This document shows positions 1 to 64,000 of a DNA stretch of 64,000 nt, piece after piece. Made by a program: the position numbers and the translations under genes. Origin of the DNA: Pseudomonadota bacterium (lineage in GTDB: Bacteria > Pseudomonadota > Alphaproteobacteria > Rhizobiales > Beijerinckiaceae); assembly GCA_021780435.1 (NCBI GenBank), contig JAJXYV010000200.1:1-64000 (forward strand), in the 5' to 3' direction. The notes beneath the pieces are model-generated. The model was not told the DNA's origin and ran no database searches. It saw only the letters and a program-made list of their open reading frames with translations. Position 1 is the first letter of the stretch. Each line of letters starts with the position of its first letter.

Positions 1-416
1 ACTTCGAGCTCCACGATCGGAAGACCGTAGGTGGCCGGACCAGCGATGGCCGCGCCGAGTGAGGCTGGATCGAACGCGCTCTTGTGGCACGGGCACACCA
101 AATTCGGGGTTGAATGACCTTCAATCTTCAATGAAGCATCGAGCTGGACGCTACAGCCCATGTGCGTGCAGACCGCGCTGTACGCGACGATCGACCGGTT
201 CGGCCCTACCCCGCCGATGGAACGCCCTACGTCGAGCAGTATGGCCGGAAAGTCGCCGGGAAAGGAAAAAAACAGCGGACGCCAGGGGGTAAGGTCCGCC
301 AGTCGGGCAATTGCCGTACGGCTCACGGCACCGCTGCATCCTGCTGCGACAACGGCGGCGGCTGCCGCGCTTGCAGCAATCATCTCTCTGCGCGAAATCG
401 CGATCGAAGCTACCAC
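1..416 (-). CDS. Rieske 2Fe-2S protein, Tat-exported, partial at window edge
   Basis: Translating the minus strand from a GTG at 416 gives an open frame that runs off base 1. Residues 8-12 read SRREM, a twin-arginine signal, followed by an Ala-rich hydrophobic stretch. The Rieske ligands are present as CTHMGC (C83, H85, C88) and CPCH (C108, C110, H111). This is an exported electron-transfer protein. The start overlaps the stop of the upstream cytochrome c gene, so b561, cytochrome c and Rieske form one operon. The motif style resembles small subunits of arsenite oxidase, but the inter-motif spacing (19 residues) is longer than I expect for AioB. The catalytic partner would lie beyond the window. 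Fold is certain; pathway is not. Confidence 0.8.
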   Translation of the reverse strand, partial: MVASIAISRREMIAASAAAAAVVAAGCSGAVSRTAIARLADLTPWRPLFFSFPGDFPAILLDVGRSIGGVGPNRSIVAYSAVCTHMGCSVQLDASLKIEGHSTPNLVCPCHKSAFDPASLGAAIAGPATYGLPIVELE

Positions 417-871
417 GTCACGACGCTCCTTGGGATTGCTTTCCAAGCCGCGTCAACCGCCGGTGGCAGGTGATGCACGCTCTTGATGAACATGACGGTC
501 TTCCAAACGACCTGGGAGGGAATGGTGTTCTGGAAGGCGGGCATTGGTGAGAAGCGGATGCCGTGCTCAGCCCACCAGTATAGCATGCCCTCTGGATACT
601 GTTCCATCTCGTCAGCAGCGACCTGCGGCGCCTTAGAGTAGAAACCTTGAGCCATGGGCGACGGCTGGCCGTCGGCGAGACCGTGACAGAGGCTGCAATT
701 GCCGACATAGAGACGCATCCCCTCCAGCAGAGTGTCTTCGTTCACGGGAAACGGCGCTTTGAGATTCTGGACTTGCCGCTCGGTGGTGACCGACATAAGG
801 CCGAGCCAGATCCCTACGACGATCGGTACGATCGTCAGCACCGCGACGACGCCTAGCAGGAAACCGCGCAT
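410..871 (-). CDS. Membrane-anchored monohaem cytochrome c
   Basis: A 153-aa protein from the ATG at 871; an in-frame ATG at 913 adds 14 residues lacking hydrophobic character. Residues 4-26 form one membrane anchor or uncleaved signal. CSLCH at 59-63 is the haem c attachment motif, and M110 in a SPMPAF context is the probable sixth haem ligand. It lies downstream of a cytochrome b561 gene and overlaps the Rieske start by several bases. It probably shuttles electrons in the periplasm between the Rieske-containing enzyme and the membrane chain. I infer the partner from context only. Confidence 0.82.
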   Translation of the reverse strand: MRGFLLGVVAVLTIVPIVVGIWLGLMSVTTERQVQNLKAPFPVNEDTLLEGMRLYVGNCSLCHGLADGQPSPMAQGFYSKAPQVAADEMEQYPEGMLYWWAEHGIRFSPMPAFQNTIPSQVVWKTVMFIKSVHHLPPAVDAAWKAIPRSVVTW

Positions 872-1038
872 TGAGTGCTCTTGCCGCTCCCTTAAAGGCC
901 CCACCGGCTCCATTAGCCCTCTTCGCCGGAGAACGAACTAAAACAGATGATAACCGAAGAGCCAAGGGTTGGCCGGACTGCATGTAACCTCGGGCAAAGC
1001 TATAAGTGGCGCCTGCGCAGCGAAGGATCGGCGGCTGA

Positions 1039-1590
1039 TCATGTCGCGCCCGGCAGCATGCGCACCAGCGTGCGGTCGTGGAACACATAATGGTGAATCA
1101 GCGCGGCGCCGGCATGCAGTCCAGCGAGGATGAGAAGGCCGTTGGCAAGGACTTCATGCGCGTAGAGAATGCGCTCGGCGGCTTCGTGGTCGCGCGGCCA
1201 AGGCGATGCAAGATCACAGATGCCGAAAATCGGCAATGCTCTGCCTTCCTTCAGCTGCACGACCATGCCGACCACCGGGACGACTACGAGCAACCCATAA
1301 AGCGCATAGTGCGTGAGGCCGGAGGCAAAGTTCAAGAACGCCCCGAAGCGCGTCGGCTCCGGCGGAGGCGGCGGATTGACGGCGCGCCAGCCGAGCCGCA
1401 CAATGAGGAGGGTAATCACCAATTCGCCAAGCATCATATGTGCCGGAAGCGCGAAAGCGCGCGGCAGCCCTGTGGGGAAACCGTCGATCAGCTGGCCGAG
1501 CGACCAGGCGTTGCTCACGCAAATCACCGTCAGCCAGTGCAGCGCACGCGAGATTGCCCCATAGCGGGTAAGCGAGTTTGTCAATTGCAT
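1039..1590 (-). CDS. Cytochrome b561 family membrane protein
   Basis: A 183-aa protein with four hydrophobic helices and the expected histidines: H18 in RALHW, H51, H94 and H145, with more near the C terminus (H159, H166-167). This is the di-haem b561/CybB-like fold that passes electrons between the quinone pool and a periplasmic partner. First gene of a leftward cluster with a cytochrome c and a Rieske protein; the gap to the cytochrome c start is about 170 bp, with no gene seen in it. Likely the membrane electron acceptor or donor of this small respiratory module. Confidence 0.8.
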   Translation of the reverse strand: MQLTNSLTRYGAISRALHWLTVICVSNAWSLGQLIDGFPTGLPRAFALPAHMMLGELVITLLIVRLGWRAVNPPPPPEPTRFGAFLNFASGLTHYALYGLLVVVPVVGMVVQLKEGRALPIFGICDLASPWPRDHEAAERILYAHEVLANGLLILAGLHAGAALIHHYVFHDRTLVRMLPGAT

Positions 1591-1625
1591 CGATGATGGG
1601 GACCGTTACGGAGCTGGCGTGAATG

Positions 1626-1860
1626 CTACGCGGCCTTCGCGGTTTGGTCAAGATGCTCGTTGGACGGGACGGCTTTCGCCTTGCGCTTTGCGAGCGCCGT
1701 CTTCAGAAGCGGAAGCCTCTCTTTCATGATCTCGATCATATATCCTGCGAACTCGCTGTGCGCAACGACCGCCTTTTTCTGCTCGGACGACCATCTCTCC
1801 GCCTGGCGCCTGGAACGTTCCGCCGACGAGCCGGGCTTCCGGCTGTCGATCGAGGAAGGA
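1626..1860 (-). CDS. Hypothetical protein C-terminal part, cut by an insertion sequence
   Basis: The minus-strand frame ends at 1626 with a Lys/Glu/Ala-rich tail of about 78 residues that looks coded. Its upstream portion runs into the insertion sequence at 1865. Removing that element and one copy of the 4-bp duplication would join this frame to one antisense to the broken merA (3928-4114), so the original start is unclear. An internal ATG in the helical segment could also serve. I recognise no family. It is either the remnant of a gene divergent from merA or a small gene that lost its 5' end. Confidence 0.3.
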
Positions 1861-1864
1861 CTAG
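1861..1864. repeat. 4-bp target duplication ctag, left copy
   Basis: CTAG lies directly outside the left terminal repeat of the insertion sequence. The same four bases lie outside the right end at 3924-3927. Confidence 0.7.
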
Positions 1865-3923
1865 CCTGGATTTCCACGCACCGAGATTTGCCTAACGCGG
1901 ACGGCTGTCGCGGGGTCATTCGAGCAGTCGCAATGATCGGCCGGCCCACCAGGGTACGGCAACCGGTTTGTTGACGAGACCGGAGGCGAGAACGATGGGG
2001 AGGTGGGCGCGGCGGTGGAAGCGGAGGCGGATTTCGGCGGGGGTAACGGCGACCTCGGCGGACATGTCGATGAGGTCGCGGAAGATCTGCCGGGCCTGTG
2101 CGTCGTCGTATCCGCGCATGCGTCGGGCCATCAATCGATAGAAGCCGCTGGCCAGGACGAGGAGTGCCATGTCGAAGTCGACCTTGAGGCCGACGGCCGA
2201 GGAGAGCGCGTCGATGTGGAAGAAGCGCACCGCGTCGGAGAGGGCGTTTTCGATGAGCATGCGCCTGGCGTAACGAGCGACCAGCTGTCGGGCGGTGGCG
2301 TGGTTGTCGTTGCTGAGCAGGATGGTGGGCTGGTCGTGGCCGAGATCGGTGATGAAGAGCTGGCGGAAGGTGCGCCGGTGCAGACGGACTTTCTGCTCGA
2401 AGACACGTGGGGTTTGATATTTGCGCTGCGGCAGGTCGAGAGAGATGGTGCGCCAAGCGGATTGGGGCAGCGCTTGGACCTCGGCGAGGAGGCCGGCTGA
2501 ACGGCGCCGCAGCGTCATGAAGGTGATGCCGGCCTGATCGAGGCGGCCGAGCCCTTCATGGGTGGTGAGCTTCGAATCGAAGACGAGATGCTGCGGCGGG
2601 CGGCCGTGGTTGCGGCTCCAGAAGTCGACGAAGCGGAACACCTCGTCGGCCTCCTCCCCCTTGCGGATATTTGCGTTGGAGTAGCAGAAGACCTGCGTGT
2701 CGGCATCCTGGGCGAGGAAGGTGAGGATGCTGGGCTGGCGGCGGCTGCGCTTGGCGAGATAGTGCGATTGCACGACAGGATGCTCGCCGAAGTAGGGCAC
2801 GGTGTGGAAGTCGAGATTGAAGGACTGGCCCGGGATGAGCGCGTCGCCGGCGATGCGGGCGTGCCAGCCGCCGAGCAGGCGGGCGACTTTATCGGGGGTG
2901 ACGCGCGAGGAATACTCCGAGAGGAAGCTCTTCTTCGGCATGGCGTTGAGGCCGCAGAACAGCGCCAGGCCGGGGTCGGCGACCAGCGCCATGACATGGC
3001 TCTTGCGCTCGATCGACCACAGCTTGAGGGCGAGCGCCGCGCGCAAGGCATGGCCAGCCGAGATCATGCGCGAGCCCGGCAGCCTGGCCTGCCGGGCCAG
3101 GCCCTCGGCATCGAGGCGGACGAGATCGGCGACGAACAGGAACAGCCCGCCGAGCCGGGTGGTGAACTCGCGCGGGCTGAGCGAGAAGCGGCGCACATCG
3201 GCAACCGCCTCGGTGCTGGGGCCGATCCCCGCGGGGCGCTCCTCGTCGAGCCGGCGCGGCAGCGGCGCGAAGCCTTCGCCCCGCAGTACCTCGCGCACCG
3301 CGGTGGGGCTGAGCGGCGTTCCGGCTTCCTTGAGCGCGGCGCTGATGTCGTAGATCGAATAGTTGCGCTTTCTGAGGGCGATGATCTGCTCCTGTGCCCG
3401 ATCCTTCTGGGGTCGCGTGCGCGGCCCGCGACGCGACACGGCGAAGAACTCGGGCAGCCGGCCGTGGCGAAAGTCGTGGCAGAGGATGCGGAAGGCGCCG
3501 GGCGAGTAGCCGAACTGGCGGGCGACCTCGGCGGAGGGACGGGCTTGGAGGAAATAGGCGCGCAGGGCCTCGTACTGGCGCTGGCGCGCCGACGCCGGCG
3601 CGGCGAAGAAGCGGCGGCATTCCGTTAGGTCTTTTGGTGCTCCGATAGGCACATTTTCTAATCTCACATACCAGCCCTGGTGTCAAGCGCCGTTATGGGA
3701 GACAATCGCTTGAACTGCGATGAATCGGCCTCCCATCGACGCATCTGCCATCTCAGGGATTTTGCGGGAGAAAACGCGGTCGGCGGCGAGGTCAGCTGGT
3801 GACTTCGACAAAATCGCCTATCAGAACACCATTTGAGATAACAACTCTACCGCTAAATCGATTCTCGCGACTCGCTTGATAGAGCCGCTCCGTTAGGGGA
3901 ATCTCGGTGCGTGGAAATCCAGG
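1865..3923 (-). mobile_element. Insertion sequence, 2059 bp, with terminal inverted repeats and 4-bp duplication
   Basis: The left end begins CCTGGATTTCCACGCACCGA at 1865. The reverse complement of the right end (ending at 3923) starts with the same bases, and the match continues imperfectly for about 40 bp. Flanking ctag is duplicated at 1861-1864 and 3924-3927. One large transposase gene on the minus strand fills most of it; about 230 bp beyond its start (3668-3898) hold no gene but belong to the element. The CCTGG-type end and 4-bp duplication fit the IS1380 group, though I cannot settle the family without a comparison. Confidence 0.85.
1916..3667 (-). CDS. DDE-type transposase
   Basis: A 583-aa protein with an N-terminal helix-turn-helix segment (SAEVARQFGYSPGAFR, about residues 48-63). 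The DDE-like core includes LDFHTVPYFGE, VFDSKLTTHEG and an IENALSDAVRFFHID block carrying the probable catalytic Glu. It is uninterrupted and sits inside terminal inverted repeats, so the element may be active. The protein is longer than a typical IS1380 transposase because of the N-terminal DNA-binding region. It encodes nothing that affects its neighbours except by insertion. Confidence 0.85.
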   Translation of the reverse strand: MRLENVPIGAPKDLTECRRFFAAPASARQRQYEALRAYFLQARPSAEVARQFGYSPGAFRILCHDFRHGRLPEFFAVSRRGPRTRPQKDRAQEQIIALRKRNYSIYDISAALKEAGTPLSPTAVREVLRGEGFAPLPRRLDEERPAGIGPSTEAVADVRRFSLSPREFTTRLGGLFLFVADLVRLDAEGLARQARLPGSRMISAGHALRAALALKLWSIERKSHVMALVADPGLALFCGLNAMPKKSFLSEYSSRVTPDKVARLLGGWHARIAGDALIPGQSFNLDFHTVPYFGEHPVVQSHYLAKRSRRQPSILTFLAQDADTQVFCYSNANIRKGEEADEVFRFVDFWSRNHGRPPQHLVFDSKLTTHEGLGRLDQAGITFMTLRRRSAGLLAEVQALPQSAWRTISLDLPQRKYQTPRVFEQKVRLHRRTFRQLFITDLGHDQPTILLSNDNHATARQLVARYARRMLIENALSDAVRFFHIDALSSAVGLKVDFDMALLVLASGFYRLMARRMRGYDDAQARQIFRDLIDMSAEVAVTPAEIRLRFHRRAHLPIVLASGLVNKPVAVPWWAGRSLRLLE

Positions 3924-3927
3924 CTAG
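3924..3927. repeat. 4-bp target duplication ctag, right copy
   Basis: Matches 1861-1864 and abuts the right end of the insertion sequence. Confidence 0.7.
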
Positions 3928-4016
3928 AAGCTGGTCGAGCCCTGTTCGGGCCGAGCCTTGCCGGACTCGATGCGGCGCCACGAAAGTCCGCCGATCCGGA
4001 ATCGAGGAGCCCGGCA

Positions 4017-5226
4017 ATCGCGAACCGACCCTTCCGCGCCAACGGTCGCAACGGCGACACCCACGACCTCGTCGTCATCGGCGCCGGCTCGGCCGGCTTC
4101 TCGGCGGCCATCACGGCCGCCGATCAGGGCGCACAAGCAGCTCTCGTCGGCAGCGGCACCATCGGCGGCACCTGCGTCAATATCGGCTGTGTGCCATCGA
4201 AACGCCCGGGCCGCAGCCCGTTTCGCCGGGATCACGGCGGAGGCCGAACTGAGCGACTGGCGCGGAACCGTCCGTCAGAAGTACGCTTTCGCTTCCGAGC
4301 TGCGCCAGGCCAAGTATGTCGACCTGCTGCCGGCTTACAACGGCATCGCCTACCATGAAGGACCAGCACGCCTCATCGACGGCGGCGTCGAGATGGACGG
4401 CACGCGCATTGCCGCTGGCAGGATCATCATGGCGACCGGCGCACGGCCGGCAGTGCCCGCCATTCCCGGCATCGAGGCCGTGCCCTATCTGACCAGCACG
4501 ACCGCGCTCGATCTCGAGGAGCTGCCGCGCTCGCTGCTCGTCGTGGGTGGCGGCTATATCGGTACGGAGCTCGCGCAGATGTTCGCCCGCGTCAGTGTGA
4601 AAGTGACGCTGGTCTGCCGCTCTTGTCTGCTGCCCGAGGCCGAGCCGGAAATCGGCGCGGCCCTGACCGGGTATCTCGCGGAGGAAGGGATCACCGTGGT
4701 CCCGGGTATTGCGTATCGCGCGATCCGCAAAACGGAGAGGGGTATTTCTCTGACCGTCACGCGCGACGGCGAGGATATGGCGATAGACGCTGATGAGGTG
4801 CTGGTCGCCACCAGGCGCACCCCCAACATCGAAGGCCTCGGGCTTGCCGAACACGGCATCGCCGTCTCGCAGAAGGGCGGCATCGTGGTCGATGACCGTA
4901 TGCGCACGACCAAAGTCGGCGTTTATGCCGCCGGCGACGTCACCGGCCGCGACCAGTTCGTCTACATGGCCGCCTATGGCGCCAAACTCGCCGCCAAGAA
5001 CGCCCTCAACGGCGACAGCTTGCGCTACGACAACAGCGCCATGCCCGCGATCGTCTTCACCGATCCGCAGGTGGCGAGGGTCGGCTTGACCGAGTCTGCC
5101 CCGCGCGCAGCCGGACATGCGGTTCGCATTTCGACACTCGGACTCGACCAGGTGCTGCGCGCGCTCGCCGCACGGGACACTCGCGGGCTCATCAAGCTCG
5201 TGGCCGACGCCGATACCGGCCGTTGA
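4017..5226 (+). pseudogene. merA: Mercuric reductase remnant (frameshifted, C-terminally truncated)
   Basis: One frame gives the FAD-binding [10 protein letters not shown] (around 4080) and the redox-active [11 protein letters not shown] (ending 4204). The frame is then lost and resumes as [12 protein letters not shown] with a long flavin/NADPH reductase body, including GGGYIGTELAQMF and GVYAAGDVTGRDQF. MerA reduces Hg(II) to Hg(0) with NADPH. The sequence stops at 5226, roughly 70-80 residues before the normal end, so the dimerisation tail and the C-terminal Cys pair that binds Hg(II) are missing. An insertion sequence lies just upstream. I call it dead. Confidence 0.85.
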
Positions 5227-5359
5227 TCCTCTCCTTCCGGAACAGCGTTTCGATGAGCGGGCATTCCGGGCCACTGCCGCCGTCATCGCAGTTCTGATGT
5301 CCTGGCCGGCTCACCCAGCGGACAAGACCGTCGTTCTCGATGTGAAAAACGCGCCCTTC

Positions 5360-5550
5360 TAGGGTAACCTGGTGGCCTGTGTTCCGATCAGTAAAAGGAT
5401 AGGCGCCGACGATCCGCTCGCCATCGAGAACAACCAGGTCGCGCCGGCGAAGCTCTTGAAGCAGAGGCCGAATGGCCGTCTCGCTTGAAGCTCGCTGCGC
5501 TCGGCTTTGCCAAGGATGTAGCAAAGTTATCATGCTGTGCCGGCTAAGAT
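5360..5550 (-). pseudogene. Organomercurial lyase (MerB-like) N-terminal fragment
   Basis: Within a minus-strand frame ending at 5192, residues reading AIRPLLQELRRRDLVVLDGE then IVGAYPFTDRNTGHQVTLEG resemble the winged-helix N-terminal part of MerB leading up to the catalytic domain. The following segment no longer resembles MerB: the expected Cys-containing stretch is absent. It lies tail-to-tail with the truncated merA, so a mercury locus was rearranged here. The assignment rests on remembered family patterns and is tentative. Confidence 0.5.
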
Positions 5551-5689
5551 GGCGTTCACTTGAACGCGAAAGCGGATTGCGGCTCACGATCCTACGATAG
5601 CTATCGAGTACTTTTGCTGGGACCATGCAGCGGGAGGCTGACGGTAGTTTTGGCGACTGCGCCTGCGGTGTTGTGGTCAACAGCGATAT

Positions 5690-6071
5690 TGAAAATCTGA
5701 AAGTCGACCGATCGATGCTGATAGTTGCTGAAACCGAGGTGCCTACCGCGCGACCAGCGACCTCAATGCGGGCAATCTAATTGGTGACATGCGCTCGGCA
5801 AAGAACCGACTTCTGCCGCGCTGTGGCCGGCATAGAGCGCCGCCGCTGCGACGGAAAAAAGGTTACGCATGGGGCATTGCGCGTGGGGCATCTGTGCAAC
5901 TCTCGGCGAGATGCCCTGGTGGTGAAAGTCTACGGCACCTGCGCTAGTCTAAAGGTCCGGTCTCGACCGAGGACCTTCCGGGACTTGGCTGTCAAACCGT
6001 TGCGAGTTTTCTATGCACGGGATGTCAATATTTTCTGGTTCGGCATCCTCAAGCGTGTTCGGGTCTGAAGC
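5690..6071. other. Gene-poor stretch between mer remnants and DUF4336 pseudogene
   Basis: About 380 bp. A 95-residue plus-strand frame exists (5781-6068) but has no recognisable motif or convincing ribosome-binding site. I see only a short imperfect repeat of gcatggggcat/gcgtggggcat near 5875-5892. Probably decayed DNA. Confidence 0.4.
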
Positions 6072-6830
6072 ATGGGCGCCTCTCTCTACGAGCCGATCCA
6101 CGTCTACAAGCCCCTCGCGCCGGACATCGGAATCGTCGATGGCCCGTTCGAATACCTGACCGTACCCGGAATCAGGCTGCCGCTTCCGTTCACGACCAGG
6201 ATGACCGTGGTGCGCCTCACAAACGGCGACCTCTTCCTACATTCGCCGATCAAGTTCGATGAGAGACTGGCCAGGAAGCTGCAGGGGTTGGGGAGGATTC
6301 GTCACCTCGTGTCGCCCAACCAGTTCCATTATGCACACATCGGGGAATGGGCGAGAACGTTTCCTGAAACGATCTCCTGGGCGTCGCCTCATGTGCGCCG
6401 ACGGGCGCACGCCCGGCACGTGCACGTCGACTTCACGAGAGACCTCGACAGCGATGCGCCCGAAGAATGGAATCGCGAGATCGACCAACTGCTTTTTCCC
6501 GGCGGCTATTTCAAGGAGTTCATTTTCTTTCGTCGCGGACGCTGATACTCACTGACACGTCATCAACATCGAACTGGACAAGATTTCCGAGCCATGGCGA
6601 ACGGCCAGCAAGCTCGCCGGGATGTATCATCCCTACGGCCAAATATTCTTCGGTATGCGCCTGCCGTTGCTCGTCCAGCGACAAAAGGCGAAAGCGGTGA
6701 TCGAAAAGATCCACTGCTGGCAGCCGCAGCGAATTGTGCTCAGCCATGGCCGCTGCTTTGACGCGGATGCTGACAACGTCATCCGCAGATTTTCGGAGCA
6801 TGGCCTGCCAACGACGAGCGACGCTTTTAG
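6072..6830 (+). pseudogene. DUF4336 family protein, broken by two frameshifts
   Basis: The first frame (6072-6545) gives a DUF4336-like protein with HLVSPNQFHYAHIGEW and LLFPGGYFKEFIFF. The expected continuation is in a second frame (SSRTLILTDT, about 6535-6557) and a third (VINIELDKISEPWRTASKLAG to IVLSHGRCFD, about 6557-6830). Rejoined, it gives a near full-length member of this metallo-beta-lactamase-like family. The sequence otherwise looks well preserved, so the lesions are recent or are sequencing errors. Function in the family is not established. Confidence 0.75.
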
Positions 6831-7447
6831 GTCTCCGGCCGGAACAGCCAGTCCGCGAGACGCCGCCCCGCTTCCGCTGCAATCACCATCCCAGCCGTTA
6901 CGATGAGTGATTGGACCAGTGGCCGATCGGCGCATGGTGACGCGATTGTCTGCGCCAGAAACCACGGAGCGTGGAAGAAGCCATAAAACGGCGCGATCCA
7001 GAAGAAGGCGAGGAAGATGAACAGCGACACTCGCTCCGTCGGCGCACGCAATGCAGCCGACCGAGCCAGCCAGGTCATGCCGAACGCACCGAACAGGGCA
7101 ATCGAGATACGCCACGGTACCAGCGGCTCGCATAGAAAGTCGCGGCTCGCGGGAAACGCCGAAACCACAGTCCACAAACCAATCGCGGCCACTGCGAAAT
7201 CCACACCGTGCCGCCACCAGTCGACCGATCGGGAGAAGCGCGCCTGGAACGGCGCCGGAACACGCAGCATCCCGACGGCGCCCCCGACGATTAGGGTCGA
7301 TACCAAGGCCAGAGCTAGGGTATTCGGTTGACCCAAGCGGCTGAGAAACCCGACAGATGCAACGGCTGCTATGAACGCGGCGGCCGAAGCCGCTCCTTCG
7401 ATCAAACGCATCTTCGTTGGCTGCTCTTGAATCACGGCGCGATCCAT
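6827..7447 (-). CDS. Multi-pass membrane protein of unknown function
   Basis: A 206-aa protein with about six hydrophobic helices (including FIAAVASVGFL, TLALALVSTLIVGGAVGML, VSLFIFLAFFWIAPFYGFF and LIVTAGMVIAAEA). No catalytic motif seen. It is transcribed leftward, divergent from the arsR-acr3-arsC operon, with about 40 bp between its start and the arsR start, so the two may share a control region. Its 3' end reaches the tail of the DUF4336 pseudogene. A link to arsenic is only positional. Confidence 0.6.
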   Translation of the reverse strand: MDRAVIQEQPTKMRLIEGAASAAAFIAAVASVGFLSRLGQPNTLALALVSTLIVGGAVGMLRVPAPFQARFSRSVDWWRHGVDFAVAAIGLWTVVSAFPASRDFLCEPLVPWRISIALFGAFGMTWLARSAALRAPTERVSLFIFLAFFWIAPFYGFFHAPWFLAQTIASPCADRPLVQSLIVTAGMVIAAEAGRRLADWLFRPET

Positions 7448-7486
7448 ATTATTCGTATGTCGTCGATCAACGAATAGGGTACTCCA

Positions 7487-7843
7487 GTGGCGGCTGTCAA
7501 ATTCCGAATGAGGAAGCGAGCCGAGACCACGGCGCCGACCGCCGCTCCCTCACATGAACAAGTGGCGAAAATCGCTAAGGCCCTCGCGCATCCGGCGCGG
7601 GTCCAGATTGTCGAGACCTTGCTGCGGCGAACGACCTGCATCGGCTGCGATCTCGTCGAAGAGATCGGGCTCGCAGCATCGACGACATCGGAGCACCTGC
7701 GCATCCTCAAGGAGGCCGGGCTCATCATCGGCGAAATCGCCCACCCGCGGATTTGCTATTCGCTCGATCCCCGGGCAATCGCTCCCCTCACATCCTTCCT
7801 CGAAGCCATCGAAGCCGGGCGACCTCCCGTGCTGCCGGAGTAG
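7487..7843 (+). CDS. arsR: ArsR/SmtB family arsenic repressor
   Basis: A 118-aa winged-helix protein. LAHPARVQIVETLL (33-46) is the start of the ArsR fold, and AASTTSEHLRILKEAGLI (63-80) is the recognition helix and turn. Cysteines at 51 and 54 (CIGC) and 90 are candidate As(III) ligands. It heads an operon: its stop is 4 bp before the acr3 ATG. The family releases its operator when As(III) binds, so acr3 and arsC should be arsenite-inducible. Confidence 0.9.
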   Translation: MAAVKFRMRKRAETTAPTAAPSHEQVAKIAKALAHPARVQIVETLLRRTTCIGCDLVEEIGLAASTTSEHLRILKEAGLIIGEIAHPRICYSLDPRAIAPLTSFLEAIEAGRPPVLPE

Positions 7844-7847
7844 TAAT

Positions 7848-8954
7848 ATGTCGACATTCGAACGTTACCTGACCATCTGGGTCGCGCTTTGCATCGTCGC
7901 CGGCGTCGCGCTCGGCCACTTTTTTCCGACTTTTTTCCATGCGGTCGGCGCGGCCGAAGTCGCCAAAGTTAATCTGCCCGTCGCGGTGCTGATCTGGCTG
8001 ATGATCATACCGATGCTGGTCAAGATCGACTTCGCGGCGCTCGGACAGGTGAAGGAGCACTGGCGCGGCATCGGCGTGACGCTGTTCATAAATTGGGGCG
8101 TCAAGCCGTTCTCGATGGCTCTCCTCGGCTGGCTGTTCATCGGCTGGCTGTTCATCGGCTGGCTGTTCAAGGCCTATCTCCCCGCCGACCAGATCAACAG
8201 CTACATCGCTGGCCTTATCTTGCTCGCCGCCGCGCCCTGCACCGCCATGGTGTTCGTCTGGAGCAATCTGTCGGATGGCGAGCCGCATTTTACGTTGAGC
8301 CAGGTCGCCCTCAACGACCTCATCATGGTCGTTGCCTTCGCACCGATCGTGGGGCTTCTGCTTGGCCTCTCCGCCATCACCGTGCCGTGGGAGACGCTGC
8401 TTCTGTCAGTCGTGCTTTACATCGTCGTGCCTGTCATCATCGCCCAAATCGTTCGCCGGTCGATCATGGCGGGCGGCGGCGAGCCTGCCTTGCTCCGACT
8501 TCTCAAGACCTTGCAGCCGCTCTCCCTCGTCGCACTGCTCATGACGCTCGTGCTGCTGTTCGGATTCCAGGGCGAGCAGATCCTGGCGCAGCCGCTGATC
8601 ATCGTGATGCTGGCGGTGCCGATCCTGATTCAGGTCTATTTCAACGCCGGCCTTGCCTATCTGCTCAATCGCGCGACCGGCGAAGCCCATTGCGTTGCCG
8701 CGCCTTCCGCGCTTATCGGCGCCAGCAATTTCTTCGAGCTCGCGGTCGCTGCCGCCATCAGCCTCTTCGGCTTCAATTCCGGAGCGGCACTGGCCACTGT
8801 GGTGGGCGTCCTGATCGAGGTTCCAGTGATGCTGTCGGTCGTGAAGATCGTAAACAGCACGCGCGGCTGGTACGAGGCGGGTCCGGCGGTCAAGCGGCGT
8901 GCCACAACGGATCCGGTTGCGCGGGCAGAAATGCAGGAGGCTGCCCGTGGCTGA
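7848..8954 (+). CDS. acr3: ACR3-type arsenite efflux transporter
   Basis: A 368-aa membrane protein with about ten helices. The conserved Cys of ACR3 carriers is C131 in AAAPCTAMVFVWS, and GASNFFELAVA is the family's conserved Glu-bearing helix. It exports As(III) produced by ArsC. I chose the ATG at 7848 because the longer frame (from 7554) is only the shifted arsR sequence. An unusual 15-bp unit encoding GWLFI is repeated three times at 8127-8171 (residues 94-108). The arsC GTG lies within its last codons. Confidence 0.95.
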   Translation: MSTFERYLTIWVALCIVAGVALGHFFPTFFHAVGAAEVAKVNLPVAVLIWLMIIPMLVKIDFAALGQVKEHWRGIGVTLFINWGVKPFSMALLGWLFIGWLFIGWLFKAYLPADQINSYIAGLILLAAAPCTAMVFVWSNLSDGEPHFTLSQVALNDLIMVVAFAPIVGLLLGLSAITVPWETLLLSVVLYIVVPVIIAQIVRRSIMAGGGEPALLRLLKTLQPLSLVALLMTLVLLFGFQGEQILAQPLIIVMLAVPILIQVYFNAGLAYLLNRATGEAHCVAAPSALIGASNFFELAVAAAISLFGFNSGAALATVVGVLIEVPVMLSVVKIVNSTRGWYEAGPAVKRRATTDPVARAEMQEAARG

Positions 8955-9381
8955 GTCCACGAATGTGGTGATCCATCACAATCCCGGGTGCGGCACCTCG
9001 CGCAACGTGCTCGCGATCATCGAGGCTGCGGGCTATCGCCCGACCGTGATCGAATACCTCAAGACCGGCTGGACCAGGCCACAGCTTCTGGGCCTGTTCG
9101 CGGCAGCGGGTCTCACTCCTCGAACTGCACTGCGCGAGACCAAGTCACCAGCGGCCGAGTTGGGATTGCTGAACCCTTCCGTCGATGATGAAACCTTGCT
9201 GGCCGCCATGGTCGAGCACCCGGTCCTGGTCAACCGGCCGATCGTCTGCGCGGCAAAAGGTGTGAAGCTGTGTCGGCCTAGCGAGACGGTACTGGATCTT
9301 CTCGACCGTCTTCCGCCAGGGCCGTTTCGCAAGGAAGACGGTTCTCTGCTGATCGACGCGGAAGGGCGGCGAGTCGGCTGA
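8947..9381 (+). CDS. arsC: Glutaredoxin-linked arsenate reductase
   Basis: A 144-aa protein starting at GTG 8947, preceded by AGGAGG at 8935-8940 and overlapping the acr3 stop by 8 bp, which implies coupled translation. HNPGCGTSRN places the catalytic Cys at residue 15; further conserved Arg residues follow (TALRETK, NRPIV, KLCRPSE). It reduces As(V) to As(III), with glutathione and glutaredoxin as reductants in this family, and the product leaves through ACR3. Length is normal for the plasmid R773-type enzyme. Confidence 0.93.
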   Translation: MAESTNVVIHHNPGCGTSRNVLAIIEAAGYRPTVIEYLKTGWTRPQLLGLFAAAGLTPRTALRETKSPAAELGLLNPSVDDETLLAAMVEHPVLVNRPIVCAAKGVKLCRPSETVLDLLDRLPPGPFRKEDGSLLIDAEGRRVG

Positions 9382-9511
9382 TCCGCTCGGTCCTATGGCA
9401 TCTTCTGCAGGCTCCCAGAAAAAGGCATTCGCCCTGAATCTGCTCGGACCGCTCGCCGGGTATCCCGCCGCGTAGGACGAAAAGCCCGGTGAGTTTATTC
9501 TGTTAATGCGC

Positions 9512-9540
9512 TTGACCGCATATGCGCATGAGCTTATATT
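9512..9540 (+). promoter_or_regulatory. Sigma70-type promoter of the second arsR, predicted leaderless
   Basis: TTGACC at 9512-9517 and TATATT at 9535-9540 with a 17-bp spacer. The spacer contains overlapping palindromes (GCATATGC, ATGCGCAT) suited to ArsR binding. The arsR ATG at 9547 is only 6 bp beyond the -10 box and has no Shine-Dalgarno sequence, so the transcript would begin at or next to the start codon. Confidence 0.65.
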
Positions 9541-9546
9541 TCACCC

Positions 9547-9846
9547 ATGCAAACTGCGATAGACCTTCTCGCCGCTCTTGCGGAGCCCACGCGCCTCGCC
9601 GCTATCCGGCTTCTCTGGGATGGCCGCGAACATTGCGTCTGCGAGCTCATGCGCGACCTCGGTGCAACCCAGTCGCGCATGTCGAGGCATATGGCGATGC
9701 TGAAGCAGGCCGGTCTCGTCGTTGACCGTCGCGATGCGCAGTGGGTTCGGTATCGGCGCAACCCGGATCTCCCTGAGGCTTCTGCGGCCATCGTCGACGC
9801 GGTGCTCGCAAGCTTGCCAAAAGTACCAAAAAGGAAAGCAGCATGA
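9547..9846 (+). CDS. arsR: ArsR family repressor with vicinal Cys motif
   Basis: A 99-aa repressor with CVC at residues 30-32 inside REHCVCELMRDL, the classical As(III)-binding pair on the DNA-recognition region, followed by helix-turn-helix GATQSRMSRHMAMLKQAGLV. It is a different ArsR type from the one at 7487, and controls a separate downstream set. Its stop overlaps the permease ATG (ATGA at 9843-9846). It probably represses its own promoter at 9512-9540. Confidence 0.92.
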   Translation: MQTAIDLLAALAEPTRLAAIRLLWDGREHCVCELMRDLGATQSRMSRHMAMLKQAGLVVDRRDAQWVRYRRNPDLPEASAAIVDAVLASLPKVPKRKAA

Positions 9847-10907
9847 GCGCCGACGCGTCATTGATCCTGCGCAAACAGCCGCACGAACGGGCCACTTCCT
9901 GGTGGATTGCCGGCGCCGCTATTGGTATGGCGCTGTGGTTCGCCATCTACGGCCTGCTGGTGCCCATCTCCGACTGGATCGTGTCGCTCTTGCCCCTGGA
10001 GCGCGGCAGCCATCTCGAAGAGGCGATCAACTTCTTCGTCTACGATACGCCCAAAGTGCTGATGCTGCTGACGCTCGTCGTCTTCGCGATGGGCGTGGTG
10101 CGCAGCTTCTTCTCGCCTGAAAGGACCCGCGCGATTCTTGCAGGGCGGCGCGAAGGGCTTGGGAATATTGCAGCTGCGGGCCTGGGCATCTTCACGCCGT
10201 TCTGCTCCTGCTCGGCCGTTCCGCTCTTCGTCGGCTTTGTCTCCGCCGGCGTGCCCCTCGGCGTGACCTTCTCGTTCCTGATCGCCGCGCCGATGGTCAA
10301 TGAAGTTGCGCTTGGGCTCCTCTTTGCGATGCTTGGCTGGAAGGTCGCGCTCACCTATCTCGGCTTTGGACTCGGCGTGGCCATTGTCGCCGGCTGGGTG
10401 ATCGGCCGGCTGCACCTCGAGGGCTGGCTGGAGGAGTGGGTGCGCAACGTGCGCGCCGGCGCCGTCGATCTTCCGGCCGATCGGATGATGATCGTCGACC
10501 GCATAGAGGCCGGCATTGAGGCCATGCGCGACATCGTCGGCAAGGTCTGGGTGTGGATCATCGCGGGCATCGCCGCCGGAGCCTTCATCCATGGCTATGT
10601 GCCATCGGAACTCCTGGCCTCAATCATGGGCAAGGGCGCGTGGTGGTCGGTGCCTGCGGCGGTCGTGATTGGAATTCCGATGTACTCGAACGCCGCCGGG
10701 ATCATCCCCGTCGTCCAAGCCCTGCTTGGCAAGGGAGCCGCGCTCGGCACCGTGCTCGCCTTCATGATGTCGGTGATCGCGCTGTCGCTGCCCGAGATGA
10801 TCATCTTGCGCAAGGTACTGAGCGTGAAGCTGATCGCCGTCTTCGTCGGCGTCGTTGGCCTGGGCATCCTGGGCGTGGGCTTTCTGTTCAACTTGATCTT
10901 CACCTGA
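9843..10907 (+). CDS. arsP: ArsP-type permease (DUF318), probable organoarsenical efflux
   Basis: A 354-aa protein with eight or more helices and the family signature TPFCSCSAVPLF (Cys121, Cys123), followed by GVPLGVTFSFLIAAPMVNEVA and later GIPMYSNAAGIIPV. Members export trivalent organoarsenicals such as methylarsenite; some relatives have other or unknown substrates. Coupled to arsR by an ATGA overlap and followed 14 bp later by a small thioredoxin-like gene, a frequent partner. Substrate is inferred from family and context. Confidence 0.85.
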   Translation: MSADASLILRKQPHERATSWWIAGAAIGMALWFAIYGLLVPISDWIVSLLPLERGSHLEEAINFFVYDTPKVLMLLTLVVFAMGVVRSFFSPERTRAILAGRREGLGNIAAAGLGIFTPFCSCSAVPLFVGFVSAGVPLGVTFSFLIAAPMVNEVALGLLFAMLGWKVALTYLGFGLGVAIVAGWVIGRLHLEGWLEEWVRNVRAGAVDLPADRMMIVDRIEAGIEAMRDIVGKVWVWIIAGIAAGAFIHGYVPSELLASIMGKGAWWSVPAAVVIGIPMYSNAAGIIPVVQALLGKGAALGTVLAFMMSVIALSLPEMIILRKVLSVKLIAVFVGVVGLGILGVGFLFNLIFT

Positions 10908-10921
10908 CGAGAGGAACGGCC

Positions 10922-11158
10922 ATGAAAGACGTGAAAGTGCTCGGCCCCGGCTGCAAACGCTGCGAGGCGACCGAAGCGATGGTCAAGAGTGCCGCATCGA
11001 AGCTCGGCATCGACATCAAGGTCGAAAAGATCACCGACTATGCGGAAATCGCGAAGTTCGGCATTGCCTCGACGCCGGGCATCGTCATCGATGGCAAGGT
11101 CGTCCATGCGGGCGGGTTGCCGAAGGAAGACGCCCTCGAGAAATGGCTGCAAGCGTGA
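10922..11158 (+). CDS. Small thioredoxin-fold redox protein
   Basis: A 78-aa protein with the redox motif CKRC at residues 11-14 (GPGCKRCEATE) and the cis-proline loop STPGIVIDGKVV. It belongs to the short thioredoxin/glutaredoxin group often found beside DUF318 permeases. It may reduce or hand over thiol-bound arsenicals or maintain the permease cysteines; the precise reaction is unknown. The start follows GAGAGGAA upstream. Confidence 0.85.
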   Translation: MKDVKVLGPGCKRCEATEAMVKSAASKLGIDIKVEKITDYAEIAKFGIASTPGIVIDGKVVHAGGLPKEDALEKWLQA

Positions 11159-11159
11159 T

Positions 11160-11361
11160 GCTGGAATATTCCGTAGAGGCCCACCGCACCGAGGTCGTCG
11201 GCACTTTTCCAATGAAGCGGCGATCACTCGCTTCGTCGGCGCCATCCTGATCGAGCAGAACGAACGAGTGGGCGGTGCAACGCGCCAGGTACATGACGCG
11301 GGAAATCATCGCCCCACTCCGCGATGATCCCATCGTCAAGCTGCCGGCCGTGGCGGCCTGA
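11160..11361 (+). pseudogene. IS256-family transposase, C-terminal remnant
   Basis: Two frames together give the usual IS256 tail: FPNEAAITRFVGAILIEQN, then after one extra base DEWAVQRARYMTREIIAPL and KLPAVAA before a stop at 11359-11361. The rest of the element is missing. The bases after it (to about 11430, with ctcttacaccac) also resemble an IS256 right end. It marks the border between the arsenic genes and the defence island. Confidence 0.75.
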
Positions 11362-11584
11362 TACTACCCCCGGCCAAGTTTGTCGGAGAGCACGACGGCG
11401 CCGCTGCTCTTACACCACGCACCGGAACACGATCGGAGCCCGCGTTTCTGATGCCCCAAGCCGGTCGGAATTGAGCACGTTCCAGCCGATACGCATCTAG
11501 CTTCAACATCTTTGCGCCGCCGCACCCCGCGAAATGATCCCGGCTAATCCGGGCATAGGATTGATGCGGATCAATGCTCTCGGG
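11362..11584. other. Gene-free stretch after the IS256 remnant
   Basis: About 220 bp. The first part continues the IS256 end; cccggctaatccggg (11538-11552) forms a small hairpin. No gene seen. Confidence 0.4.
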
Positions 11585-12088
11585 TTACTTTTGGAGTGCT
11601 TTGGCGATCGCGCAGATTGGCGGCATTGGCGCGATGTTCGCAACATCAATGGCTCGCGTCCGACGCGGTCCACCTATAGCCCGAGTGCGCAGGATCTTGT
11701 CGATGATGGGAATGAAGAAGCACAATGACTTGCCTGAGCCAGTGCCAGTGGTCACTACATAGCTGGCGCCCGAGGCGGCTCTCTGGATCGCTTCTACCTG
11801 GTGCTTATAGAGATCGAACGGCGGTTCAGGCTCTTCATGTGCAGGGCCTGGCTGTCGAAAGAATTTCGCCGTGTCGCTGTGCAGTAGGCCGCCTACGACG
11901 AGATCGCCGATCGACGCTCCGACCTGAAAGTGAGGGTTTAGTTGAAGGATAGGCTCCGGCCAGAACCGATCACTCGCGTACTGCTCATCGATACGCGCCC
12001 GAATATCCGGAGAACGCATTCTCGTAAATGATCGGGCGAAGTCACTGTACTCGCCGACAACGCGGCGATCTAGATCAAAGACATCCAT
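11585..12088 (-). pseudogene. SF2 DNA helicase, N-terminal stump
   Basis: A 167-aa frame whose first ~147 residues look like the N terminus of a large DEAD/DEAH helicase: an N-terminal block with ending ILQLNPHFQVGAS, then LYKHQVEAIQRAA and Walker A TTGTGSGKS with the following FFIPIIDKIL. Coding similarity ends near 11648 at RTRAI, where I would expect the next motif; the final ~20 residues are unrelated. The full protein would have been over 1000 residues. Such helicases occur in several phage-defence systems, but the system cannot be named from this stump. It has a good RBS (gaggg) before the ATG. Confidence 0.65.
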
Positions 12089-12185
12089 CCGTCACCCACC
12101 CTCTTTCAACAAAGCGCCAAGCTCGGTAAACGGCCGCGATAAACCGGCCAATTTGCGCCTGATCCGCCTCTCCGCCCCGCATCAT
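12075..12185 (-). CDS. Tiny ORF coupled to the antitoxin gene
   Basis: A 36-codon frame starts at ATG 12185, overlapping the antitoxin stop as ATGA, and ends across the helicase start at 12088. The position is where a toxin gene would normally begin, but the product is too short for known toxins and I see no motif. It may be a truncated toxin start or chance. Confidence 0.25.
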   Translation of the reverse strand: MMRGGEADQAQIGRFIAAVYRAWRFVERGWVTDGCL

Positions 12186-12376
12186 TTTTTGCCGCCGGAA
12201 CCGACTGTCTTCGCCTGCTGCTCCGACTCTATTGTCTTCAACCGCTCGTATTCCTCGACTGCCAACACGACAACGACCGCCCGGCCGTGCTTTTCGACCG
12301 TCACGGGCTCAGCCCGAGCCATGTCAATAAGCCGACCGAAGTTGTACTTCGCATCTCTAGCCGATAGCGTTTGCAT
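12182..12376 (-). CDS. Phd/YefM family antitoxin, apparently orphan
   Basis: A 64-aa protein. DAKYNFGRLIDMARAEPVTVEKHGRAVVVVLAVEEYERL is typical of Phd/YefM antitoxins: an N-terminal DNA-binding fold and a C-terminal toxin-neutralising tail. No toxin gene of normal size follows; only a 36-codon coupled frame and then a helicase stump. A dyad of two TGGCCA boxes lies upstream (12411-12425). It is either an orphan regulator or the survivor of a rearranged pair. Confidence 0.75.
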   Translation of the reverse strand: MQTLSARDAKYNFGRLIDMARAEPVTVEKHGRAVVVVLAVEEYERLKTIESEQQAKTVGSGGKK

Positions 12377-12410
12377 GTCCGCGCTCGAAGAGCCAATTTA
12401 GGCTATTATG

Positions 12411-12425
12411 GCCAAAGTGGCCAAA
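12411..12425 (-). promoter_or_regulatory. Candidate antitoxin operator, paired TGGCCA
   Basis: Two TGGCCA boxes separated by three bases form a 15-bp dyad about 35 bp upstream of the antitoxin ATG, where Phd/YefM proteins autoregulate. Confidence 0.45.
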
Positions 12426-12482
12426 ACTTCAAGGTCTGTTTCCGCGGCTCGGCACGCTCATGTGCAGGATGGAGCGCGGCTA

Positions 12483-13748
12483 TCATCGGAACGGGGCGGC
12501 TTGCAGGAGATCGGCATTCTGCGCGACAATTGTGCACCAGCGTTGTGCGCGCGTGAGCGCATTGTAAAGCAGTCGCCGTTTGTGCTCGGCGTCTCCGCCA
12601 ATCTGATAGGGCCATAGGACAAAGACGCCCTCGAACTCGCGATTCTTAGCCTGCTGTACGGTCATGGCCACGAAATCGTGGTTGTCCGCCCCGTAGCGCT
12701 GGCGATGAACCGCCACCTGCCGTGTGATGACTACCTCGATATCGGCACGGCTGAACTCCGTCCGACCCCGAGCCCGCGCCTGATGTCTCACCCACGTGCA
12801 AGCTTCACGGACAGGGCCTGACCGCGGAAGAGCTTCAAGCGCTGCTAGGGCGTTGGTCACTGACGCCACACCGTCGAGTTGAAACCCTTGGATTAGAGCA
12901 GCCGTCTCATCCTGCTCCGATCGCTCCCATCGGATCGCATAGGGTCCGTTTCGTTGGGCCCCGCACGGATTCTCACAAACACGGCGCACCACGCTGTGCG
13001 CGAAGCCGCCTTGAAGCGACGGGGTGATCACGGCGACCCGCCCGCCTTGACGCCAACGAATGGCGCTGGCCAGCATAGCGGCCGCGACTGGCACGCCCTG
13101 CGCCGCCAAGATTCGAAATCCGTTTCCCGCGACCGGCGCAGCCCCGCCGCGAATTGCTATTGCGGCAGCCAGCAGGGCCGGCACGCTGGTACGGCGAACC
13201 TGATTCAAGACCTCCGGCTCGCAGGCGCCACGCATCCACCCGATCAGCGGGTTCGGGCGCAGTGCGACGTCGAGACACTGAAATTCGTCCGCAGCAATAA
13301 GCGTGCGCGCTGATTGAGCCAGCGCACACAGCATCCTCAGTCGCTGAGGCTTAAGATCCTGCGCCTCGTCCACCAGGACGATGGGGAAACTCGCCGCGGC
13401 CCAGCCACGCACTTCCGACTGCTCGAGCAGAAGGCCGGCGGCATCGCATTGCGCATCATACTGGTCCTCGCGCAACAGCTGCACACCAAGCACCGCGGCG
13501 AGACCGCGCCAACGGCGCAGGAGCCGCCAAGCGAAACTGTCGACAGTCACGCATTCGAAGTGTCCCTTGAGTCCTGGAACGCTCCGAAGCTTTTCGTTTA
13601 ACCGGCGTCGCGCGCCATGCATGAAGGTCAGCGCCAAGACGCGTTGTCCCTCTCTGAGGGGCGTCGCGCCGAGTGCTTCGCCCAAGGCCTCCATCAATCG
13701 AAAAGTCTTGCCGCATCCGGCCGCGCCCTCGACCGCAAAGAGCGTCAT
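12483..13748 (-). CDS. UvrD/Rep-like SF1 helicase, GajB-like
   Basis: A 421-aa protein beginning almost directly at Walker A (VEGAAGCGKTF, residues 6-16). Further SF1 motifs are LTFMHGARRRL (Ia), VLVDEAQDL (II), ADEFQCL (III) and the C-terminal LLYNALTRAQRW (VI). It overlaps the upstream ATPase/TOPRIM gene by 4 bp (ATGA). An OLD-family nuclease plus a UvrD-like helicase in this order is the layout of Gabija phage defence. The protein is somewhat shorter than the reference GajB, so Gabija-like is the safe label. Confidence 0.8.
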   Translation of the reverse strand: MTLFAVEGAAGCGKTFRLMEALGEALGATPLREGQRVLALTFMHGARRRLNEKLRSVPGLKGHFECVTVDSFAWRLLRRWRGLAAVLGVQLLREDQYDAQCDAAGLLLEQSEVRGWAAASFPIVLVDEAQDLKPQRLRMLCALAQSARTLIAADEFQCLDVALRPNPLIGWMRGACEPEVLNQVRRTSVPALLAAAIAIRGGAAPVAGNGFRILAAQGVPVAAAMLASAIRWRQGGRVAVITPSLQGGFAHSVVRRVCENPCGAQRNGPYAIRWERSEQDETAALIQGFQLDGVASVTNALAALEALPRSGPVREACTWVRHQARARGRTEFSRADIEVVITRQVAVHRQRYGADNHDFVAMTVQQAKNREFEGVFVLWPYQIGGDAEHKRRLLYNALTRAQRWCTIVAQNADLLQAAPFR

Positions 13749-15574
13749 GGCTGAAAAATTCGGATGTGAGGATTTTGGCCTGCCGCGACCGTGAACCGCG
13801 CATTGTCGCCTCCAAGCAGGACGTCGGTCATGGCGTTCAGCAGCTCCCGGGCCCGCCGGCAGCAGGCGTCGGTAGAGCCGATAGCGTCGGCGACGGCCTC
13901 GTAAGCGATCTGGTCTTGCTTCAATCCATGCGCCGCGCGGTCCTCAGATTTCAGTCGAGCGACCAGCGCCGCGATCGTTGCGGGAGGCGGAGCCACCGAC
14001 TGCGCCAGGGCGGCGATCACTGCGGCTTGGTCGGCCTCCAAGATCCAACCGACGACGTCCTCTAATGTCCAGCCGTCCGGCCACCGTATAATGGCGGCCG
14101 GTCTCGCAACCGCGGCGGCTAGCGCTTGAGCGTATGCCACGCCAGGCCCGTCGCCATCGACCACGGCCGTGATACGTGGATGCAAGCGTGACAGCGCCGC
14201 TGTCGTCGCCTCAACCGCTGCATCGTGGGTCGGCACCACTCCGATATAGGACCCAAAGCGGCTTTCGTCCGCCGCGGCCCAGCTCTGTCGGAGATCAACC
14301 GCACGCACGAGCAGCTTCAGCCAATCGTGATCCGTTCGCCCCTCCGGGACGAGCACGACGTCGTGCATAATCGCGGCGATCGTGTCCACCCGGTTGAGCT
14401 GGAAGAGCTTTCGCACCGCATTTGGCGTTGCCGCCGGAAGTGCGACGGCAAGCAGCGGCACGCAGGACAACGCCCCACCCTCGTTACGCAGCACGGCCAC
14501 GGCTTGCGGGTCCGAAATGGCCGCGACCATCGGCGAGTGCGTCGAGACAAAAGTTTGGGTCGACAGTGCCTGGATGCGATGCACGAGCCGTCGCTGCAAC
14601 GGCGGCGGCACGTGAAGCTCCGGCTCTTCCAACGCCATCCAAAAGCCCTCGTGCACCTCCGCCCGCTGTCGCCCGAATTGCAGCAAAAGAAGGAGATGCT
14701 GCAGCGAAATGAGGCCGCTGCCATGACGGCGCGCGGGCAAGGCTAGCGCGGCGCCCGCCTGTGCATAGTGCGGAACGACCGCTTCGAGCAAACCGTCGCT
14801 GTCGGTCGCGGTCACGCGAAGGTGCAGCCTCGGCTGTGTGCGGAAGAATCCGGCAAGTTCAACGTTGAGCCGCGCAATGATCGGTTCAAGGTGCGCATCG
14901 GCTTCAAGGGGCTGTTGTGGCGCGCGCAGACGGTCGCGTTCTCCGAGCACCGACTCCGCTGGTTGACCCGCGCCCGAGGCTACCACGCGCCTAAAGAGTT
15001 CCGAGCCGAAGGAAACAACCCGATCCCAAGTTCGACTAGCCGGGACCAGGAAAAAGCCGATGTCTCGGATCAACCTGGCCGGCACTGCCGTCCAGACCTC
15101 ATCGACAAACACATCCGCCATCGCGTCGTCGTCGTGGAAGTATCGCGCCGTCTCTACTTCCAGCGAGGGACGATCAAACCGAGCGCTGAATCCGATCTGG
15201 CAGGCCAGCCGCCAAGCCGGATCGTCGCGCGTGGCGGCCGCCGAGCCAGTCGCTGGATTCCACCATTTGATGACGCCGCGGTCGTCTCTGAACCAATCGG
15301 TATGGTCAGCAGGCTCGTCGCCATCGAACCCGATGATTGTTGCGACGAGACGGATTCGGTCGGCGGGCTGGGGATCGCCCCCGAAGAAGTCGTGCTCGGT
15401 CAACGTCCGCACCATGCGGTCGCGACCAAAAAGCAGTGCCAGCGCCTCAACGACTGTTGTCTTGCCGCAGTTGTTGGGGCCAATGAATACGGTGTGCGGC
15501 CCGAACCGGATGTGTCCGGCTCTGATGCCACGAAAGTTCTCGATGCGCATATCGGCAATCTGCATCGCATTCAT
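13745..15574 (-). CDS. OLD-family ATPase with TOPRIM nuclease domain, GajA-like
   Basis: A 609-aa protein. Residues 32-40 (GPNNCGKTT) are Walker A; the ABC-type Walker B is ALEEPELHV, followed by STHSPMVA (H-loop). The second half holds the TOPRIM signature VLVPEGRTDHDWL and VVDGDGPG. OLD nucleases nick or cut DNA; in Gabija, GajA is a nucleotide-inhibited sequence-preferring nuclease working with GajB. Good RBS (AGGGAG) before the ATG at 15574. Likely a complete two-gene defence operon, since no lesion is visible in either gene. Confidence 0.85.
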   Translation of the reverse strand: MNAMQIADMRIENFRGIRAGHIRFGPHTVFIGPNNCGKTTVVEALALLFGRDRMVRTLTEHDFFGGDPQPADRIRLVATIIGFDGDEPADHTDWFRDDRGVIKWWNPATGSAAATRDDPAWRLACQIGFSARFDRPSLEVETARYFHDDDAMADVFVDEVWTAVPARLIRDIGFFLVPASRTWDRVVSFGSELFRRVVASGAGQPAESVLGERDRLRAPQQPLEADAHLEPIIARLNVELAGFFRTQPRLHLRVTATDSDGLLEAVVPHYAQAGAALALPARRHGSGLISLQHLLLLLQFGRQRAEVHEGFWMALEEPELHVPPPLQRRLVHRIQALSTQTFVSTHSPMVAAISDPQAVAVLRNEGGALSCVPLLAVALPAATPNAVRKLFQLNRVDTIAAIMHDVVLVPEGRTDHDWLKLLVRAVDLRQSWAAADESRFGSYIGVVPTHDAAVEATTAALSRLHPRITAVVDGDGPGVAYAQALAAAVARPAAIIRWPDGWTLEDVVGWILEADQAAVIAALAQSVAPPPATIAALVARLKSEDRAAHGLKQDQIAYEAVADAIGSTDACCRRARELLNAMTDVLLGGDNARFTVAAGQNPHIRIFQP

Positions 15575-15658
15575 CTCCCTTGACCGCCGCCTTAGGGCAT
15601 TGGCGGCCTATTCATCCGACGCTCGTTCCCGACGGGATTTGGCCTTCCCAACGGGCAC

Positions 15659-16561
15659 TCATTGAAGCAGTCGCACCAGCGCGTCCGATTGTTCGGCGAA
15701 TTTTCGGGCGTTGGTCTTCCGAAGCCGTTCCAGGTTTTGCAGCTTCCAGCGCGGCCCGGGGAGCTGTTCCAGATGCGGCATATCCAGCAGCGCCCATTGG
15801 GGCTCTGCGGTGACCAGCGACAGCAGAAACCGGCGCTCATCGGCGCTCAGACCTTGCTGAAGCTCACGCATCATTCGCTCGCGCGCGGCCAAGAGCGCAT
15901 CAAGCTCCACAGGTTCGGCGGTCATGCCTGTGAAATTGTGCTCGAACTCCTGGCGGATGTCGCGCAGTGATGGAAACAGGACCTCATGCACCGGCCGGTT
16001 ATGGCTCGCTAGGTAGACGACGAAGGCGCGGCGAATGCCGTTGGTGATTCCCTCATGTGCGAAGAGCTGCAGAACGTCGAACAGATCGCGGGGATGCTGA
16101 CGGTCCATTGCCGCCACCAGCTTGCCGCCATACACGTCATCGAGCGACACGACGGGGATTTCGAGATCGGCCTGCAGCGTCTCGCGCGCATTCTGTTTCA
16201 GCGACGCCCTACGCACCGGAAGGACGGTGCCGCGCATGACGAAGTTGACCTCGATGTTGCCCCGCCGCACCAGCAGCTTGGTCTCGCCGGAATCCGCCGC
16301 AGCCGGCGCATGGGTCTGGAACCCTTGCTTCTGCAGACGAGCCGCGGACTGGCGAATGGCTTCGTTGATGCGCTTGAGCGCCTGCTCGCGCGGCAGCGTG
16401 TGGTCGGGAAACACCAGATCGAGATCGACCGAGAGCCGCGGCATGTCGCGCACGAAGAGATTGATCGCCGTGCCGCCCTTGAGCGCGAACGTGTCGTCAA
16501 CGAGCACGAGCGGCGCGACGCGCGTCAGCAGCCGTGCGCTGTCGAGATAGACCTGGTTCAT
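15659..16561 (-). CDS. abiEii: AbiEii nucleotidyltransferase toxin
   Basis: A 300-aa protein from ATG 16561 (a longer frame starts at 16603 inside the antitoxin gene). KGGTAINLF (28-35) and the paired acidic residues D46/D48 in LSVDLDLVF are the nucleotidyltransferase signature of type IV toxins. VYGGKLVAAMDRQHPRDLFD is the conserved AbiEii core. These toxins modify RNA, halting growth when the antitoxin falls. It overlaps the antitoxin gene by 4 bp. Confidence 0.9.
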   Translation of the reverse strand: MNQVYLDSARLLTRVAPLVLVDDTFALKGGTAINLFVRDMPRLSVDLDLVFPDHTLPREQALKRINEAIRQSAARLQKQGFQTHAPAAADSGETKLLVRRGNIEVNFVMRGTVLPVRRASLKQNARETLQADLEIPVVSLDDVYGGKLVAAMDRQHPRDLFDVLQLFAHEGITNGIRRAFVVYLASHNRPVHEVLFPSLRDIRQEFEHNFTGMTAEPVELDALLAARERMMRELQQGLSADERRFLLSLVTAEPQWALLDMPHLEQLPGPRWKLQNLERLRKTNARKFAEQSDALVRLLQ

Positions 16562-17295
16562 GGCTTCAGCACCAAGAGCCCGTCGCCAGAACGGGACACC
16601 CACGGCCGGTCGCTGCCTTTTGGCAACTGAGATGGATCGAGCTTGCCAGCCCAGGGCTGGGAGAGTTCACGGCCGAGCTGCAGGCACAGGCGCACGGTCT
16701 TGATGCTGGTGCAGCGCTTGAGCAGGTCGCGCAAGACGTCGGCGCGCAGGCTGTATGTGCTCTCGACCAGCTCGCGGGCTTCCTGTAGCGGCTGCCGGAC
16801 GCCGACTTCGCTCAGCACCTCCAGCAACGCGCGTTCCGGCGCCGAGACGAGCGGCCCGCCCTTGCGGTTTTCGAAGGGCCGGACATGCAGCAGCGCGCCG
16901 GGCTCCTCCTTGAAGAGCCGCTTGCGGCGGTACTCTGCCGGGAAGCGCTGGGTGAACCACTCCGGAAGGCGGCCCGCTTTCCAGCCGTAAAGGTCCAGGA
17001 CAGGCCGTTGCGACAGGTATTGGCGTATGCCATGCCAGTCGAGCGCGGATTTTCCGCCAACATGCAATCCGTCGAAGCTCCGCTGCAGCAGAGCGAGGCT
17101 CGGGTGCAAGGCGGGCGGATCGTTCGGTCGGCAATAGACGCCGCGCGCCAGCCGTTGCAGCCAGCCGGCACGGACGTAGTGGACGGCGAGATCGGCCGAT
17201 ATCCCAAGGGCGGCGAGGTCCTCGGAGGTCAGCGGCGTCCCCGGCGCCAGGCGGGTATAGAGCCGATTTAGCTTGTTCCTGTGAGTCGTAGGCAT
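16558..17295 (-). CDS. abiEi: AbiEi antitoxin/transcriptional repressor
   Basis: A 245-aa protein with the N-terminal winged-helix of AbiEi (GTPLTSEDLAALGI to YVRAGWLQRLARGVYC) and a C-terminal neutralising domain (SAPERALLEVLSEVG). I chose ATG 17295 because it lies within the second operator and just 6 bp after a TATAAT box. The family represses its own promoter by binding two inverted repeats, and here two are present. With AbiEii it forms a type IV toxin-antitoxin abortive infection pair. Confidence 0.88.
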   Translation of the reverse strand: MPTTHRNKLNRLYTRLAPGTPLTSEDLAALGISADLAVHYVRAGWLQRLARGVYCRPNDPPALHPSLALLQRSFDGLHVGGKSALDWHGIRQYLSQRPVLDLYGWKAGRLPEWFTQRFPAEYRRKRLFKEEPGALLHVRPFENRKGGPLVSAPERALLEVLSEVGVRQPLQEARELVESTYSLRADVLRDLLKRCTSIKTVRLCLQLGRELSQPWAGKLDPSQLPKGSDRPWVSRSGDGLLVLKP

Positions 17296-17368
17296 ACTAC
17301 GATTATAGCAACAATTCGAAGGCTTGGCCAAGTTTGGATTCAGCGTCACCGTCGTAGCCCTACTACGA
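17286..17368 (-). promoter_or_regulatory. abiE promoter with two 17-bp AbiEi operators
   Basis: Two near-identical dyads TCGTAG-N5-CTACGA lie at 17286-17302 and 17352-17368, about 66 bp apart centre to centre. Between them the minus-strand promoter reads TTGGCC (17326-17331), 18-bp spacer, TATAAT (17302-17307). The proximal operator covers the start codon. Paired inverted repeats match the known AbiEi negative autoregulation. Confidence 0.8.
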
Positions 17369-17495
17369 TAATTAATACTATCTCAAATGGACGGGGAAAG
17401 CCTTCCCCTACGGCCAAGCTCAGGGTCTCGGCCGACCCCTTCTGCGGGGGCACCCCGCAACGCCCCGAGAGGGAGAGTGCGGACGGGGTTTCCGT

Positions 17496-17548
17496 GACGG
17501 GTTGAAGACTGGGAGAGAGGCTCCCGGCGCCCGTCGCGGAGATCCGCG
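17496..17548 (+). promoter_or_regulatory. Structured 5' leader of ardC
   Basis: An outer stem GACGGG (17496-17501) / CCCGTC (17530-17535) encloses an inner hairpin GGGAG (17511-17515) / CTCCC (17521-17525) with a GAGAG-rich loop. The parB leader at 22365-22404 has the same outer stem and position but a different inner stem (GCCGA/TCGGC), a compensated change that supports an RNA fold. Ends 14 bp before the ATG. Confidence 0.6.
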
Positions 17549-17603
17549 ATGCCCAGACACACCGCACGCGCCCGTTCCGGCTTCGACCGGACGAGCCTCT
17601 ACG
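17549..17603 (+). pseudogene. ardC: ardC antirestriction gene, 5' fragment split by IS21 element
   Basis: ATG 17549 opens MPRHTARARSGFDRTSLY, the N terminus of an ArdC-like protein. An IS21 element enters after ctctacg. The gene continues at 20221 in the correct frame once one copy of the 7-bp duplication is removed. The leader RNA at 17496-17548 is its 5' UTR. Confidence 0.85.
17597..17603. repeat. 7-bp target duplication ctctacg, left copy
   Basis: Repeated at 20221-20227 on the other side of the IS21 element. Confidence 0.85.
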
Positions 17604-17766
17604 TGCGTGTTTCGGTAATTCCCGGACACCGATTTCGGTAATTCGCGGACAGCGATTTCAGTAAATCCGGGACAAGGATTCCGCTAAATCGCGGACAGTT
17701 GCGGGGGTGGTTTTCGGGAGCGCCGTTCAGGCAATGTTCTCTCTCAAGCTGAATTTGAGAGGGGCA

Positions 17767-19317
17767 ATGCCGAGACGGAAGCAAGCGAAACGAACCACTG
17801 TGAAGGACCTACGATCGATCCTGAGGCTGACGTACGAGCAGGGCCTGTCGGTTCGGGCGATCTCGGAACGGCTGCAGATCAGCAAGACCTCGGTTGCCAC
17901 CTACCTGCTGCGGGCGCGTGAGGCGGGCTTGAGCTGGCCGCTGCCGCCGATTTACGAGAGCGAGGCGGCGTTACAGCGGGCCTTGTTCCGGCGGGTCGGG
18001 CGGCCGCCACAGGACTTGAGCGAACCCGAGTGGCCACGGGTGGCGCAGGAACTCAAGCGCAAGGGCGTGACGCTGACGCTGCTCTGGCAGGAATATCGGA
18101 CGGCTCACCCCGACGGCTATGGCTACACCTGGTTCTGCGAGAAGTTTGACGCCTATCGGCGCCGGGCGAGCCCCACTTTCCGCCACCACCACGCGGCGGG
18201 TGCGGCGATGCAAACCGATTATGCCGGCCCGACGATGGAGGTAATCGATCCGCAAACCGGCGAGATCCGTCAGGCGCAGATATTTGTCGCGGTGCTCGGG
18301 GCCTCGTCGCTGACCTTCGCTATGGCGAGCTTCGGTCAGCGACTGCCAGATTGGATCGAAGGCCAGACCCGGGCCCTGTCGTACTTCGGCGGGGTTCCCA
18401 AAGCGATCGTCTGCGACAATCTGAAGGCCGGGGTCGTCAAGGCGTTGTGGTTCGAGCCGACGCTCAACCAGACCTTTGCCGCCATGGCCGAGCACTACGA
18501 CACGACGATTTTGCCGACCCGCAGCCGCAAGCCGCGCGACAAGGGCAAGGTCGAAGGCGCGGTGCTGATTGTGGAGCGCTGGATTCTGGCCCGGCTGCGC
18601 CATCGGCGGTTCTTCAACCTGACCGATCTCAATGCCGCGATCGGCGGTTTGCTGGAGGAGCTGAACAATCGGCCGATGCGCCATATCGGCAAATCCCGCC
18701 GGCAGGTGTTCGAGGAGATCGAGCGCGCCGCGCTGGCGCCGCTGCCGAGCGAGCCATTCGAATACGCCGAGTGGAAAACGGCCAAGGTGCATCCCGATTA
18801 TCACGTCGAAGTCGACAAGACCTTTTACTCCGTGCCGCACCGTCTGATCGGCCGCCAGGTGGACGTCCGGCTCACCTATCGGGCTGTCGAGATCTTCCAG
18901 GATCATACGCGTGTCGCCAGCCATGTACGCCGCTCCCAGCGTGGCGGCCATGTCACCGTGAACGAGCACATGCCCAAGGCCCATCAGCGTTACGCCAATA
19001 TGACGCCGGCGAGCCTGATCAAGATGGCGGCCCGGATTGGCGCCAACGCCGCCACCCTGGTCGAGCGGATGATGCGTGAGCGCCCGCATCCCGAGCAGGG
19101 TTATCGCTCCGCCATGGGGATCATCGCCCTGGCGCGGCGCTACGAGCGCGATCGGCTGGAGGCGGCCTGTGAGAGGGCGCTCGCCATCAACGCGATCAAT
19201 TACTCCTCCGTGAGCGCCATCCTCAAATCCGGGCTCGACCGCGCGAGCCCTGCCGCCGAACCCGTCAAAGCCACGCCCTCACACGCCAACATCCGTGGCG
19301 GTGCCTATTATCAATGA
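17767..19317 (+). CDS. istA: IS21 transposase IstA
   Basis: A 516-aa protein from ATG 17767 (an in-frame ATG lies upstream at 17734). The N-terminal HTH ([19 protein letters not shown]) is followed by an rve/DDE core: [26 protein letters not shown] and [16 protein letters not shown] supply the three acidic residues. The C-terminal beta domain ([17 protein letters not shown]) is also typical. It cuts and joins DNA together with the IstB ATPase, whose start overlaps its stop (ATGA at 19314-19317). Confidence 0.93.
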
Positions 19318-20111
19318 AGGAAAGGAAGATCCTGATGCTGACCCATCCGACCCTCGACCAGATGCAAGCCCTCGGCCTGCCCGGAATGGCGGCCGCCTAT
19401 CGGCAATTGGCCGAACAGGACAATGCCGCCGATCTCAGCCGCGACGAGTGGCTCGGCCTGATGCTCGATCGCGAAGCCGCCATGCGCGCCGACCGGCGCC
19501 TGACCAATCGGCTGGCCGCAGCCAAGCTGCGCTTTGTAGAGGCCTGTATCGAAGACATCGACTTCGCGTCCCGCCGCGGGCTTGACCGGCGCAACGTCCT
19601 GCAGCTGGCGCAAGGCGCCTGGCTGAAAGCCCATGAGAACCTCATCATCACCGGCCTGACCGGAACCGGCAAAACCTGGCTGGCTTGTGCCTACGGACGC
19701 CAAGCCGCCAGGCTGGACCATTCCGTCCTTTATTTACGGATGCCGCGCCTGTTCGAAGACCTCGCCATGGCCCGCCTCGATGGTCGCTTCCCACGCCTGA
19801 TCGACAAGCTTGCGCGAGTCCAGTTGCTCGTTTTAGACGATTGGGGCACCCACACGCTCAATGACCAGCAGCGCCTTGATCTTTTGGAGATCTTCGAGGA
19901 ACGCTACAGGCGCAAATCCACCTTGATTACCGCCCAGCTGCCTGTTGCCCAATGGCACGACATGATCGGCGAGCCAACCATCGCAGATGCCATCCTCGAC
20001 CGGATCATCCACAACTCCCACCGTATCGAGCTCGAAGGCGACAGCATGCGAAGGAAAAAAGCCGCGCGCCCCTTGACCGAAGCCGAAAACAGCGAAACGA
20101 ATACCAACTGA
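19314..20111 (+). CDS. istB: IS21 helper ATPase IstB
   Basis: A 265-aa DnaA/DnaC-like AAA+ ATPase. Walker [10 protein letters not shown] lies at about 114-122, Walker B LLVLDDWG near 170, and sensor residues in [13 protein letters not shown]. It promotes target capture by IstA. Start ATG at 19314 overlaps the istA stop; a second ATG at 19335 is possible. No lesion seen. Confidence 0.93.
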
Positions 20112-20220
20112 CTTCAACAACCAGGCAACCGAAAACCAGCGCCGCCACGCTGTCCGCGATTTAGCGAAACTGCTGTCCGTCAGTTAGCGAAACCACTGTC
20201 CCGTTTTTGCGAAATACGCA

Positions 20221-20227
20221 CTCTACG
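20221..20227. repeat. 7-bp target duplication ctctacg, right copy
   Basis: Matches 17597-17603. Confidence 0.85.
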
Positions 20228-20704
20228 ACGAAATCACCAGCAAAATCATCACTGAGCTGGAGGCCGGCCGCGTGCCGTGGGTCCAGCCTTGGGGCACGGC
20301 GGCGGCGAAGGCGCCGCTCGCCATGCCGAAAAACGCTGCCACCAGCCGAAATTATTCGGGGATCAATGTGCTGATCCTCTGGGGGTCGGTGATCGAGCAC
20401 GGTTTTCCGGTTCAGGGCTGGGTTACTTTCCGCCAGGCGCTGTCGCTCGGCGGCAATGTCCGCAAGGGCGAGCACGGGACCACCGTCGTCTACGCCGATC
20501 GCTTCATTCCAGATGACGAGAAGAAGCGGGCGCGGGAGACCGGTGAGGAAGCGCAGGCGATCCCGTTCCTGAAGCGCTTCACTGTCTTCAACCTGGCGCA
20601 GTGCGAAGGGCTGCCCGGAGATCTCGCCGTTGACCGTCACTGAACGGCGCAGGGCGGAAAGATCGGTGAAGTAGAGCTGTGGCAAGGGACCTCCAAGCGG
20701 CGCC

Positions 20705-20750
20705 GAATTTTTTGCCGGGACGGGCTCGAGCCCGCCCCGGCAAAAAATTC
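20705..20750. repeat. 46-bp near-perfect palindrome inside the ardC lesion
   Basis: Arms GAATTTTTTGCCGGG (20705-20719) and CCCGGCAAAAAATTC (20736-20750) flank a perfect 14-bp inner palindrome (20721-20734). Only one base pair mismatches. It can act as a bidirectional terminator or extrude a cruciform, and may be the end of an unrecognised small mobile element. Confidence 0.7.
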
Positions 20751-21247
20751 ACACCGGCATCACACGACGAGTCTGCGTCTTTGAATGTTGGCGATACTAA
20801 CCACCAACCCTGACACTGGTGAGACAGGTGCACAGAGTCTGGATAATGTGCAGGTGCCGCCGCCGCAAGCCTATTTCGAGCCGATCAACTGGCACCGCAC
20901 CGCACTACACGAGCTCGGTCACGCCAGCGGCGCGCCGCATCGGCTGAACCGCGATCTCTCCGGCTCCTTCGGCTCCAAGAAGTATGCGTTCGAAGAGCTG
21001 GTCGCGGAAATGAATGCCGCCTTCTGCTGCGCCTCGCTCGGCATCGTGCCGACCGTGCGCCACGCCGACTATATCGGCTCGTGGCTCGACGTGCTCCGCG
21101 AGGATAACCGCGCCATCGTCCGCGCCGCCTCGCAGGCGAGCAAGGCCGCCGACTTTCTCCTCGGCTTTCTTACGGGCGAAGAGCTCACGTCGCCGGCGGC
21201 TGGGCAACAAGCCGCGTAATGCGGGCCTGCGCGGATCGTCGTGGGGT

Positions 21248-22243
21248 CTACGCGAGAACGAGACCCGTCTTCGCAGAGCAGTAGACCCGTTCGTAGCATT
21301 GCTCGATGACCCGCCTGTTGTACCGCGCCAGCATGTCCCGGTTGTTCCGAGTCATCGTTACATTGATCGTGGCCTGCGGGCGCTGCTTCCACGCATCCAG
21401 CGCGTTGGCCACGAAATCAGGCGACGCCCGTCCCTGAACGAGCGTGGCGGCGTCGGCAAAGATGTAATCGACAAACGCGGTCGAGCAGAGATTGAACGAC
21501 ATCGCCATGTGAACGCCATCGGGAATCGGCTGGCTGAAGCCGCGGTCCGACAGCAGACAGTGGTCGTCGTCATACGCCCATACAAAGGCAGCGGCCTGTG
21601 TCGTCCGGTTTTCCATCAGTCCCTTGATCAGCCCCTCGAACAGGTTCGGCCGATCGCTGCCGGTGTGCATCAGCAGGATGAACAGCAGACGCAGCCATTC
21701 AACGTATGTTTGGTCGGAGATGCCGAGCTGGGCGCAAAGATAGGCTTGATGCGGCTTCCGTCCGGTGACGATCTTACGGTACGTCGCCAAAAGCTCGGGA
21801 TCGGTCGGCTCGTAGGACGCAACGCCCGGGAAGCTGTTCAGTACCTTTTCGATGCAGAAGGGGTTGCGGATGAAATTGAGGAGCTTCGCCGCAAACAGAT
21901 CGATGATCTCGGCCTTTATGTCAGCATCGCGCACCGCGAGCTTTGCCAGGAGACCCCTGGTGTGGGATTCCACATTCACCTCGTACTTGTGAAACAGCTC
22001 CTCCAGATTCACACGGAGCCGGCTACCCCCTGGCACGTCGAAGCTGAACAGATCGAGCATAGAAAGCGTTGCGTCGATCGAATGGCCGCGTGGATTTTCG
22101 AGGGCGATCTCGTACGTCTGTCGATCGACCAGCCGAAACGAATAGATTCTGAATTTCCCGCTTGTGCTGCCGGGATTGAGCGCATTGAGCTTCTGCTCCA
22201 CCCGCGGCAGGAAATGCTGGTTGCGTGTCGCGTTTCCTCGCAT
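21248..22243 (-). CDS. Hypothetical protein, cargo gene between ardC and parB
   Basis: A 331-aa soluble protein transcribed against its neighbours. The N terminus (NATRNQHFLPRVEQKLNAL) recalls the His-containing start of DUF4238-type proteins. The body has LDLFSFDVP, EELFHKYEVNVESHT and, near the C terminus, the short motif TMTRNNRDMLARYNRRVIEQC. I cannot assign a function. Its reverse orientation and position inside the ICE backbone mark it as an inserted accessory gene, possibly defence-related. Confidence 0.55.
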   Translation of the reverse strand: MRGNATRNQHFLPRVEQKLNALNPGSTSGKFRIYSFRLVDRQTYEIALENPRGHSIDATLSMLDLFSFDVPGGSRLRVNLEELFHKYEVNVESHTRGLLAKLAVRDADIKAEIIDLFAAKLLNFIRNPFCIEKVLNSFPGVASYEPTDPELLATYRKIVTGRKPHQAYLCAQLGISDQTYVEWLRLLFILLMHTGSDRPNLFEGLIKGLMENRTTQAAAFVWAYDDDHCLLSDRGFSQPIPDGVHMAMSFNLCSTAFVDYIFADAATLVQGRASPDFVANALDAWKQRPQATINVTMTRNNRDMLARYNRRVIEQCYERVYCSAKTGLVLA

Positions 22244-22364
22244 GCGCCGATCCGACCACCTTTCACGACGAGGATAGCATAGGCGAACGTGTCGGCGTGG
22301 CTGGCGCGGCGCCCGCTACGGGAAAGTCCGGGAGAGAGAGCAAGAGGGCTGCGCCGGTCTTCGT

Positions 22365-22419
22365 GACGGGTTGAAAGCCGAGAGAGAGCCTTTCGGCGCC
22401 CGTCGCGGAGACCATCCCG
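22365..22419 (+). promoter_or_regulatory. Structured 5' leader of parB-like gene
   Basis: Outer stem GACGGG (22365-22370) / CCCGTC (22399-22404), inner stem GCCGA (22377-22381) / TCGGC (22393-22397) with a GAGAGAG loop. The sequence tcgtgacgggttgaa and cgcccgtcgcggaga are shared with the ardC leader. A further GAGAGAG run lies upstream at 22332-22340. Confidence 0.6.
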
Positions 22420-24534
22420 ATGGCCACTACTGTTCAGAAGATCACCCTGTCGTCGTCGCGCGACATTCCCTTCAACAAGCTTGTTCTCTCCCAATCGAAC
22501 GTCCGGCGCGTGAAGGCCGGCGTTTCGATCGAGGAGCTGGCCGAGGACATCGCCCGGCGCACGCTCCTGCAAAGCCTCAGCGTCCGGCCGGTCCTCGATG
22601 CCGAGGGCGCCGAGACCGGCATGTTCGAAGTTCCAGCCGGCGGGCGGCGCTACCGGGCGCTCCAGCTTCTCGTCAAACAGAAGCGTCTCGCCAAGACCGC
22701 GCTGGTGCCCTGCGTCGTGCGCGATCCCAGCATCGCCATTTCGGCGGAGGAAGATTCGTTGGCCGAAAATGTCCAGCGCGCCGCGCTTCATCCGCTCGAT
22801 CAGTTCCGCGCTTTCCTGGCATTGCGCCAGAAGGGTCAGTCCGAGGAGGACATTGCCGCGGCATTCTTCGTCGGCGTGAACGTGGTGAAGCAGCGTCTGC
22901 GCCTCGCTGCCGTGTCGGAGAAATTGCTCGACATCTATGCCGAAGACGGCGTGTCGCTCGACCAGCTCATGGCGTTCACCGTGACGAACGATCACGCGCG
23001 CCAGGAGCAGGTCTGGGAAACGCTCCAGCGCTCCTACAGTCAGGAGCCCTATCAGATCCGCCGCATGCTGACGGAACGCACGGTGCGCGCGTCCGACAAG
23101 CGCGTCCTGTTCATCGGCCTCGACGCCTATGAGCAGGCGGGCGGCATTGTCATGCGCGACCTCTTCCAGCAGGACGACGGCGGCTGGCTGGAGAATGTCG
23201 GCCTGCTCGACAGCCTGGTCGCCGAGAAGCTGAAGGCCGAAGCGGTGCAAATCGCCGGCGAGGGCTGGAAGTGGATCGAGGTGAATGTCGATTTCCCGTT
23301 CGGTCACACCCATCATTTGCGCGAACTCGACGGCGCGCCGACGGACCTTACCGCCGAGGAACAGGCGACGATCGAGGCGCTGCAAGCGGATTACGCCAAG
23401 CTGGAGGCCGAATACGAAGGCGCAGACGAGTTGCCCGACGAGGTCGATGCACGCCTCGGCGAAATCGAGACCGCGCTCGCCACCTTCGAGAGTCGGCCCG
23501 TCATCTACGATCCCACCGAGATCGCCCGCGCTGGCGTCTTCGTCAGCATTGGCTCGGACGGCGGCCTGTCGGTCGATCGCGGCTATGTCCGGCCGGAGGA
23601 CGAGGCGCCGGCCGCGACTGATACCGACGGCGAACCCGAGTGCGACGGAGACGCCGAAAATGGCGGTGAATTGTCCACGCCCGCCGTCCAGTGTGCCGTC
23701 ATCACGATTGGCGGCCAGCCCGAAGCCGAGGAGGACGAGGACGATACCCTCAAGCCGCTTCCGGACCGACTGATGAGCGAGCTGACGGCCTATCGCACGC
23801 TCGCGCTGCGGGACGCCGTGGCGAACAATCCGCAGGTCGCGATGACGGCTTTGCTGCACAAGCTCTGCCTCGACACCTTCCAGCACGGCACGGCCGGCGG
23901 CTGTCTGGAAGCCTCGGTCCGCCACATCTTCTTCTCGATACAGCCGACGGACCTGAAAGACAGTCCGTCCGCCAAGGCGGTCGCGGAACGGCATGAGGCC
24001 TGGAAACTCGACCTACCGAAAGATGACGCCGCGCTCTGGGACTGGCTCGCAGCTCTTGACGAGACCAGCCGCCACGCGCTCCTCGCGCATTGCGTCTCGT
24101 TCGGCGTCAACGCGCTCTACGAGAAAGGAGACCGCTATGGCGGCCCTGGCGTCTCAGTTCATGGCGTCCAGCACCGTCTCATCCAGGCAGACCGTCTCGT
24201 GTGCGCGGTTGGACTCGACATGGTCGAAGCCGGCTGGCGGCCGACGGTCGACAACTATCTCGGCCGCGTTACCAAACCTCGCATCCTCGAGGCCGTGCGC
24301 GAGGCGAAGGGCGAGCAGTCCGCTCAGCTCATCGACCACCTGAAGAAGGCCGACATGGCGAAGGAGGCCGAACGGCTGCTCGACGGCACAGGATGGCTGC
24401 CCGAACCGCTGCGCACGCTGGATGCCGCGATAGCCGAGTCGACCGGTGGTGATCCCGCCGGAGACGATGACGCGCTGCCGGCCTTTCTCTCCGACGACGA
24501 AGAGGATGAGCCGGCCGTGATCGCGGCCGAGTGA
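22420..24534 (+). CDS. Large ParB/RepB-like partition protein
   Basis: A 704-aa protein. The N-terminal ParB/sulfiredoxin-like domain (about 15-120) contains LVLSQSNVRR, VPAGGRRYRALQLL and EDSLAENVQRAALHPLDQF, the CTP-binding and arginine-rich boxes. A helix-turn-helix follows (SEEDIAAAFFVGVNVVKQRLRLA). The long C-terminal half has an acidic stretch (about 395-450) and a conserved ICE-type tail. It is about twice the length of chromosomal ParB, as is usual for these elements. It may bind ICE DNA to stabilise or organise it; its real role is not established. Confidence 0.85.
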   Translation: MATTVQKITLSSSRDIPFNKLVLSQSNVRRVKAGVSIEELAEDIARRTLLQSLSVRPVLDAEGAETGMFEVPAGGRRYRALQLLVKQKRLAKTALVPCVVRDPSIAISAEEDSLAENVQRAALHPLDQFRAFLALRQKGQSEEDIAAAFFVGVNVVKQRLRLAAVSEKLLDIYAEDGVSLDQLMAFTVTNDHARQEQVWETLQRSYSQEPYQIRRMLTERTVRASDKRVLFIGLDAYEQAGGIVMRDLFQQDDGGWLENVGLLDSLVAEKLKAEAVQIAGEGWKWIEVNVDFPFGHTHHLRELDGAPTDLTAEEQATIEALQADYAKLEAEYEGADELPDEVDARLGEIETALATFESRPVIYDPTEIARAGVFVSIGSDGGLSVDRGYVRPEDEAPAATDTDGEPECDGDAENGGELSTPAVQCAVITIGGQPEAEEDEDDTLKPLPDRLMSELTAYRTLALRDAVANNPQVAMTALLHKLCLDTFQHGTAGGCLEASVRHIFFSIQPTDLKDSPSAKAVAERHEAWKLDLPKDDAALWDWLAALDETSRHALLAHCVSFGVNALYEKGDRYGGPGVSVHGVQHRLIQADRLVCAVGLDMVEAGWRPTVDNYLGRVTKPRILEAVREAKGEQSAQLIDHLKKADMAKEAERLLDGTGWLPEPLRTLDAAIAESTGGDPAGDDDALPAFLSDDEEDEPAVIAAE

Positions 24535-24543
24535 CAACCAGAA

Positions 24544-24608
24544 GCGGGGCGGCGTTAGTCGCCCCGCTCGACTCTTTCTCGACACGCCCGGCCATGCGCC
24601 GGGCTTTT
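24544..24608 (+). terminator. Tandem hairpins after the parB-like gene
   Basis: Hairpin 1: GCGGGGCG (24544-24551) / CGCCCCGC (24560-24567). Hairpin 2: GCCCGGC (24586-24592) / GCCGGGC (24598-24604) followed by TTTT. The second fits a rho-independent terminator and stops 19 bp before the next ATG. Confidence 0.65.
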
Positions 24609-24626
24609 CCATTTCTGGAGACCATC

Positions 24627-25052
24627 ATGGCTGATTTCTTCACGCACTTCTCGTGCGTGCTCGATGTCGGCACGCCCGACAACGCAGCGCGCGCTCTCGA
24701 GCTCTACCAAGCCTTCATGGAGGACGCTGCTCATGAGGACGTCCCGCCCGACGGTTTCCTCCTTTCGATCGAGCCGGAGCACGGCGCGACCAGACTCTGG
24801 ATTCGCGACAACGTCACCGGTGATCCCCAGCAGGTGATCCTCTTTGTCCAGCGCTGCGCGGAGTCTTTCAGTCTTACCGGTCGCTGGGGCTTCCAATGGG
24901 CGAACTCCTGCTCGCGGCCGCGCGTCAACGCCTTCGGCGGCGGCGCCCATGCGCTCGATCTGGAGACCGGCGAGATGATCGCCTGGATCGACACCAGCGG
25001 CTGGCTGACGCGCACCCTCGCAACTTCGCGCGCCGAGCGACGTCGCCGCTGA
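24627..25052 (+). CDS. Conserved ICE hypothetical protein
   Basis: A 141-aa protein from ATG 24627 (preceded by ctggagacc). It is slightly acidic, without membrane segments, and contains FLLSIEPEHGATRLWIRDN and a Gly-rich VNAFGGGAHALDLETGEM. No function known to me. It sits between the parB-like and Strawberry-notch genes in the same direction, a normal position for backbone genes of such ICEs. Confidence 0.7.
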   Translation: MADFFTHFSCVLDVGTPDNAARALELYQAFMEDAAHEDVPPDGFLLSIEPEHGATRLWIRDNVTGDPQQVILFVQRCAESFSLTGRWGFQWANSCSRPRVNAFGGGAHALDLETGEMIAWIDTSGWLTRTLATSRAERRRR

Positions 25053-25096
25053 GCATCCAATACGGCGCGTGCGGGCGGCGGCGTGAAGAGAGCGAG

Positions 25097-25183
25097 AGGC
25101 CTGCCGGGACAGGTTTGAGCCGGTCGGGTCGAGAGAGAGCGCCCATTGGCTCGGCCCGTTCCTGCTCTCCCGAGGTCCTCTTC
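25097..25183 (+). promoter_or_regulatory. Structured leader of the Strawberry-notch gene
   Basis: Contains GAGCC/GGCTC pairing around a loop with GAGAGAGAGCG and an outer CAGG/CCTG pair, resembling the ardC and parB leaders in layout and in the GA-rich loop. Less similar in sequence than those two are to each other. Confidence 0.4.
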
Positions 25184-28100
25184 ATGACGAATCCTTCCAG
25201 CTCCGCGGCCGCCCGCTCGGCTGTGCCATCGCTCGCGCCTGCGTCCGCCGCCATCGCTCAGGCCGCGTGGCTTCTTCTTCCCGATCTCGAACGCGGGCGC
25301 CGGATCGACGCCGGCATCTTGCGCGCCGCTATGGAGTCCGCCTTCGGCGCCTCCGATGCGGCTGGCGCCTGGGATTGGAAGACCGCTTATGACGCCTGCG
25401 AGGTGGCGACGGTCCTGCTCCTGCGCAAATACGGCAACGCGCTTTTCCGCAAAGCCGGGTCTCCGGTCGCAGCGCTACCGATGCTGGCGAAGATCGCGAG
25501 CCTTCTCCCCACCCATACGCGGCGCTCCGAGGAGAGCCAGGCGCTCCAACAATTCTCGACGCCCATCCCGCTCGGGGTCGCGGCGTGCGCCGCGGCGGCC
25601 ATCACGCCCGCCGATCGGGTGCTCGAGCCTTCTGCCGGCACCGGGCTGCTCGCCATCCTCGCCGAACTAGCCGGCGGCTCGCTGATTCTGAACGAGCTGG
25701 CCGAGGCCCGCGCGGCGTTGCTCGATCGCCTCTTCCCGGGCATCGCCGTCACCCGCTTCAACGCGGCGCAGATCGACGATCATCTCGACGTCGCCATCGC
25801 GCCGAGCGTGGTTCTGATGAACCCGCCCTTCTCGGCAATGGCGAATGTCGATCGGCGCATGGCGGACGCGGCCCTTCGCCATGTCACCTCTGCCTTGGCG
25901 CGGCTGTGCGAAGGCGGGCGTCTCGTCGCGATCACCGGATCGAGCTTCGCGCCCGGCAATCCAGCTTGGACCGACGCCTTCGCTTGCCTGCAGGAGCGCG
26001 GTCAGCTCGTGTTCTCCGCCGCCATCGACGGCGTCGTCTATGCGAAGCATGGCACTACCATCGACACGCGACTGCTCGTCATCGACAAGCAACCCGCCGT
26101 CGATCCGGGCGTGTTCCCTGACTCTCCGGGTGTCGCGCCGGATGCAGCCACCCTGCTCGCCTGGGTGATCGAGCGCGTTCCACCGCGCTTGCCGATTGAA
26201 GCGTCCATCGCCGTCACCGGTGCGCGCCCGGCCATCCCGCGCACGGTGCGCGCCTCCGCAATGCGTCCGTCCTCCGTTCCGGCGCTCCCTGAACCGGACG
26301 CGGTGGAGCTCGCTTACGAGACCGTCGACTGGACGCCGCCGGAGGGCATGCGCCTCACGGATGCGCTTTATGAAGAATACGGATTGCAGTCGATCCGTAT
26401 TCCCGGTTCTCCGGCGCATCCCACCAAGCTGGTCCAGTCGGCGGCGATGGCCTCGGTCGCGCCACCCAAACCTTCGTACCGGCCGCATCTCCCGGCGAAC
26501 GTCATCACCGAAGGCTCACTGTCAGACGCCCAGCTTGAATCCGTCATCTATGCCGGCGAAGCCCACTCCGGCTTCCTCACCGACTATTGGTCGGTCGACG
26601 CGACCTTCGATGTCGTCACCGCGGCGCGGGACGATACCGAGAATCGCGTTCGCTTTCGTCGCGGGTGGTTTCTCGGCGACGGCACCGGCGCCGGCAAGGG
26701 CCGCCAGGTCGCCGGCATCCTGCTCGACAACTGGCTGAAGAGTCGCCGCCGCGCCGTTTGGATCAGCAAATCCGACAAGCTGATCGAGGACGCCCAGCGC
26801 GACTGGTCAGCGCTCGGCATGGAGCGGCTGCTCGTCACGCCGCTCTCCCGCTTTCGTCAGGGCACGCCGATCCGGCTGGCGCAAGGCATCCTATTTACGA
26901 CCTACGCCACGCTGCGCACCGATGAACGCGGCGAGAAGCTTTCGCGCGTCCGGCAGATCGTCGAATGGTTGGGCTCCGACTTCGACGGAGTGATCATTTT
27001 CGACGAGAGTCACGCCATGCAAAACGCGGTTGGCGGCAAAGGCGAACGCGGCGACCAGGCCGCCTCGCAACAGGGCCGCGCGGGATTGCGACTTCAGCAC
27101 GCCTTGCCGAACGCCCGCGTGGTCTACGTCTCCGCCACCGGCGCCACGACGGTCCATAACCTCGCCTATGCCCAGCGTCTCGGCCTCTGGGGCGGCGAGG
27201 ACTTCCCATTCGCGACTCGCGCCGAGTTCGTGGAAGCGATGGAGGATGGCGGCGTCGCGGCGATGGAGGTGCTGGCGCGCGATCTCAAGGCGCTCGGTCT
27301 CTATGCGGCTCGCTCGCTTTCCTACGAAGGCGTCGAATACGAGCTGGTTGAGCACCAGCTCACGCCTGAGCAGGTCCGCATCTACGACGCCTATGCCGGC
27401 GCGTTCACGATCATTCACAACAACCTCGATGCGGCGATGCGGACCGCCAACATCACCGGCGAGACGGGCACGCTGAATGCGCAGGCCAAGTCCGCCGCCC
27501 GGTCCGCCTTCGAATCCGCCAAGCAGCGCTTCTTCGGGCATCTGCTGACGAGCATGAAAACGCCCTCGCTGATCCGCTCGATCGAGCACGATCTCGAGAC
27601 AGGGCATGCCGCCGTCATCCAGATTGTCTCGACCGGTGAAGCGCTGATGGAACGTAGGCTGGCGGAGATTCCGACGGAAGACTGGAATGACGTCCAGGTC
27701 GACATCACGCCGAGGGAGTACGTTCTCGACTATCTCGCCCATTCCTTCCCGGTGCAGCTCTACGAGCCCTTCACCGATAGCGAGGGTAATCTCTGTTCCC
27801 GGCCTGTCTATCGCGACGGCCAGCCTGTCGAGAGCCGCGAGGCCGTCGCCCGCCGCGACCGCTTGATCGAGAAACTCGCCTCGCACCCGCCGGTCCCCGG
27901 CGCACTCGACCAGATCGTCCAGCGCTTCGGCGCCGACGTGGTGGCCGAAGTGACCGGACGCTCGCGCCGCATCGTCCGCAAGGGCGATCGGCTGATGGTC
28001 GAGAACCGTGCCGGCTCGGCCAACCTCGCGGAGACGGCCGCCTTCATGGATGACGCCAAGCACATCCTCGTTTTCTCGGAAGCGGGCGGCACGGGACGCA

Positions 28101-29497
28101 GCTACCACGCCGAGCTGTCAGCGCGGAATCGGCGCCTGCGCGTCCACTACCTGCTCGAACCCGGCTGGAAGGCCGATGCGGCGATCCAAGGTCTCGGCCG
28201 CACCAACCGCACCAACCAGGCACAACCGCCGCTCTTCCGTCCGATCGCCACCGACGTGAAGGCGGAGAAGCGTTTCTTGAGCACGATCGCGCGCCGCCTC
28301 GACACGCTCGGCGCGATCACCCGCGGCCAGCGCCAGACTGGCGGCCAGGGCTTGTTCCGGCCGGAGGACAATCTCGAAAGCCACTACGGGCGCGACGCGT
28401 TGCGGCAGCTCTACATGCTGCTGGTCCACGGCAAGGTGGACGGCTGCTCGCTTCAGACCTTCGAGGACGCCACCGGCCTGAAGCTGATGGACGCCAACGG
28501 CATCAAGGACGAGTTGCCGCCGATCACCACCTTCCTGAATCGCCTGCTGGCGCTGACCATCGATCTGCAGAACGTGCTGTTCACGGCGTTCGAGCAGTTG
28601 CTGACCGCACGCATCGAAGGCGCTGTCGCGTCCGGGACCTACGATGTCGGGCTGGAGACGCTGCACGCCGAAAGCTTCGCGGTCACTGACCGGCGCGCGA
28701 TCTACACCCATCCCGGCACCGGCGCGGAGACGCGCCTGCTGACCATCATCCAGCGCGAGCGCAATCGTCCTGTGACACTGGACGATGCCCTGGATCGGCT
28801 TTCCGATCCGCGCGCCACGCTGCTGATCAACGAGCGCTCCAGCCGTGCGGCCGTGCAGGTCCCAGCGCCGAGTCTGATGCTCGACGACGGCGAGATCGAG
28901 CGGCGCGTGCGGCTGATCCGGCCGATGGAGCACCATCGCCTCCCCTTGAAGATGATGGCGGAGAGCCATTGGATGGAAGCCGATCGGGAGCGCTTCGCCG
29001 CCGCCTGGCAGGCCGAGCTCGCCGAGGTTCCCGCGTTCACCGACAGCACAATCCACATCGTCGCCGGCCTGCTCCTGCCGATCTGGAAGCGCCTGCCCAA
29101 CGAGTCGACGCGCGTCTATCGGCTTCAGACCGATACAGGCGAACGCATCATCGGCCGAAAGGTCTCGCCCGCCTGGGTGGCGAGCGGGCTCGCAACCGAC
29201 ACACCGGCGCTGACACCGGATGCCGCCTTCGCCGCCCTCATGGACGGGCGGACGGTCCTCGACCTTGCCGAAGGCCTGCAGCTCCGCCGCGTCCGCGTCA
29301 TGGGTGCGAACCGCATCGAGCTTACCGGATTCAACGACACGATGCGCGATCGGCTGAAGGCCTTTGGCCTCTTCCATGAGATCATCTCCTGGAAGCTGCG
29401 CATGTTCGTGCCGACCGACGCGAGCGGCATCGAGGCTCTGACGAAGGTGCTCGATCGCTATACGGTCGAACGCATCGGCGAGCGCGAGGCCGCGTGA
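25184..29497 (+). CDS. Strawberry-notch family methylase/helicase
   Basis: A 1437-aa protein. The N-terminal part is N6-adenine methyltransferase-like: LEPSAGTG from residue 147 and NPPF from 213. The middle is an SF2 helicase with Walker A GDGTGAGKGRQ (about 497-507) and DESH near 607. The C-terminal helicase lobe has EAGGTGRSYH near 966 and QGLGRTNRTNQ near 1002, typical of the Sno family. Such proteins are backbone genes of ICEs and plasmids and may protect or process transferred DNA. I chose ATG 25184 since the longer frame overlaps the upstream gene. Ends TGATG with the toprim gene. Confidence 0.85.
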   Translation: MTNPSSSAAARSAVPSLAPASAAIAQAAWLLLPDLERGRRIDAGILRAAMESAFGASDAAGAWDWKTAYDACEVATVLLLRKYGNALFRKAGSPVAALPMLAKIASLLPTHTRRSEESQALQQFSTPIPLGVAACAAAAITPADRVLEPSAGTGLLAILAELAGGSLILNELAEARAALLDRLFPGIAVTRFNAAQIDDHLDVAIAPSVVLMNPPFSAMANVDRRMADAALRHVTSALARLCEGGRLVAITGSSFAPGNPAWTDAFACLQERGQLVFSAAIDGVVYAKHGTTIDTRLLVIDKQPAVDPGVFPDSPGVAPDAATLLAWVIERVPPRLPIEASIAVTGARPAIPRTVRASAMRPSSVPALPEPDAVELAYETVDWTPPEGMRLTDALYEEYGLQSIRIPGSPAHPTKLVQSAAMASVAPPKPSYRPHLPANVITEGSLSDAQLESVIYAGEAHSGFLTDYWSVDATFDVVTAARDDTENRVRFRRGWFLGDGTGAGKGRQVAGILLDNWLKSRRRAVWISKSDKLIEDAQRDWSALGMERLLVTPLSRFRQGTPIRLAQGILFTTYATLRTDERGEKLSRVRQIVEWLGSDFDGVIIFDESHAMQNAVGGKGERGDQAASQQGRAGLRLQHALPNARVVYVSATGATTVHNLAYAQRLGLWGGEDFPFATRAEFVEAMEDGGVAAMEVLARDLKALGLYAARSLSYEGVEYELVEHQLTPEQVRIYDAYAGAFTIIHNNLDAAMRTANITGETGTLNAQAKSAARSAFESAKQRFFGHLLTSMKTPSLIRSIEHDLETGHAAVIQIVSTGEALMERRLAEIPTEDWNDVQVDITPREYVLDYLAHSFPVQLYEPFTDSEGNLCSRPVYRDGQPVESREAVARRDRLIEKLASHPPVPGALDQIVQRFGADVVAEVTGRSRRIVRKGDRLMVENRAGSANLAETAAFMDDAKHILVFSEAGGTGRSYHAELSARNRRLRVHYLLEPGWKADAAIQGLGRTNRTNQAQPPLFRPIATDVKAEKRFLSTIARRLDTLGAITRGQRQTGGQGLFRPEDNLESHYGRDALRQLYMLLVHGKVDGCSLQTFEDATGLKLMDANGIKDELPPITTFLNRLLALTIDLQNVLFTAFEQLLTARIEGAVASGTYDVGLETLHAESFAVTDRRAIYTHPGTGAETRLLTIIQRERNRPVTLDDALDRLSDPRATLLINERSSRAAVQVPAPSLMLDDGEIERRVRLIRPMEHHRLPLKMMAESHWMEADRERFAAAWQAELAEVPAFTDSTIHIVAGLLLPIWKRLPNESTRVYRLQTDTGERIIGRKVSPAWVASGLATDTPALTPDAAFAALMDGRTVLDLAEGLQLRRVRVMGANRIELTGFNDTMRDRLKAFGLFHEIISWKLRMFVPTDASGIEALTKVLDRYTVERIGEREAA

Positions 29498-29687
29498 TGC
29501 CGCGCGACGCTTCCGTACTGGCGCACCGTCTCGCGCACGAGGCCGAGGCGGTATGCCGCCACTATCTCTCCAATGGCCGGCGCGAGGGCCGCTATTGGCT
29601 GGTCGGCGACGCGCGCAACACGCCGGGCCGTTCCATGTTCGTCCGGCTGAAAGAGTCACCCAAGGGACCAGCCGGCAAATGGACCGA
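29497..29687 (+). pseudogene. Native toprim gene, 5' fragment split by the RIT element
   Basis: ATG 29497 overlaps the preceding stop (TGATG). It encodes the N terminus MPRDASVLAHRLAHEAEAVC to GKWTD, then the frame passes into the RIT element and ends at 29796 after some 36 element-derived residues. The matching remainder resumes at 35281 (DAATGEHGDLLD). Uninterrupted, this would be a ~340-aa TOPRIM protein of the DUF7146/toprim type, a probable primase-like ICE replication protein. Confidence 0.85.
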
Positions 29688-29795
29688 TTATGTTGCGCCG
29701 CGAGTTATGTTGCGGCCCCGCGCCGGGCGGCCGTTTTGCGAGGGATCGGCGGCTTCTGCGCAACATAATCTCATCACGTCGGGGAGGGTCGCGTG
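29682..29795. repeat. RIT element left terminal inverted repeat
   Basis: About 110 bp nearly identical (inverted) to 35143-35256. It contains TTATGTT boxes at 29688 and 29706 and an inverted one at 29761-29768, probable binding sites for the recombinases. An open frame in phase with the host toprim gene runs through it to TGATG at 29794-29798. Confidence 0.85.
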
Positions 29796-30839
29796 ATGCC
29801 CCGCGACGCTTCCGAGCTGGCGCGGCGTCTCGCCCGCGAGGCCGAGGCGGTCTGCCGCCATTACCTGTCGAAGGGTCGACGCCAGGGCCGCTACTGGATG
29901 GTGGGCGACGTCCGCAACACGCCCGGCCGATCGATGTTCGTGCGGCTGAGCGGGCCGGACTCCGGCCCCGGCGCCGCCGGGCGCTGGACCGATGCCGCCT
30001 CGGCCGAGCATGGCGACCTGCTCGACGTGATCCGCGAGAGCTGCGGGCTCGTGGAGTTCCGCGAGATTGCCGAGGAGGCGCGACGCTTTCTCTCGCTGCC
30101 CCGCGCCGAACCGCCGGTCGCGCCAAGACCGCCAGGGCCGCAGGGCTCGGCCGAAGCGGCGCGCAAGCTCTGGGCCATGGCCAAGCCGCTCGCCGGCACC
30201 TTGGCCGAGACGTACCTCCGCGCCCGCGGGATCACGACCGTCCATCATGCGGGCGCATTGCGGTTTCATCCGCGGTGCTATTATCGCCCGGACGAGCATG
30301 CACCGACCGAGATCTGGCCGGCGATGATCGCTGCCGTCACCGATCTTTCCGGCGCGATCACCGGCGCGCATCGCACCTGGCTTGCCCCGGACGGCTTGGG
30401 CAAGGCGCCGATCGACACGCCGCGACGAGCCATGGGCGGCCTTCTTGGCCACGCCGTCCGGTTCGGCGTGGATGCTGACGTCCTCGCCGCCGGCGAAGGC
30501 ATCGAGACGATGCTGTCGCTGCGATGTGCGCTACCCGCCATGCCCATGGCCGCAGCGCTGTCCGCGAGTCATCTTGCCGCCTTCCAGTTCCCCTCGACGC
30601 TCCGCCGTCTTTACATAGTCCGCGACGCCGACGTTGCGGGCGATACGGCGGTCGCGGTGCTCACCGAACGAGCCGAAGCCGCTGGAATCGAGGCATTGGT
30701 TCTCTCCCCGCGCCTCGGAGACCTCAACGAGGATCTGCAAGCGTTCGGCTCCGGCGCCATTCGCGCAACCGTGCGCAACCAACTCGCCCATGAAGACGCG
30801 GTTCGCTTCATGCGCCGGAGGATGGTCAGGACAGGGTGA
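29796..30839 (+). CDS. TOPRIM protein, RIT-borne copy in host operon orientation
   Basis: A 347-aa protein starting at ATG 29796, which overlaps the stop of the frame entering from the interrupted host gene (TGATG). It has a primase-like N-terminal region (AEHGDLLDVIRESCGL), ALRFHPRCYYRP, then the TOPRIM core GEGIETMLSL and RRLYIVRDADVAGD. Its C-terminal half is close to the host remnant at 35281-36138. It should be translated from the ICE operon and so replace the destroyed native gene. Confidence 0.88.
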   Translation: MPRDASELARRLAREAEAVCRHYLSKGRRQGRYWMVGDVRNTPGRSMFVRLSGPDSGPGAAGRWTDAASAEHGDLLDVIRESCGLVEFREIAEEARRFLSLPRAEPPVAPRPPGPQGSAEAARKLWAMAKPLAGTLAETYLRARGITTVHHAGALRFHPRCYYRPDEHAPTEIWPAMIAAVTDLSGAITGAHRTWLAPDGLGKAPIDTPRRAMGGLLGHAVRFGVDADVLAAGEGIETMLSLRCALPAMPMAAALSASHLAAFQFPSTLRRLYIVRDADVAGDTAVAVLTERAEAAGIEALVLSPRLGDLNEDLQAFGSGAIRATVRNQLAHEDAVRFMRRRMVRTG

Positions 30840-30864
30840 CCGAAGCCGGCACGCCGTCGCCGAT

Positions 30865-31860
30865 TCACAAGGCCTTCAAGAAGGCCATGAGGTCCTTGTC
30901 CTCCTTCCATGAGCGAGCCGGCCGCGGCTGCCCCACCTCGCAGAGTGCGACGGCGTTGGCCTTCAGCGTAAGGTCGATCTCGGCGTAGATGTTGGTCGTG
31001 CTGATCGAGACGTGTCCGAGCCAAGCGCGGATGGTGTTGATGTCCACGCCGGCGAGGACCAGGTGGCAGGCCGTGGTGTGCCGGATCACGTGCGGAGTTA
31101 TCGTCCGATTGGCCAGTTCCGGGACCTGGGCCGCACAACGCTCGATCAGTCGATAGACCCCGAAGCGGGTGAACGGCGTCCCGAGCCGGCTGACGAACAC
31201 GGCGTCTTCGCCAGCGCGACCGGTGATCTCGTCCGCCAGAACGCGCTCGGTTTCCGGCCACAGTGGGCACTGGCGCGTCCTGCCGCCTTTGCCGAGTAAG
31301 GTGGCGAGATCGTGCCCGCCGTTCCGCGACCCGATCTGCAGATCGCGCACCCTCAGCTGGGTCGCTTCGGAGACCCTTGCGCCGGTGTTGTAGAGGAAGA
31401 GCAGAAGCGCGTACTCGCTCCGGCCGCGCCGCGTCTTGCGGTCGGGCGTCGCCAGCACCGCCTCCATCTCCGCCCTGGTCAGCCATCCGACCGGCGGCGG
31501 CATGGACCTCTTCGACGCGATGGCCCGGATGTGACCGCACCATTCAACATGGGTCGGATCCCGGCTGCCGACGAAGCGCGCGAACGCCCGGATGGCCGCC
31601 AGCCGCTGGTTGCGGGTCCGTGCGGTGCAACCTCGATCCGTCTCCAGATGGGTGAGGAACTCCAGTACGTGTCCAGACGTGAGGTCCCATACGGCCAGCC
31701 GGTCCACGGGCTTGCGCACCTTCCGGCTGACGAAGGGCAGCAACAGGCTGAAGGTGTCGCGGTAGCTCTTGCGTGTGTTCCGGGCGAGATTGCGTTCGGT
31801 AACGATGTGCTCGCACAGGAACCGGCGGAGCCACGGGCCGAGGGTTGCGAGGTCAGCCAT
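30865..31860 (-). CDS. Tyrosine recombinase, RIT third gene (RitC)
   Basis: A 331-aa integrase-fold protein from ATG 31860 (an upstream in-frame codon exists at 31878). N-terminal SAM-like core-binding region, then NTGARVSEATQL (catalytic Arg), TPHVIRHTTACHLV (His-x-x-Arg), LGHVSISTTNIYAE (His and nucleophilic Tyr). Its start overlaps the ritB stop by 8 bp. All three recombinases seem needed in RIT elements, though their separate roles are not well defined. Confidence 0.88.
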   Translation of the reverse strand: MADLATLGPWLRRFLCEHIVTERNLARNTRKSYRDTFSLLLPFVSRKVRKPVDRLAVWDLTSGHVLEFLTHLETDRGCTARTRNQRLAAIRAFARFVGSRDPTHVEWCGHIRAIASKRSMPPPVGWLTRAEMEAVLATPDRKTRRGRSEYALLLFLYNTGARVSEATQLRVRDLQIGSRNGGHDLATLLGKGGRTRQCPLWPETERVLADEITGRAGEDAVFVSRLGTPFTRFGVYRLIERCAAQVPELANRTITPHVIRHTTACHLVLAGVDINTIRAWLGHVSISTTNIYAEIDLTLKANAVALCEVGQPRPARSWKEDKDLMAFLKAL

Positions 31861-32803
31861 GCCGACCTCCCGCCGCATAATGGGCGAACCGGAGCGACGC
31901 CTGTTCCAGCAGCTCCGGCGTCATCGACAGATAGACCTTCGTGCCCTCCAGATCGGCGTGACCGAGATAGGTGGAGAGCACCGGCAGCAGCCGTTGCACG
32001 TCGGCGCCCTGCCGATACCAGTTCGTCAGGCGATGGACGGCGAAGCTGTGCCGAAGGTCATGCATCCGCGGGATTGTCCTGCCGCCTGCCATGCGGTGGA
32101 CCCCGGCGACACGCCTGAGCGTGTCGAACGCGGCCTGCACGGTACTGCTGGCGAGCTGCGTGCCGTCCTGATTCGCCAAGAGCAACGCGCTCTGTCCTTC
32201 CACAAGGCCGGCTTGCCGGCGCTGGGACACGTGGCGGTCCAGCACCGCGGCAAGCTGGGGGCCGACCGGGACCATCCGGCTCTTGTAGAACTTCGTGGCC
32301 CGGATGGTCAGGACGGCGTTCGCCAGATCGACGTCGGTCAGTGTGAGGCGGGTCGCTTCGCCGAAGCGTAATCCCGCCCCGTACAAGAGGAGAAGCAGCG
32401 TCCGGAACGTCACCGCATCCAGCTGGACCGCGCCGCGCCGGCTCGCCTCCACGGTCGCGGGATCGAAGAGGCGCGCAAGCTCATCGCGCGAGTAGATGTA
32501 GGGCGGCGCCCGGACGGGCGATCTCGGCGCATCGTGCGGTATCGGCGAGTGGGTAGTGTGGCCACGGCTGATCGCGTGACGCCAGAAGCCGGCAAGCACA
32601 TAGTACCTATTCTCGCGATGACGCGTCGGCGGGCCGTCGCCCGCCAGGTAGGCCAGGACTTGCCCCGTGGTGACCGCATCGCAGGCAGCGTCGCCATCGG
32701 CATGGTCTAGGAAGCGGCGAAGTAAGTTCGCCCCGGTCGTGAACTTGGCGCCATGAGCTCGTTGCCAGAGCACATAGCGTTCGATCGCCTCGCGCAGGAT
32801 CAT
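31853..32803 (-). CDS. Tyrosine recombinase, RIT second gene (RitB)
   Basis: A 316-aa protein from ATG 32803, overlapping the ritA stop as ATGA. Catalytic motifs: GAGLRFGEATRL, RMHDLRHSFAVHRL and YLGHADLEGTKVYLS with the Tyr nucleophile. A longer frame to 33160 is open but lies within ritA. Shares only general integrase features with the other two recombinases. Confidence 0.88.
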   Translation of the reverse strand: MILREAIERYVLWQRAHGAKFTTGANLLRRFLDHADGDAACDAVTTGQVLAYLAGDGPPTRHRENRYYVLAGFWRHAISRGHTTHSPIPHDAPRSPVRAPPYIYSRDELARLFDPATVEASRRGAVQLDAVTFRTLLLLLYGAGLRFGEATRLTLTDVDLANAVLTIRATKFYKSRMVPVGPQLAAVLDRHVSQRRQAGLVEGQSALLLANQDGTQLASSTVQAAFDTLRRVAGVHRMAGGRTIPRMHDLRHSFAVHRLTNWYRQGADVQRLLPVLSTYLGHADLEGTKVYLSMTPELLEQASLRFAHYAAGGRHG

Positions 32804-34059
32804 GCCAGGCCCTCCAGGTCGAGAGCGGCCACCTCGCGAAGCGCGGCGAGGTCGACCTTGGCGTAGATCGTGGTGGAGGACGGATCGCTGTGGCCGAGGA
32901 AGTCCCCGATCACCTTCATCGGCGTGCCCTGATCCAGGAGGTGCTGGGCCGCGGCATGCCGCAGGGCGTGGGCGCCGCGTCGGCCGGTGACGACGCCGAT
33001 GCTCGCCAGCCGGGCGCGGACCATCTTGCCCAAGGCTTTTCGGTCGAGCGGCCGGATGGGTGCGAGCGTCGTGAAGAAGAGACTGCGCCCGAAGCCGGAC
33101 GGCCGCGCCTCCCTTATGTAGCGCAGGATGGCATGGCCCACGCCCTGTGACAGCGGCCACAGATGGGTCCGGCCCGGTTTCGGGCAGCGGACCCGAAGCA
33201 TGGCGTTCTCCCAGTCCAGATCGTCTAGCCGCAGCCCGCCGACCTCTCCGGTCCGGAGCCCGTACCCGATGAACAGCATCAGGATCGCCCGATCGCGCTT
33301 GTCGACAGGGCGGTCGCCCTCAACCGACGCCAGCAGGCGCACGACATCCTCGCGCGGCAGCCCCTTGGGCACGGTCTCGTCGGCCATGAACCGGGGCGCC
33401 ACGATGCCCGCGGCCAAGCCCGCTCGGCACCAGCCGCGCATCTCGGCGAACAGGAAGAACGGCCTCAGACGCTGTGCATAATCATGTCTCGTCCGGCGGC
33501 TCCAGGCGCCCCGCTTGTGCTCAGCCGCTACGGCATCGTCGATGTCGGTCATGCCGACGTCAACCAGCGGCGTGCCTCTTCCCTCCAGCCATAGGAAGAA
33601 GCGGTCGGCGGCACGGCAATAGTCTTGTATGGTCGCCGTGGAGAGACCGCGTTCCTCGCGCATCCATCGCTCGAAGGCGCTGACCTCGGCGCCATGCGGA
33701 TGGCGATGGTCGTGGGGTTGATTGAGCCAACCCAGAAAGGCCAGCCATCGGAGACCGTGGTTGACGAAGTGGCTGATTGTATTGGGTGATGCGGCCCGGT
33801 CGCACCTACGCCCTTTCGGCTGCGACCAAGTTGCGGCCGCAGCCTCAACCTGTGACCGGTTCACCCGATCGCCAGCCTTCAGGTCCAAGAGGCGGACCAA
33901 GCTCAGTTGATCATTGGCGCATTTTCGCAAGGTCGATCGCCTCGCGCCGGTCTCTTTGAGATGAACGAGGTATCGTTCCCGCTGCTCCGGGAGCGGCGCT
34001 GCGCGGTACCTCTCGGCGGTGTGTGGGAAGAAGATGTCGTCGAACATTTTGGCCTCCAT
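32800..34059 (-). CDS. Tyrosine recombinase, RIT first gene (RitA)
   Basis: A 419-aa protein, the longest of the three, as in other RIT elements. Motifs: IGYGLRTGEVGGL (Arg), HALRHAAAQHLL (His-x-x-Arg), LGHSDPSSTTIYAKV (His, Tyr). A second Met at codon 5 is an alternative start. Its start is 45 bp after the stop of toprim copy 3, which reads the same way, so the recombinases may be transcribed from that gene. The gap contains a dyad of AGCTTCC/GGAAGCT (34074-34103). Confidence 0.88.
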   Translation of the reverse strand: MEAKMFDDIFFPHTAERYRAAPLPEQRERYLVHLKETGARRSTLRKCANDQLSLVRLLDLKAGDRVNRSQVEAAAATWSQPKGRRCDRAASPNTISHFVNHGLRWLAFLGWLNQPHDHRHPHGAEVSAFERWMREERGLSTATIQDYCRAADRFFLWLEGRGTPLVDVGMTDIDDAVAAEHKRGAWSRRTRHDYAQRLRPFFLFAEMRGWCRAGLAAGIVAPRFMADETVPKGLPREDVVRLLASVEGDRPVDKRDRAILMLFIGYGLRTGEVGGLRLDDLDWENAMLRVRCPKPGRTHLWPLSQGVGHAILRYIREARPSGFGRSLFFTTLAPIRPLDRKALGKMVRARLASIGVVTGRRGAHALRHAAAQHLLDQGTPMKVIGDFLGHSDPSSTTIYAKVDLAALREVAALDLEGLA

Positions 34060-34104
34060 GTTGTTGGAGGCGCTAGCTTCCCGACGAAGCGGGGGCGACG
34101 GAAG

Positions 34105-35142
34105 CTATGTTGATCGAACGAGAGGCCTATCGTCCGGCGCGAGCTGAGCGCACAGCCCGTTCCGCAGCACCTCGGCGCCGAGCTGGCGCAGGTCCTCGTT
34201 GAAGTCGTCCAGCGCGGGCACGAGCGTCAGCGCCTCGACCCCGGCGGCCGCCGCGCGGGCAGCCAGGCTCTCCGCTGCACCGCGTCCTGCGGCATCGTCG
34301 TCTCGCGCGAGGTAGAGCCGTCGTAGGCCGGTGGGCAGTTCGAGCGCGGTGAGGTGGTTGGCCGAGAGCGCGGCCGCTGCCGGCATCGAGGGCATAATCT
34401 GTCGAAGCGAGAGGATCGTCTCCAGCCCTTCTCCTGCCATCATGACGTGGAACGCGTGGCCGAACCGGACGGCGTTGCCGAGAAGCAGGCCCATGGCGCG
34501 GCGCGGCGTCGAGACCGGCGCTTTGCAGGCCGATGCCGGATCGAGCCAGGTGCGGTGGACGCCCGTGATCGTGCCATCGAGCGCCGTGACCGCCGAGATC
34601 AGCGCGGGCCAAGCGTCCCGAGACCGATCGCGAGGGTCGTCATCGTCGCCGCGATACCAGCAGCGCGGGTGGAAGCGGAGCGCTTCGCAGCCCCTCAGAT
34701 CCTCGATCCCGCGAGCGTGAAGATACGCCTCGGCCAATGTGCCGGCGAGAGGCTTGGCGATGGCCCAGAGTCTGCGCGCAGCTTCGGCCGAGCCCTGCGG
34801 GGCGGGCGGTCTTAGCGCAGACGGCGGTTCGGCGCGGGGCAGCGAGAGGAAGCGCCGCGCCTCCTCGGCAACCTCGCGGAACTCCACGAGCCCGCAGCTC
34901 TCGCGGATCACGTCGAGCAGGTCGCCGTGCTCGGCCGAGGCGGCATCGGTCCAGCGCCCGGCGGCGCCGGGGCCGGAGTCCGGCCCGCTCAGCCGCACGA
35001 ACATCGATCGGCCGGGCGTGTTGCGGACGTCGCCCACCATCCAGTAGCGGCCCTGGCGTCGACCCTTCGACAGGTAATGGCGGCAGACCGCCTCGGCGTC
35101 CCGCGCGAGACGCCGCGCCAGCTCGGAAGCGTCGCGGGGCAT
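34105..35142 (-). CDS. TOPRIM protein, RIT-borne copy opposite to host operon
   Basis: A 345-aa protein from ATG 35142, again inside a TGATG that ends a frame running through the right terminal repeat. The first ~110 residues are nearly identical to copy 2, then the sequences diverge clearly (for example EDLRGCEALRFHPRCWYRGD). TOPRIM motifs are MMAGEGLETILSL and LYLARDDDAAGRGA. It precedes ritA in the same direction. If the element were inserted the other way round, this copy would be the one fused to the host operon. Confidence 0.87.
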   Translation of the reverse strand: MPRDASELARRLARDAEAVCRHYLSKGRRQGRYWMVGDVRNTPGRSMFVRLSGPDSGPGAAGRWTDAASAEHGDLLDVIRESCGLVEFREVAEEARRFLSLPRAEPPSALRPPAPQGSAEAARRLWAIAKPLAGTLAEAYLHARGIEDLRGCEALRFHPRCWYRGDDDDPRDRSRDAWPALISAVTALDGTITGVHRTWLDPASACKAPVSTPRRAMGLLLGNAVRFGHAFHVMMAGEGLETILSLRQIMPSMPAAAALSANHLTALELPTGLRRLYLARDDDAAGRGAAESLAARAAAAGVEALTLVPALDDFNEDLRQLGAEVLRNGLCAQLAPDDRPLVRST

Positions 35143-35256
35143 CACGCGACCATCCCCGACGTGCGGAGATTATGTTGCACAGAAGCTGCCGATCCCGCGC
35201 AAAACGGCCGCCCAGCACGGGGCCGCAACATAATCTCCGGCGCAACATAATCGGTC
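35143..35256. repeat. RIT element right terminal inverted repeat
   Basis: Inverted counterpart of 29682-29795 with about 12 mismatches. It carries TTATGTTGC/GCAACATAA boxes at 35170, 35224 and 35242. In the minus direction an open frame crosses it to TGATG at the copy 3 start. Confidence 0.85.
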
Positions 35257-35279
35257 TTATGTTCAACTGCACATAAGAC
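35254..35279. repeat. 26-bp dyad at the RIT/host junction
   Basis: GTCTTATGT (35254-35262) and ACATAAGAC (35271-35279) are perfect 9-bp arms around an 8-bp centre. The layout resembles a tyrosine-recombinase core site. It has no counterpart at the left junction. Confidence 0.6.
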
Positions 35280-35280
35280 G

Positions 35281-36138
35281 GACGCCGCCACGGGCGAGCA
35301 CGGGGACTTGCTCGACATCATCCGGGAAAGCTGCGGCCTTCTCGACTTCCACGATGTCGCCGATGAGGCGCGACGCTTCCTAAGCTTGCCCCGCTCGGAC
35401 CCGGAGCCAGCGCCGAAACCTGCACGTCTGCCGGCGCAGACAGGATCGTCGGAAGCCGCGCGGCGGCTGTTCGCTATGTCACAGCCAATCGCACGGACCC
35501 TCGTGGAAACGTATTTGCGCAATCGCGGCATTACGGCTTTGCACGAAGACGGCGCGCTGCGCTTTCACCCGCGCTGCTACTATCGCCCGGACGAGGACGC
35601 GCCGACCGAAACCTGGCCCGCGATGATCGCCCGCGTCACTGATCTCGACGGCCGGATGACCGGCGCACACCGGACTTGGCTCGATCCGTCAGGCCGTGGC
35701 AAGGCGCCGATCGACACGCCGCGACGGGCGATGGGCAACCTTCTCGGTAACGCAGTCCGCTATGGTGTGGCGAACGACGTGCTCGCGGCCGGCGAAGGCA
35801 TCGAGACCATGCTGTCACTGCGACGCGTGCTGCCGACCTTGCCGATGGCCGCGGCGCTTTCCGCCAACCACCTCACCGCCATGCTGCTCCCGCCGACGTT
35901 GCACCGTCTCTATATCGCGCGAGACGACGATGCGGCCGGTGACGCGGCGGTGACGGCTCTGACCGAACGTGCCGAGGCGGCCGGCATCGAGGCGATTGCA
36001 TGGTCCCCCAGGCTCGGCGACTTCAACGAGGATCTGCGCACATTCGACATCGATGGACTCCGGGCAGCCCTGCGCACCCAGCTCGCACCGCAGGACATCA
36101 TCCGCTTCATGCTGTGCGCGACCGCCGAGACGGGATGA
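35281..36138 (+). pseudogene. Native toprim gene, 3' fragment after RIT insertion
   Basis: Continues the frame cut at 29687: DAATGEHGDLLDIIRESCGL through GEGIETMLSLRRVL and LYIARDDDAAGD to a stop at 36138. It retains the whole TOPRIM core but lacks its 5' end and start; an internal TTG (35308) is available but no good RBS is seen. Sequence is undamaged, so the insertion seems recent or the fragment is maintained. Confidence 0.8.
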
Positions 36139-36262
36139 GCGTCGGCGGTTCGAGCATCTCCATGGCCGGTCAGGCGAGGACCACCCCGCCGGACAGAGTC
36201 GCGCCCTTGGCCTTCTAGAGGGCGATCGGACGGCAGGCGGCCCGGCCCGGCAATGGGGCTGC

Positions 36263-36446
36263 GCCCGGCTATTTTCCGCCGGCCCTGCGGGCCTTTGCAG
36301 CGCGAAACAAAATAGCCGGGCTTCGCCATCCTCCGCTGGCGCTCCGGCCCTGCGCTGCGCTCCGGGTTCTGGCCCGTTCCGCCCGCCGTCTGGTGATCGC
36401 CACGAAGGCCGCGATGGGCGCGGTCGATCCGGCAAAGGACCTCACC
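36263..36446 (+). promoter_or_regulatory. Structured leader upstream of the DUF2493 gene
   Basis: A 13-bp perfect stem, GCCCGGCTATTTT (36263-36275) with AAAATAGCCGGGC (36309-36321), encloses a GC-rich hairpin. Downstream, catcctccgct and gcgctccggccc (36327-36350) and gatcgcca.gaaggccgcg (36394 on) are shared with the DUF736 leader at 39760-39873. The whole 36139-36446 interval has no gene. Confidence 0.6.
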
Positions 36447-37385
36447 ATGACGACCGACCACGACGACACCGAATTCGAACCGCCGCACACCTCCTCCCCG
36501 ACCGATCACGTCCTCAACGAACTTCAGCTCTATGGCTACCGTCCCTTCCACGACGAGCCCGATCCGAGGCCACTTCCGGAAGGCGATGCTGTCTCGAGCG
36601 CCGTCTCCGACATCTTCGACGCCCTGGTCTCGACCCTGATCGACACGCGGCTCGAACCCGACCTCGAAGACCTGCTGTGGTCGACAGTCAACCTGTTCCA
36701 CCGCGCCACCGGTCGCATCGAACGCGAGCTCGACGACAACGAGCAGGCGCAGCAGAGGAGTCAGCGGGAGCAGAACGGCTCGGAGGTGCGCTCGGTCGAA
36801 CTCGAGCGTCTCACGGCCGAGGGCATCACGCTGATCGAACGCCGCAACAGCCTGGAGCTCTTCCGCGACCAGGCCGCCGAGCGCTTCGAGGTCCACACCG
36901 GCTCCCCCTGGCGTCCCCGCTCCGGATCGACGGTCAACCACCGCACTCTGACTTCGGCAATGATCGACAGTCGCGATTTCCTCGCCGCCAAGCGCCGCGC
37001 GGAGACCGAGGTGTTGCTGCCCGCAGGACCGAAAATCGCTTTCACCGGTGGGCTCGACTTAAACGACCACCGGCTGATCTGGGATCGGCTCGACAAGGTC
37101 CACGCGAAGCATCCCGACATGGTGCTGCTGCACGGCGGCTCGCCGAAAGGCGCCGAACTGATCGCCGCCAAATGGGCAACCAACCGCAAGGTGCCGCAGG
37201 TCGCGTTCAAACCCGACTGGACGAAGCACGCCAAAGCCGCACCGTTCAAGCGCAACGACGCGATGCTGGAGGTGCTGCCGATCGGCGTCATGGTATTCCC
37301 CGGCACCGGCATCCAGGGCAACCTCGCCGACAAGGCGAAGAAGTTCGGCATCCCGGTGTGGAGGTTCGGCGAGGGCGGCGCGTAA
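36447..37385 (+). CDS. DUF2493 protein (SLOG/YspA-like)
   Basis: A 312-aa protein from ATG 36447. The C-terminal DUF2493 domain has KIAFTGGLDLNDHRLIWDRL, LLHGGSPKGAELIAAKWA and VMVFPGTGIQGNLADKA, the Rossmann-like nucleotide-binding pattern of the SLOG group. The N-terminal half is charged and helical. SLOG proteins sense nucleotide-derived ligands; the role in these ICEs is not known. A terminator-like stem surrounds its stop codon. Confidence 0.82.
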   Translation: MTTDHDDTEFEPPHTSSPTDHVLNELQLYGYRPFHDEPDPRPLPEGDAVSSAVSDIFDALVSTLIDTRLEPDLEDLLWSTVNLFHRATGRIERELDDNEQAQQRSQREQNGSEVRSVELERLTAEGITLIERRNSLELFRDQAAERFEVHTGSPWRPRSGSTVNHRTLTSAMIDSRDFLAAKRRAETEVLLPAGPKIAFTGGLDLNDHRLIWDRLDKVHAKHPDMVLLHGGSPKGAELIAAKWATNRKVPQVAFKPDWTKHAKAAPFKRNDAMLEVLPIGVMVFPGTGIQGNLADKAKKFGIPVWRFGEGGA

Positions 37386-37392
37386 GCGCCGC
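37375..37392 (+). terminator. Hairpin around the DUF2493 stop codon
   Basis: GCGGCGC (37375-37381) / GCGCCGC (37386-37392) with the TAA in the loop. No strong U tract; it lies between convergent genes. Confidence 0.45.
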
Positions 37393-37403
37393 TACTTGCT
37401 TAC

Positions 37404-37970
37404 TCACGTATCGAGCAGCTCCGGCCGGAACAGCCTTCGCCGGCTGATGATCTTGCCGGAGACCATGAACACGCCGTCGCCCGTGTAGTGCAGCGTCTCG
37501 GGACGCTTCGGCGACTTGGCGACGTGTGCCTTCACCACCTCGAAGATGAAAAAGTTGTACTTGTCGACCAGGGCATCATCGACAAGACGACATTCGAAGC
37601 TGGCGTGACATTCCGCGATTAGCGGCGCCGTCACGCGCGTCGCCGGCTGCGCCGTCAGACCGAATTTCTCGAACTTGTCGATTTCCGCGCCCGTCGTGTT
37701 GCCGACTCCGACCACGATGTCAGTCAGCGACGTCGTCGGCAGATTAATCACGCACACGCGGCTCTTGCGAATCAGCTCGAAACTGTAATTGCCGCCAGCG
37801 ATCACGCAGCCGACCAGTGACGGCGTAAACTCCATCACCGTGTGCCAGCCCATCGTCATGATGTTGCGCCTGTCATCAAGCGCCGACGAGACGAGAACTA
37901 TCGGGCCAGGTTCAAGATAGCGCCGGATCTGCGATACCGGGAAGTCAGCCTTTTCCGCACGCTTTGCCAT
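37404..37970 (-). CDS. Flavin reductase-like FMN-binding protein
   Basis: A 188-aa split-barrel protein: GPIVLVSSALDDRRNIMTMGW, FTPSLVGCVI, SFELIRKSRVCVINLP and a GEFECRL-like ECHASFECRL. The family binds FMN and reduces flavin with NAD(P)H, often feeding a monooxygenase. No monooxygenase is nearby, so the partner is unknown. It runs opposite to the ICE genes and is probably cargo. Confidence 0.82.
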   Translation of the reverse strand: MAKRAEKADFPVSQIRRYLEPGPIVLVSSALDDRRNIMTMGWHTVMEFTPSLVGCVIAGGNYSFELIRKSRVCVINLPTTSLTDIVVGVGNTTGAEIDKFEKFGLTAQPATRVTAPLIAECHASFECRLVDDALVDKYNFFIFEVVKAHVAKSPKRPETLHYTGDGVFMVSGKIISRRRLFRPELLDT

Positions 37971-38142
37971 CGTCTCGTCCTCTACTTTCGGCGTCGTTCA
38001 TCGGACACCCGCGGTCGCCGTGGCGCGTGGCGAGGATGGATTTCCCCTCCCATCCCCACCGGCTTTTGGCTATACTTTGGATCGCGCCGCGGTGGTGGTG
38101 GAAGGCGCGACCGTCACAGCTTATGTCACGGAGGCTACCACC

Positions 38143-38625
38143 ATGCTTGTCATCGGACTCATCCTCAGCATGTTCGGGATCGGCCTGTTCTGCTGGCTGA
38201 TCTTCACGCTAGCTGTCTACGCTTTGCCGTTCTTCGTTGGACTGACGGCTGGCATGGCGGCGTTTCATGGCGGTGCAGGCGTCATCGGCGCGCTGCTTGT
38301 CGGCATTATCGCCGGCGCTCTCACCCTCGGCATCGGTCAGATCGCGTTCGCGGCCGTTCGCCCGCAGCCTCTGCGCGCCGCCATCGCCGCCGCCTTCGCA
38401 ATTCCGGCGGCGATCGCCGGCTATCATGCGGTTCTCGGACTCTCGCAGATCGGCGTTCCGTCGCTCGTCTGGCGCGAAGTGTTCGCTTGGATTGGCGCGC
38501 TCTTCATCGGCGGCACGGCTTGGGCGCGGATGACAGTCTTCGTGGAACCCCTTCCGTTGCGGTCGGGCGGAGCGCCGCAGAACGAGCCCCAGCCACTTTT
38601 GACCTCCGCGACACAAAAGTGGTGA
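38143..38625 (+). CDS. Small membrane protein, unknown function
   Basis: A 160-aa protein from ATG 38143, preceded by GGAGG (38130-38134). Four or five hydrophobic helices, the first at residues 3-28, with several Gly/Ala-rich ones after it, and a short hydrophilic tail. An upstream in-frame start at 38020 lacks an RBS. No motif recognised. It may be co-transcribed with the cupin gene 110 bp downstream. Confidence 0.6.
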   Translation: MLVIGLILSMFGIGLFCWLIFTLAVYALPFFVGLTAGMAAFHGGAGVIGALLVGIIAGALTLGIGQIAFAAVRPQPLRAAIAAAFAIPAAIAGYHAVLGLSQIGVPSLVWREVFAWIGALFIGGTAWARMTVFVEPLPLRSGGAPQNEPQPLLTSATQKW

Positions 38626-38736
38626 GCCCTAGTGGATCGGGTCTGACGGTTGAATCCCCTTCAGGATTTCCGGCGGACTCGCGGCGTGCGAGTCTGCGGC
38701 ATGGAAACGCCACCGTGATCGAAAGGATGTGAGACC

Positions 38737-39195
38737 ATGCCGAAGATCGACGTCACCGCTCTACCGTTCGTCGCGCGCGGCGGCTATCCGCCGCCGCACG
38801 ACAAACTGGTCGCCGGTCGTTCGCGCAAGCGTCTCGGCGATGAAGCCGGCCTGACTCAGTTCGGCGTCAACCTGACGATGCTCACGCCCGGCGCTTTCTC
38901 GTCGCTGCGCCATTGGCACGAGAACCAGGACGAGTTCGTCTTTCTCATTGAAGGCGAGCTGACGCTGATCGAGGACGAAGGCGAGACCGTGCTGCGGCCG
39001 GGCGACGCAGCCGGCTTCAAGGCGGGCGTTGCCAACGGCCACCATCTGGTCAACCGCTCCAACAGCGATGCAGTCTATCTCGAGATCGGAACGCGCACGC
39101 TGCCCGAACGCGCACACTTTTCCGACGTTGATCTCGCCGTCGTCGCCGACGAGGCCGGCGTCCACTACAGCCGCAAGGATAGAGGGCGGCTGTGA
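38737..39195 (+). CDS. Cupin domain protein
   Basis: A 152-aa single-domain cupin. Motif 1 is LRHWHENQDEFVFLIEGE, with the His/Glu metal ligands, and motif 2 is PGDAAGFKAGVANGHHLVNRS. The RBS aaggatg precedes the ATG. Such proteins bind a metal and act as enzymes or sensors; close relatives are often annotated only as sugar-binding or dioxygenase-like. Substrate not deducible. Confidence 0.85.
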   Translation: MPKIDVTALPFVARGGYPPPHDKLVAGRSRKRLGDEAGLTQFGVNLTMLTPGAFSSLRHWHENQDEFVFLIEGELTLIEDEGETVLRPGDAAGFKAGVANGHHLVNRSNSDAVYLEIGTRTLPERAHFSDVDLAVVADEAGVHYSRKDRGRL

Positions 39196-39759
39196 ACGCC
39201 GTCGTCGCGCCCAGCCGTGGATCGAGCCGACGCCCGCTTCGCGCCGGTCCGTCACGATCAAGCGCCTCCGCTTCGCGTCAAAAGGCCTTCGAAGCAGCGA
39301 TCCCACCGGGTACCAAACGAAAGATTCAGTCCACTAGCCTCTTCGATCAAGGTTTCACTGACGATCGTGTGTTGACGGATCTCGCGATGAAGTCGCGAAG
39401 CAAACGGCCCTTTTTGGAAATGCCCTTTGTCAGCCGCCCTCCGATCACTTGCCGGCCCGCAGCCCGCAAAGAAGAGCGTTGTGTCGTGGCTATTTCCCAG
39501 CAGACGATCCCGCCTTTTCCTACGCTACGGTTTCTTTCTCTACGCCCGGACTGGCCGACATCTTGCCCGGCACAACCAACATCCGCCACGTCTTCTCCCG
39601 AGGATGCTGTTCAAGCACGGACGCACCTGGCCTCGTGATGGCCTGATCTGGCCGAAGACCGGCTGCGCCTCGATCGCCTGAGCCGCAACACCGTCGGTTC
39701 GACTTTCTTCCCCTGGGCTAAAGCCCATTCCTCGCGAGGCAAGAAAGTCTCACCGCCGT
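39196..39759. other. Gene-poor interval between cupin and DUF736 genes
   Basis: About 560 bp. Short frames exist (for example 39449-39646) but none carries a motif or convincing start. Two small hairpins (GGGCTaaAGCCC near 39715, CTCGCGAG at 39731) lie near the end. May contain a decayed gene. Confidence 0.4.
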
Positions 39760-39873
39760 CATCCTCCGCTGCGCTCCGGCCCGCGAGCGGGTGCGTCGTC
39801 GATCGTCCCCGGCCTGTCGATCGCCATCGAGGCCGCGGTGGTCGCGGGCTCGAAAACAGCAAGGAGAAGTGAC
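39760..39873 (+). promoter_or_regulatory. Leader of the DUF736 gene, shared with the DUF2493 leader
   Basis: catcctccgctgcgctccgg at 39760 and gatcgccatcgaggccgcgg at 39819 match the DUF2493 leader in the same order. The RBS aaggag (39861-39866) follows. Confidence 0.55.
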
Positions 39874-40197
39874 ATGGCTAACATCGGTTCTTTCAAGAAG
39901 GTCGGCAGCGACTTCCAGGGCGAGATCGTCACCCTCAGCCTCCAGACCAAGGGCGTGCGCATCGTGCCTGAGACCAACCGCTCCAACGACAACGCTCCCA
40001 GCCACCGGGTTTACGTGGGCCGGGCCGAGATCGGGGCCGCCTGGTCGAAGCGCTCCAACGAAGGCCGCGACTACCTCTCGCTCAAGCTCGACGATCCGAG
40101 CTTCAACGCGCCGATCTTCGCCAACCTTTTCGACGACGAGGACGGCGAGGGCTACACCCTCATCTGGTCGCGCCCCAGCAAGCGCAGCGGCGATTGA
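39874..40197 (+). CDS. DUF736 family protein
   Basis: A 107-aa protein typical of the family: MANIGSFKKVGSDFQGEIVT at the start, SHRVYVGRAEIGAAW in the middle and a Trp-Ser-Arg-Pro tail. DUF736 genes are markers of rhizobial ICEs and conjugative plasmids; the molecular role is unknown. It has its own leader and a strong terminator, so it seems to be a single-gene unit, probably highly expressed. Confidence 0.9.
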   Translation: MANIGSFKKVGSDFQGEIVTLSLQTKGVRIVPETNRSNDNAPSHRVYVGRAEIGAAWSKRSNEGRDYLSLKLDDPSFNAPIFANLFDDEDGEGYTLIWSRPSKRSGD

Positions 40198-40213
40198 GCC
40201 TGCCCGTTCGCAA

Positions 40214-40245
40214 CGCCCCGCCCGGTCTCTCCCGGGCGGGGCTTT
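40214..40245 (+). terminator. Rho-independent terminator of the DUF736 gene
   Basis: GCCCCGCCCGG / CCCGGGCGGGGC hairpin directly followed by TTTT, 16 bp after the stop codon. Confidence 0.85.
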
Positions 40246-40425
40246 TGCGCCAAACCCTTCGGACCGCCCAGGGCAATTTGCGGGCCGCCGACTCTGTTTC
40301 TTGCATCCGCTAAACCGTCGTGGACACGCGAACAGCCAGTCCGCGAATCACTCGACTCGCTGAGCGCCGCCGACCCTCGCGGATCGGCTTTTCCGCTCTC
40401 ACAGGGCGGTTGCAGCGCCACAAAG

Positions 40426-40440
40426 CGACTATTATAGTCG
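40426..40440 (+). promoter_or_regulatory. Perfect 15-bp dyad upstream of the XRE regulator
   Basis: CGACTAT-T-ATAGTCG, centred 50 bp before the regulator's ATG. AT-rich centre overlaps a probable -10 region, so an autoregulatory operator is likely. Confidence 0.55.
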
Positions 40441-40482
40441 TATTTCTGGTGCGCGCAGATCGTCTGTCGGAGGTGATCATGA

Positions 40483-40761
40483 ATGATCACCGGCCGACAA
40501 GTTCGGGCCGCGCGAGCCTTGCTGAATTGGAAGCAGGAGATGCTCGCCGAGAAAGCCCTGGTGGCGCTGACCGCCCTGAAGCGTCTGGAGTCCGAAAGGC
40601 AGCTCCAGGTGCACGAGGGCACGCGCGACCAGGTGCGCCGTGTTCTGGAAGCCGCTGGGATCCTGTTCGTCGAATCCGACCGTGGCCGCGGCGTCATGCT
40701 CCTCCATGAGGCAGAGCCGGCAACGCGACCAGCGAGAAAACCGGCGACCTTGAAACGATGA
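40483..40761 (+). CDS. XRE-type HTH regulator, QseC-like candidate
   Basis: A 92-aa protein with an HTH-like N-terminal domain (ITGRQVRAARALLNWKQEML to LTALKRLESERQ) and a short basic tail. RBS ggaggt at 40469. In ICEMlSymR7A a small XRE repressor, QseC, controls the antiactivator qseM. Here the next gene (40810) encodes a QseM-like DUF2285 protein, which supports the comparison; gene orientation may differ from R7A. The dyad at 40426-40440 is its likely operator. Confidence 0.7.
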   Translation: MITGRQVRAARALLNWKQEMLAEKALVALTALKRLESERQLQVHEGTRDQVRRVLEAAGILFVESDRGRGVMLLHEAEPATRPARKPATLKR

Positions 40762-40809
40762 AGCCGGTTCGTGTTAACGTTTAGGAAACCGTATCGCTGA
40801 GGAGCCTTG

Positions 40810-41088
40810 ATGCAGTCGCCACCCTTGGATCCGCCGGTGGACGATGTCGCCCCAACCGCCGCAGTCCTGACCGGTTACGACGAGCGACATGCCATCACCT
40901 ATATCCGTCTGCTCGACGCGGAAGCTGACGGCGCCGATTGGCAGGAAGTTGCAAAGATCGTCCTGCATATCGACCCCGCGCGGGAACATGATCGCGCTCG
41001 GCGGGCTTGGGAGAGCCATCTCGCGCGCGCCCGGTGGATGACCGAGAAGGGATATCGGCATCTTTTGCAAGGCGGCGCTCCTCATTGA
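40810..41088 (+). CDS. Small DUF2285 protein, QseM-like antiactivator candidate
   Basis: A 92-aa protein from ATG 40810, after GAGGAG. The DUF2285 pattern is ITYIRLLDAEADGADWQEVA, then RARRAWESHLARARWM and KGYRHLL. In ICEMlSymR7A the single-domain DUF2285 protein QseM binds TraR and FseA and keeps transfer off. The same partners (fseA-like gene next door, TraR-like gene at 62035) exist here, so the same task is likely. Not experimentally shown for this element. Confidence 0.7.
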   Translation: MQSPPLDPPVDDVAPTAAVLTGYDERHAITYIRLLDAEADGADWQEVAKIVLHIDPAREHDRARRAWESHLARARWMTEKGYRHLLQGGAPH

Positions 41089-41208
41089 AAATAGTTCCCT
41101 GCTGATTCGGCAACGCACGTTGCTCTTTCTCTCTGTTTCGGGGCGCTACCCCAGCGTGCATCCTCTAGCGAGCCGACCTCTTGCTTTTGACACGAGGAGA
41201 CGTTGCCC

Positions 41209-41980
41209 ATGGCTCGCGCCGATTGGCGATCGGCGGGCGCGTATGAGGGTCTGCGAACGCTCGACGCGCCTGCCTTCGCCTATGAGTTCCTCTGCCGCAA
41301 TCCTGACTTTCTGAGCGACCACGCGCGCCTGGCGCGCAGCAGCCGAAAGCGAACACTTGATGCCGTCGAGGCCGAGGCGTTCGCCCGGCGCTGGGGGGTG
41401 CGATTTCAAGCGAGATTTAGATCCCGCGCGGCACGGCGCCGTTCTCTGGACGCCACGGACGCTTCCGAGCGTGGTGACCCTGACGAAACTCCCGGACGGC
41501 CTCGCTGATACTAGACTTGGCCTCGACGCGCGAAGCCTCCAATCCATTCTCACGGTCGAAGACGAAGATCAGGTCGTCACGTTGCGCGGCGCGCGCCTAC
41601 GGCTTCACCGCGAGGATAAGGTCGAGGCACCCGTCGCTGTTCTCCTTCCGCTCGACCAACTTTTCGACATCCGCATCGCAGCCGCGCTCAGGATGTGGCG
41701 CGGACTGACCGGTCGCACGCCGGGCCCCGACCTCGGTATGCTCACACCCGAGCGGCGCAACCGGCTCATCCACGCATTGCGCGCGCTGGACGGTCGGCTT
41801 GAGCGCGCGACCTATCCCGAGATCGCCGCCATTTTGTTCGACACCGAACCAATCTCCAAGCGTGACTGGATTTCGCACGAGCTGCGGGATCGGACCGGCC
41901 GCATCATCCGGCTCGGATTCTTCATGATGCGTGGCGGCTACCGCCGCCTTCTCCTGCATCCCTATCGCCGCCGCGTGTAG
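41209..41980 (+). CDS. fseA: FseA-like excision activator, made by +1 ribosomal frameshift
   Basis: The first frame from ATG 41209 (RBS gaggaga) encodes the DUF6499-like regulator domain: RADWRSAGAYEGL, FAYEFLCRNPDF, AEAFARRWGVRF. It would end at 41508. The second frame, +1, encodes KRDLDPARHGAVLW through a DUF2285 domain (IHALRALDGRLERATYPEIA) to a stop at 41980. The frames join cleanly at CGA TTT C AAG (41401-41410), where tRNA-Phe can slip from TTT to TTC. This copies the msi172-msi171 arrangement of ICEMlSymR7A, where a programmed +1 shift makes FseA, the activator of the excisionase gene. Confidence 0.75.
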
Positions 41981-42031
41981 CGCTCAGCCCGTCTGGATGC
42001 GCTTTCGCCACCCTCCGAGATCGCGCTATTT

Positions 42032-42049
42032 CGGACGGGGTCCCGTCCG
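42032..42049. repeat. Inverted repeat between fseA and the excisionase-like gene
   Basis: CGGACGGG / CCCGTCCG around GT. It could be a terminator stem for fseA or a regulator site for the next gene, 64 bp downstream. Confidence 0.45.
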
Positions 42050-42112
42050 CCACCGTGATCGCTGACAGCCGCCGTCATCCGACGGCCTTCCACGCGATCA
42101 CGGAGGTATCCC

Positions 42113-42397
42113 ATGTCCACCAATCTCGCAGGTTTGCCGCCGCGCTACCTGCGCACGCCAGAGGCGTCGCGCTTCGTCGGCCTCTCCATCCGCACGCTCG
42201 AAAAGCACCGCATCTACGGCACCGGCCCACGCTATTCGAAGCTCGGCGGGCGCGTCGTGTACCGCATCGAGGACCTGCAGGCCTGGGTCGACGCCGCCGC
42301 CAAGGCGTCGACATCCGACCCCGGCAAGGTCGTCGTGCTGCCAGCGCGGCGCCATACGGCTGCCGAACTTGAACAAGCCCGCCAGCCGCGCCGCTGA
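42113..42397 (+). CDS. Excisionase/AlpA-like HTH protein, RdfS candidate
   Basis: A 94-aa protein with a winged-helix of MerR/AlpA type: YLRTPEASRFVGLSIRTLEKHR, then GPRYSKLGGRVVYRIEDLQAWV. RBS ggaggt at 42102. In ICEMlSymR7A the FseA-activated gene rdfS codes a similar directionality factor and precedes the transfer genes, as here. It may instead be a regulator of repA, which starts 9 bp downstream. Confidence 0.7.
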   Translation: MSTNLAGLPPRYLRTPEASRFVGLSIRTLEKHRIYGTGPRYSKLGGRVVYRIEDLQAWVDAAAKASTSDPGKVVVLPARRHTAAELEQARQPRR

Positions 42398-42405
42398 CGT
42401 CGCTC

Positions 42406-43461
42406 ATGTCGGCGCGTCACCGCACCCGTTCCGAACGCGAGCAGCTCGAATTGTTTCGGGCGCTGCCAGGCGATCTCGCGCCGCGCGACGCGCAGGATCT
42501 CATGGCCTACCCGTTCTTCTCGCTCGCTAAGACGCACCGCACGACGCCGATCGACTACCGGATGAACGACATCGCCATCCGCGTCGAAGCGGTTCCCGAG
42601 CACGGCATGGCCACCATCTGGGACGCCGACGTGTTGATCTGGGCCGCCAGCCAAATCGTCCAGGCGCGTGACGCCGGCCTGCGCACCTCGCGTTTGATGG
42701 CCGCCACACCCTACGAGATTCTCACCTTCATCGGGCGCGGTGTGAGCGTGCGCGACTACCACCGGCTGAAGGCCGCGCTCGACCGGCTGCAATCGACCAC
42801 CGTCGCCACCTCGCTGCGCCAGACCGCCGAGCGGCGCATGCACCGTTTCTCCTGGATCAACGAATGGACCGAGCGCGCCGACGTTCATGGACACGCCGAC
42901 GGCATCGATCTCATCGTGCCGGACTGGTTCTATCGTGCCGTCCTCGACGACGCGCTCGTGCTGACGATCGACCGTGAATATTTCGCGCTGACGGGTGGTC
43001 TCGAGCGCTGGCTTTACCGCCTCGTGCGCAAGCACGCTGGCAAACAGCCGGCAGGCTGGCGGTTCGATTTCCGACATCTCTACATGAAATCGGCGAGCCT
43101 CTCGCCGTTCAAGCGCTTCGCCTTCGAGCTGCGCGATATCGCACGGCGCCAGCCTTTGCCCGGTTATCGCCTCGGTGTCGATCGCGGGAGCGGCGGCCGC
43201 GAGTTGCTTGCCTTCGTCAATGAGACGTCCCCGTCCACGACGGCCTGTGGACAAGCTGTAGAAGCGGTCGTGCTATCGGGAACCGCGAGGCACGTGCCAT
43301 CAGGAACCGCATCCTCGTGCTATCAGGAACCGAAAGCGGCCTTTTCTCCAAGCACATCAAATGCTTCGGAGCCGCCTAACTTAGACTCTAACGAAGAGTC
43401 TAACTCTTCTGTTGTTGGCGGCGCGCTCGACCGGGGGAAACCCGGGAGGGAAGAGCGATGA
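42406..43461 (+). CDS. repA: Replication initiator protein A family
   Basis: A 351-aa protein with the RepA-like initiator domain (AYPFFSLAKTHRTTPIDYRM, ADVLIWAASQI, LTGGLERWLYRLVRKHAG, SLSPFKRFAFELRDI). The last ~80 residues are low-complexity because the DNA here carries three iterons and a dyad. ICEs with such genes can replicate briefly after excision. The stop overlaps the parA start (ATGA). Confidence 0.85.
   Translation: MSARHRTRSEREQLELFRALPGDLAPRDAQDLMAYPFFSLAKTHRTTPIDYRMNDIAIRVEAVPEHGMATIWDADVLIWAASQIVQARDAGLRTSRLMAATPYEILTFIGRGVSVRDYHRLKAALDRLQSTTVATSLRQTAERRMHRFSWINEWTERADVHGHADGIDLIVPDWFYRAVLDDALVLTIDREYFALTGGLERWLYRLVRKHAGKQPAGWRFDFRHLYMKSASLSPFKRFAFELRDIARRQPLPGYRLGVDRGSGGRELLAFVNETSPSTTACGQAVEAVVLSGTARHVPSGTASSCYQEPKAAFSPSTSNASEPPNLDSNEESNSSVVGGALDRGKPGREER
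43269..43332. repeat. Three 17-bp iterons inside the 3' end of repA
   Basis: CGTGCYATCRGGAACCG occurs at 43269-43285, 43293-43309 and 43316-43332, with 23-24 bp periodicity (about two helical turns). A likely RepA-binding origin. Confidence 0.75.
43381..43403. repeat. Dyad between iterons and parA
   Basis: TTAGACTC / GAGTCTAA around a 7-bp centre, overlapping a second dyad AGAGT-cta-ACTCT (43395-43407). AT-rich in a GC-rich region; candidate centromere or origin-melting region. Confidence 0.55.
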
Positions 43462-44096
43462 TCGTCGCCCTCCTCAACCAGAAGGGCGGCGTCGGCAAGA
43501 CCACGCTCGCCCTGCACCTAGCGGGCGCTTGGGCAGACCAGGGAAAGCGCGTCACAGTTATCGACGCCGATCCCCAAGGCTCGGCTCTCGACTGGTCCGC
43601 GCAGCGCGCCAAGGAGGCCGTGCCCCGCCTCTTCGGCGTCATAGGCCTCGCCCGCGACACGCTGCATCGTGAAGCGCCCGAGCTCGCCCGTGACGCCGAC
43701 CATGTCGTCATCGACGGTCCGCCGCGTGTCGCGGGCCTGCTGCGCTCGGCCCTGCTCGCCGCCGATCTCGTCCTGATCCCCGCGCAACCATCTCCCTTCG
43801 ATGGCTGGGCTTCGGCCGAGATGCTGAGGCTGCTGGAGGAAGCACGCATCTTTCGCCCGGAGCTCGTGGCGCGCTTCGTGCTCAATCGCTGCGCTGCGCG
43901 CACTGTGATCGCACGCGAGACCGCAGACGGCCTCGCCGATCACGATCCGCCGGTCCTCTCGTCCCGCATCGGCCAGCGTGTCGCCTTCGCCGATACCGCG
44001 CGCACCGGTCGTCTCGTCTTCGACATCGACACCGCACGTCACGCGGTGCGCGAGATCGTCGCGTTGGCGGCCGAAGTCGATCGGGTGACGCGATGA
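43458..44096 (+). CDS. parA: ParA-family partition ATPase
   Basis: A 212-aa short ParA. The deviant Walker A KGGVGKTT occupies 9-16 (signature Lys9), Walker A' IDADPQGSALDW 35-46, Walker B HVVIDGPP. Lacks the N-terminal HTH of long ParAs. With the RHH protein encoded next it forms a type Ib-like partition pair; overlaps on both sides are 4 bp. Confidence 0.92.
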   Translation: MIVALLNQKGGVGKTTLALHLAGAWADQGKRVTVIDADPQGSALDWSAQRAKEAVPRLFGVIGLARDTLHREAPELARDADHVVIDGPPRVAGLLRSALLAADLVLIPAQPSPFDGWASAEMLRLLEEARIFRPELVARFVLNRCAARTVIARETADGLADHDPPVLSSRIGQRVAFADTARTGRLVFDIDTARHAVREIVALAAEVDRVTR

Positions 44097-44347
44097 GCCC
44101 GCGCCCATCCAACCGCCGCTTCGCAGCGCGCCCGCGCGATCCAGAGTCCTGGGTCCGCGCGCCCGAGCCTTCGGCCACGGCGCAGAGCGCCGGCGACCTC
44201 TTCTCCGCGCGGCTGACCGTCGATGTGACGCCCGAGTTGCGCGCCCGGATCAAGATTACGGCCTTCCAGCGTGGCCAGACCGTCGCCGACATGCTGCGCG
44301 ACCTCCTCGCCCGCGAATTCCCCGCAACCGATGGAGGACAGACATGA
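44093..44347 (+). CDS. Ribbon-helix-helix protein, ParG-like
   Basis: An 84-aa protein. Flexible Arg/Pro-rich N terminus, then RHH fold RLTVDVTPELRARIKITAFQ and GQTVADMLRDLLAREF. Placement directly after a short parA suggests a centromere-binding partner and repressor. The dyads at 43381-43407 could be its target. Confidence 0.75.
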   Translation: MSPRPSNRRFAARPRDPESWVRAPEPSATAQSAGDLFSARLTVDVTPELRARIKITAFQRGQTVADMLRDLLAREFPATDGGQT

Positions 44348-44850
44348 TGGCAAACCCCGCCTTCGCGCAGGCGCCGCCGTGTTCGCCCGACGCGCTGACA
44401 GCCGTCGAGCTCACCTGGCTCGAGAAGCGCGTCGAGCATTGGATCAGGTTCGGCCGCGATGTCGACGAGACGATCATCGATCGCCGCCGCCGTGTGCTGA
44501 GCTTCGCACCGAACACCATCTTCGCCTTCGTCCGCTGGGCCTCGAATGACTTCGGCACCGTCGTCTCACGCATCGACATCGTGCGCACGGTCATGCCAGG
44601 CGAAGCCTATCAGACGCTGCCCTTCGTCCGTCCCGGCGGCGAGATCCTGCTGCGCATCAGCGGCTGGCCGAAGGTCGAGCGCGTGCTGCTGGCGATCGAC
44701 GCCATCGAGGCGCTCGGCCTCGATCCAGCCGACGCCGCACCCGATCACTGGCGGCACATCCACAATCGCCTCGGCGCCGGATACGAGCCGCGTCCTTATG
44801 GCCCCGACCAGCATCGCGCCTGGCTCCTGCGGCGGCGGGTGCTGTCATGA
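44344..44850 (+). CDS. DUF2840 family protein
   Basis: A 168-aa protein (adjacent ATG codons at 44344 and 44347). Contains LTWLEKRVEHWIRFGR, VLSFAPNTIFAFVRWASNDFGT and GGEILLRISGWPKVERVLLAID, the family pattern. DUF2840 genes always seem to lie next to traF in rhizobial ICEs; function unknown. 4-bp overlaps with both neighbours. Confidence 0.85.
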   Translation: MMANPAFAQAPPCSPDALTAVELTWLEKRVEHWIRFGRDVDETIIDRRRRVLSFAPNTIFAFVRWASNDFGTVVSRIDIVRTVMPGEAYQTLPFVRPGGEILLRISGWPKVERVLLAIDAIEALGLDPADAAPDHWRHIHNRLGAGYEPRPYGPDQHRAWLLRRRVLS

Positions 44851-45359
44851 CGCGCTTCGGCTACGTCATGACGACATATTTCGCGCTGCTGGGTTTCGTC
44901 TGGGCGGCCATCTTTCCCGTCTCGCCGAGATTCATCTGGAACGCCAGCGCCAGTGTGCCGACCGGACTCTACGCCATTCATTCGGCTGGCACGCTTCACG
45001 TCACCGAACTGGTGGTGGTCCGGCCACCCACGGCGCTCGCGGCCTTCCTCGACGAGCGCCACTACCTGCCTAAAGGCGTGCCGATGCTGAAGCGCATCCT
45101 CGCCCTGCCTGGACAAACAGTTTGCCGCACAGACCGCACGATCACCGTCGATGGCGTCGCCATGGGCGAGGCGCTCGACCGCGACAGAATTGGCCGGCTG
45201 CTACCGACCTGGACGGGCTGCCATGTCGTTGCCGGCAACGAAGTCTTCCTCATGAATTGGCAGTCCGGGGATTCCCTCGATGGCCGCTACTTCGGCCCGC
45301 TTCCCGCCAGCGCCATCGTCGGTCGGGCCGATCCCCTCTGGACGCGCGAGGAGGATTGA
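44847..45359 (+). CDS. traF: S26-family conjugative signal peptidase TraF
   Basis: A 170-aa protein with a membrane anchor (about 8-24). Catalytic Ser36 is in ASVPTGLY and Lys82 in MLKRILALPG, the Ser/Lys dyad of TraF peptidases; NEVFLMN and SLDGRYFGPL follow. TraF matures the TrbC-type pilin, encoded here at 51830. Overlaps DUF2840 by 4 bp. Confidence 0.9.
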   Translation: MTRFGYVMTTYFALLGFVWAAIFPVSPRFIWNASASVPTGLYAIHSAGTLHVTELVVVRPPTALAAFLDERHYLPKGVPMLKRILALPGQTVCRTDRTITVDGVAMGEALDRDRIGRLLPTWTGCHVVAGNEVFLMNWQSGDSLDGRYFGPLPASAIVGRADPLWTREED

Positions 45360-45361
45360 CC

Positions 45362-46189
45362 GTGCCCAACCGTCACCCGCCGATCGCCATCCTCCCGCGC
45401 TCGCCCCGCGAACACCCTTCCTCCTTTCCGGCCATGTCCGTTCCGATCGTCGGCAGGCCACAGAAAAGATACCGTCGCTGCCACCGCGTTTCGGCGTGCA
45501 TCGGACTGGCAATCCTCACGATGATCGGCTGTCGTGCGGCCGACGCCGAGCCTGCAACGGTTCGTCCCATGACGTTGCGATCGGCTTATGCGCCATTGGC
45601 AGCTTTCGTTGCCGAAGCCTCGCACCGCTTCGGCATTCCGGCGACGTGGATACGCGCCGTTATGCGCGCCGAGAGCTTTGGCGATGTGCGAGCCGTCTCA
45701 CCGAAAGGCGCCATCGGCCTTATGCAGATCATGCCCGAAACCTGGGCCGGCCTGCGTCAGCGCTACCGGCTGGGCGCCAATCCGTTCGATGCGCATGACA
45801 ACATCATCGCCGGCGCGGCGTATCTCCGTGAGCTTCACGACCGCTACGGCATCCCCGGTTTCCTCGCGGCCTACAACGCCGGTCCCGCGCGCTGGGAAGA
45901 CCATCTCGCGACCGGCCGGCCGCTGCCTGCGGAGACGCGCGCCTACCTCACTCGTCTCGCGCCGATCATCGGCGGAAGTTCAGCCGACGATACGGCCATA
46001 CTCGCCGCCGTGGTGAAGTCCTGGAGCGAAGCGTCGCTGTTCCCAGCGCGCCCGGCACGTCCGCCAAGCGACATGCCATCAGCATCGCCGCAGCCATCGA
46101 CCGACCGTTCGGCGCAGGATTGGACGGGTCTCGCGCCGCAGTCCGATGGACTGTTCGTCGCTCTGTCGAACCGGGAGCGGTCGCAATGA
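45362..46189 (+). CDS. Lytic transglycosylase (conjugation type)
   Basis: A 275-aa protein from GTG 45362, 2 bp after the traF stop. N-terminal signal (hydrophobic 44-57, then CRAADAEP), SLT domain with catalytic Glu104 in RAESFG, GAIGLMQIMPETW, AGAAYLRELHDRYG and LAAYNAGPARW. It opens peptidoglycan for the transfer channel. The Pro/Ser-rich C-terminal tail is probably disordered. Confidence 0.9.
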   Translation: MPNRHPPIAILPRSPREHPSSFPAMSVPIVGRPQKRYRRCHRVSACIGLAILTMIGCRAADAEPATVRPMTLRSAYAPLAAFVAEASHRFGIPATWIRAVMRAESFGDVRAVSPKGAIGLMQIMPETWAGLRQRYRLGANPFDAHDNIIAGAAYLRELHDRYGIPGFLAAYNAGPARWEDHLATGRPLPAETRAYLTRLAPIIGGSSADDTAILAAVVKSWSEASLFPARPARPPSDMPSASPQPSTDRSAQDWTGLAPQSDGLFVALSNRERSQ

Positions 46190-46440
46190 GTGCGATCGGT
46201 GGCCATCGTGCTGTGGAGGGCTGTGGCGGCGGTTTGTGTGTGAGGGACAGTCAGCACAGGAACCCAGCCCACGGACGGCAAGGGAAAAGGCCGGCCCTCG
46301 GCGCGGCTTATGTGGTTGGGGAGATTGAGGAATTCACCAATTTCCCCGACACCCCCTGCTGGCGCTTTCCGCAAATAGTCAAACGATTTCAAGCATTCGA
46401 GCGCCGTCGGCTTACTTTGCGTCAGGGCCTCGCGCCGTGA
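46186..46440 (+). CDS. Possible small protein overlapping the oriT candidate
   Basis: An 84-codon frame with ATGA overlap to the transglycosylase and GTGA overlap to rlxS, which fits the coupling pattern of this operon. The product (basic, no motif) is unrecognised, and the interval also contains the dyad at 46318-46347. It may therefore be non-coding transfer-origin DNA. Confidence 0.35.
   Translation: MSAIGGHRAVEGCGGGLCVRDSQHRNPAHGRQGKRPALGAAYVVGEIEEFTNFPDTPCWRFPQIVKRFQAFERRRLTLRQGLAP
46318..46347. other. Candidate origin of transfer (oriT) dyad
   Basis: GGGGAGATTG (46318-46327) / CAATTTCCCC (46338-46347), one mismatch, 10-bp centre, about 90 bp before the relaxase gene. An inverted repeat upstream of rlxS is where relaxase would be expected to dock. 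Confidence 0.5.
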
Positions 46441-48188
46441 CAACCCGCGACGACGACCTGCGCATCCGGCCTGGGCGCATCCAGCACGGCAACCGCGGCG
46501 GCAAGCGTCCCCAGACCTTCGTTGGCGAAGTCATGCGGGCCGCGAAGAAGGCCGGGCATGTCGGCAGCAGCTTCCGGTCGAGCCAGGGCCGCAGCCGCTC
46601 GCGGTTCGGCCGCGGGCGCCGGGCAGCAGTCTCGATCCGGTTGCGCTCGAACGCTCGCCGGGTAGTGATGAAGGCGCGCGTCGTCCGCCATCAGGGCACG
46701 CGCTTCCGTTCGGCCCCGCTGCCGAAGCATATGGCCTATCTGAAGCGCGAGGGCGTAACGCGCGACGGCGAGAATGCCCGCATGTTCGACGCCGCTTCCG
46801 ATACGGCGGATGAACGCGCCTTCGCCGAGCGGTGCGAAGATGACCGCCATCACTTCCGCTTCATCATCTCGCCCGAAGACGGGGCAGAGCTTGGTGACCT
46901 CAAGACTTTCACCCGCGAGTTGATGCAGGACGTCGAGAAGGACCTCGGCACCAAGCTCGACTGGGTCGCCGTCGACCATTGGAACACCGACAATCCCCAT
47001 GTCCACGTCCTCATCCGCGGCCGCGCCGATGACGGTCAGGACCTGGTCATCAGCCGTGAATACATCAGCCGGGGTTTTCGCGATCGCGCGGCCGAGCGTG
47101 TGACGTTGGAGCTCGGTCCGCGCAGCGAGCGGGAGATCCGCACCTCCCTGGAGCGGGAGGTGAGCGCGGAACGCTGGACCAGCCTTGATGGCGCGTTGCG
47201 CGACATCTCCGATGAATGCGGCGGGGTCGCCGATCTGAGACCCGGCCCGAATGCCGAGGACCCGGAGCTGCGGCATCTGTTGATCGGCCGGGCCACGAAG
47301 CTGGAACGCCTCGGCCTTGCCGACCCGGTTGGCTCTGCATGTTGGACGCTGAAGCCGGGCCTTGACCAGACCCTGCGCCAACTCGGGATCCGGGGCGACA
47401 TCATCAAGACCATGCACCAGGCAATGAGCACCGGCGGAACGGAACCCGACGTCAGTACCTTTGCTCTGCATGGCGACGAACCGTCCGATCCGGTGCTCGG
47501 CCGGCTGGTGAAGCGGGGCCTCGACGATGAGCTGAAGGGGACGGCCTACGCTATCGTCGCCGGCGTCGACGGACGCACCCATCACCTCAGGTTTTCCGAT
47601 CTCGAGATGACCGGCGACGCGCCAGCGGGGGCCATCGTCGAGGCGCGGGCCTATGACGATGCCAAAGGTCACCGCCGCCTATCTCTCGCTACGCGCTCCG
47701 ATCTCTCGATCGAGGCGCAGGTGACGGCGTCGGGCGCGACCTGGCTTGACCGCCAGCTTCTCGCCAAGGACCCGCCGCTCAGCGGCGGCGGCTTCGGCGC
47801 CGAAGTGCGCGATGCCATGGACGCGCGCGTCGACCATCTCGCCGCGGAAGGGCTTGCCCACCGGCAAGGGCAACGCATGGTCTTTGCCCGGGATCTTCTC
47901 GCCACCCTGCGGCGGCGGGAATTGGATGACGCGACGTCGAAGCTGTCGACCGAGACTGGGCTGGCCTACCAGCCATCCGCTGAAGGAGAGCACGTCGCCG
48001 GGGTCTATCGCCAGCGCGTGAATCTCGCCACCGGCCGCTTCGCCATGATCGACAACGGGCTCGGCTTCCAACTCGTGCCGTGGCGCCCGGCGCTGGAGAA
48101 GGATCTCGGCCGCGAAGTGCGTGGCGTCATGGCACCGGGCGGCAATGTCGAGTGGAGCCTCGGCCGGAAACGTGGGCTCGGCCTATGA
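46437..48188 (+). CDS. rlxS: DUF3363-type conjugative relaxase
   Basis: A 583-aa protein from GTG 46437. The HUH motif is DHWNTDNPHVHVLI (about 180-193); YISRGFRDRAAERV offers the catalytic Tyr. The C-terminal DUF3363 region follows (YQPSAEGEHVAGVY, MIDNGLGFQLVPWRP). In ICEMlSymR7A this type, RlxS, nicks oriT and pilots the strand to TraG. The strongly basic N terminus (about 20-80) probably contacts DNA. Confidence 0.92.
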   Translation: MTTRDDDLRIRPGRIQHGNRGGKRPQTFVGEVMRAAKKAGHVGSSFRSSQGRSRSRFGRGRRAAVSIRLRSNARRVVMKARVVRHQGTRFRSAPLPKHMAYLKREGVTRDGENARMFDAASDTADERAFAERCEDDRHHFRFIISPEDGAELGDLKTFTRELMQDVEKDLGTKLDWVAVDHWNTDNPHVHVLIRGRADDGQDLVISREYISRGFRDRAAERVTLELGPRSEREIRTSLEREVSAERWTSLDGALRDISDECGGVADLRPGPNAEDPELRHLLIGRATKLERLGLADPVGSACWTLKPGLDQTLRQLGIRGDIIKTMHQAMSTGGTEPDVSTFALHGDEPSDPVLGRLVKRGLDDELKGTAYAIVAGVDGRTHHLRFSDLEMTGDAPAGAIVEARAYDDAKGHRRLSLATRSDLSIEAQVTASGATWLDRQLLAKDPPLSGGGFGAEVRDAMDARVDHLAAEGLAHRQGQRMVFARDLLATLRRRELDDATSKLSTETGLAYQPSAEGEHVAGVYRQRVNLATGRFAMIDNGLGFQLVPWRPALEKDLGREVRGVMAPGGNVEWSLGRKRGLGL

Positions 48189-48297
48189 AGGTCGCGGCGC
48201 CGTCCATCCGATTGCTGCGCCAGCGTGTCCGGGTTCCCGACGCCTCGCAGTCAGAGCTTGCGTCCCCCTCGCGAGACGCTGCTGATTTGGTGTCACC

Positions 48298-50280
48298 ATG
48301 AACGCGACCAAGATTCTCTGGGGCCAAATCCTCCTCGTCTGCACCGTTGTCCTCGCCTTCATATGGAGCGCAACGGAATGGACAGCCTGGCAGCTCGCCT
48401 TTCAGCCGCAGCTCGGTCACCCCTGGTTCGTGCTGTTCGGCTGGCCGATGTACCAGCCGCCCGCCTTCTTCTGGTGGTGGTTTGCCTACGACGCTTACGC
48501 CCACGACATCTTTGTCACCGGCGGGTTCATCGCGGGAGCTGGCGGCGTCGCCGCAGTAGTCGTGGCGGTCGCCATGTCGGTGTGGCGCGCGCGCGAAGTG
48601 AAGAAGGTCACGACCTATGGATCCGCGCGCTGGGCCGAGGCGCGCGAGATTCGGAAGGCTGGGCTTCTTCATCCCGATGGCGTTCTGCTGGGCCGATGGA
48701 AGGATGCCTATCTTCGCCACCACGGCCCGGAGCACGTGCTGTGCTTCGCACCAACGCGGTCCGGCAAGGGTGTCGGCCTGGTGGTTCCGACGCTACTCAC
48801 CTGGCCAGGCTCGGCCATTGTCCATGACATTAAGGGAGAGAACTGGGGACTGACCGCCGGCTGGCGTGCCCGCTTCGGTCGGGTGCTGCTGTTCGATCCG
48901 ACCAACACAAAGAGTTCGGCTTACAACCCGCTGCTCGAGGTCCGTCGCGGCGAGTGGGAAGTCAGGGATGTTCAGAACATCGCCGACGTGCTGGTCGATC
49001 CCGAAGGCGCGCTGGAGAAAAGGAACCATTGGGAGAAGACGAGCCACGCGCTCCTTGTCGGCACGATCCTGCACGTCCTCTACGCCGAGAGGGACAAGAC
49101 CCTCGCCGGCGTCGCCAACTTCCTCTCCGACCCCAAGCGGCCGATCGAGACGACGCTGCGAGCGATGATGACGACGCCCCATCTGGGGAAGAACGGCGTT
49201 CACCCCGTCGTGGCCAGCGCCGCGCGCGAGCTGCTCAACAAGAGTGAAAACGAACGCTCCGGCGTGCTGTCGACAGCCATGTCGTTCCTTGGGCTCTATC
49301 GAGATCCAGTCGTCGCCGCCGTTACGCAGCGTTGCGACTGGCGCATCCGCGATCTCGTCGAGGCCGAGCATCCCGTGACCCTCTACCTCGTCGTGCCGCC
49401 GTCGGACATCAGCAGGACCAAGCCTCTGATCCGCCTGATCCTCAACCAGATCGGTCGGCGCCTCACCGAGGAGTTGGGATCGAAGCGCCGCCGGCATCGG
49501 CTGCTGCTCATGCTCGACGAATTTCCCGCACTCGGCCGTCTCGACTTCTTCGAGAGCGCATTGGCCTTCATGGCGGGCTACGGGCTGAAGAGCTTTCTCA
49601 TCGCCCAAAGCCTGAACCAGATCGAAAAAGCTTACGGGCAGAACAATTCCATTCTCGACAACTGCCATGTGCGCGTGAGCTTCGCCACGAACGATGAGCG
49701 CACCGCCAAACGCGTCTCCGACGCGCTCGGCACCGCGACCGAAATGCGCGCCATGAAGAACTACGCTGGCAGCCGCCTAAGTCCATGGCTCGGTCATTTG
49801 ATGGTCTCGCGCCAGGAGACGGCGCGGCCACTCCTCACGCCCGGCGAGGTCATGCAGCTCCCAGCGGATGACGAGCTGGTTTTGATGTCCGGCTGCGCGC
49901 CCATTCGGGCAAAGAAAGCGCGCTACTACGAAGACCCTGAGATGAAGGCGCGGATCCTTCCGCCACCAGCGCTTACCGATCCGAAATCGCTCCCGGCCGA
50001 CAAACGTCCTCCCGTTCCGCCCGGTGGCGACTGGGCTGGCGCCGTCGTTGCCCCAGCGGCATCCGAGACCGAAGACCCCGCCAACGCCGGTATCCGGCGC
50101 GAACCGGAATTGCCGGAACACGAGGAGATCGTGCCCCAGCCGCCAAAGCCTGTTCATGAGTTCGAGCCCGCGGACGAGGAGCCGGACGATGACGTTCGGC
50201 GCCAGCGCATCATGCAGCGAACCTTCGGGACGGTCGCCCGCCAAGTCTCGCTCGATCCCGGCGATGATATGCAGATGTGA
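48298..50280 (+). CDS. traG: Type IV coupling protein TraG/VirD4
   Basis: A 660-aa protein: two N-terminal membrane helices (about 8-27 and 78-98), Walker A APTRSGKGVG (about 151-160), Walker B LLLMLDEFPAL (about 401-411), and a Pro/Glu-rich C-terminal tail. It links the RlxS-DNA complex to the Trb channel and powers transport. About 110 bp separate it from rlxS; its stop overlaps the next start (GTGA). Confidence 0.95.
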   Translation: MNATKILWGQILLVCTVVLAFIWSATEWTAWQLAFQPQLGHPWFVLFGWPMYQPPAFFWWWFAYDAYAHDIFVTGGFIAGAGGVAAVVVAVAMSVWRAREVKKVTTYGSARWAEAREIRKAGLLHPDGVLLGRWKDAYLRHHGPEHVLCFAPTRSGKGVGLVVPTLLTWPGSAIVHDIKGENWGLTAGWRARFGRVLLFDPTNTKSSAYNPLLEVRRGEWEVRDVQNIADVLVDPEGALEKRNHWEKTSHALLVGTILHVLYAERDKTLAGVANFLSDPKRPIETTLRAMMTTPHLGKNGVHPVVASAARELLNKSENERSGVLSTAMSFLGLYRDPVVAAVTQRCDWRIRDLVEAEHPVTLYLVVPPSDISRTKPLIRLILNQIGRRLTEELGSKRRRHRLLLMLDEFPALGRLDFFESALAFMAGYGLKSFLIAQSLNQIEKAYGQNNSILDNCHVRVSFATNDERTAKRVSDALGTATEMRAMKNYAGSRLSPWLGHLMVSRQETARPLLTPGEVMQLPADDELVLMSGCAPIRAKKARYYEDPEMKARILPPPALTDPKSLPADKRPPVPPGGDWAGAVVAPAASETEDPANAGIRREPELPEHEEIVPQPPKPVHEFEPADEEPDDDVRRQRIMQRTFGTVARQVSLDPGDDMQM

Positions 50281-50723
50281 CGCGCATGAGGACCAAACAC
50301 ACCTTTCGCCTCCCGCCCGATTTGGCGGGGAAGCTCGCCGATTATGCCGCCCGCAAGCGCGTGCCACAGGCTCTGGTCGTAGAAGCGGCGCTCGCCTCGC
50401 ATCTGTCTCCCGATGGCGCCGATCGATTGGAGGCCGCGCTGGCGCGGCGGCTCGATCGCATGACGCGGCAGATGGAACGGATCGAGAGGCACGTCACAAT
50501 CTCGAATGAGGCGTTGGCCGTGTTCGTGCGCTTCTGGCTGACCAGTACGCCGGCTTTACCTGACACCGCTCTCGCCGCCGCGCAGACCAAAGGGCGCGAG
50601 CGCTACGATGGATTCGTCGAAGCCCTCGGACGCCGTCTGGCGCGTGGACGAAAGCTCGCAGACGAGGTGAGCCAGGACGTCGCTTTCGAGTCGGAACAGG
50701 ACGCGACGGCGAAGAGCTCCTGA
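50277..50723 (+). CDS. CopG-family ribbon-helix-helix protein
   Basis: A 148-aa protein. KHTFRLPPDLAGKLADYAARKRV begins the RHH fold, followed by a coiled region (LARRLDRMTRQMERIERH) and a tail. GTG 50277 overlaps the traG stop; an ATG at 50286 is possible. Usual gene between traG and trbB; may regulate the trb operon or assist the relaxosome. Confidence 0.8.
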   Translation: MTRMRTKHTFRLPPDLAGKLADYAARKRVPQALVVEAALASHLSPDGADRLEAALARRLDRMTRQMERIERHVTISNEALAVFVRFWLTSTPALPDTALAAAQTKGRERYDGFVEALGRRLARGRKLADEVSQDVAFESEQDATAKSS

Positions 50724-50816
50724 TAGCCGACCATCCCGGCGACCTGTCTTTCTATCCCAGAGCCCTCCCGCCTCATCGCCGTTGTTGCAGAGACCCATTT
50801 CCGGCTCTTTCTAATC

Positions 50817-50863
50817 AACCCCGCTGACACATGCGCCTCCGAGTGAGGCGAACTTGCGGGGTT
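50817..50863 (+). promoter_or_regulatory. Nested hairpins covering the trbB ribosome-binding region
   Basis: Outer stem AACCCCGC (50817-50824) / GCGGGGTT (50856-50863); inner stem CGCCTC (50834-50839) / GAGGCG (50845-50850). The GCGGGG that could serve as Shine-Dalgarno for GTG 50868 is inside the outer stem. Confidence 0.5.
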
Positions 50864-50867
50864 CGCA

Positions 50868-51833
50868 GTGACGACGATCTCTCTTCGGTCTGAAGCTTTC
50901 GCCCGCGGCGCGCGCATGCTGCGCACCGCGCTCGGGCCGGCGATCTCCGCCTATCTGGAAGATCCCAGCATCGTCGAGGTGATGCTCAATCCCGACGGTC
51001 GCTTGTGGATCGACCGGTTGTCTGGCGGCCTCGAAGACACCGGCTGCCGCGTTACGCCCGCAGACGCCGAACGCATCGTGCGCCTCGTCGCGCACCATGT
51101 CGGCGTTGAGGTGCATGCGGGCAGTCCGCGGGTCTCGGCGGAGCTGCCGGAAAGCGGGGAACGGTTCGAGGGCCTGGTTCCCCCGGTGGCCGCTGCGCCG
51201 TGCTTCGCGATCCGGCGTCCTGCTGTCGCCGTCTTCACCCTCGGCGATTATGTGGACGCCGGGATCATGTCGGACGCGCAGGCCGAGCTGCTGCGCGCGG
51301 CAGTCCGCGAACGCAAGAACATCCTCGTCGCCGGCGGCACCTCGACCGGCAAGACCACGCTCGTCAATGCTCTGCTCGCGGAGGTCGCCAAGACCGGCGA
51401 CCGCGTGGTGCTGATCGAGGATACGCGCGAGCTGCAATGCGCCGCACCGAATCTTGTGGCGCTTCGCACCAAGGACGGCGCCGCCTCGCTGTCCGATCTT
51501 GTGCGCTCGGCCCTTAGGCTGCGGCCAGATCGCATTCCCATCGGTGAGGTCCGTGGGGCCGAAGCGCTCGACCTGTTGAAGGCCTGGGGCACGGGGCATC
51601 CGGGCGGCGTCGGCACCCTTCACGCAGGCTCCGCCATCGGCGCACTACGACGCCTCGAGCAGCTCATCCAGGAAGCCGTCGTCACCGTCCCGCGCGCGCT
51701 CATCGCCGAGACTATCGACCTCATCGCGGTCCTCGCCGGCCGCGGCTCCGCGCGACGGCTCGCCGAGCTCGCCACGGTCAAGGGCCTCGGCCCGACCGGC
51801 GATTACGTCCTCACCCCCGCAGGAGAACCATGA
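50868..51833 (+). CDS. trbB: Conjugal transfer ATPase TrbB
   Basis: A 321-aa VirB11-type ATPase from GTG 50868. Walker [10 protein letters not shown] at about 156-164, Asp box [11 protein letters not shown], Walker [14 protein letters not shown], His box [11 protein letters not shown]. Hexameric motor for pilus biogenesis and DNA transfer. First gene of the trb cluster; stop overlaps trbC (ATGATG). Confidence 0.95.
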
Positions 51834-52159
51834 TGATGATGCTTTCTCGCATTCGCGATCGCATGACCGCGGCGACGGCCTTTGCCGTCGTCGCGTTGAT
51901 GACGGCGCCGGCCTATGCCGCCGGCTCCAACATGCCGTGGGAACAACCGCTCAATCAGATCCTGGAGTCGATCCAGGGTCCGGTCGCCAAGGTGGTTTCG
52001 GTGATCGTCATCATCGTGACCGGCCTCACGCTGGCCTTCGGCGAGACCTCCGGTGGCTTTCGCAGACTGATCCAAATCGTCTTCGGTCTGTCGATCGCCT
52101 TCGCCGCATCGAGCTTCTTCCTGACCTTCTTCCAGTTCGGCGGCGGGGTGCTGGTCTGA
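51830..52159 (+). CDS. trbC: Conjugal pilin TrbC
   Basis: A 109-aa protein with signal peptide (ATAFAVVALMTAPAYAAG) and two hydrophobic helices (VVSVIVIIVTGLTLAF; LSIAFAASSFFLTFF). VirB2-like pilin that TraF is expected to process, often to a cyclic form. Overlaps trbB by 4 bp and trbD by 1 bp. Confidence 0.93.
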   Translation: MMMMLSRIRDRMTAATAFAVVALMTAPAYAAGSNMPWEQPLNQILESIQGPVAKVVSVIVIIVTGLTLAFGETSGGFRRLIQIVFGLSIAFAASSFFLTFFQFGGGVLV

Positions 52160-52428
52160 TGGAGCACGATGAGCCCATCGGCGGCTTCTACGCGCCCGTT
52201 CATCGCGCGTTGACCGACCCGATCCTGCTCGGCGGCGCGCCGCGTGCGGTGGCGATCGTCAACGGTACGCTCGCCGCCGCCGTCGGGCTTGGACTGCGCC
52301 TCTGGATCGTTGGCGGCTTGATCTGGCTGATCGGGCACGTCGCCGCCGTTTGGGCCGCCAAGCGCGATCCCGCGTTCGTCGACGTCGTTCGGCGCCACCT
52401 GCGGTATCCGCAGCATCTGGTCTCGTGA
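52159..52428 (+). CDS. trbD: Conjugal transfer protein TrbD
   Basis: An 89-aa VirB3-like membrane protein from ATG 52159 (TGATG with trbC). APVHRALTDPILLGGAPR is the conserved N terminus, followed by two helices (AIVNGTLAAAVGLGL; WIVGGLIWLIGHVAAVW). Part of the inner-membrane complex with TrbE. Confidence 0.93.
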   Translation: MEHDEPIGGFYAPVHRALTDPILLGGAPRAVAIVNGTLAAAVGLGLRLWIVGGLIWLIGHVAAVWAAKRDPAFVDVVRRHLRYPQHLVS

Positions 52429-52438
52429 GGTTCGACCG

Positions 52439-54871
52439 ATGATGAACCTCGCCGAATATCGCCATCGCACGCAGAGCCTCGCCGACTTTCTGCCTTGGGC
52501 GGCGTTGGTCGAGAAGGGCGTAATCCTCAACAAGGACGGTTCGTTTCAACGAACCGCAAAGTTCAGGGGGCCCGATCTCGATTCCGCGACGCCAGCCGAG
52601 CTAGTCGCGATCACGTCGCGTCTCAACAACGCGCTGCGGCGCCTGGGCACCGGCTGGGCGGTCTTCATCGAGGCGCAGCGCGTGCCCGCCCATCGCTATC
52701 CGGTAGGGCTGTTTCCCGATGCCACGTCCGGCCTGGTCGACGCCGAGCGGCGTGCGCAGTTCGAGGAGGAAGGCGCGCATTTCGAGAGCCGCTATTTCCT
52801 GACGCTGCTGTGGCTGCCGCCCGCCGATGACGCCGCGCGCGCGGAGAGCTGGCTCTATGAGGGCCGCTCGCATGCCGGCGCGGATTGGCGCGCCGCACTG
52901 GAAGGCTACATTGATCGCACCGGCCGCGTGCTCGCGCTGATCGAGGGCTTCATGCCCGAAGTCGATTGGCTGAATGACGGCGAGACGCTGACCTACCTGC
53001 ATTCCTGTGTCTCGACCCGTCGCCAACGCGTGCGCGTGCCCGAGACGCCGATGTATCTCGATGCCATCCTGGTCGACGAGGACCTCACGGGCGGGCTCGA
53101 ACCACAGCTCGGCCGCGCGCATCTGCGCACGCTGACGATCATGGGTTTCCCGTCGCAGACCTGGCCGGGCCTGCTCGACGACCTCAATCGTCTCGCCTTT
53201 CCCTATCGCTGGGCGACGCGCGCCGTCTGCCTCGACAAGACCGACGCCACCAAGCTCCTCGCGAAAATCCGCCGCCAGTGGTTCGCCAAACGCAAGTCGA
53301 TCATGGCGATCCTGAAGGAGGTGATGACCAACGAGTCATCGGTCCTGATGGACTCCGATGCCGCCAACAAGGCGCTCGATGCCGACCAGGCTTTGCAGGA
53401 ACTCGGCACCGACCTCGTGGGCGAGGCTTACGTCACGGCGACCGTCACTGTCTGGGATGAAGATCCCCGCGTCGCGGACGAGCGCCTGCGCCTGGTCGAG
53501 AAGGCCATCCAGGGCCGCGACTTCACCTGCATGCGCGAAGGCGTCAACGCCATCGAGGCGTGGCTCGGATCGCTCCCCGGCCATGTCTATGCCAATGTCC
53601 GCCAGCCGCCCGTCTCGACGCTCAATCTCGCCCACATGATGCCGTTCTCGGCCGTGTGGGCCGGGCCGGAACGGGATGAGCATTTCAAGGCGCCGCCGCT
53701 GTTCTTCGCGCGGACCGAGGGGTCGACGCCGTTCCGGTTCAGCCTTCATGTCGGCGATGTCGGCCACACTCTGATCGTCGGCCCGACCGGCGCCGGCAAG
53801 AGCGTGCTGCTGGCCCTGATGGCCCTGCAGTTTCGGCGCTATGCGGGCGCGCAGGTCTTCGCCTTCGACTTCGGCGGATCGATCCGCGCCGCCGCGCTCG
53901 CCATGGGCGGCGACTGGCACGATCTGGGCGGCGCACTGGCCGACGACGCCAGCGCTCCCGTCGCCTTGCAGCCGCTGGCTCGCGTTGATGACGCCGGCGA
54001 GCGCGCCTGGGCCGCCGAATGGGTCGCGACGCTCCTCGCCCGGGAGTCCGTCACGGTCACGCCTGAACTGAAGGAGCATCTATGGTCAGCCCTGACCTCG
54101 CTCGCCTCCGCGCCGGTTGCGGAGCGGACGATCACCGGCCTTTCGGTGCTCTTGCAGTCCAACGCGCTCAAGCAAGCGCTACAGCCCTACACGGTGGCCG
54201 GACCTTGGGGCCGTTTGCTCGACGCGGAAACGGAGCGCCTTGGCGAAGCGGAGGTGCAGGCTTTCGAGACCGAGGGCCTGATCGGCGCAGGCGCGGCGCC
54301 AGCCGTGCTGTCCTACCTTTTCCACCGCATCGAAGATCGCTTCGACGGCCGGCCGACCTTGCTCATCGTCGACGAGGGCTGGCTTGCGCTCGACGATCCC
54401 GGCTTCGCCGGCCAGCTTCGCGAATGGCTGAAGACGCTGCGGAAGAAGAACGCCTCCGTCATCTTCGCCACGCAGTCGCTCGCCGATATCGATGGCAGCG
54501 CCATCGCGCCCGCGATCATCGAGAGCTGCCCGACACGGATTCTTCTGCCGAATGAACGCGCGCTGGAGCCGCAGATCGCGACGATCTACCGGCGCTTCGG
54601 TCTCAACGATCGGCAGATCGAGATCCTGAGCCGGGCGACGCCGAAGCGCGAATACTACTGCCAGTCTCGGCGCGGCAATCGCGTGTTCGAGCTCGGCCTC
54701 TCCGAAGTCGCGCTCGCCTTCACCGCCGCATCGTCGAAGACGGACCAGACCGCCATCGACGAGATCCTCACCATCCACGGCCGCGACGGCTTCGCCGCCG
54801 CATGGCTGCGCAGCAAGGACCTTGATTGGGCGGCCGACATGCTCACCCGCAATCAGGAGGTTTCGTCATGA
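52439..54871 (+). CDS. trbE: Conjugal transfer ATPase TrbE
   Basis: An 810-aa VirB4-family ATPase. Walker A GPTGAGKSVL at about 448-457 and Walker B LLIVDEGWLAL near 641, ATQSLADIDGS after it. Energises channel and pilus assembly. Two adjacent ATG codons open it; stop overlaps trbJ (ATGA). Confidence 0.95.
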   Translation: MMNLAEYRHRTQSLADFLPWAALVEKGVILNKDGSFQRTAKFRGPDLDSATPAELVAITSRLNNALRRLGTGWAVFIEAQRVPAHRYPVGLFPDATSGLVDAERRAQFEEEGAHFESRYFLTLLWLPPADDAARAESWLYEGRSHAGADWRAALEGYIDRTGRVLALIEGFMPEVDWLNDGETLTYLHSCVSTRRQRVRVPETPMYLDAILVDEDLTGGLEPQLGRAHLRTLTIMGFPSQTWPGLLDDLNRLAFPYRWATRAVCLDKTDATKLLAKIRRQWFAKRKSIMAILKEVMTNESSVLMDSDAANKALDADQALQELGTDLVGEAYVTATVTVWDEDPRVADERLRLVEKAIQGRDFTCMREGVNAIEAWLGSLPGHVYANVRQPPVSTLNLAHMMPFSAVWAGPERDEHFKAPPLFFARTEGSTPFRFSLHVGDVGHTLIVGPTGAGKSVLLALMALQFRRYAGAQVFAFDFGGSIRAAALAMGGDWHDLGGALADDASAPVALQPLARVDDAGERAWAAEWVATLLARESVTVTPELKEHLWSALTSLASAPVAERTITGLSVLLQSNALKQALQPYTVAGPWGRLLDAETERLGEAEVQAFETEGLIGAGAAPAVLSYLFHRIEDRFDGRPTLLIVDEGWLALDDPGFAGQLREWLKTLRKKNASVIFATQSLADIDGSAIAPAIIESCPTRILLPNERALEPQIATIYRRFGLNDRQIEILSRATPKREYYCQSRRGNRVFELGLSEVALAFTAASSKTDQTAIDEILTIHGRDGFAAAWLRSKDLDWAADMLTRNQEVSS

Positions 54872-55611
54872 TCACGCGTCGCCTACGCGCCGGTCTCATC
54901 GCCGGCGTCGCCGCCTTGTCCTTTGTCGTCGCCGGCGCGCCCGCACACGCGCAATGGATCGTGTTCGATCCGACCAACTACGCGCAGAACATCCTGACCG
55001 CCGCGCGCGAGCTTCAGCAGGTCAACAACGAAATCCAGATGCTGGAGAACCAGGCCACGTCCCTGATCAATCAGGCGCGAAACCTGGCGAGCCTGCCCTA
55101 TTCCTCGCTCGCCCAGCTCCAGCAGCAGATCACGCAGACCCAGCAGCTTCTCGCGCAGGCGCAGCGCATCGCCTACAGCGTGAGCACGATCGATCAGGCC
55201 TTCACGCAGACCTACCCGCAGGCCTATTCCGGTTCGACCTCCTCGCAGCAGCTTCTCACCGATGCCCAGACCCGCTGGCAGAACGCGCTTGTGGGCTTTC
55301 AGGACACGATGCGAGTGCAGGCCGGCGTGGTCACGAACCTCAACAACACCCGCACGCAGATCAACGCCCTTGTGTCATCGAGCCAGTCAGCGACCGGGGC
55401 GCTTCAGGCCGCGCAATCCGGCAACCAGCTCGTCGCGCTTCAGACCACGCAGCTTGCGGATCTCACCGCCCTGACGGCGTCGATCGCGCGGGCGCAGAGC
55501 CTTGAGGCCGCGCGCGCGCTCGAAACCCAGGCGCAGGCGCAAGCGCAGACCAGCAATTTCCTCAACTACGGATCTGGATATCAGCCCGGCTCCGCGCAGA
55601 TGTTCCACTGA
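54868..55611 (+). CDS. trbJ: Conjugal transfer protein TrbJ
   Basis: A 247-aa VirB5-like exported protein. Signal peptide to GAPAHAQW; the mature part starts IVFDPTNYAQNIL and is almost entirely helical and Gln/Ala-rich, suited to a coiled pilus-tip component. RBS aggaggt at 54855. TGATG with the next gene. Confidence 0.93.
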   Translation: MITRRLRAGLIAGVAALSFVVAGAPAHAQWIVFDPTNYAQNILTAARELQQVNNEIQMLENQATSLINQARNLASLPYSSLAQLQQQITQTQQLLAQAQRIAYSVSTIDQAFTQTYPQAYSGSTSSQQLLTDAQTRWQNALVGFQDTMRVQAGVVTNLNNTRTQINALVSSSQSATGALQAAQSGNQLVALQTTQLADLTALTASIARAQSLEAARALETQAQAQAQTSNFLNYGSGYQPGSAQMFH

Positions 55612-55928
55612 TGCGCGGCCGTCTCTTCAACATGCCGGCGATCGGCCGTGCCGTCGGCTTCGCCCTGGTCGCCGTCGCGATCGTCGCCGCGGCGCTGCAC
55701 TTTCGGACAAGCGAGCCGCACGTCCAGGGCCTGCATGTGAGCCCGGCGGCAGCCTCCGATCCGCTCACGGAGGAATTGCAGCGGTGTCAGGCGCTCGCCA
55801 CGCAAGCGAAGGACGACGCGGCGTGCGAAGCGGCCTGGACCGAGAGCCGCCGCCGCTTCTTCACCTATCAGCCTGCGCTGAGCGCCACGACCACGCCCGC
55901 CGCATCACCGAAATCCTCCGACAGGTAA
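55611..55928 (+). CDS. trbK: TrbK-like putative entry exclusion protein
   Basis: A 105-aa protein with one N-terminal hydrophobic helix (GFALVAVAIVAAALHF) and a periplasmic part with ELQRCQALATQAKDDAACEAAW, the two-Cys pattern of the alternative TrbK family. It should block redundant entry of the same element. Lacks the lipobox of RP4 TrbK. Confidence 0.8.
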   Translation: MRGRLFNMPAIGRAVGFALVAVAIVAAALHFRTSEPHVQGLHVSPAAASDPLTEELQRCQALATQAKDDAACEAAWTESRRRFFTYQPALSATTTPAASPKSSDR

Positions 55929-55933
55929 GCGCA

Positions 55934-57214
55934 ATGGGCGGCACCGGCGTCATCGACAATTTCCTGGGGACGTTCACCCAATACATCGATTCCGGCTTCG
56001 GCCTCGTTCAGGGCGACGTGCGCTGGCTGGCCGGCGTGCTGATCGCCATCGACATCACGCTCGCCGGTCTGTTCTGGGCGATGGCTCCCGACGAGGACGT
56101 ACTCGCGCGGCTGATCAAGAAGACGCTCTACATCGGCGTCTTCGCCTTCATCATCGGCAACTACAACAACCTCGCACAGATCATCTACAACTCCTTCGCC
56201 GGTCTCGGCATCGAGGCCGGCGGGGGCACAATGACCGCCGCCCAACTTCTGCAGCCAGGCAAGATCGCCGAAGTCGGTATCGACGCCGGCAAGCCCATCC
56301 TGACGGCGATCTCCGGCATGATGGGCTTCACCAGCGTCTTTGCAAACCTGGTGCAGATCGTCATCCTGTTGGTGGCCTGGCTGATCGTCGTCATCAGCTT
56401 CTTCGTGATGGCCATCCAGCTGTTCGTCAGCCTGATCGAATTCAAGCTGACCACGCTAGCTGGCTTTGTCCTCGTGCCCTTCGGACTCTTCGGCCGGACG
56501 GCGTTCCTGGCCGAGCGCGTGCTCGGCAACGTGGTGTCGTCCGGCATCAAGATTCTGGTGCTCGCCGTCATCATCGGAATCGGCTCGACGATCTTCAATC
56601 AGTTCACCAGCGGCTTCAACAATCCGCCCACCATCTCCGACGCGTTGACGCTCATTCTCGCGGCTCTGTCTCTGCTCGGCCTCACCATCTTCGGCCCCGG
56701 CATCGCCAACGGCCTGATCGCCGGCGGTCCGCAATTGGGTGCGGGCGCCGCAGTCGGCACAGGACTCGCGGCCGCCGGCATCGGCGCCGCCGGAATTGCG
56801 GCGACAGCTGGTGGCCTTGCCGCGGCGGGTGGCGCCATCGCCGGAACAGCTCGCGCGGGTGCTTCCGTAGTCGGCGGCGCAACTGCCGCCTATCGGGCCG
56901 GCGGCGCGGCCGGTGTTGCCCAGGCGGCGGGATCGGCGGCGATGAGTCCGCTTCGCCGCGCCGCGGCCGGCCTGAAAGAGAGCTTCGCCTCCGGGGAGCG
57001 CGCCGTGATGAGGGGTGGTGCGCCCCAAGGCTCCGCCGGCGGCACGAGCCCTTCCGCTGCGTCCGGCGGCGGCTCCGACGGGCCGCCGGCTTGGGCCCAG
57101 CGCATAAAGCGCAGCCAGACCGTCAACCGCGGCGTGACCGCCGCCGACCATGCCATCCGCTCCGGCGACCGGCCGAGCGGCGGCAGCCAGGTCGATCTTT
57201 CCGAGGGGGAGTAA
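55934..57214 (+). CDS. trbL: Conjugal transfer protein TrbL
   Basis: A 426-aa VirB6-like protein from ATG 55934, 5 bp after trbK. Five to six membrane helices in the first 270 residues, then an Ala/Gly-rich segment (about 275-340) and a hydrophilic tail. Core of the inner-membrane pore. Confidence 0.93.
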   Translation: MGGTGVIDNFLGTFTQYIDSGFGLVQGDVRWLAGVLIAIDITLAGLFWAMAPDEDVLARLIKKTLYIGVFAFIIGNYNNLAQIIYNSFAGLGIEAGGGTMTAAQLLQPGKIAEVGIDAGKPILTAISGMMGFTSVFANLVQIVILLVAWLIVVISFFVMAIQLFVSLIEFKLTTLAGFVLVPFGLFGRTAFLAERVLGNVVSSGIKILVLAVIIGIGSTIFNQFTSGFNNPPTISDALTLILAALSLLGLTIFGPGIANGLIAGGPQLGAGAAVGTGLAAAGIGAAGIAATAGGLAAAGGAIAGTARAGASVVGGATAAYRAGGAAGVAQAAGSAAMSPLRRAAAGLKESFASGERAVMRGGAPQGSAGGTSPSAASGGGSDGPPAWAQRIKRSQTVNRGVTAADHAIRSGDRPSGGSQVDLSEGE

Positions 57215-57217
57215 CCC

Positions 57218-57898
57218 ATGTTTCGACGATCCGCCGTGCGCTACGGGAAGACGCCTGAGCCTGAGACGCCCTACCAAAGAGCCGGCCAGGTCTGGGATGA
57301 GCGCATCGGCTCGGCGCGCGTGCAGGCGAAGAACTGGCGCCTTGCCTTCTTCGGCATGCTCGTTCTCAGCGGCGGCCTTGCTGGCGGGCTCGTCTGGCAG
57401 TCAGCGCGCAGCACAATCACGCCGTGGGTGGTGCAGGTCGACAAGCTCGGCCAAGCCCAGGCGGTCGCGCCGGCCGCCGCCGACTATCGCCCTACCGATC
57501 CGCAGATCGCATGGCATCTCGCGCGCTTCATGGACGAGGTCCGAAGCATCCCGGCCGACCCCGTCGTGCTGCGACAGAACTGGCTCGACGCCTACAACTA
57601 CGTCACGGATAAAGGCGCGCTCGCGCTCAACGACTACGCACGCACCAACGATCCGTTCTCGAGAGTCGGCAAAACCCAGGTCTCGATCGACGTGTCGAGC
57701 GTGATCCGCGCCTCCGACGACAGCTTCCGCGTTGCCTGGACCGAGCGCCGATACGTCGACGGTTCGCTCGCCGCGACCGAACGGTGGAGCGCCATTCTCA
57801 CCGTCATCGTGCAGACGCCGAGCGACGCCGATCGGCTGAAGAAGAATCCGCTTGGCGTCTACGTCCACGCCCTCAACTGGTCCAAGGAGCTCGGCTGA
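57218..57898 (+). CDS. trbF: Conjugal transfer protein TrbF
   Basis: A 226-aa VirB8-like protein. Typical start FRRSAVRYGKTPEPETPYQRA, one helix (LAFFGMLVLSGGLAGGLVW), then a periplasmic NTF2-like domain with DSFRVAWTERRYVDG and KNPLGVYVHALNWSKEL. Nucleates assembly of the envelope complex. Stop overlaps trbG by 1 bp. Confidence 0.95.
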   Translation: MFRRSAVRYGKTPEPETPYQRAGQVWDERIGSARVQAKNWRLAFFGMLVLSGGLAGGLVWQSARSTITPWVVQVDKLGQAQAVAPAAADYRPTDPQIAWHLARFMDEVRSIPADPVVLRQNWLDAYNYVTDKGALALNDYARTNDPFSRVGKTQVSIDVSSVIRASDDSFRVAWTERRYVDGSLAATERWSAILTVIVQTPSDADRLKKNPLGVYVHALNWSKELG

Positions 57899-58881
57899 TG
57901 CGCCATTTTGCTTTCGCAACTCTTCTGCTCATTTCAGTCTCGCTCGGCGCCTGCTCGACCTGGAAGCCACCCGAGATCAGCTATGACGACACGCCAAAGC
58001 AAGCAGTGCTTCAGCCCGATCCGCCCAAGCCCGTGCAGATCGTCGAGCTACCGAAGCTGTTGCCCCTCCCAGGACAGCTCAAGCCGCTACCTGCGGGACG
58101 GACGGCGCCGCCCGAACCAGTCGATCCGCACGCCCGTGTTGATCAGGCCAATGGGGCGGCACGGATCCAGCCGACGCGGGCGGGCTATCTCAACGCCATC
58201 CAAGTCTATCCATTCTCCGATGGCGCGCTCTATCAGGTCTACGCAGCGCCGGGCGAAATCACCGACATCGCGCTCGAGCCGGGCGAACAGCTTGTCGGCT
58301 CGGGCCCCGTCGCCGCCGGTGACACCGTGCGCTGGATCATCGGCGACACCGAGAGCGGGACAGGTCCGACCAAGCGTGCCCACATCCTGGTCAAGCCGAC
58401 GCGGCCGGACCTCATCACCAATCTCATCATCAACACCGATCGACGCACCTATCACCTCGAGCTGCGCTCGACCGAGAAGACCTACATGGCCTCGGTGTCC
58501 TGGGCCTATCCCGGCGACCAGCTCATCGCGTTGCGCCGTCAGAATGCCGCCGCCGATGCGGCAGCCCCGGTGGCCGCCGGCGTCGACATCAACGCGCTCA
58601 ACTTTCGCTACCGGATCGAAGGAGACGATCCCGCCTGGCGGCCGCTGCGCGCCTTTGACGACGGCAGACAGGTCTTCATCGTGTTTCCACGTGGCATCGG
58701 CCAGGGCGAGATGCCGCCGCTCTGGGTCATTGGCGCCGAAGGCGGCGCGGAACTGGTCAACTATCGCGTCCAAGGCAATCACATGATCGTTGACCGCCTG
58801 TTCGCGGCGGCCGAGCTGCGGCTCGGCGGCGAGCATCAGAAGAAGGTGCGCATCGTCCGCACCGACGGGAGGCCCCAGTGA
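57898..58881 (+). CDS. trbG: Conjugal transfer lipoprotein TrbG
   Basis: A 327-aa VirB9-like protein from ATG 57898. Lipobox LGAC gives Cys19 after a signal peptide; Pro-rich linker; beta domain with ITDIALEPGEQL, HILVKPTRPDLITNLII and HMIVDRLF. Forms the outer-membrane ring with TrbI. Stop overlaps trbI (GTGA). Confidence 0.95.
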   Translation: MRHFAFATLLLISVSLGACSTWKPPEISYDDTPKQAVLQPDPPKPVQIVELPKLLPLPGQLKPLPAGRTAPPEPVDPHARVDQANGAARIQPTRAGYLNAIQVYPFSDGALYQVYAAPGEITDIALEPGEQLVGSGPVAAGDTVRWIIGDTESGTGPTKRAHILVKPTRPDLITNLIINTDRRTYHLELRSTEKTYMASVSWAYPGDQLIALRRQNAAADAAAPVAAGVDINALNFRYRIEGDDPAWRPLRAFDDGRQVFIVFPRGIGQGEMPPLWVIGAEGGAELVNYRVQGNHMIVDRLFAAAELRLGGEHQKKVRIVRTDGRPQ

Positions 58882-60071
58882 CCGACGCGCCGCGAGAAGG
58901 ACCCATAGAGTCCGGAGCGGGCAGGCGGATCGAACACGAAATGCGGCTGCGGCCCAGCCGATCCCCTGTGACCCGGCTGTCGCGCAAAGTGCTGACGGGG
59001 CTCGCGGTGATCGTCGCTCTTGGCATCGCCGCCGCTTTATTTTTCGCGCTGCAGACCCGTCGCCAGACGGCCGGGTCCGAGCTCTACAACACCAACAACC
59101 GTTCGACGCCAGATGGTCTCGCCAACTTGCCGCGCGACTATACGGGTTTGCCGCGCAACGCCCCTCAGCTCGGCCCACCGCTGCCCGGAGATCTCGGCCG
59201 CCCCATCCTCAACGCAGGTGCGCCGGCACCGGGCATGCCGACACCAGCGGCGCCAGTCGATCCCGAACAGCAGCGCATCGCACAGGAACTTGAGGCGGCG
59301 CGCGTCAGCCATCTCTTTGCAACAACGAATGTCCGGCAAACATCCGGCACGCTCGTTCCCGCATCTCCTACGTCCCCCGCCGCGCCGACGTTTCCCGCCG
59401 CAGCCGCAGGCTCGACAGACTTGGCGTCGCAAGACCACAAGCTCGCTTTCCTGAATGGCGCGGTAGACCGGCGAACGGTCAGCCCCGATCGCGTCCAAGC
59501 GCCGGCAAGCCCCTATGTATTGCAGGCGGGCGCTGTGATTCCGGCCGCGCTGCTCACCGGCCTACGCTCAGATCTGCCCGGCCAGGTCACCGCCCAGGTG
59601 ACGGAGGATGTCTATGACAGTCCGAGCGGCAAATTCCTCTTGATCCCGCAAGGCGCGCGGCTGGTCGGCCAATACGATGCCCAGGTCACGTTCGGCCAGT
59701 CGCGCGCGCTCCTCGTCTGGAACCGCCTGATCATGCCAAACGGTCGGTCGATCGTGCTGGAGCGCCAACCCGGCGCCGATCCCGAGGGCTACGCTGGCCT
59801 TGAAGATGAGGTCGACAACCACTGGGGCATGCTGTTCAAGGCAGCGGTTCTGTCGACGCTGTTGAGCGTGGGATCCGAGGCCGGCACCAGCAACAACGAG
59901 AACTCCCTCGTGCAGGCCATTCGTCAAGGCGCCTCGCAAAGCTTCAACCAGACCGGCCAGCAGGTCGTCGGGCGCTCACTGAATATCCAGCCAACGATCA
60001 CCATTCGACCCGGGTTTCCGGTGCGGGTGCTGGTTACGCACGATCTCGTCCTCGAACCGTACCGAAGCTGA
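58878..60071 (+). CDS. trbI: Conjugal transfer protein TrbI
   Basis: A 397-aa VirB10-like protein from GTG 58878. One membrane helix (GLAVIVALGIAAALFFAL), long Pro/Ala-rich periplasmic linker, C-terminal barrel domain LQAGAVIPAALLTGLRSDLP, LLIPQGARLVGQYDA and the final PGFPVRVLVTHDLVL. Spans both membranes and gates the channel. Confidence 0.95.
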   Translation: MTDAPREGPIESGAGRRIEHEMRLRPSRSPVTRLSRKVLTGLAVIVALGIAAALFFALQTRRQTAGSELYNTNNRSTPDGLANLPRDYTGLPRNAPQLGPPLPGDLGRPILNAGAPAPGMPTPAAPVDPEQQRIAQELEAARVSHLFATTNVRQTSGTLVPASPTSPAAPTFPAAAAGSTDLASQDHKLAFLNGAVDRRTVSPDRVQAPASPYVLQAGAVIPAALLTGLRSDLPGQVTAQVTEDVYDSPSGKFLLIPQGARLVGQYDAQVTFGQSRALLVWNRLIMPNGRSIVLERQPGADPEGYAGLEDEVDNHWGMLFKAAVLSTLLSVGSEAGTSNNENSLVQAIRQGASQSFNQTGQQVVGRSLNIQPTITIRPGFPVRVLVTHDLVLEPYRS

Positions 60072-60081
60072 GGAGAAGACC

Positions 60082-60351
60082 ATGGCAAAACTGAAGCTGC
60101 CCGCGATCGAAGACGACAAGCCGGTGAAGGTGACAGTCGAACTGCCTGCGACCCTTCATCGCGATCTCGTCGCCTACGGCAGTGCGCTTGGACGCGAAAC
60201 CGGCCAAGGAGTCGTCGATCCCGCGAAGCTAATCGGTCCCATGCTGGCGCGGTTCATGGCGACCGACCGCGTCTTCGCGAAATTGCGGCGGACGGAGTCA
60301 ACTTCGAAAATAGCTCACCCTGAGAAGTCCAGATCAGAACAAACGGCGTGA
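60082..60351 (+). CDS. DUF2274 protein
   Basis: An 89-aa protein with AKLKLPAIEDDKPVKVTVEL, LHRDLVAYGSALGRETGQ and KLIGPMLARFMATDRVF, the DUF2274 pattern, probably a ribbon-helix-helix fold. Regular last gene of trb clusters in this ICE family; possible regulator. RBS gaggagaag before the ATG. Confidence 0.88.
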   Translation: MAKLKLPAIEDDKPVKVTVELPATLHRDLVAYGSALGRETGQGVVDPAKLIGPMLARFMATDRVFAKLRRTESTSKIAHPEKSRSEQTA

Positions 60352-61221
60352 GCGTGCCTCGTCGCGCATGAAGGCAACGAACCGGCCGACGACTGAATCT
60401 TCGGCGTCTGGACACCATACAAGCTCAATCTGCAGCCAGGCGTTCTCCTCACGGATCGGCCGGTACACGACGCCCGGGAACACGACCTCGGACTGGCTCC
60501 TCGTGGCGAGTGTGATCCCGAACCCAGCTCCGACTAGTGCGAACACACACTGCTTGCTTGCGGCGTGCGTGTGAAACCTGACGCCGCTGCCCATGAACGA
60601 GGCATAGAACTCGCGGGCGGACTGACTGTTGTCCCAGCCCTGAACGAGGAAGGTTTCATTCCGCAAGCCTTTCCAATCGAGCGCCTCTTGCTCCGCGAGC
60701 GGGTGTTCGCAGGGAAGCGCCGCGATCAGCCTCTCGCGGTACAGCGGCACCGTCACGGCGTCGGGCCACAGCGTATGGCTCGTCATCAGGGCAACATCGA
60801 TGCGACGCTCCTGTATGGCTGTCTGGATCTCCCACTCGTTCAATTCATAGACGGTGAGCCCGACCTCCGCATGCCTTTCTCGCCATTCGAATAGAAGGTT
60901 GCGCAGGGGTTCGCCGATTGGCGGCATTCGCACTGCAAGACGGACTTCACCCACTATACCGTTGCCGTTTTGGTCCCCAGCATGTCTGATCGCATCGAGT
61001 TCGGCGAGAGCGCGCCGGATATGCGGCAGTACCGCTTTGCCGCCGTTGGTCAACCGAACCCCGGCATGACCGCGTTCGAACAGGGCGAGACCCAGCTCGT
61101 CTTCAAATCGTCCTATGCGCCGGCTGATCGTGGACGCATCGATTCGAAGGGTTTTGGCGGCCCGCGTGAAGTTGCCTGCGGCCGCCGAAGCCTCCAGATA
61201 CATGAGATCACGGATATCCAT
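60334..61221 (-). CDS. LysR-family transcriptional regulator
   Basis: A 295-aa protein: N-terminal HTH (MDIRDLMYLEASAAAGNFTRAAKTL, residues 1-60) and effector domain. Convergent with the DUF2274 gene (18-bp overlap of 3' ends). Located between trb genes and the quorum genes, but its target is unknown; LysR members usually control a divergent neighbour, and here that side is the 3' end of luxI. Confidence 0.85.
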   Translation of the reverse strand: MDIRDLMYLEASAAAGNFTRAAKTLRIDASTISRRIGRFEDELGLALFERGHAGVRLTNGGKAVLPHIRRALAELDAIRHAGDQNGNGIVGEVRLAVRMPPIGEPLRNLLFEWRERHAEVGLTVYELNEWEIQTAIQERRIDVALMTSHTLWPDAVTVPLYRERLIAALPCEHPLAEQEALDWKGLRNETFLVQGWDNSQSAREFYASFMGSGVRFHTHAASKQCVFALVGAGFGITLATRSQSEVVFPGVVYRPIREENAWLQIELVWCPDAEDSVVGRFVAFMRDEARSRRLF

Positions 61222-61255
61222 ATTCCGACAGGCCTTGCAAATTTTACTCTGCGCC

Positions 61256-61939
61256 TCACACGCTGGAATCGGCAGCCGCGGTGCGGTCGATCGGCGACGC
61301 GGCGGGCCGAGCGATTAAGTCGCGTGCGCTTGCGGCGATCGCCGGGCTGGCGAGACCGCCGGCCTCCCGGACACACCGAAGCACCTCATCAGAAACTTCG
61401 AGGTAGCCGGCGACAGCGATCGTTTTTCCAATCGGCCGCGGCGCGCCGAGACGTTTCAGAGGCCAGCGAGCGCGGCAAAGAATCCGCTCCATACGGGCGT
61501 CCGTCACGGTGACGATATCGGTAAGTTGCCGCATCAAGCCGAACTCGATCATGCCGGCGAAAAGTTCGTACGTCGCTCTCGCGATGCTGCCGGCGGCCTT
61601 CGCGTGGCTCGTGCAGAGATCCACGCCAAAGCGGCTGCTTTCCCAAATGGAATCGGACGCCGGCGCAGCCTGTCCGTCCAAGAGCGCAGGGAACGTCTCT
61701 CCGAGCATGGTGGTGCCCGTCGTCGGCAAGAGCCGCACGCAGCCCTGAACCCGGCCGTCGTCGTCCTTCTGCAGGAGATACACAGGCCGGCACGCATCGA
61801 ATTCGTCGACTTCCATGTCGCCGCTGACCTGAACGTCCCAGCCGAGCCGTTCTTTGAAAATCCGGTAACGAAGCCGATGCATCTCGGCGAGGTCGTCGAC
61901 GAACGCACCGTAGCGATCAGGGTTGATGAGTTGGATCAT
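61256..61939 (-). CDS. traI: LuxI-family acyl-homoserine lactone synthase, TraI-like
   Basis: A 227-aa protein with all conserved residues of the family: R24, F28, W34, D45, D48, R69 (GCVRLLPTTGTTMLGETFP), E100 and R103. It makes an acyl-homoserine lactone from SAM and an acyl-ACP; chain length cannot be told. The tra box at 62001-62018 lies about 62 bp before its ATG. The ~20-residue tail is variable. Confidence 0.9.
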   Translation of the reverse strand: MIQLINPDRYGAFVDDLAEMHRLRYRIFKERLGWDVQVSGDMEVDEFDACRPVYLLQKDDDGRVQGCVRLLPTTGTTMLGETFPALLDGQAAPASDSIWESSRFGVDLCTSHAKAAGSIARATYELFAGMIEFGLMRQLTDIVTVTDARMERILCRARWPLKRLGAPRPIGKTIAVAGYLEVSDEVLRCVREAGGLASPAIAASARDLIARPAASPIDRTAAADSSV

Positions 61940-62000
61940 GTTCGCCTCCTGGCAGGATTGGTCCTGCGCGATAGAAGGCGATTAGCCGGGGTGTTCTCAT

Positions 62001-62018
62001 CCTGTGCAGTTGCACAGG
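62001..62018. promoter_or_regulatory. tra box, TraR-type operator upstream of the AHL synthase gene
   Basis: CCTGTGCAGTTGCACAGG is an 18-bp dyad with the GTGCAG/TTGCAC core characteristic of TraR sites. It lies in the 95-bp gap between the receptor and synthase genes. Confidence 0.8.
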
Positions 62019-62034
62019 GGTCGAGAGGCGGAAC

Positions 62035-62760
62035 CTATTTGCTGGTGGATTTAGAGGCAGCCAACTTTGCGACTGCCTGACAGATCGTGCGGACACCGAA
62101 TTTCATCTTTGCATTGTCGAGATGAAACGCTGCCGTCCGGCGCGAGATATTCAGAAGGCGTCCGATTTCCCAAGCGGACTTTCCCCGCGCCGACCATTCG
62201 AGGCACTCAAATTCGCGCGGAGACAACGCAACACCATCGACGACGCGATCCGGTACGAGTCTCCGCCGCGCATGTGCATGAAAGTACATCGCCATGAGCT
62301 GGAGGACGTGCCTGTTGTGCTCCACGCAGCGCTGGAAGGTCGCGCGCCGTTCGTCTGCCGCGAACGTGATCGCCGCGATCGGACCGCGCGGATCATGGAC
62401 CGGCACGGTGAAGCCACAGCGGATTCCGAATTGTGCCGCCTCGTCAAGCAATGCGCGCTGAGACTTTGACAGGGGCTTCGAAGAAAATTCGTGTCCCCAT
62501 TCGAAAGGCTCGGGGGTTGCTAGCGCCTCAACGATTACCGGGTCGACCCGTTCATAGCGTTGGTGGAGGTAGTGGTCGGTCCACTTCATCGGATACGTCG
62601 AAATAAGCTGGGGTCTGTCCAATCGACGAGATGGCAGGGACAGATAGGCAAAGCAGCTCAGATCGAGTGCAGCGCTGGCCTCGGAGAGAACGGTTCGGAG
62701 ATTTTCAGCATCACCGCTCGCGGCGAGACCGTCGATAAAGGATTGGAACACACGATGCAT
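62035..62760 (-). CDS. traR: LuxR-family quorum-sensing regulator, TraR-like
   Basis: A 241-aa protein: autoinducer-binding domain with W60, Y64, D73 and P74 (MKWTDHYLHQRYERVDPVI) and C-terminal HTH LSPREFECLEWSARGKSAWEIG. Same strand and upstream of the synthase gene. Bound to signal it should activate traI through the tra box, and in R7A-type elements also fseA. QseM-like protein at 40810 is a possible antagonist. Confidence 0.9.
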   Translation of the reverse strand: MHRVFQSFIDGLAASGDAENLRTVLSEASAALDLSCFAYLSLPSRRLDRPQLISTYPMKWTDHYLHQRYERVDPVIVEALATPEPFEWGHEFSSKPLSKSQRALLDEAAQFGIRCGFTVPVHDPRGPIAAITFAADERRATFQRCVEHNRHVLQLMAMYFHAHARRRLVPDRVVDGVALSPREFECLEWSARGKSAWEIGRLLNISRRTAAFHLDNAKMKFGVRTICQAVAKLAASKSTSK

Positions 62761-62892
62761 GCGGCATCTCCGCGTTACCCCCTCGTTATCGAAATCGGCT
62801 CAACCGGGCGCGGGATCTTGTGACCCGGCAAGATGGGGCATGACTTTCGGTAAGGGGAACCGCATCGAAACCCATCCAGGGAAAGCGTGGGA

Positions 62893-63705
62893 TCATTTGT
62901 GACGCCAGACTTTGACTGCCGAGGCGAGCAGGAGAACCACGAGCAGCGGAATCAAAATGCCGGTTGGCACGATGCCTAGCAATTGCCCGCCGAGGAACGT
63001 CCCGACAACCGAGCCCGCCGCCATGACCACGACAAACGCGCGGTTGCGCCCAAGCGTCGCGAAGCTCGGATCGCGGCTGTAGCGGGCGAAGCCGACGATC
63101 ATCGTCGGCAGGCTCACCGCCAGCGACAGACTGCCCGCAAGCTTTATGTCAGCGCCGAACAGCAGGATCAGCGTCGGAATTAGCAACTCACCTCCGGCGA
63201 CGCCAAGCAGCGCGGCCACGACACCGATCACGAACCCGGCGAGCACGCCGCCCACCGCCTGCGTCACGCCGGTGAATGGCGGCGCGCTGGCCGTCACGTG
63301 ATGGTCGAGCACGAGCACCATCGCGATCACGGCAAGCATCACGGCGATGACGCGATAGAGTGTGCCTGAGCGAAGCCGGACGACCCATCCCGCGCCTAGC
63401 CACGCTCCCAGCAAGCTTCCGGCCAACAGATTGACGATGACGGACCAATGCGCCGCGACTTCGCTCCACGGCACCGCACCGGTTCGAAACGGCAGCGCCG
63501 TCGCCACCACGACGAGGCTCATGGCCTTGTTTAAGATCACCGCTTCCAGCGCGCCGAAACGGAAGACGCTGATGAGCAGCGGTAAGCGAAATTCCGCGCC
63601 ACCTAGTCCGATCAATCCGCCGAGCGCGCCGATGAGCGCCCCGCCGGCGAAAGCCGCCGGCGCGCTACGCGGCGCCGTGCTGCCCGATACCGCGGGAGTT
63701 GTCAT
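62893..63705 (-). CDS. TSUP family permease (TauE/SafE type)
   Basis: A 270-aa membrane protein with about eight helices and the two family repeats (GALIGALGGLIGLGGAEFRLPLL near the start; GVVAALLGVAGGELLIPTLI in the middle). Family members move sulfite, sulfonates or other organic anions; substrate unknown. Probably chromosomal or cargo, not part of transfer. Confidence 0.85.
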   Translation of the reverse strand: MTTPAVSGSTAPRSAPAAFAGGALIGALGGLIGLGGAEFRLPLLISVFRFGALEAVILNKAMSLVVVATALPFRTGAVPWSEVAAHWSVIVNLLAGSLLGAWLGAGWVVRLRSGTLYRVIAVMLAVIAMVLVLDHHVTASAPPFTGVTQAVGGVLAGFVIGVVAALLGVAGGELLIPTLILLFGADIKLAGSLSLAVSLPTMIVGFARYSRDPSFATLGRNRAFVVVMAAGSVVGTFLGGQLLGIVPTGILIPLLVVLLLASAVKVWRHK

Positions 63706-63792
63706 GGCGGCGCGGCCAGCAAGCTCGCACCGCCGCTTCCGACAACCCCCGCCGAAAGCGAGCTCCGCGTTCCTGCTGCCGAAGAAAGCTCG

Positions 63793-64000
63793 CTAGTCAT
63801 TGCGGCCACCGCGCAGTACGCTGAACGCCTTTGCTCCCCACCAGATCAGCAGCCCGCCGACCAGCGCAATCGCGAGGTTGCTGAGGAAACCTGTCACGCC
63901 GACGGCAATGGCCAGCGCCCAGTGGGAGGGACGGTCCAAATCCTTGAGCAGCGCGATGTGCAGCAGGCCCGCGACGGTGAGCAAGCCAGCCAAAATCGGC
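63793..64000 (-). CDS. Partial membrane protein at window edge
   Basis: At least 66 residues with two hydrophobic helices (LLTVAGLLHIALL; WALAIAVGVTGFLSNLAIALVGGLLIWW). The frame continues open past base 64000, so the start is outside. Same direction as, and just upstream of, the TSUP gene. Family not recognised. Confidence 0.5.
   Translation of the reverse strand, partial: PILAGLLTVAGLLHIALLKDLDRPSHWALAIAVGVTGFLSNLAIALVGGLLIWWGAKAFSVLRGGRND

Follow-up and report, generated by a model that had tools for sequence, protein, structure and literature searches.

A predicted Gabija system with a compact GajB, from a divergent clade, in an alphaproteobacterial defense island

We analyzed a 64,000-nucleotide stretch of an alphaproteobacterial contig (JAJXYV010000200.1), hereafter called the window, in which a gene for a class 2 OLD protein overlaps a gene for a compact UvrD-family protein (Table 1). 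Gabija is a common phage-defense system in which a DNA-cutting enzyme works with a helicase-like protein. We conclude that this pair is very probably a Gabija system, belonging to a divergent clade marked by a compact GajB, and that it most likely acts as Gabija, a function predicted here from sequence. The pair is a divergent branch within Gabija and not a new kind of system.

Table 1. Coordinates of the gene pair and of neighboring features in the window
Feature	Position	Strand	Description
gajA-like gene	13745..15574	minus	class 2 OLD protein, 609 aa, ABC ATPase and C-terminal TOPRIM
gajB-like gene	12483..13748	minus	compact UvrD-family protein, 421 aa
ATGA stop/start overlap, gajA/gajB	13745..13748	minus	read from DNA; also in relatives
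AbiEii nucleotidyltransferase toxin	15659..16603	minus	PDLC02290 E=3e-109, PF08843; upstream neighbor
AbiEi antitoxin/regulator	16558..17349	minus	PDLC02227 E=1.5e-66, PF11459/PF17194
Truncated N-terminal DruE (Druantia type III) helicase piece	11585..12088	minus	DruE3 models E=1.7e-15
Phd/YefM antitoxin	12182..12376	minus	PF02604 E=1.2e-12

The ORF coordinates, the DNA, and Pfam confirmed the original prediction of an OLD nuclease gene and a UvrD helicase gene with a 4-bp overlap. The junction reads ...TTT CAG CC-ATGA-CG..., where 4 bp are common to the stop and start codons. Above the Pfam cut-offs, the first protein matched AAA_15/AAA_21 and related P-loop families, and the second matched UvrD-helicase and UvrD_C_2. 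The helicase was also correctly described as short and beginning directly at Walker A, which occupies residues 8-15 (G8-x4-GKT15), 7 residues after the protein start. Between gajB and the preceding in-frame stop, the window contains no ATG, GTG, or TTG codon in that frame, and M1 of GajB is invariant in the family alignment; therefore, barring use of a rare start codon, GajB genuinely has a short N-terminus. For the GajA-like protein, M4 may be the true start.

Both proteins contain the core motifs of Gabija subunits. The GajA-like protein has Walker A (G32-T40), Walker B (L315-E319), and H-loop histidine (H346) motifs, together with TOPRIM residues E411, G445, D473xD475, E505, and K552, and all of these are conserved throughout an alignment of 13 sequences, the TOPRIM residues being invariant; the residues were matched to B. 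cereus GajA by motif and not by structure. Hence, a complete TOPRIM site (E, G, and DxD) accompanies an ABC ATPase, as in Gabija. In the GajB-like protein, motif II (DEAQD) starts at residue 127, a motif V-like segment (VQQAKNRE) at 364, and motif VI (LYNALTRA) at 394. Walker A, the DExQ box, the motif V-like AKNR, and the TR pair of motif VI are kept across family GajB proteins, which thus have the SF1 ATPase motifs found in Gabija (Walker A, DExQD box, and an arginine-bearing motif VI).

The conserved pair was found at 13 further loci, giving 14 pairs with that of the window, and in all of them the OLD gene is directly followed by a UvrD/PcrA/Rep-like gene, as in Gabija. The start of the family helicase gene coincides with the end of gajA or lies slightly within it, and the encoded protein has 420-441 aa. 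An alphaproteobacterial MAG (locus L002) contains a pair with 89% and 85% identity to that of the window. Other relatives occur in Achromobacter pulmonis and Robbsia (L003-L005), in Aminobacter and on rhizobial plasmids (L006-L008, L010-L013), on Pseudomonas putida pTTS12 (L009), in Ruegeria pomeroyi (L014), and at L105. A sample of 289 genomes from the class yielded no other close helicase relative, and the branch is therefore rare. Searches of phage and viral contig collections returned no relatives of either protein, and a phage-borne origin is therefore unsupported. Two decayed family members were also observed: Burkholderia cenocepacia pHI2424 (L015:4986-6181) has a broken GajB without GajA, and in Mesorhizobium MesoLjLa4 (L075:4001-4813) a GajA gene that is cut short adjoins an IS6 transposase.

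The neighborhood of the pair is rich in defense genes, and the proposal of a defense island with AbiE and a helicase stump was borne out. AbiEii and AbiEi match their models at near full length, and the predicted AbiE pair upstream of gajA is intact. The window abiE genes share 81-87% identity with abiE on plasmids of Bradyrhizobium and other rhizobia, and this DNA similarity spans only abiE, not gajAB. Downstream of the pair, the DruE stump matches residues 18-140, with homology stopping near 11668; only the N-terminal ~140 residues remain of a DruE-type helicase that can reach ~2000 residues. A complete DruE and its partner gene, which would define Druantia type III, are absent. No toxin ORF was seen adjoining the Phd/YefM antitoxin gene. 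Different defense genes accompany the relatives: LmuA-LmuB (Lamassu) lies directly upstream of the pair on pTTS12, DrmB (DISARM-type) and a NERD-helicase gene lie upstream on pC5.7d, and L002 has an upstream AbiE of an unrelated subfamily, along with the same ParB-type and ArdC-like genes beside the pair as the window.

Large ParB-type genes are located near the pair in four elements (window 20272-24534, L002 237-4026, L006 2180-4114, and L009 1-1203), and their products are homologous, with 34-74% identity. An ArdC-like gene lies beside the ParB-type gene in the window and L002, and the defense genes between differ among the four elements. From the homologous ParB-type genes and the differing defense genes, we consider it likely that the ParB-type flank marks a site of defense-gene exchange.

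The remainder of the window contains genes for a replication initiator, a relaxase, VirD4/TraG, and trb-like functions, where the trb genes were identified by reading their sequence. Most relatives found are on plasmids, 10 of the 33 matching plasmid records are conjugative, and plasmid DNA lacking RecBCD protection is also a published target of Gabija (PMC12407980). Together with the ParB-type element genes near the pair at four loci and the relaxase, VirD4/TraG, and trb genes of the contig, these observations are compatible with a pair that serves the mobile element, by plasmid exclusion or DNA-end processing, and for which phage defense is a side effect. We regard this interpretation as improbable, since the pair also occurs beside established anti-phage systems and its canonical relatives are found in numerous chromosomal settings; moreover, the two roles are compatible with each other.

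Assignment of the pair to Gabija was supported by profile comparisons with GajA and GajB models. In PADLOC, the top match of the OLD protein was GajA PDLC00086 (E 4.8e-46; residues 4-473, model positions 1-462 of 600), and that of the helicase was GajB PDLC04173 (E 7e-21). The latter match covers about a third of the best model (residues 5-159, model positions 13-161 of 471), and the C-terminal motifs of the GajB-like protein were matched by other PADLOC GajB models. Scores were far below those of canonical proteins: family GajA proteins reached 156-174 bits on PDLC00086 compared to 754 (L072) and 889 (L022) for canonical ones, and family GajB proteins reached ~60-85 bits on PDLC04173 compared to 604-1177 for canonical GajB on PDLC00104/PDLC00141. 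None of the PADLOC models fits the compact-GajB clade closely. Profile-profile comparison aligned family GajA with canonical GajA at E 2.8e-49 over 444 columns and with solo OLD proteins at E 1.1e-22, and aligned family GajB with canonical GajB at E 1.3e-29 over 268 columns.

We built trees that included canonical OLD-helicase pairs and solo OLD proteins sampled across the class, the wider phylum, and plasmids. Both trees recovered the 14 family rows as a single clade (100/100). Its sister group comprises 11 canonical pairs in the GajA tree (97/88) and 12 canonical rows in the GajB tree (94/97), and these are essentially the same pairs. AU tests rejected a canonical GajB group without the family (p 0.0012) and a grouping of family GajA with solo OLD proteins (p 0.0066; with all of them, p 0.00025). 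Thus, both proteins nest among the GajA and GajB proteins of OLD-helicase pairs, in trees that lack the B. cereus VD045 reference, for which the PDB alignments cover only part of the chains. The stem branches that place the family are long, at ~2 changes per column, and some long-branch effect on the placement of the clade could persist. Profiles, trees, and AU tests together uphold the original reading of gene order, overlap, and domain content as Gabija-like, and the clade with a compact GajB fits the accompanying guess of a divergent type.

These trees bear directly on the distinctly improbable alternative that an OLD nuclease independently gained a different small helicase of UvrD_C_2 type, so that the pair would be convergent with Gabija and not co-descended. 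Several properties of the helicase point in that direction. In Pfam, UvrD_C_2 (PF13538) was a strong match and UvrD_C a marginal one; the motif V-like segment reads QAKNRE, as opposed to SKGKE in the sister group; and GajB models were matched only in part. In addition, PcrA/UvrD PDB chains scored as high as B. cereus GajB, and the weak fold model is closer to UvrD than to GajB. Structures predicted from four sequences had a pLDDT of 33 for GajA and 67 for GajB, whose model matched UvrD and GajB folds at low TM-scores; the models were used for SF1 identity only. Convergence is opposed by the recovery of the same sister group in the GajA and GajB trees and by the rejection, in the first AU test above, of a GajB position outside the other pair helicases.

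Within Gabija, the closest comparison is to the group that is sister in both trees (PDLC00086 GajA with PDLC00104/PDLC00141 GajB; L016, L052, L073, and the fused L072). Gene order, GajA size, OLD ATPase-TOPRIM domains, and an adjacent SF1A helicase are shared with this group, whereas the GajB proteins differ in length (524-614 aa in the sister group compared to 420-441 aa in the compact clade). Walker A usually lies near residue 21-30 in sister GajB proteins, one of which (L107) has no matched Walker A, compared to residue 8 in the compact clade. The distance from Walker A to motif II is 147-169 residues in sister GajB and about 116-120 in compact GajB, and that from motif II to motif V is 332-342 and about 236-255 (~237 in the window), respectively. 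Relative to the sister group, compact GajB is trimmed by ~14 residues before Walker A, 30-50 in 1B, and ~100 in 2B. L072:4001-7579, on Robbsia andropogonis plasmid p3 (NZ_CP139167.1), encodes a single 1192-aa GajA-GajB fusion that scored 754 bits on GajA PDLC00086 and 831 bits on GajB PDLC00141; this natural fusion in the sister group supports a predicted physical complex of GajA and GajB. The Robbsia andropogonis strain with the p3 fusion also has a compact pair, on plasmid p2 (L005).

Compactness alone is not new, since B. cereus VD045 GajB is also small (494 aa), with reduced accessory domains, and PADLOC includes short GajB models of 369-471 aa. The compact lineage seems to have reached a short GajB beside a group of long GajB proteins. 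VD045 Gabija shares with the window a class 2 OLD protein with TOPRIM E, G, and DxD residues, but the window GajB is ~70 residues shorter and similarity to the B. cereus proteins is very low (37 bits for GajA and 26 bits for GajB, by profile). VD045 Gabija is a solved 4:4 complex (PMC10781630, PMC10822852). The accessory domains of B. cereus GajB are unlike those of UvrD (PMC10681800). Class 1 OLD proteins (P2 Old, Thermus scotoductus OLD) are likewise ATPase-TOPRIM proteins but are encoded by a single gene without a helicase, in contrast to the overlapping helicase gene of the window. Septu PtuA, retron ATPases, and PARIS AriA have a related ABC ATPase domain and matched weakly; their partners (HNH nuclease, reverse transcriptase, and AriB) are absent, and the partner in the window is UvrD-like. 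Membership of the pair in a Druantia, Septu, retron, or PARIS system was ruled out by the missing partner genes.

By analogy with characterized Gabija systems, GajA would form a multimer onto which GajB docks, and the trigger would combine GajB ATP turnover with the state of incoming DNA, falling nucleotide levels, or both. The DNA state sensed may be linear ends left free of RecBCD (in this host, of AddAB), and the released GajA nuclease would then cut invading phage or plasmid DNA. AddAB is the expected alphaproteobacterial counterpart of RecBCD, and AddA pieces were found at contig ends in the host genome. In characterized Gabija, GajA and GajB assemble into a 4:4 complex, and the GajA TOPRIM and the ATPase sites of both proteins are needed (PMC10781630, PMC10822852, PMC12407980); the system has been proposed to target linear DNA whose ends RecBCD has not bound (PMC12407980, preprint). 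The helicase activity of GajB is itself in question, and the B. cereus protein showed no DNA unwinding in vitro (PMC10681800). Compact GajB lacks the residues ahead of Walker A and the bulk of 2B, and therefore its more likely role would be that of an ATP-driven sensor or docking subunit rather than a processive helicase. A stronger proposal, which we consider unlikely, is that the clade is a distinct Gabija subtype, in which GajB cannot unwind DNA and is purely an ATP-dependent sensor or clamp gating GajA, possibly tuned by conjugative elements to plasmid or phage DNA ends.

A natural clade with core motifs but trimmed accessory regions shows which parts of GajB have been dispensable in evolution, and the compact pair could serve as a minimal system for studying the gating of GajA by GajB. 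Current profile libraries fit this branch poorly, and its occurrences on rhizobial and burkholderial plasmids may therefore be under-annotated.

Purifying selection acts on both genes of this overlapping two-gene operon. Between the window and L002, dN/dS is 0.057 for gajA (dN 0.068, dS 1.18) and 0.094 for gajB (dN 0.084, dS 0.89). A chance pair of ORFs was ruled out by these values and by conservation of the overlapping arrangement at the 13 other loci. The DruE stump, the split ArdC-like gene, and the decayed members L015 and L075 might suggest that the locus has degraded into a non-functional remnant amid other debris. This is very improbable, since neither ORF is shortened, their motifs are intact, and dN/dS is 0.06-0.09 relative to L002.

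Several other features of the element were observed. The ArdC-like anti-restriction gene of the window (20272-21219) is split into two ORFs, and its counterpart in L002 is intact (320 aa). An IS21-type istA/istB insertion (17707-20111) adjoins the split gene and is bounded by multiple short terminal repeats (17609-17698 and 20148-20201), with three tandem 23-nt copies at its left end. At 29488-35879, inverted 552-nt arms that are 93% complementary hold copies of a DUF7146/Toprim_3 gene, and between them are tyrosine recombinase genes (30865-34059), at least two of which are above the Pfam cut-off; this region resembles a recombinase-in-trio element with duplicated flanks. Finally, genes for a LuxI-type autoinducer synthase and a LuxR-type regulator (61256-62760) adjoin the conjugation genes, a position that suggests that conjugation is quorum-controlled.
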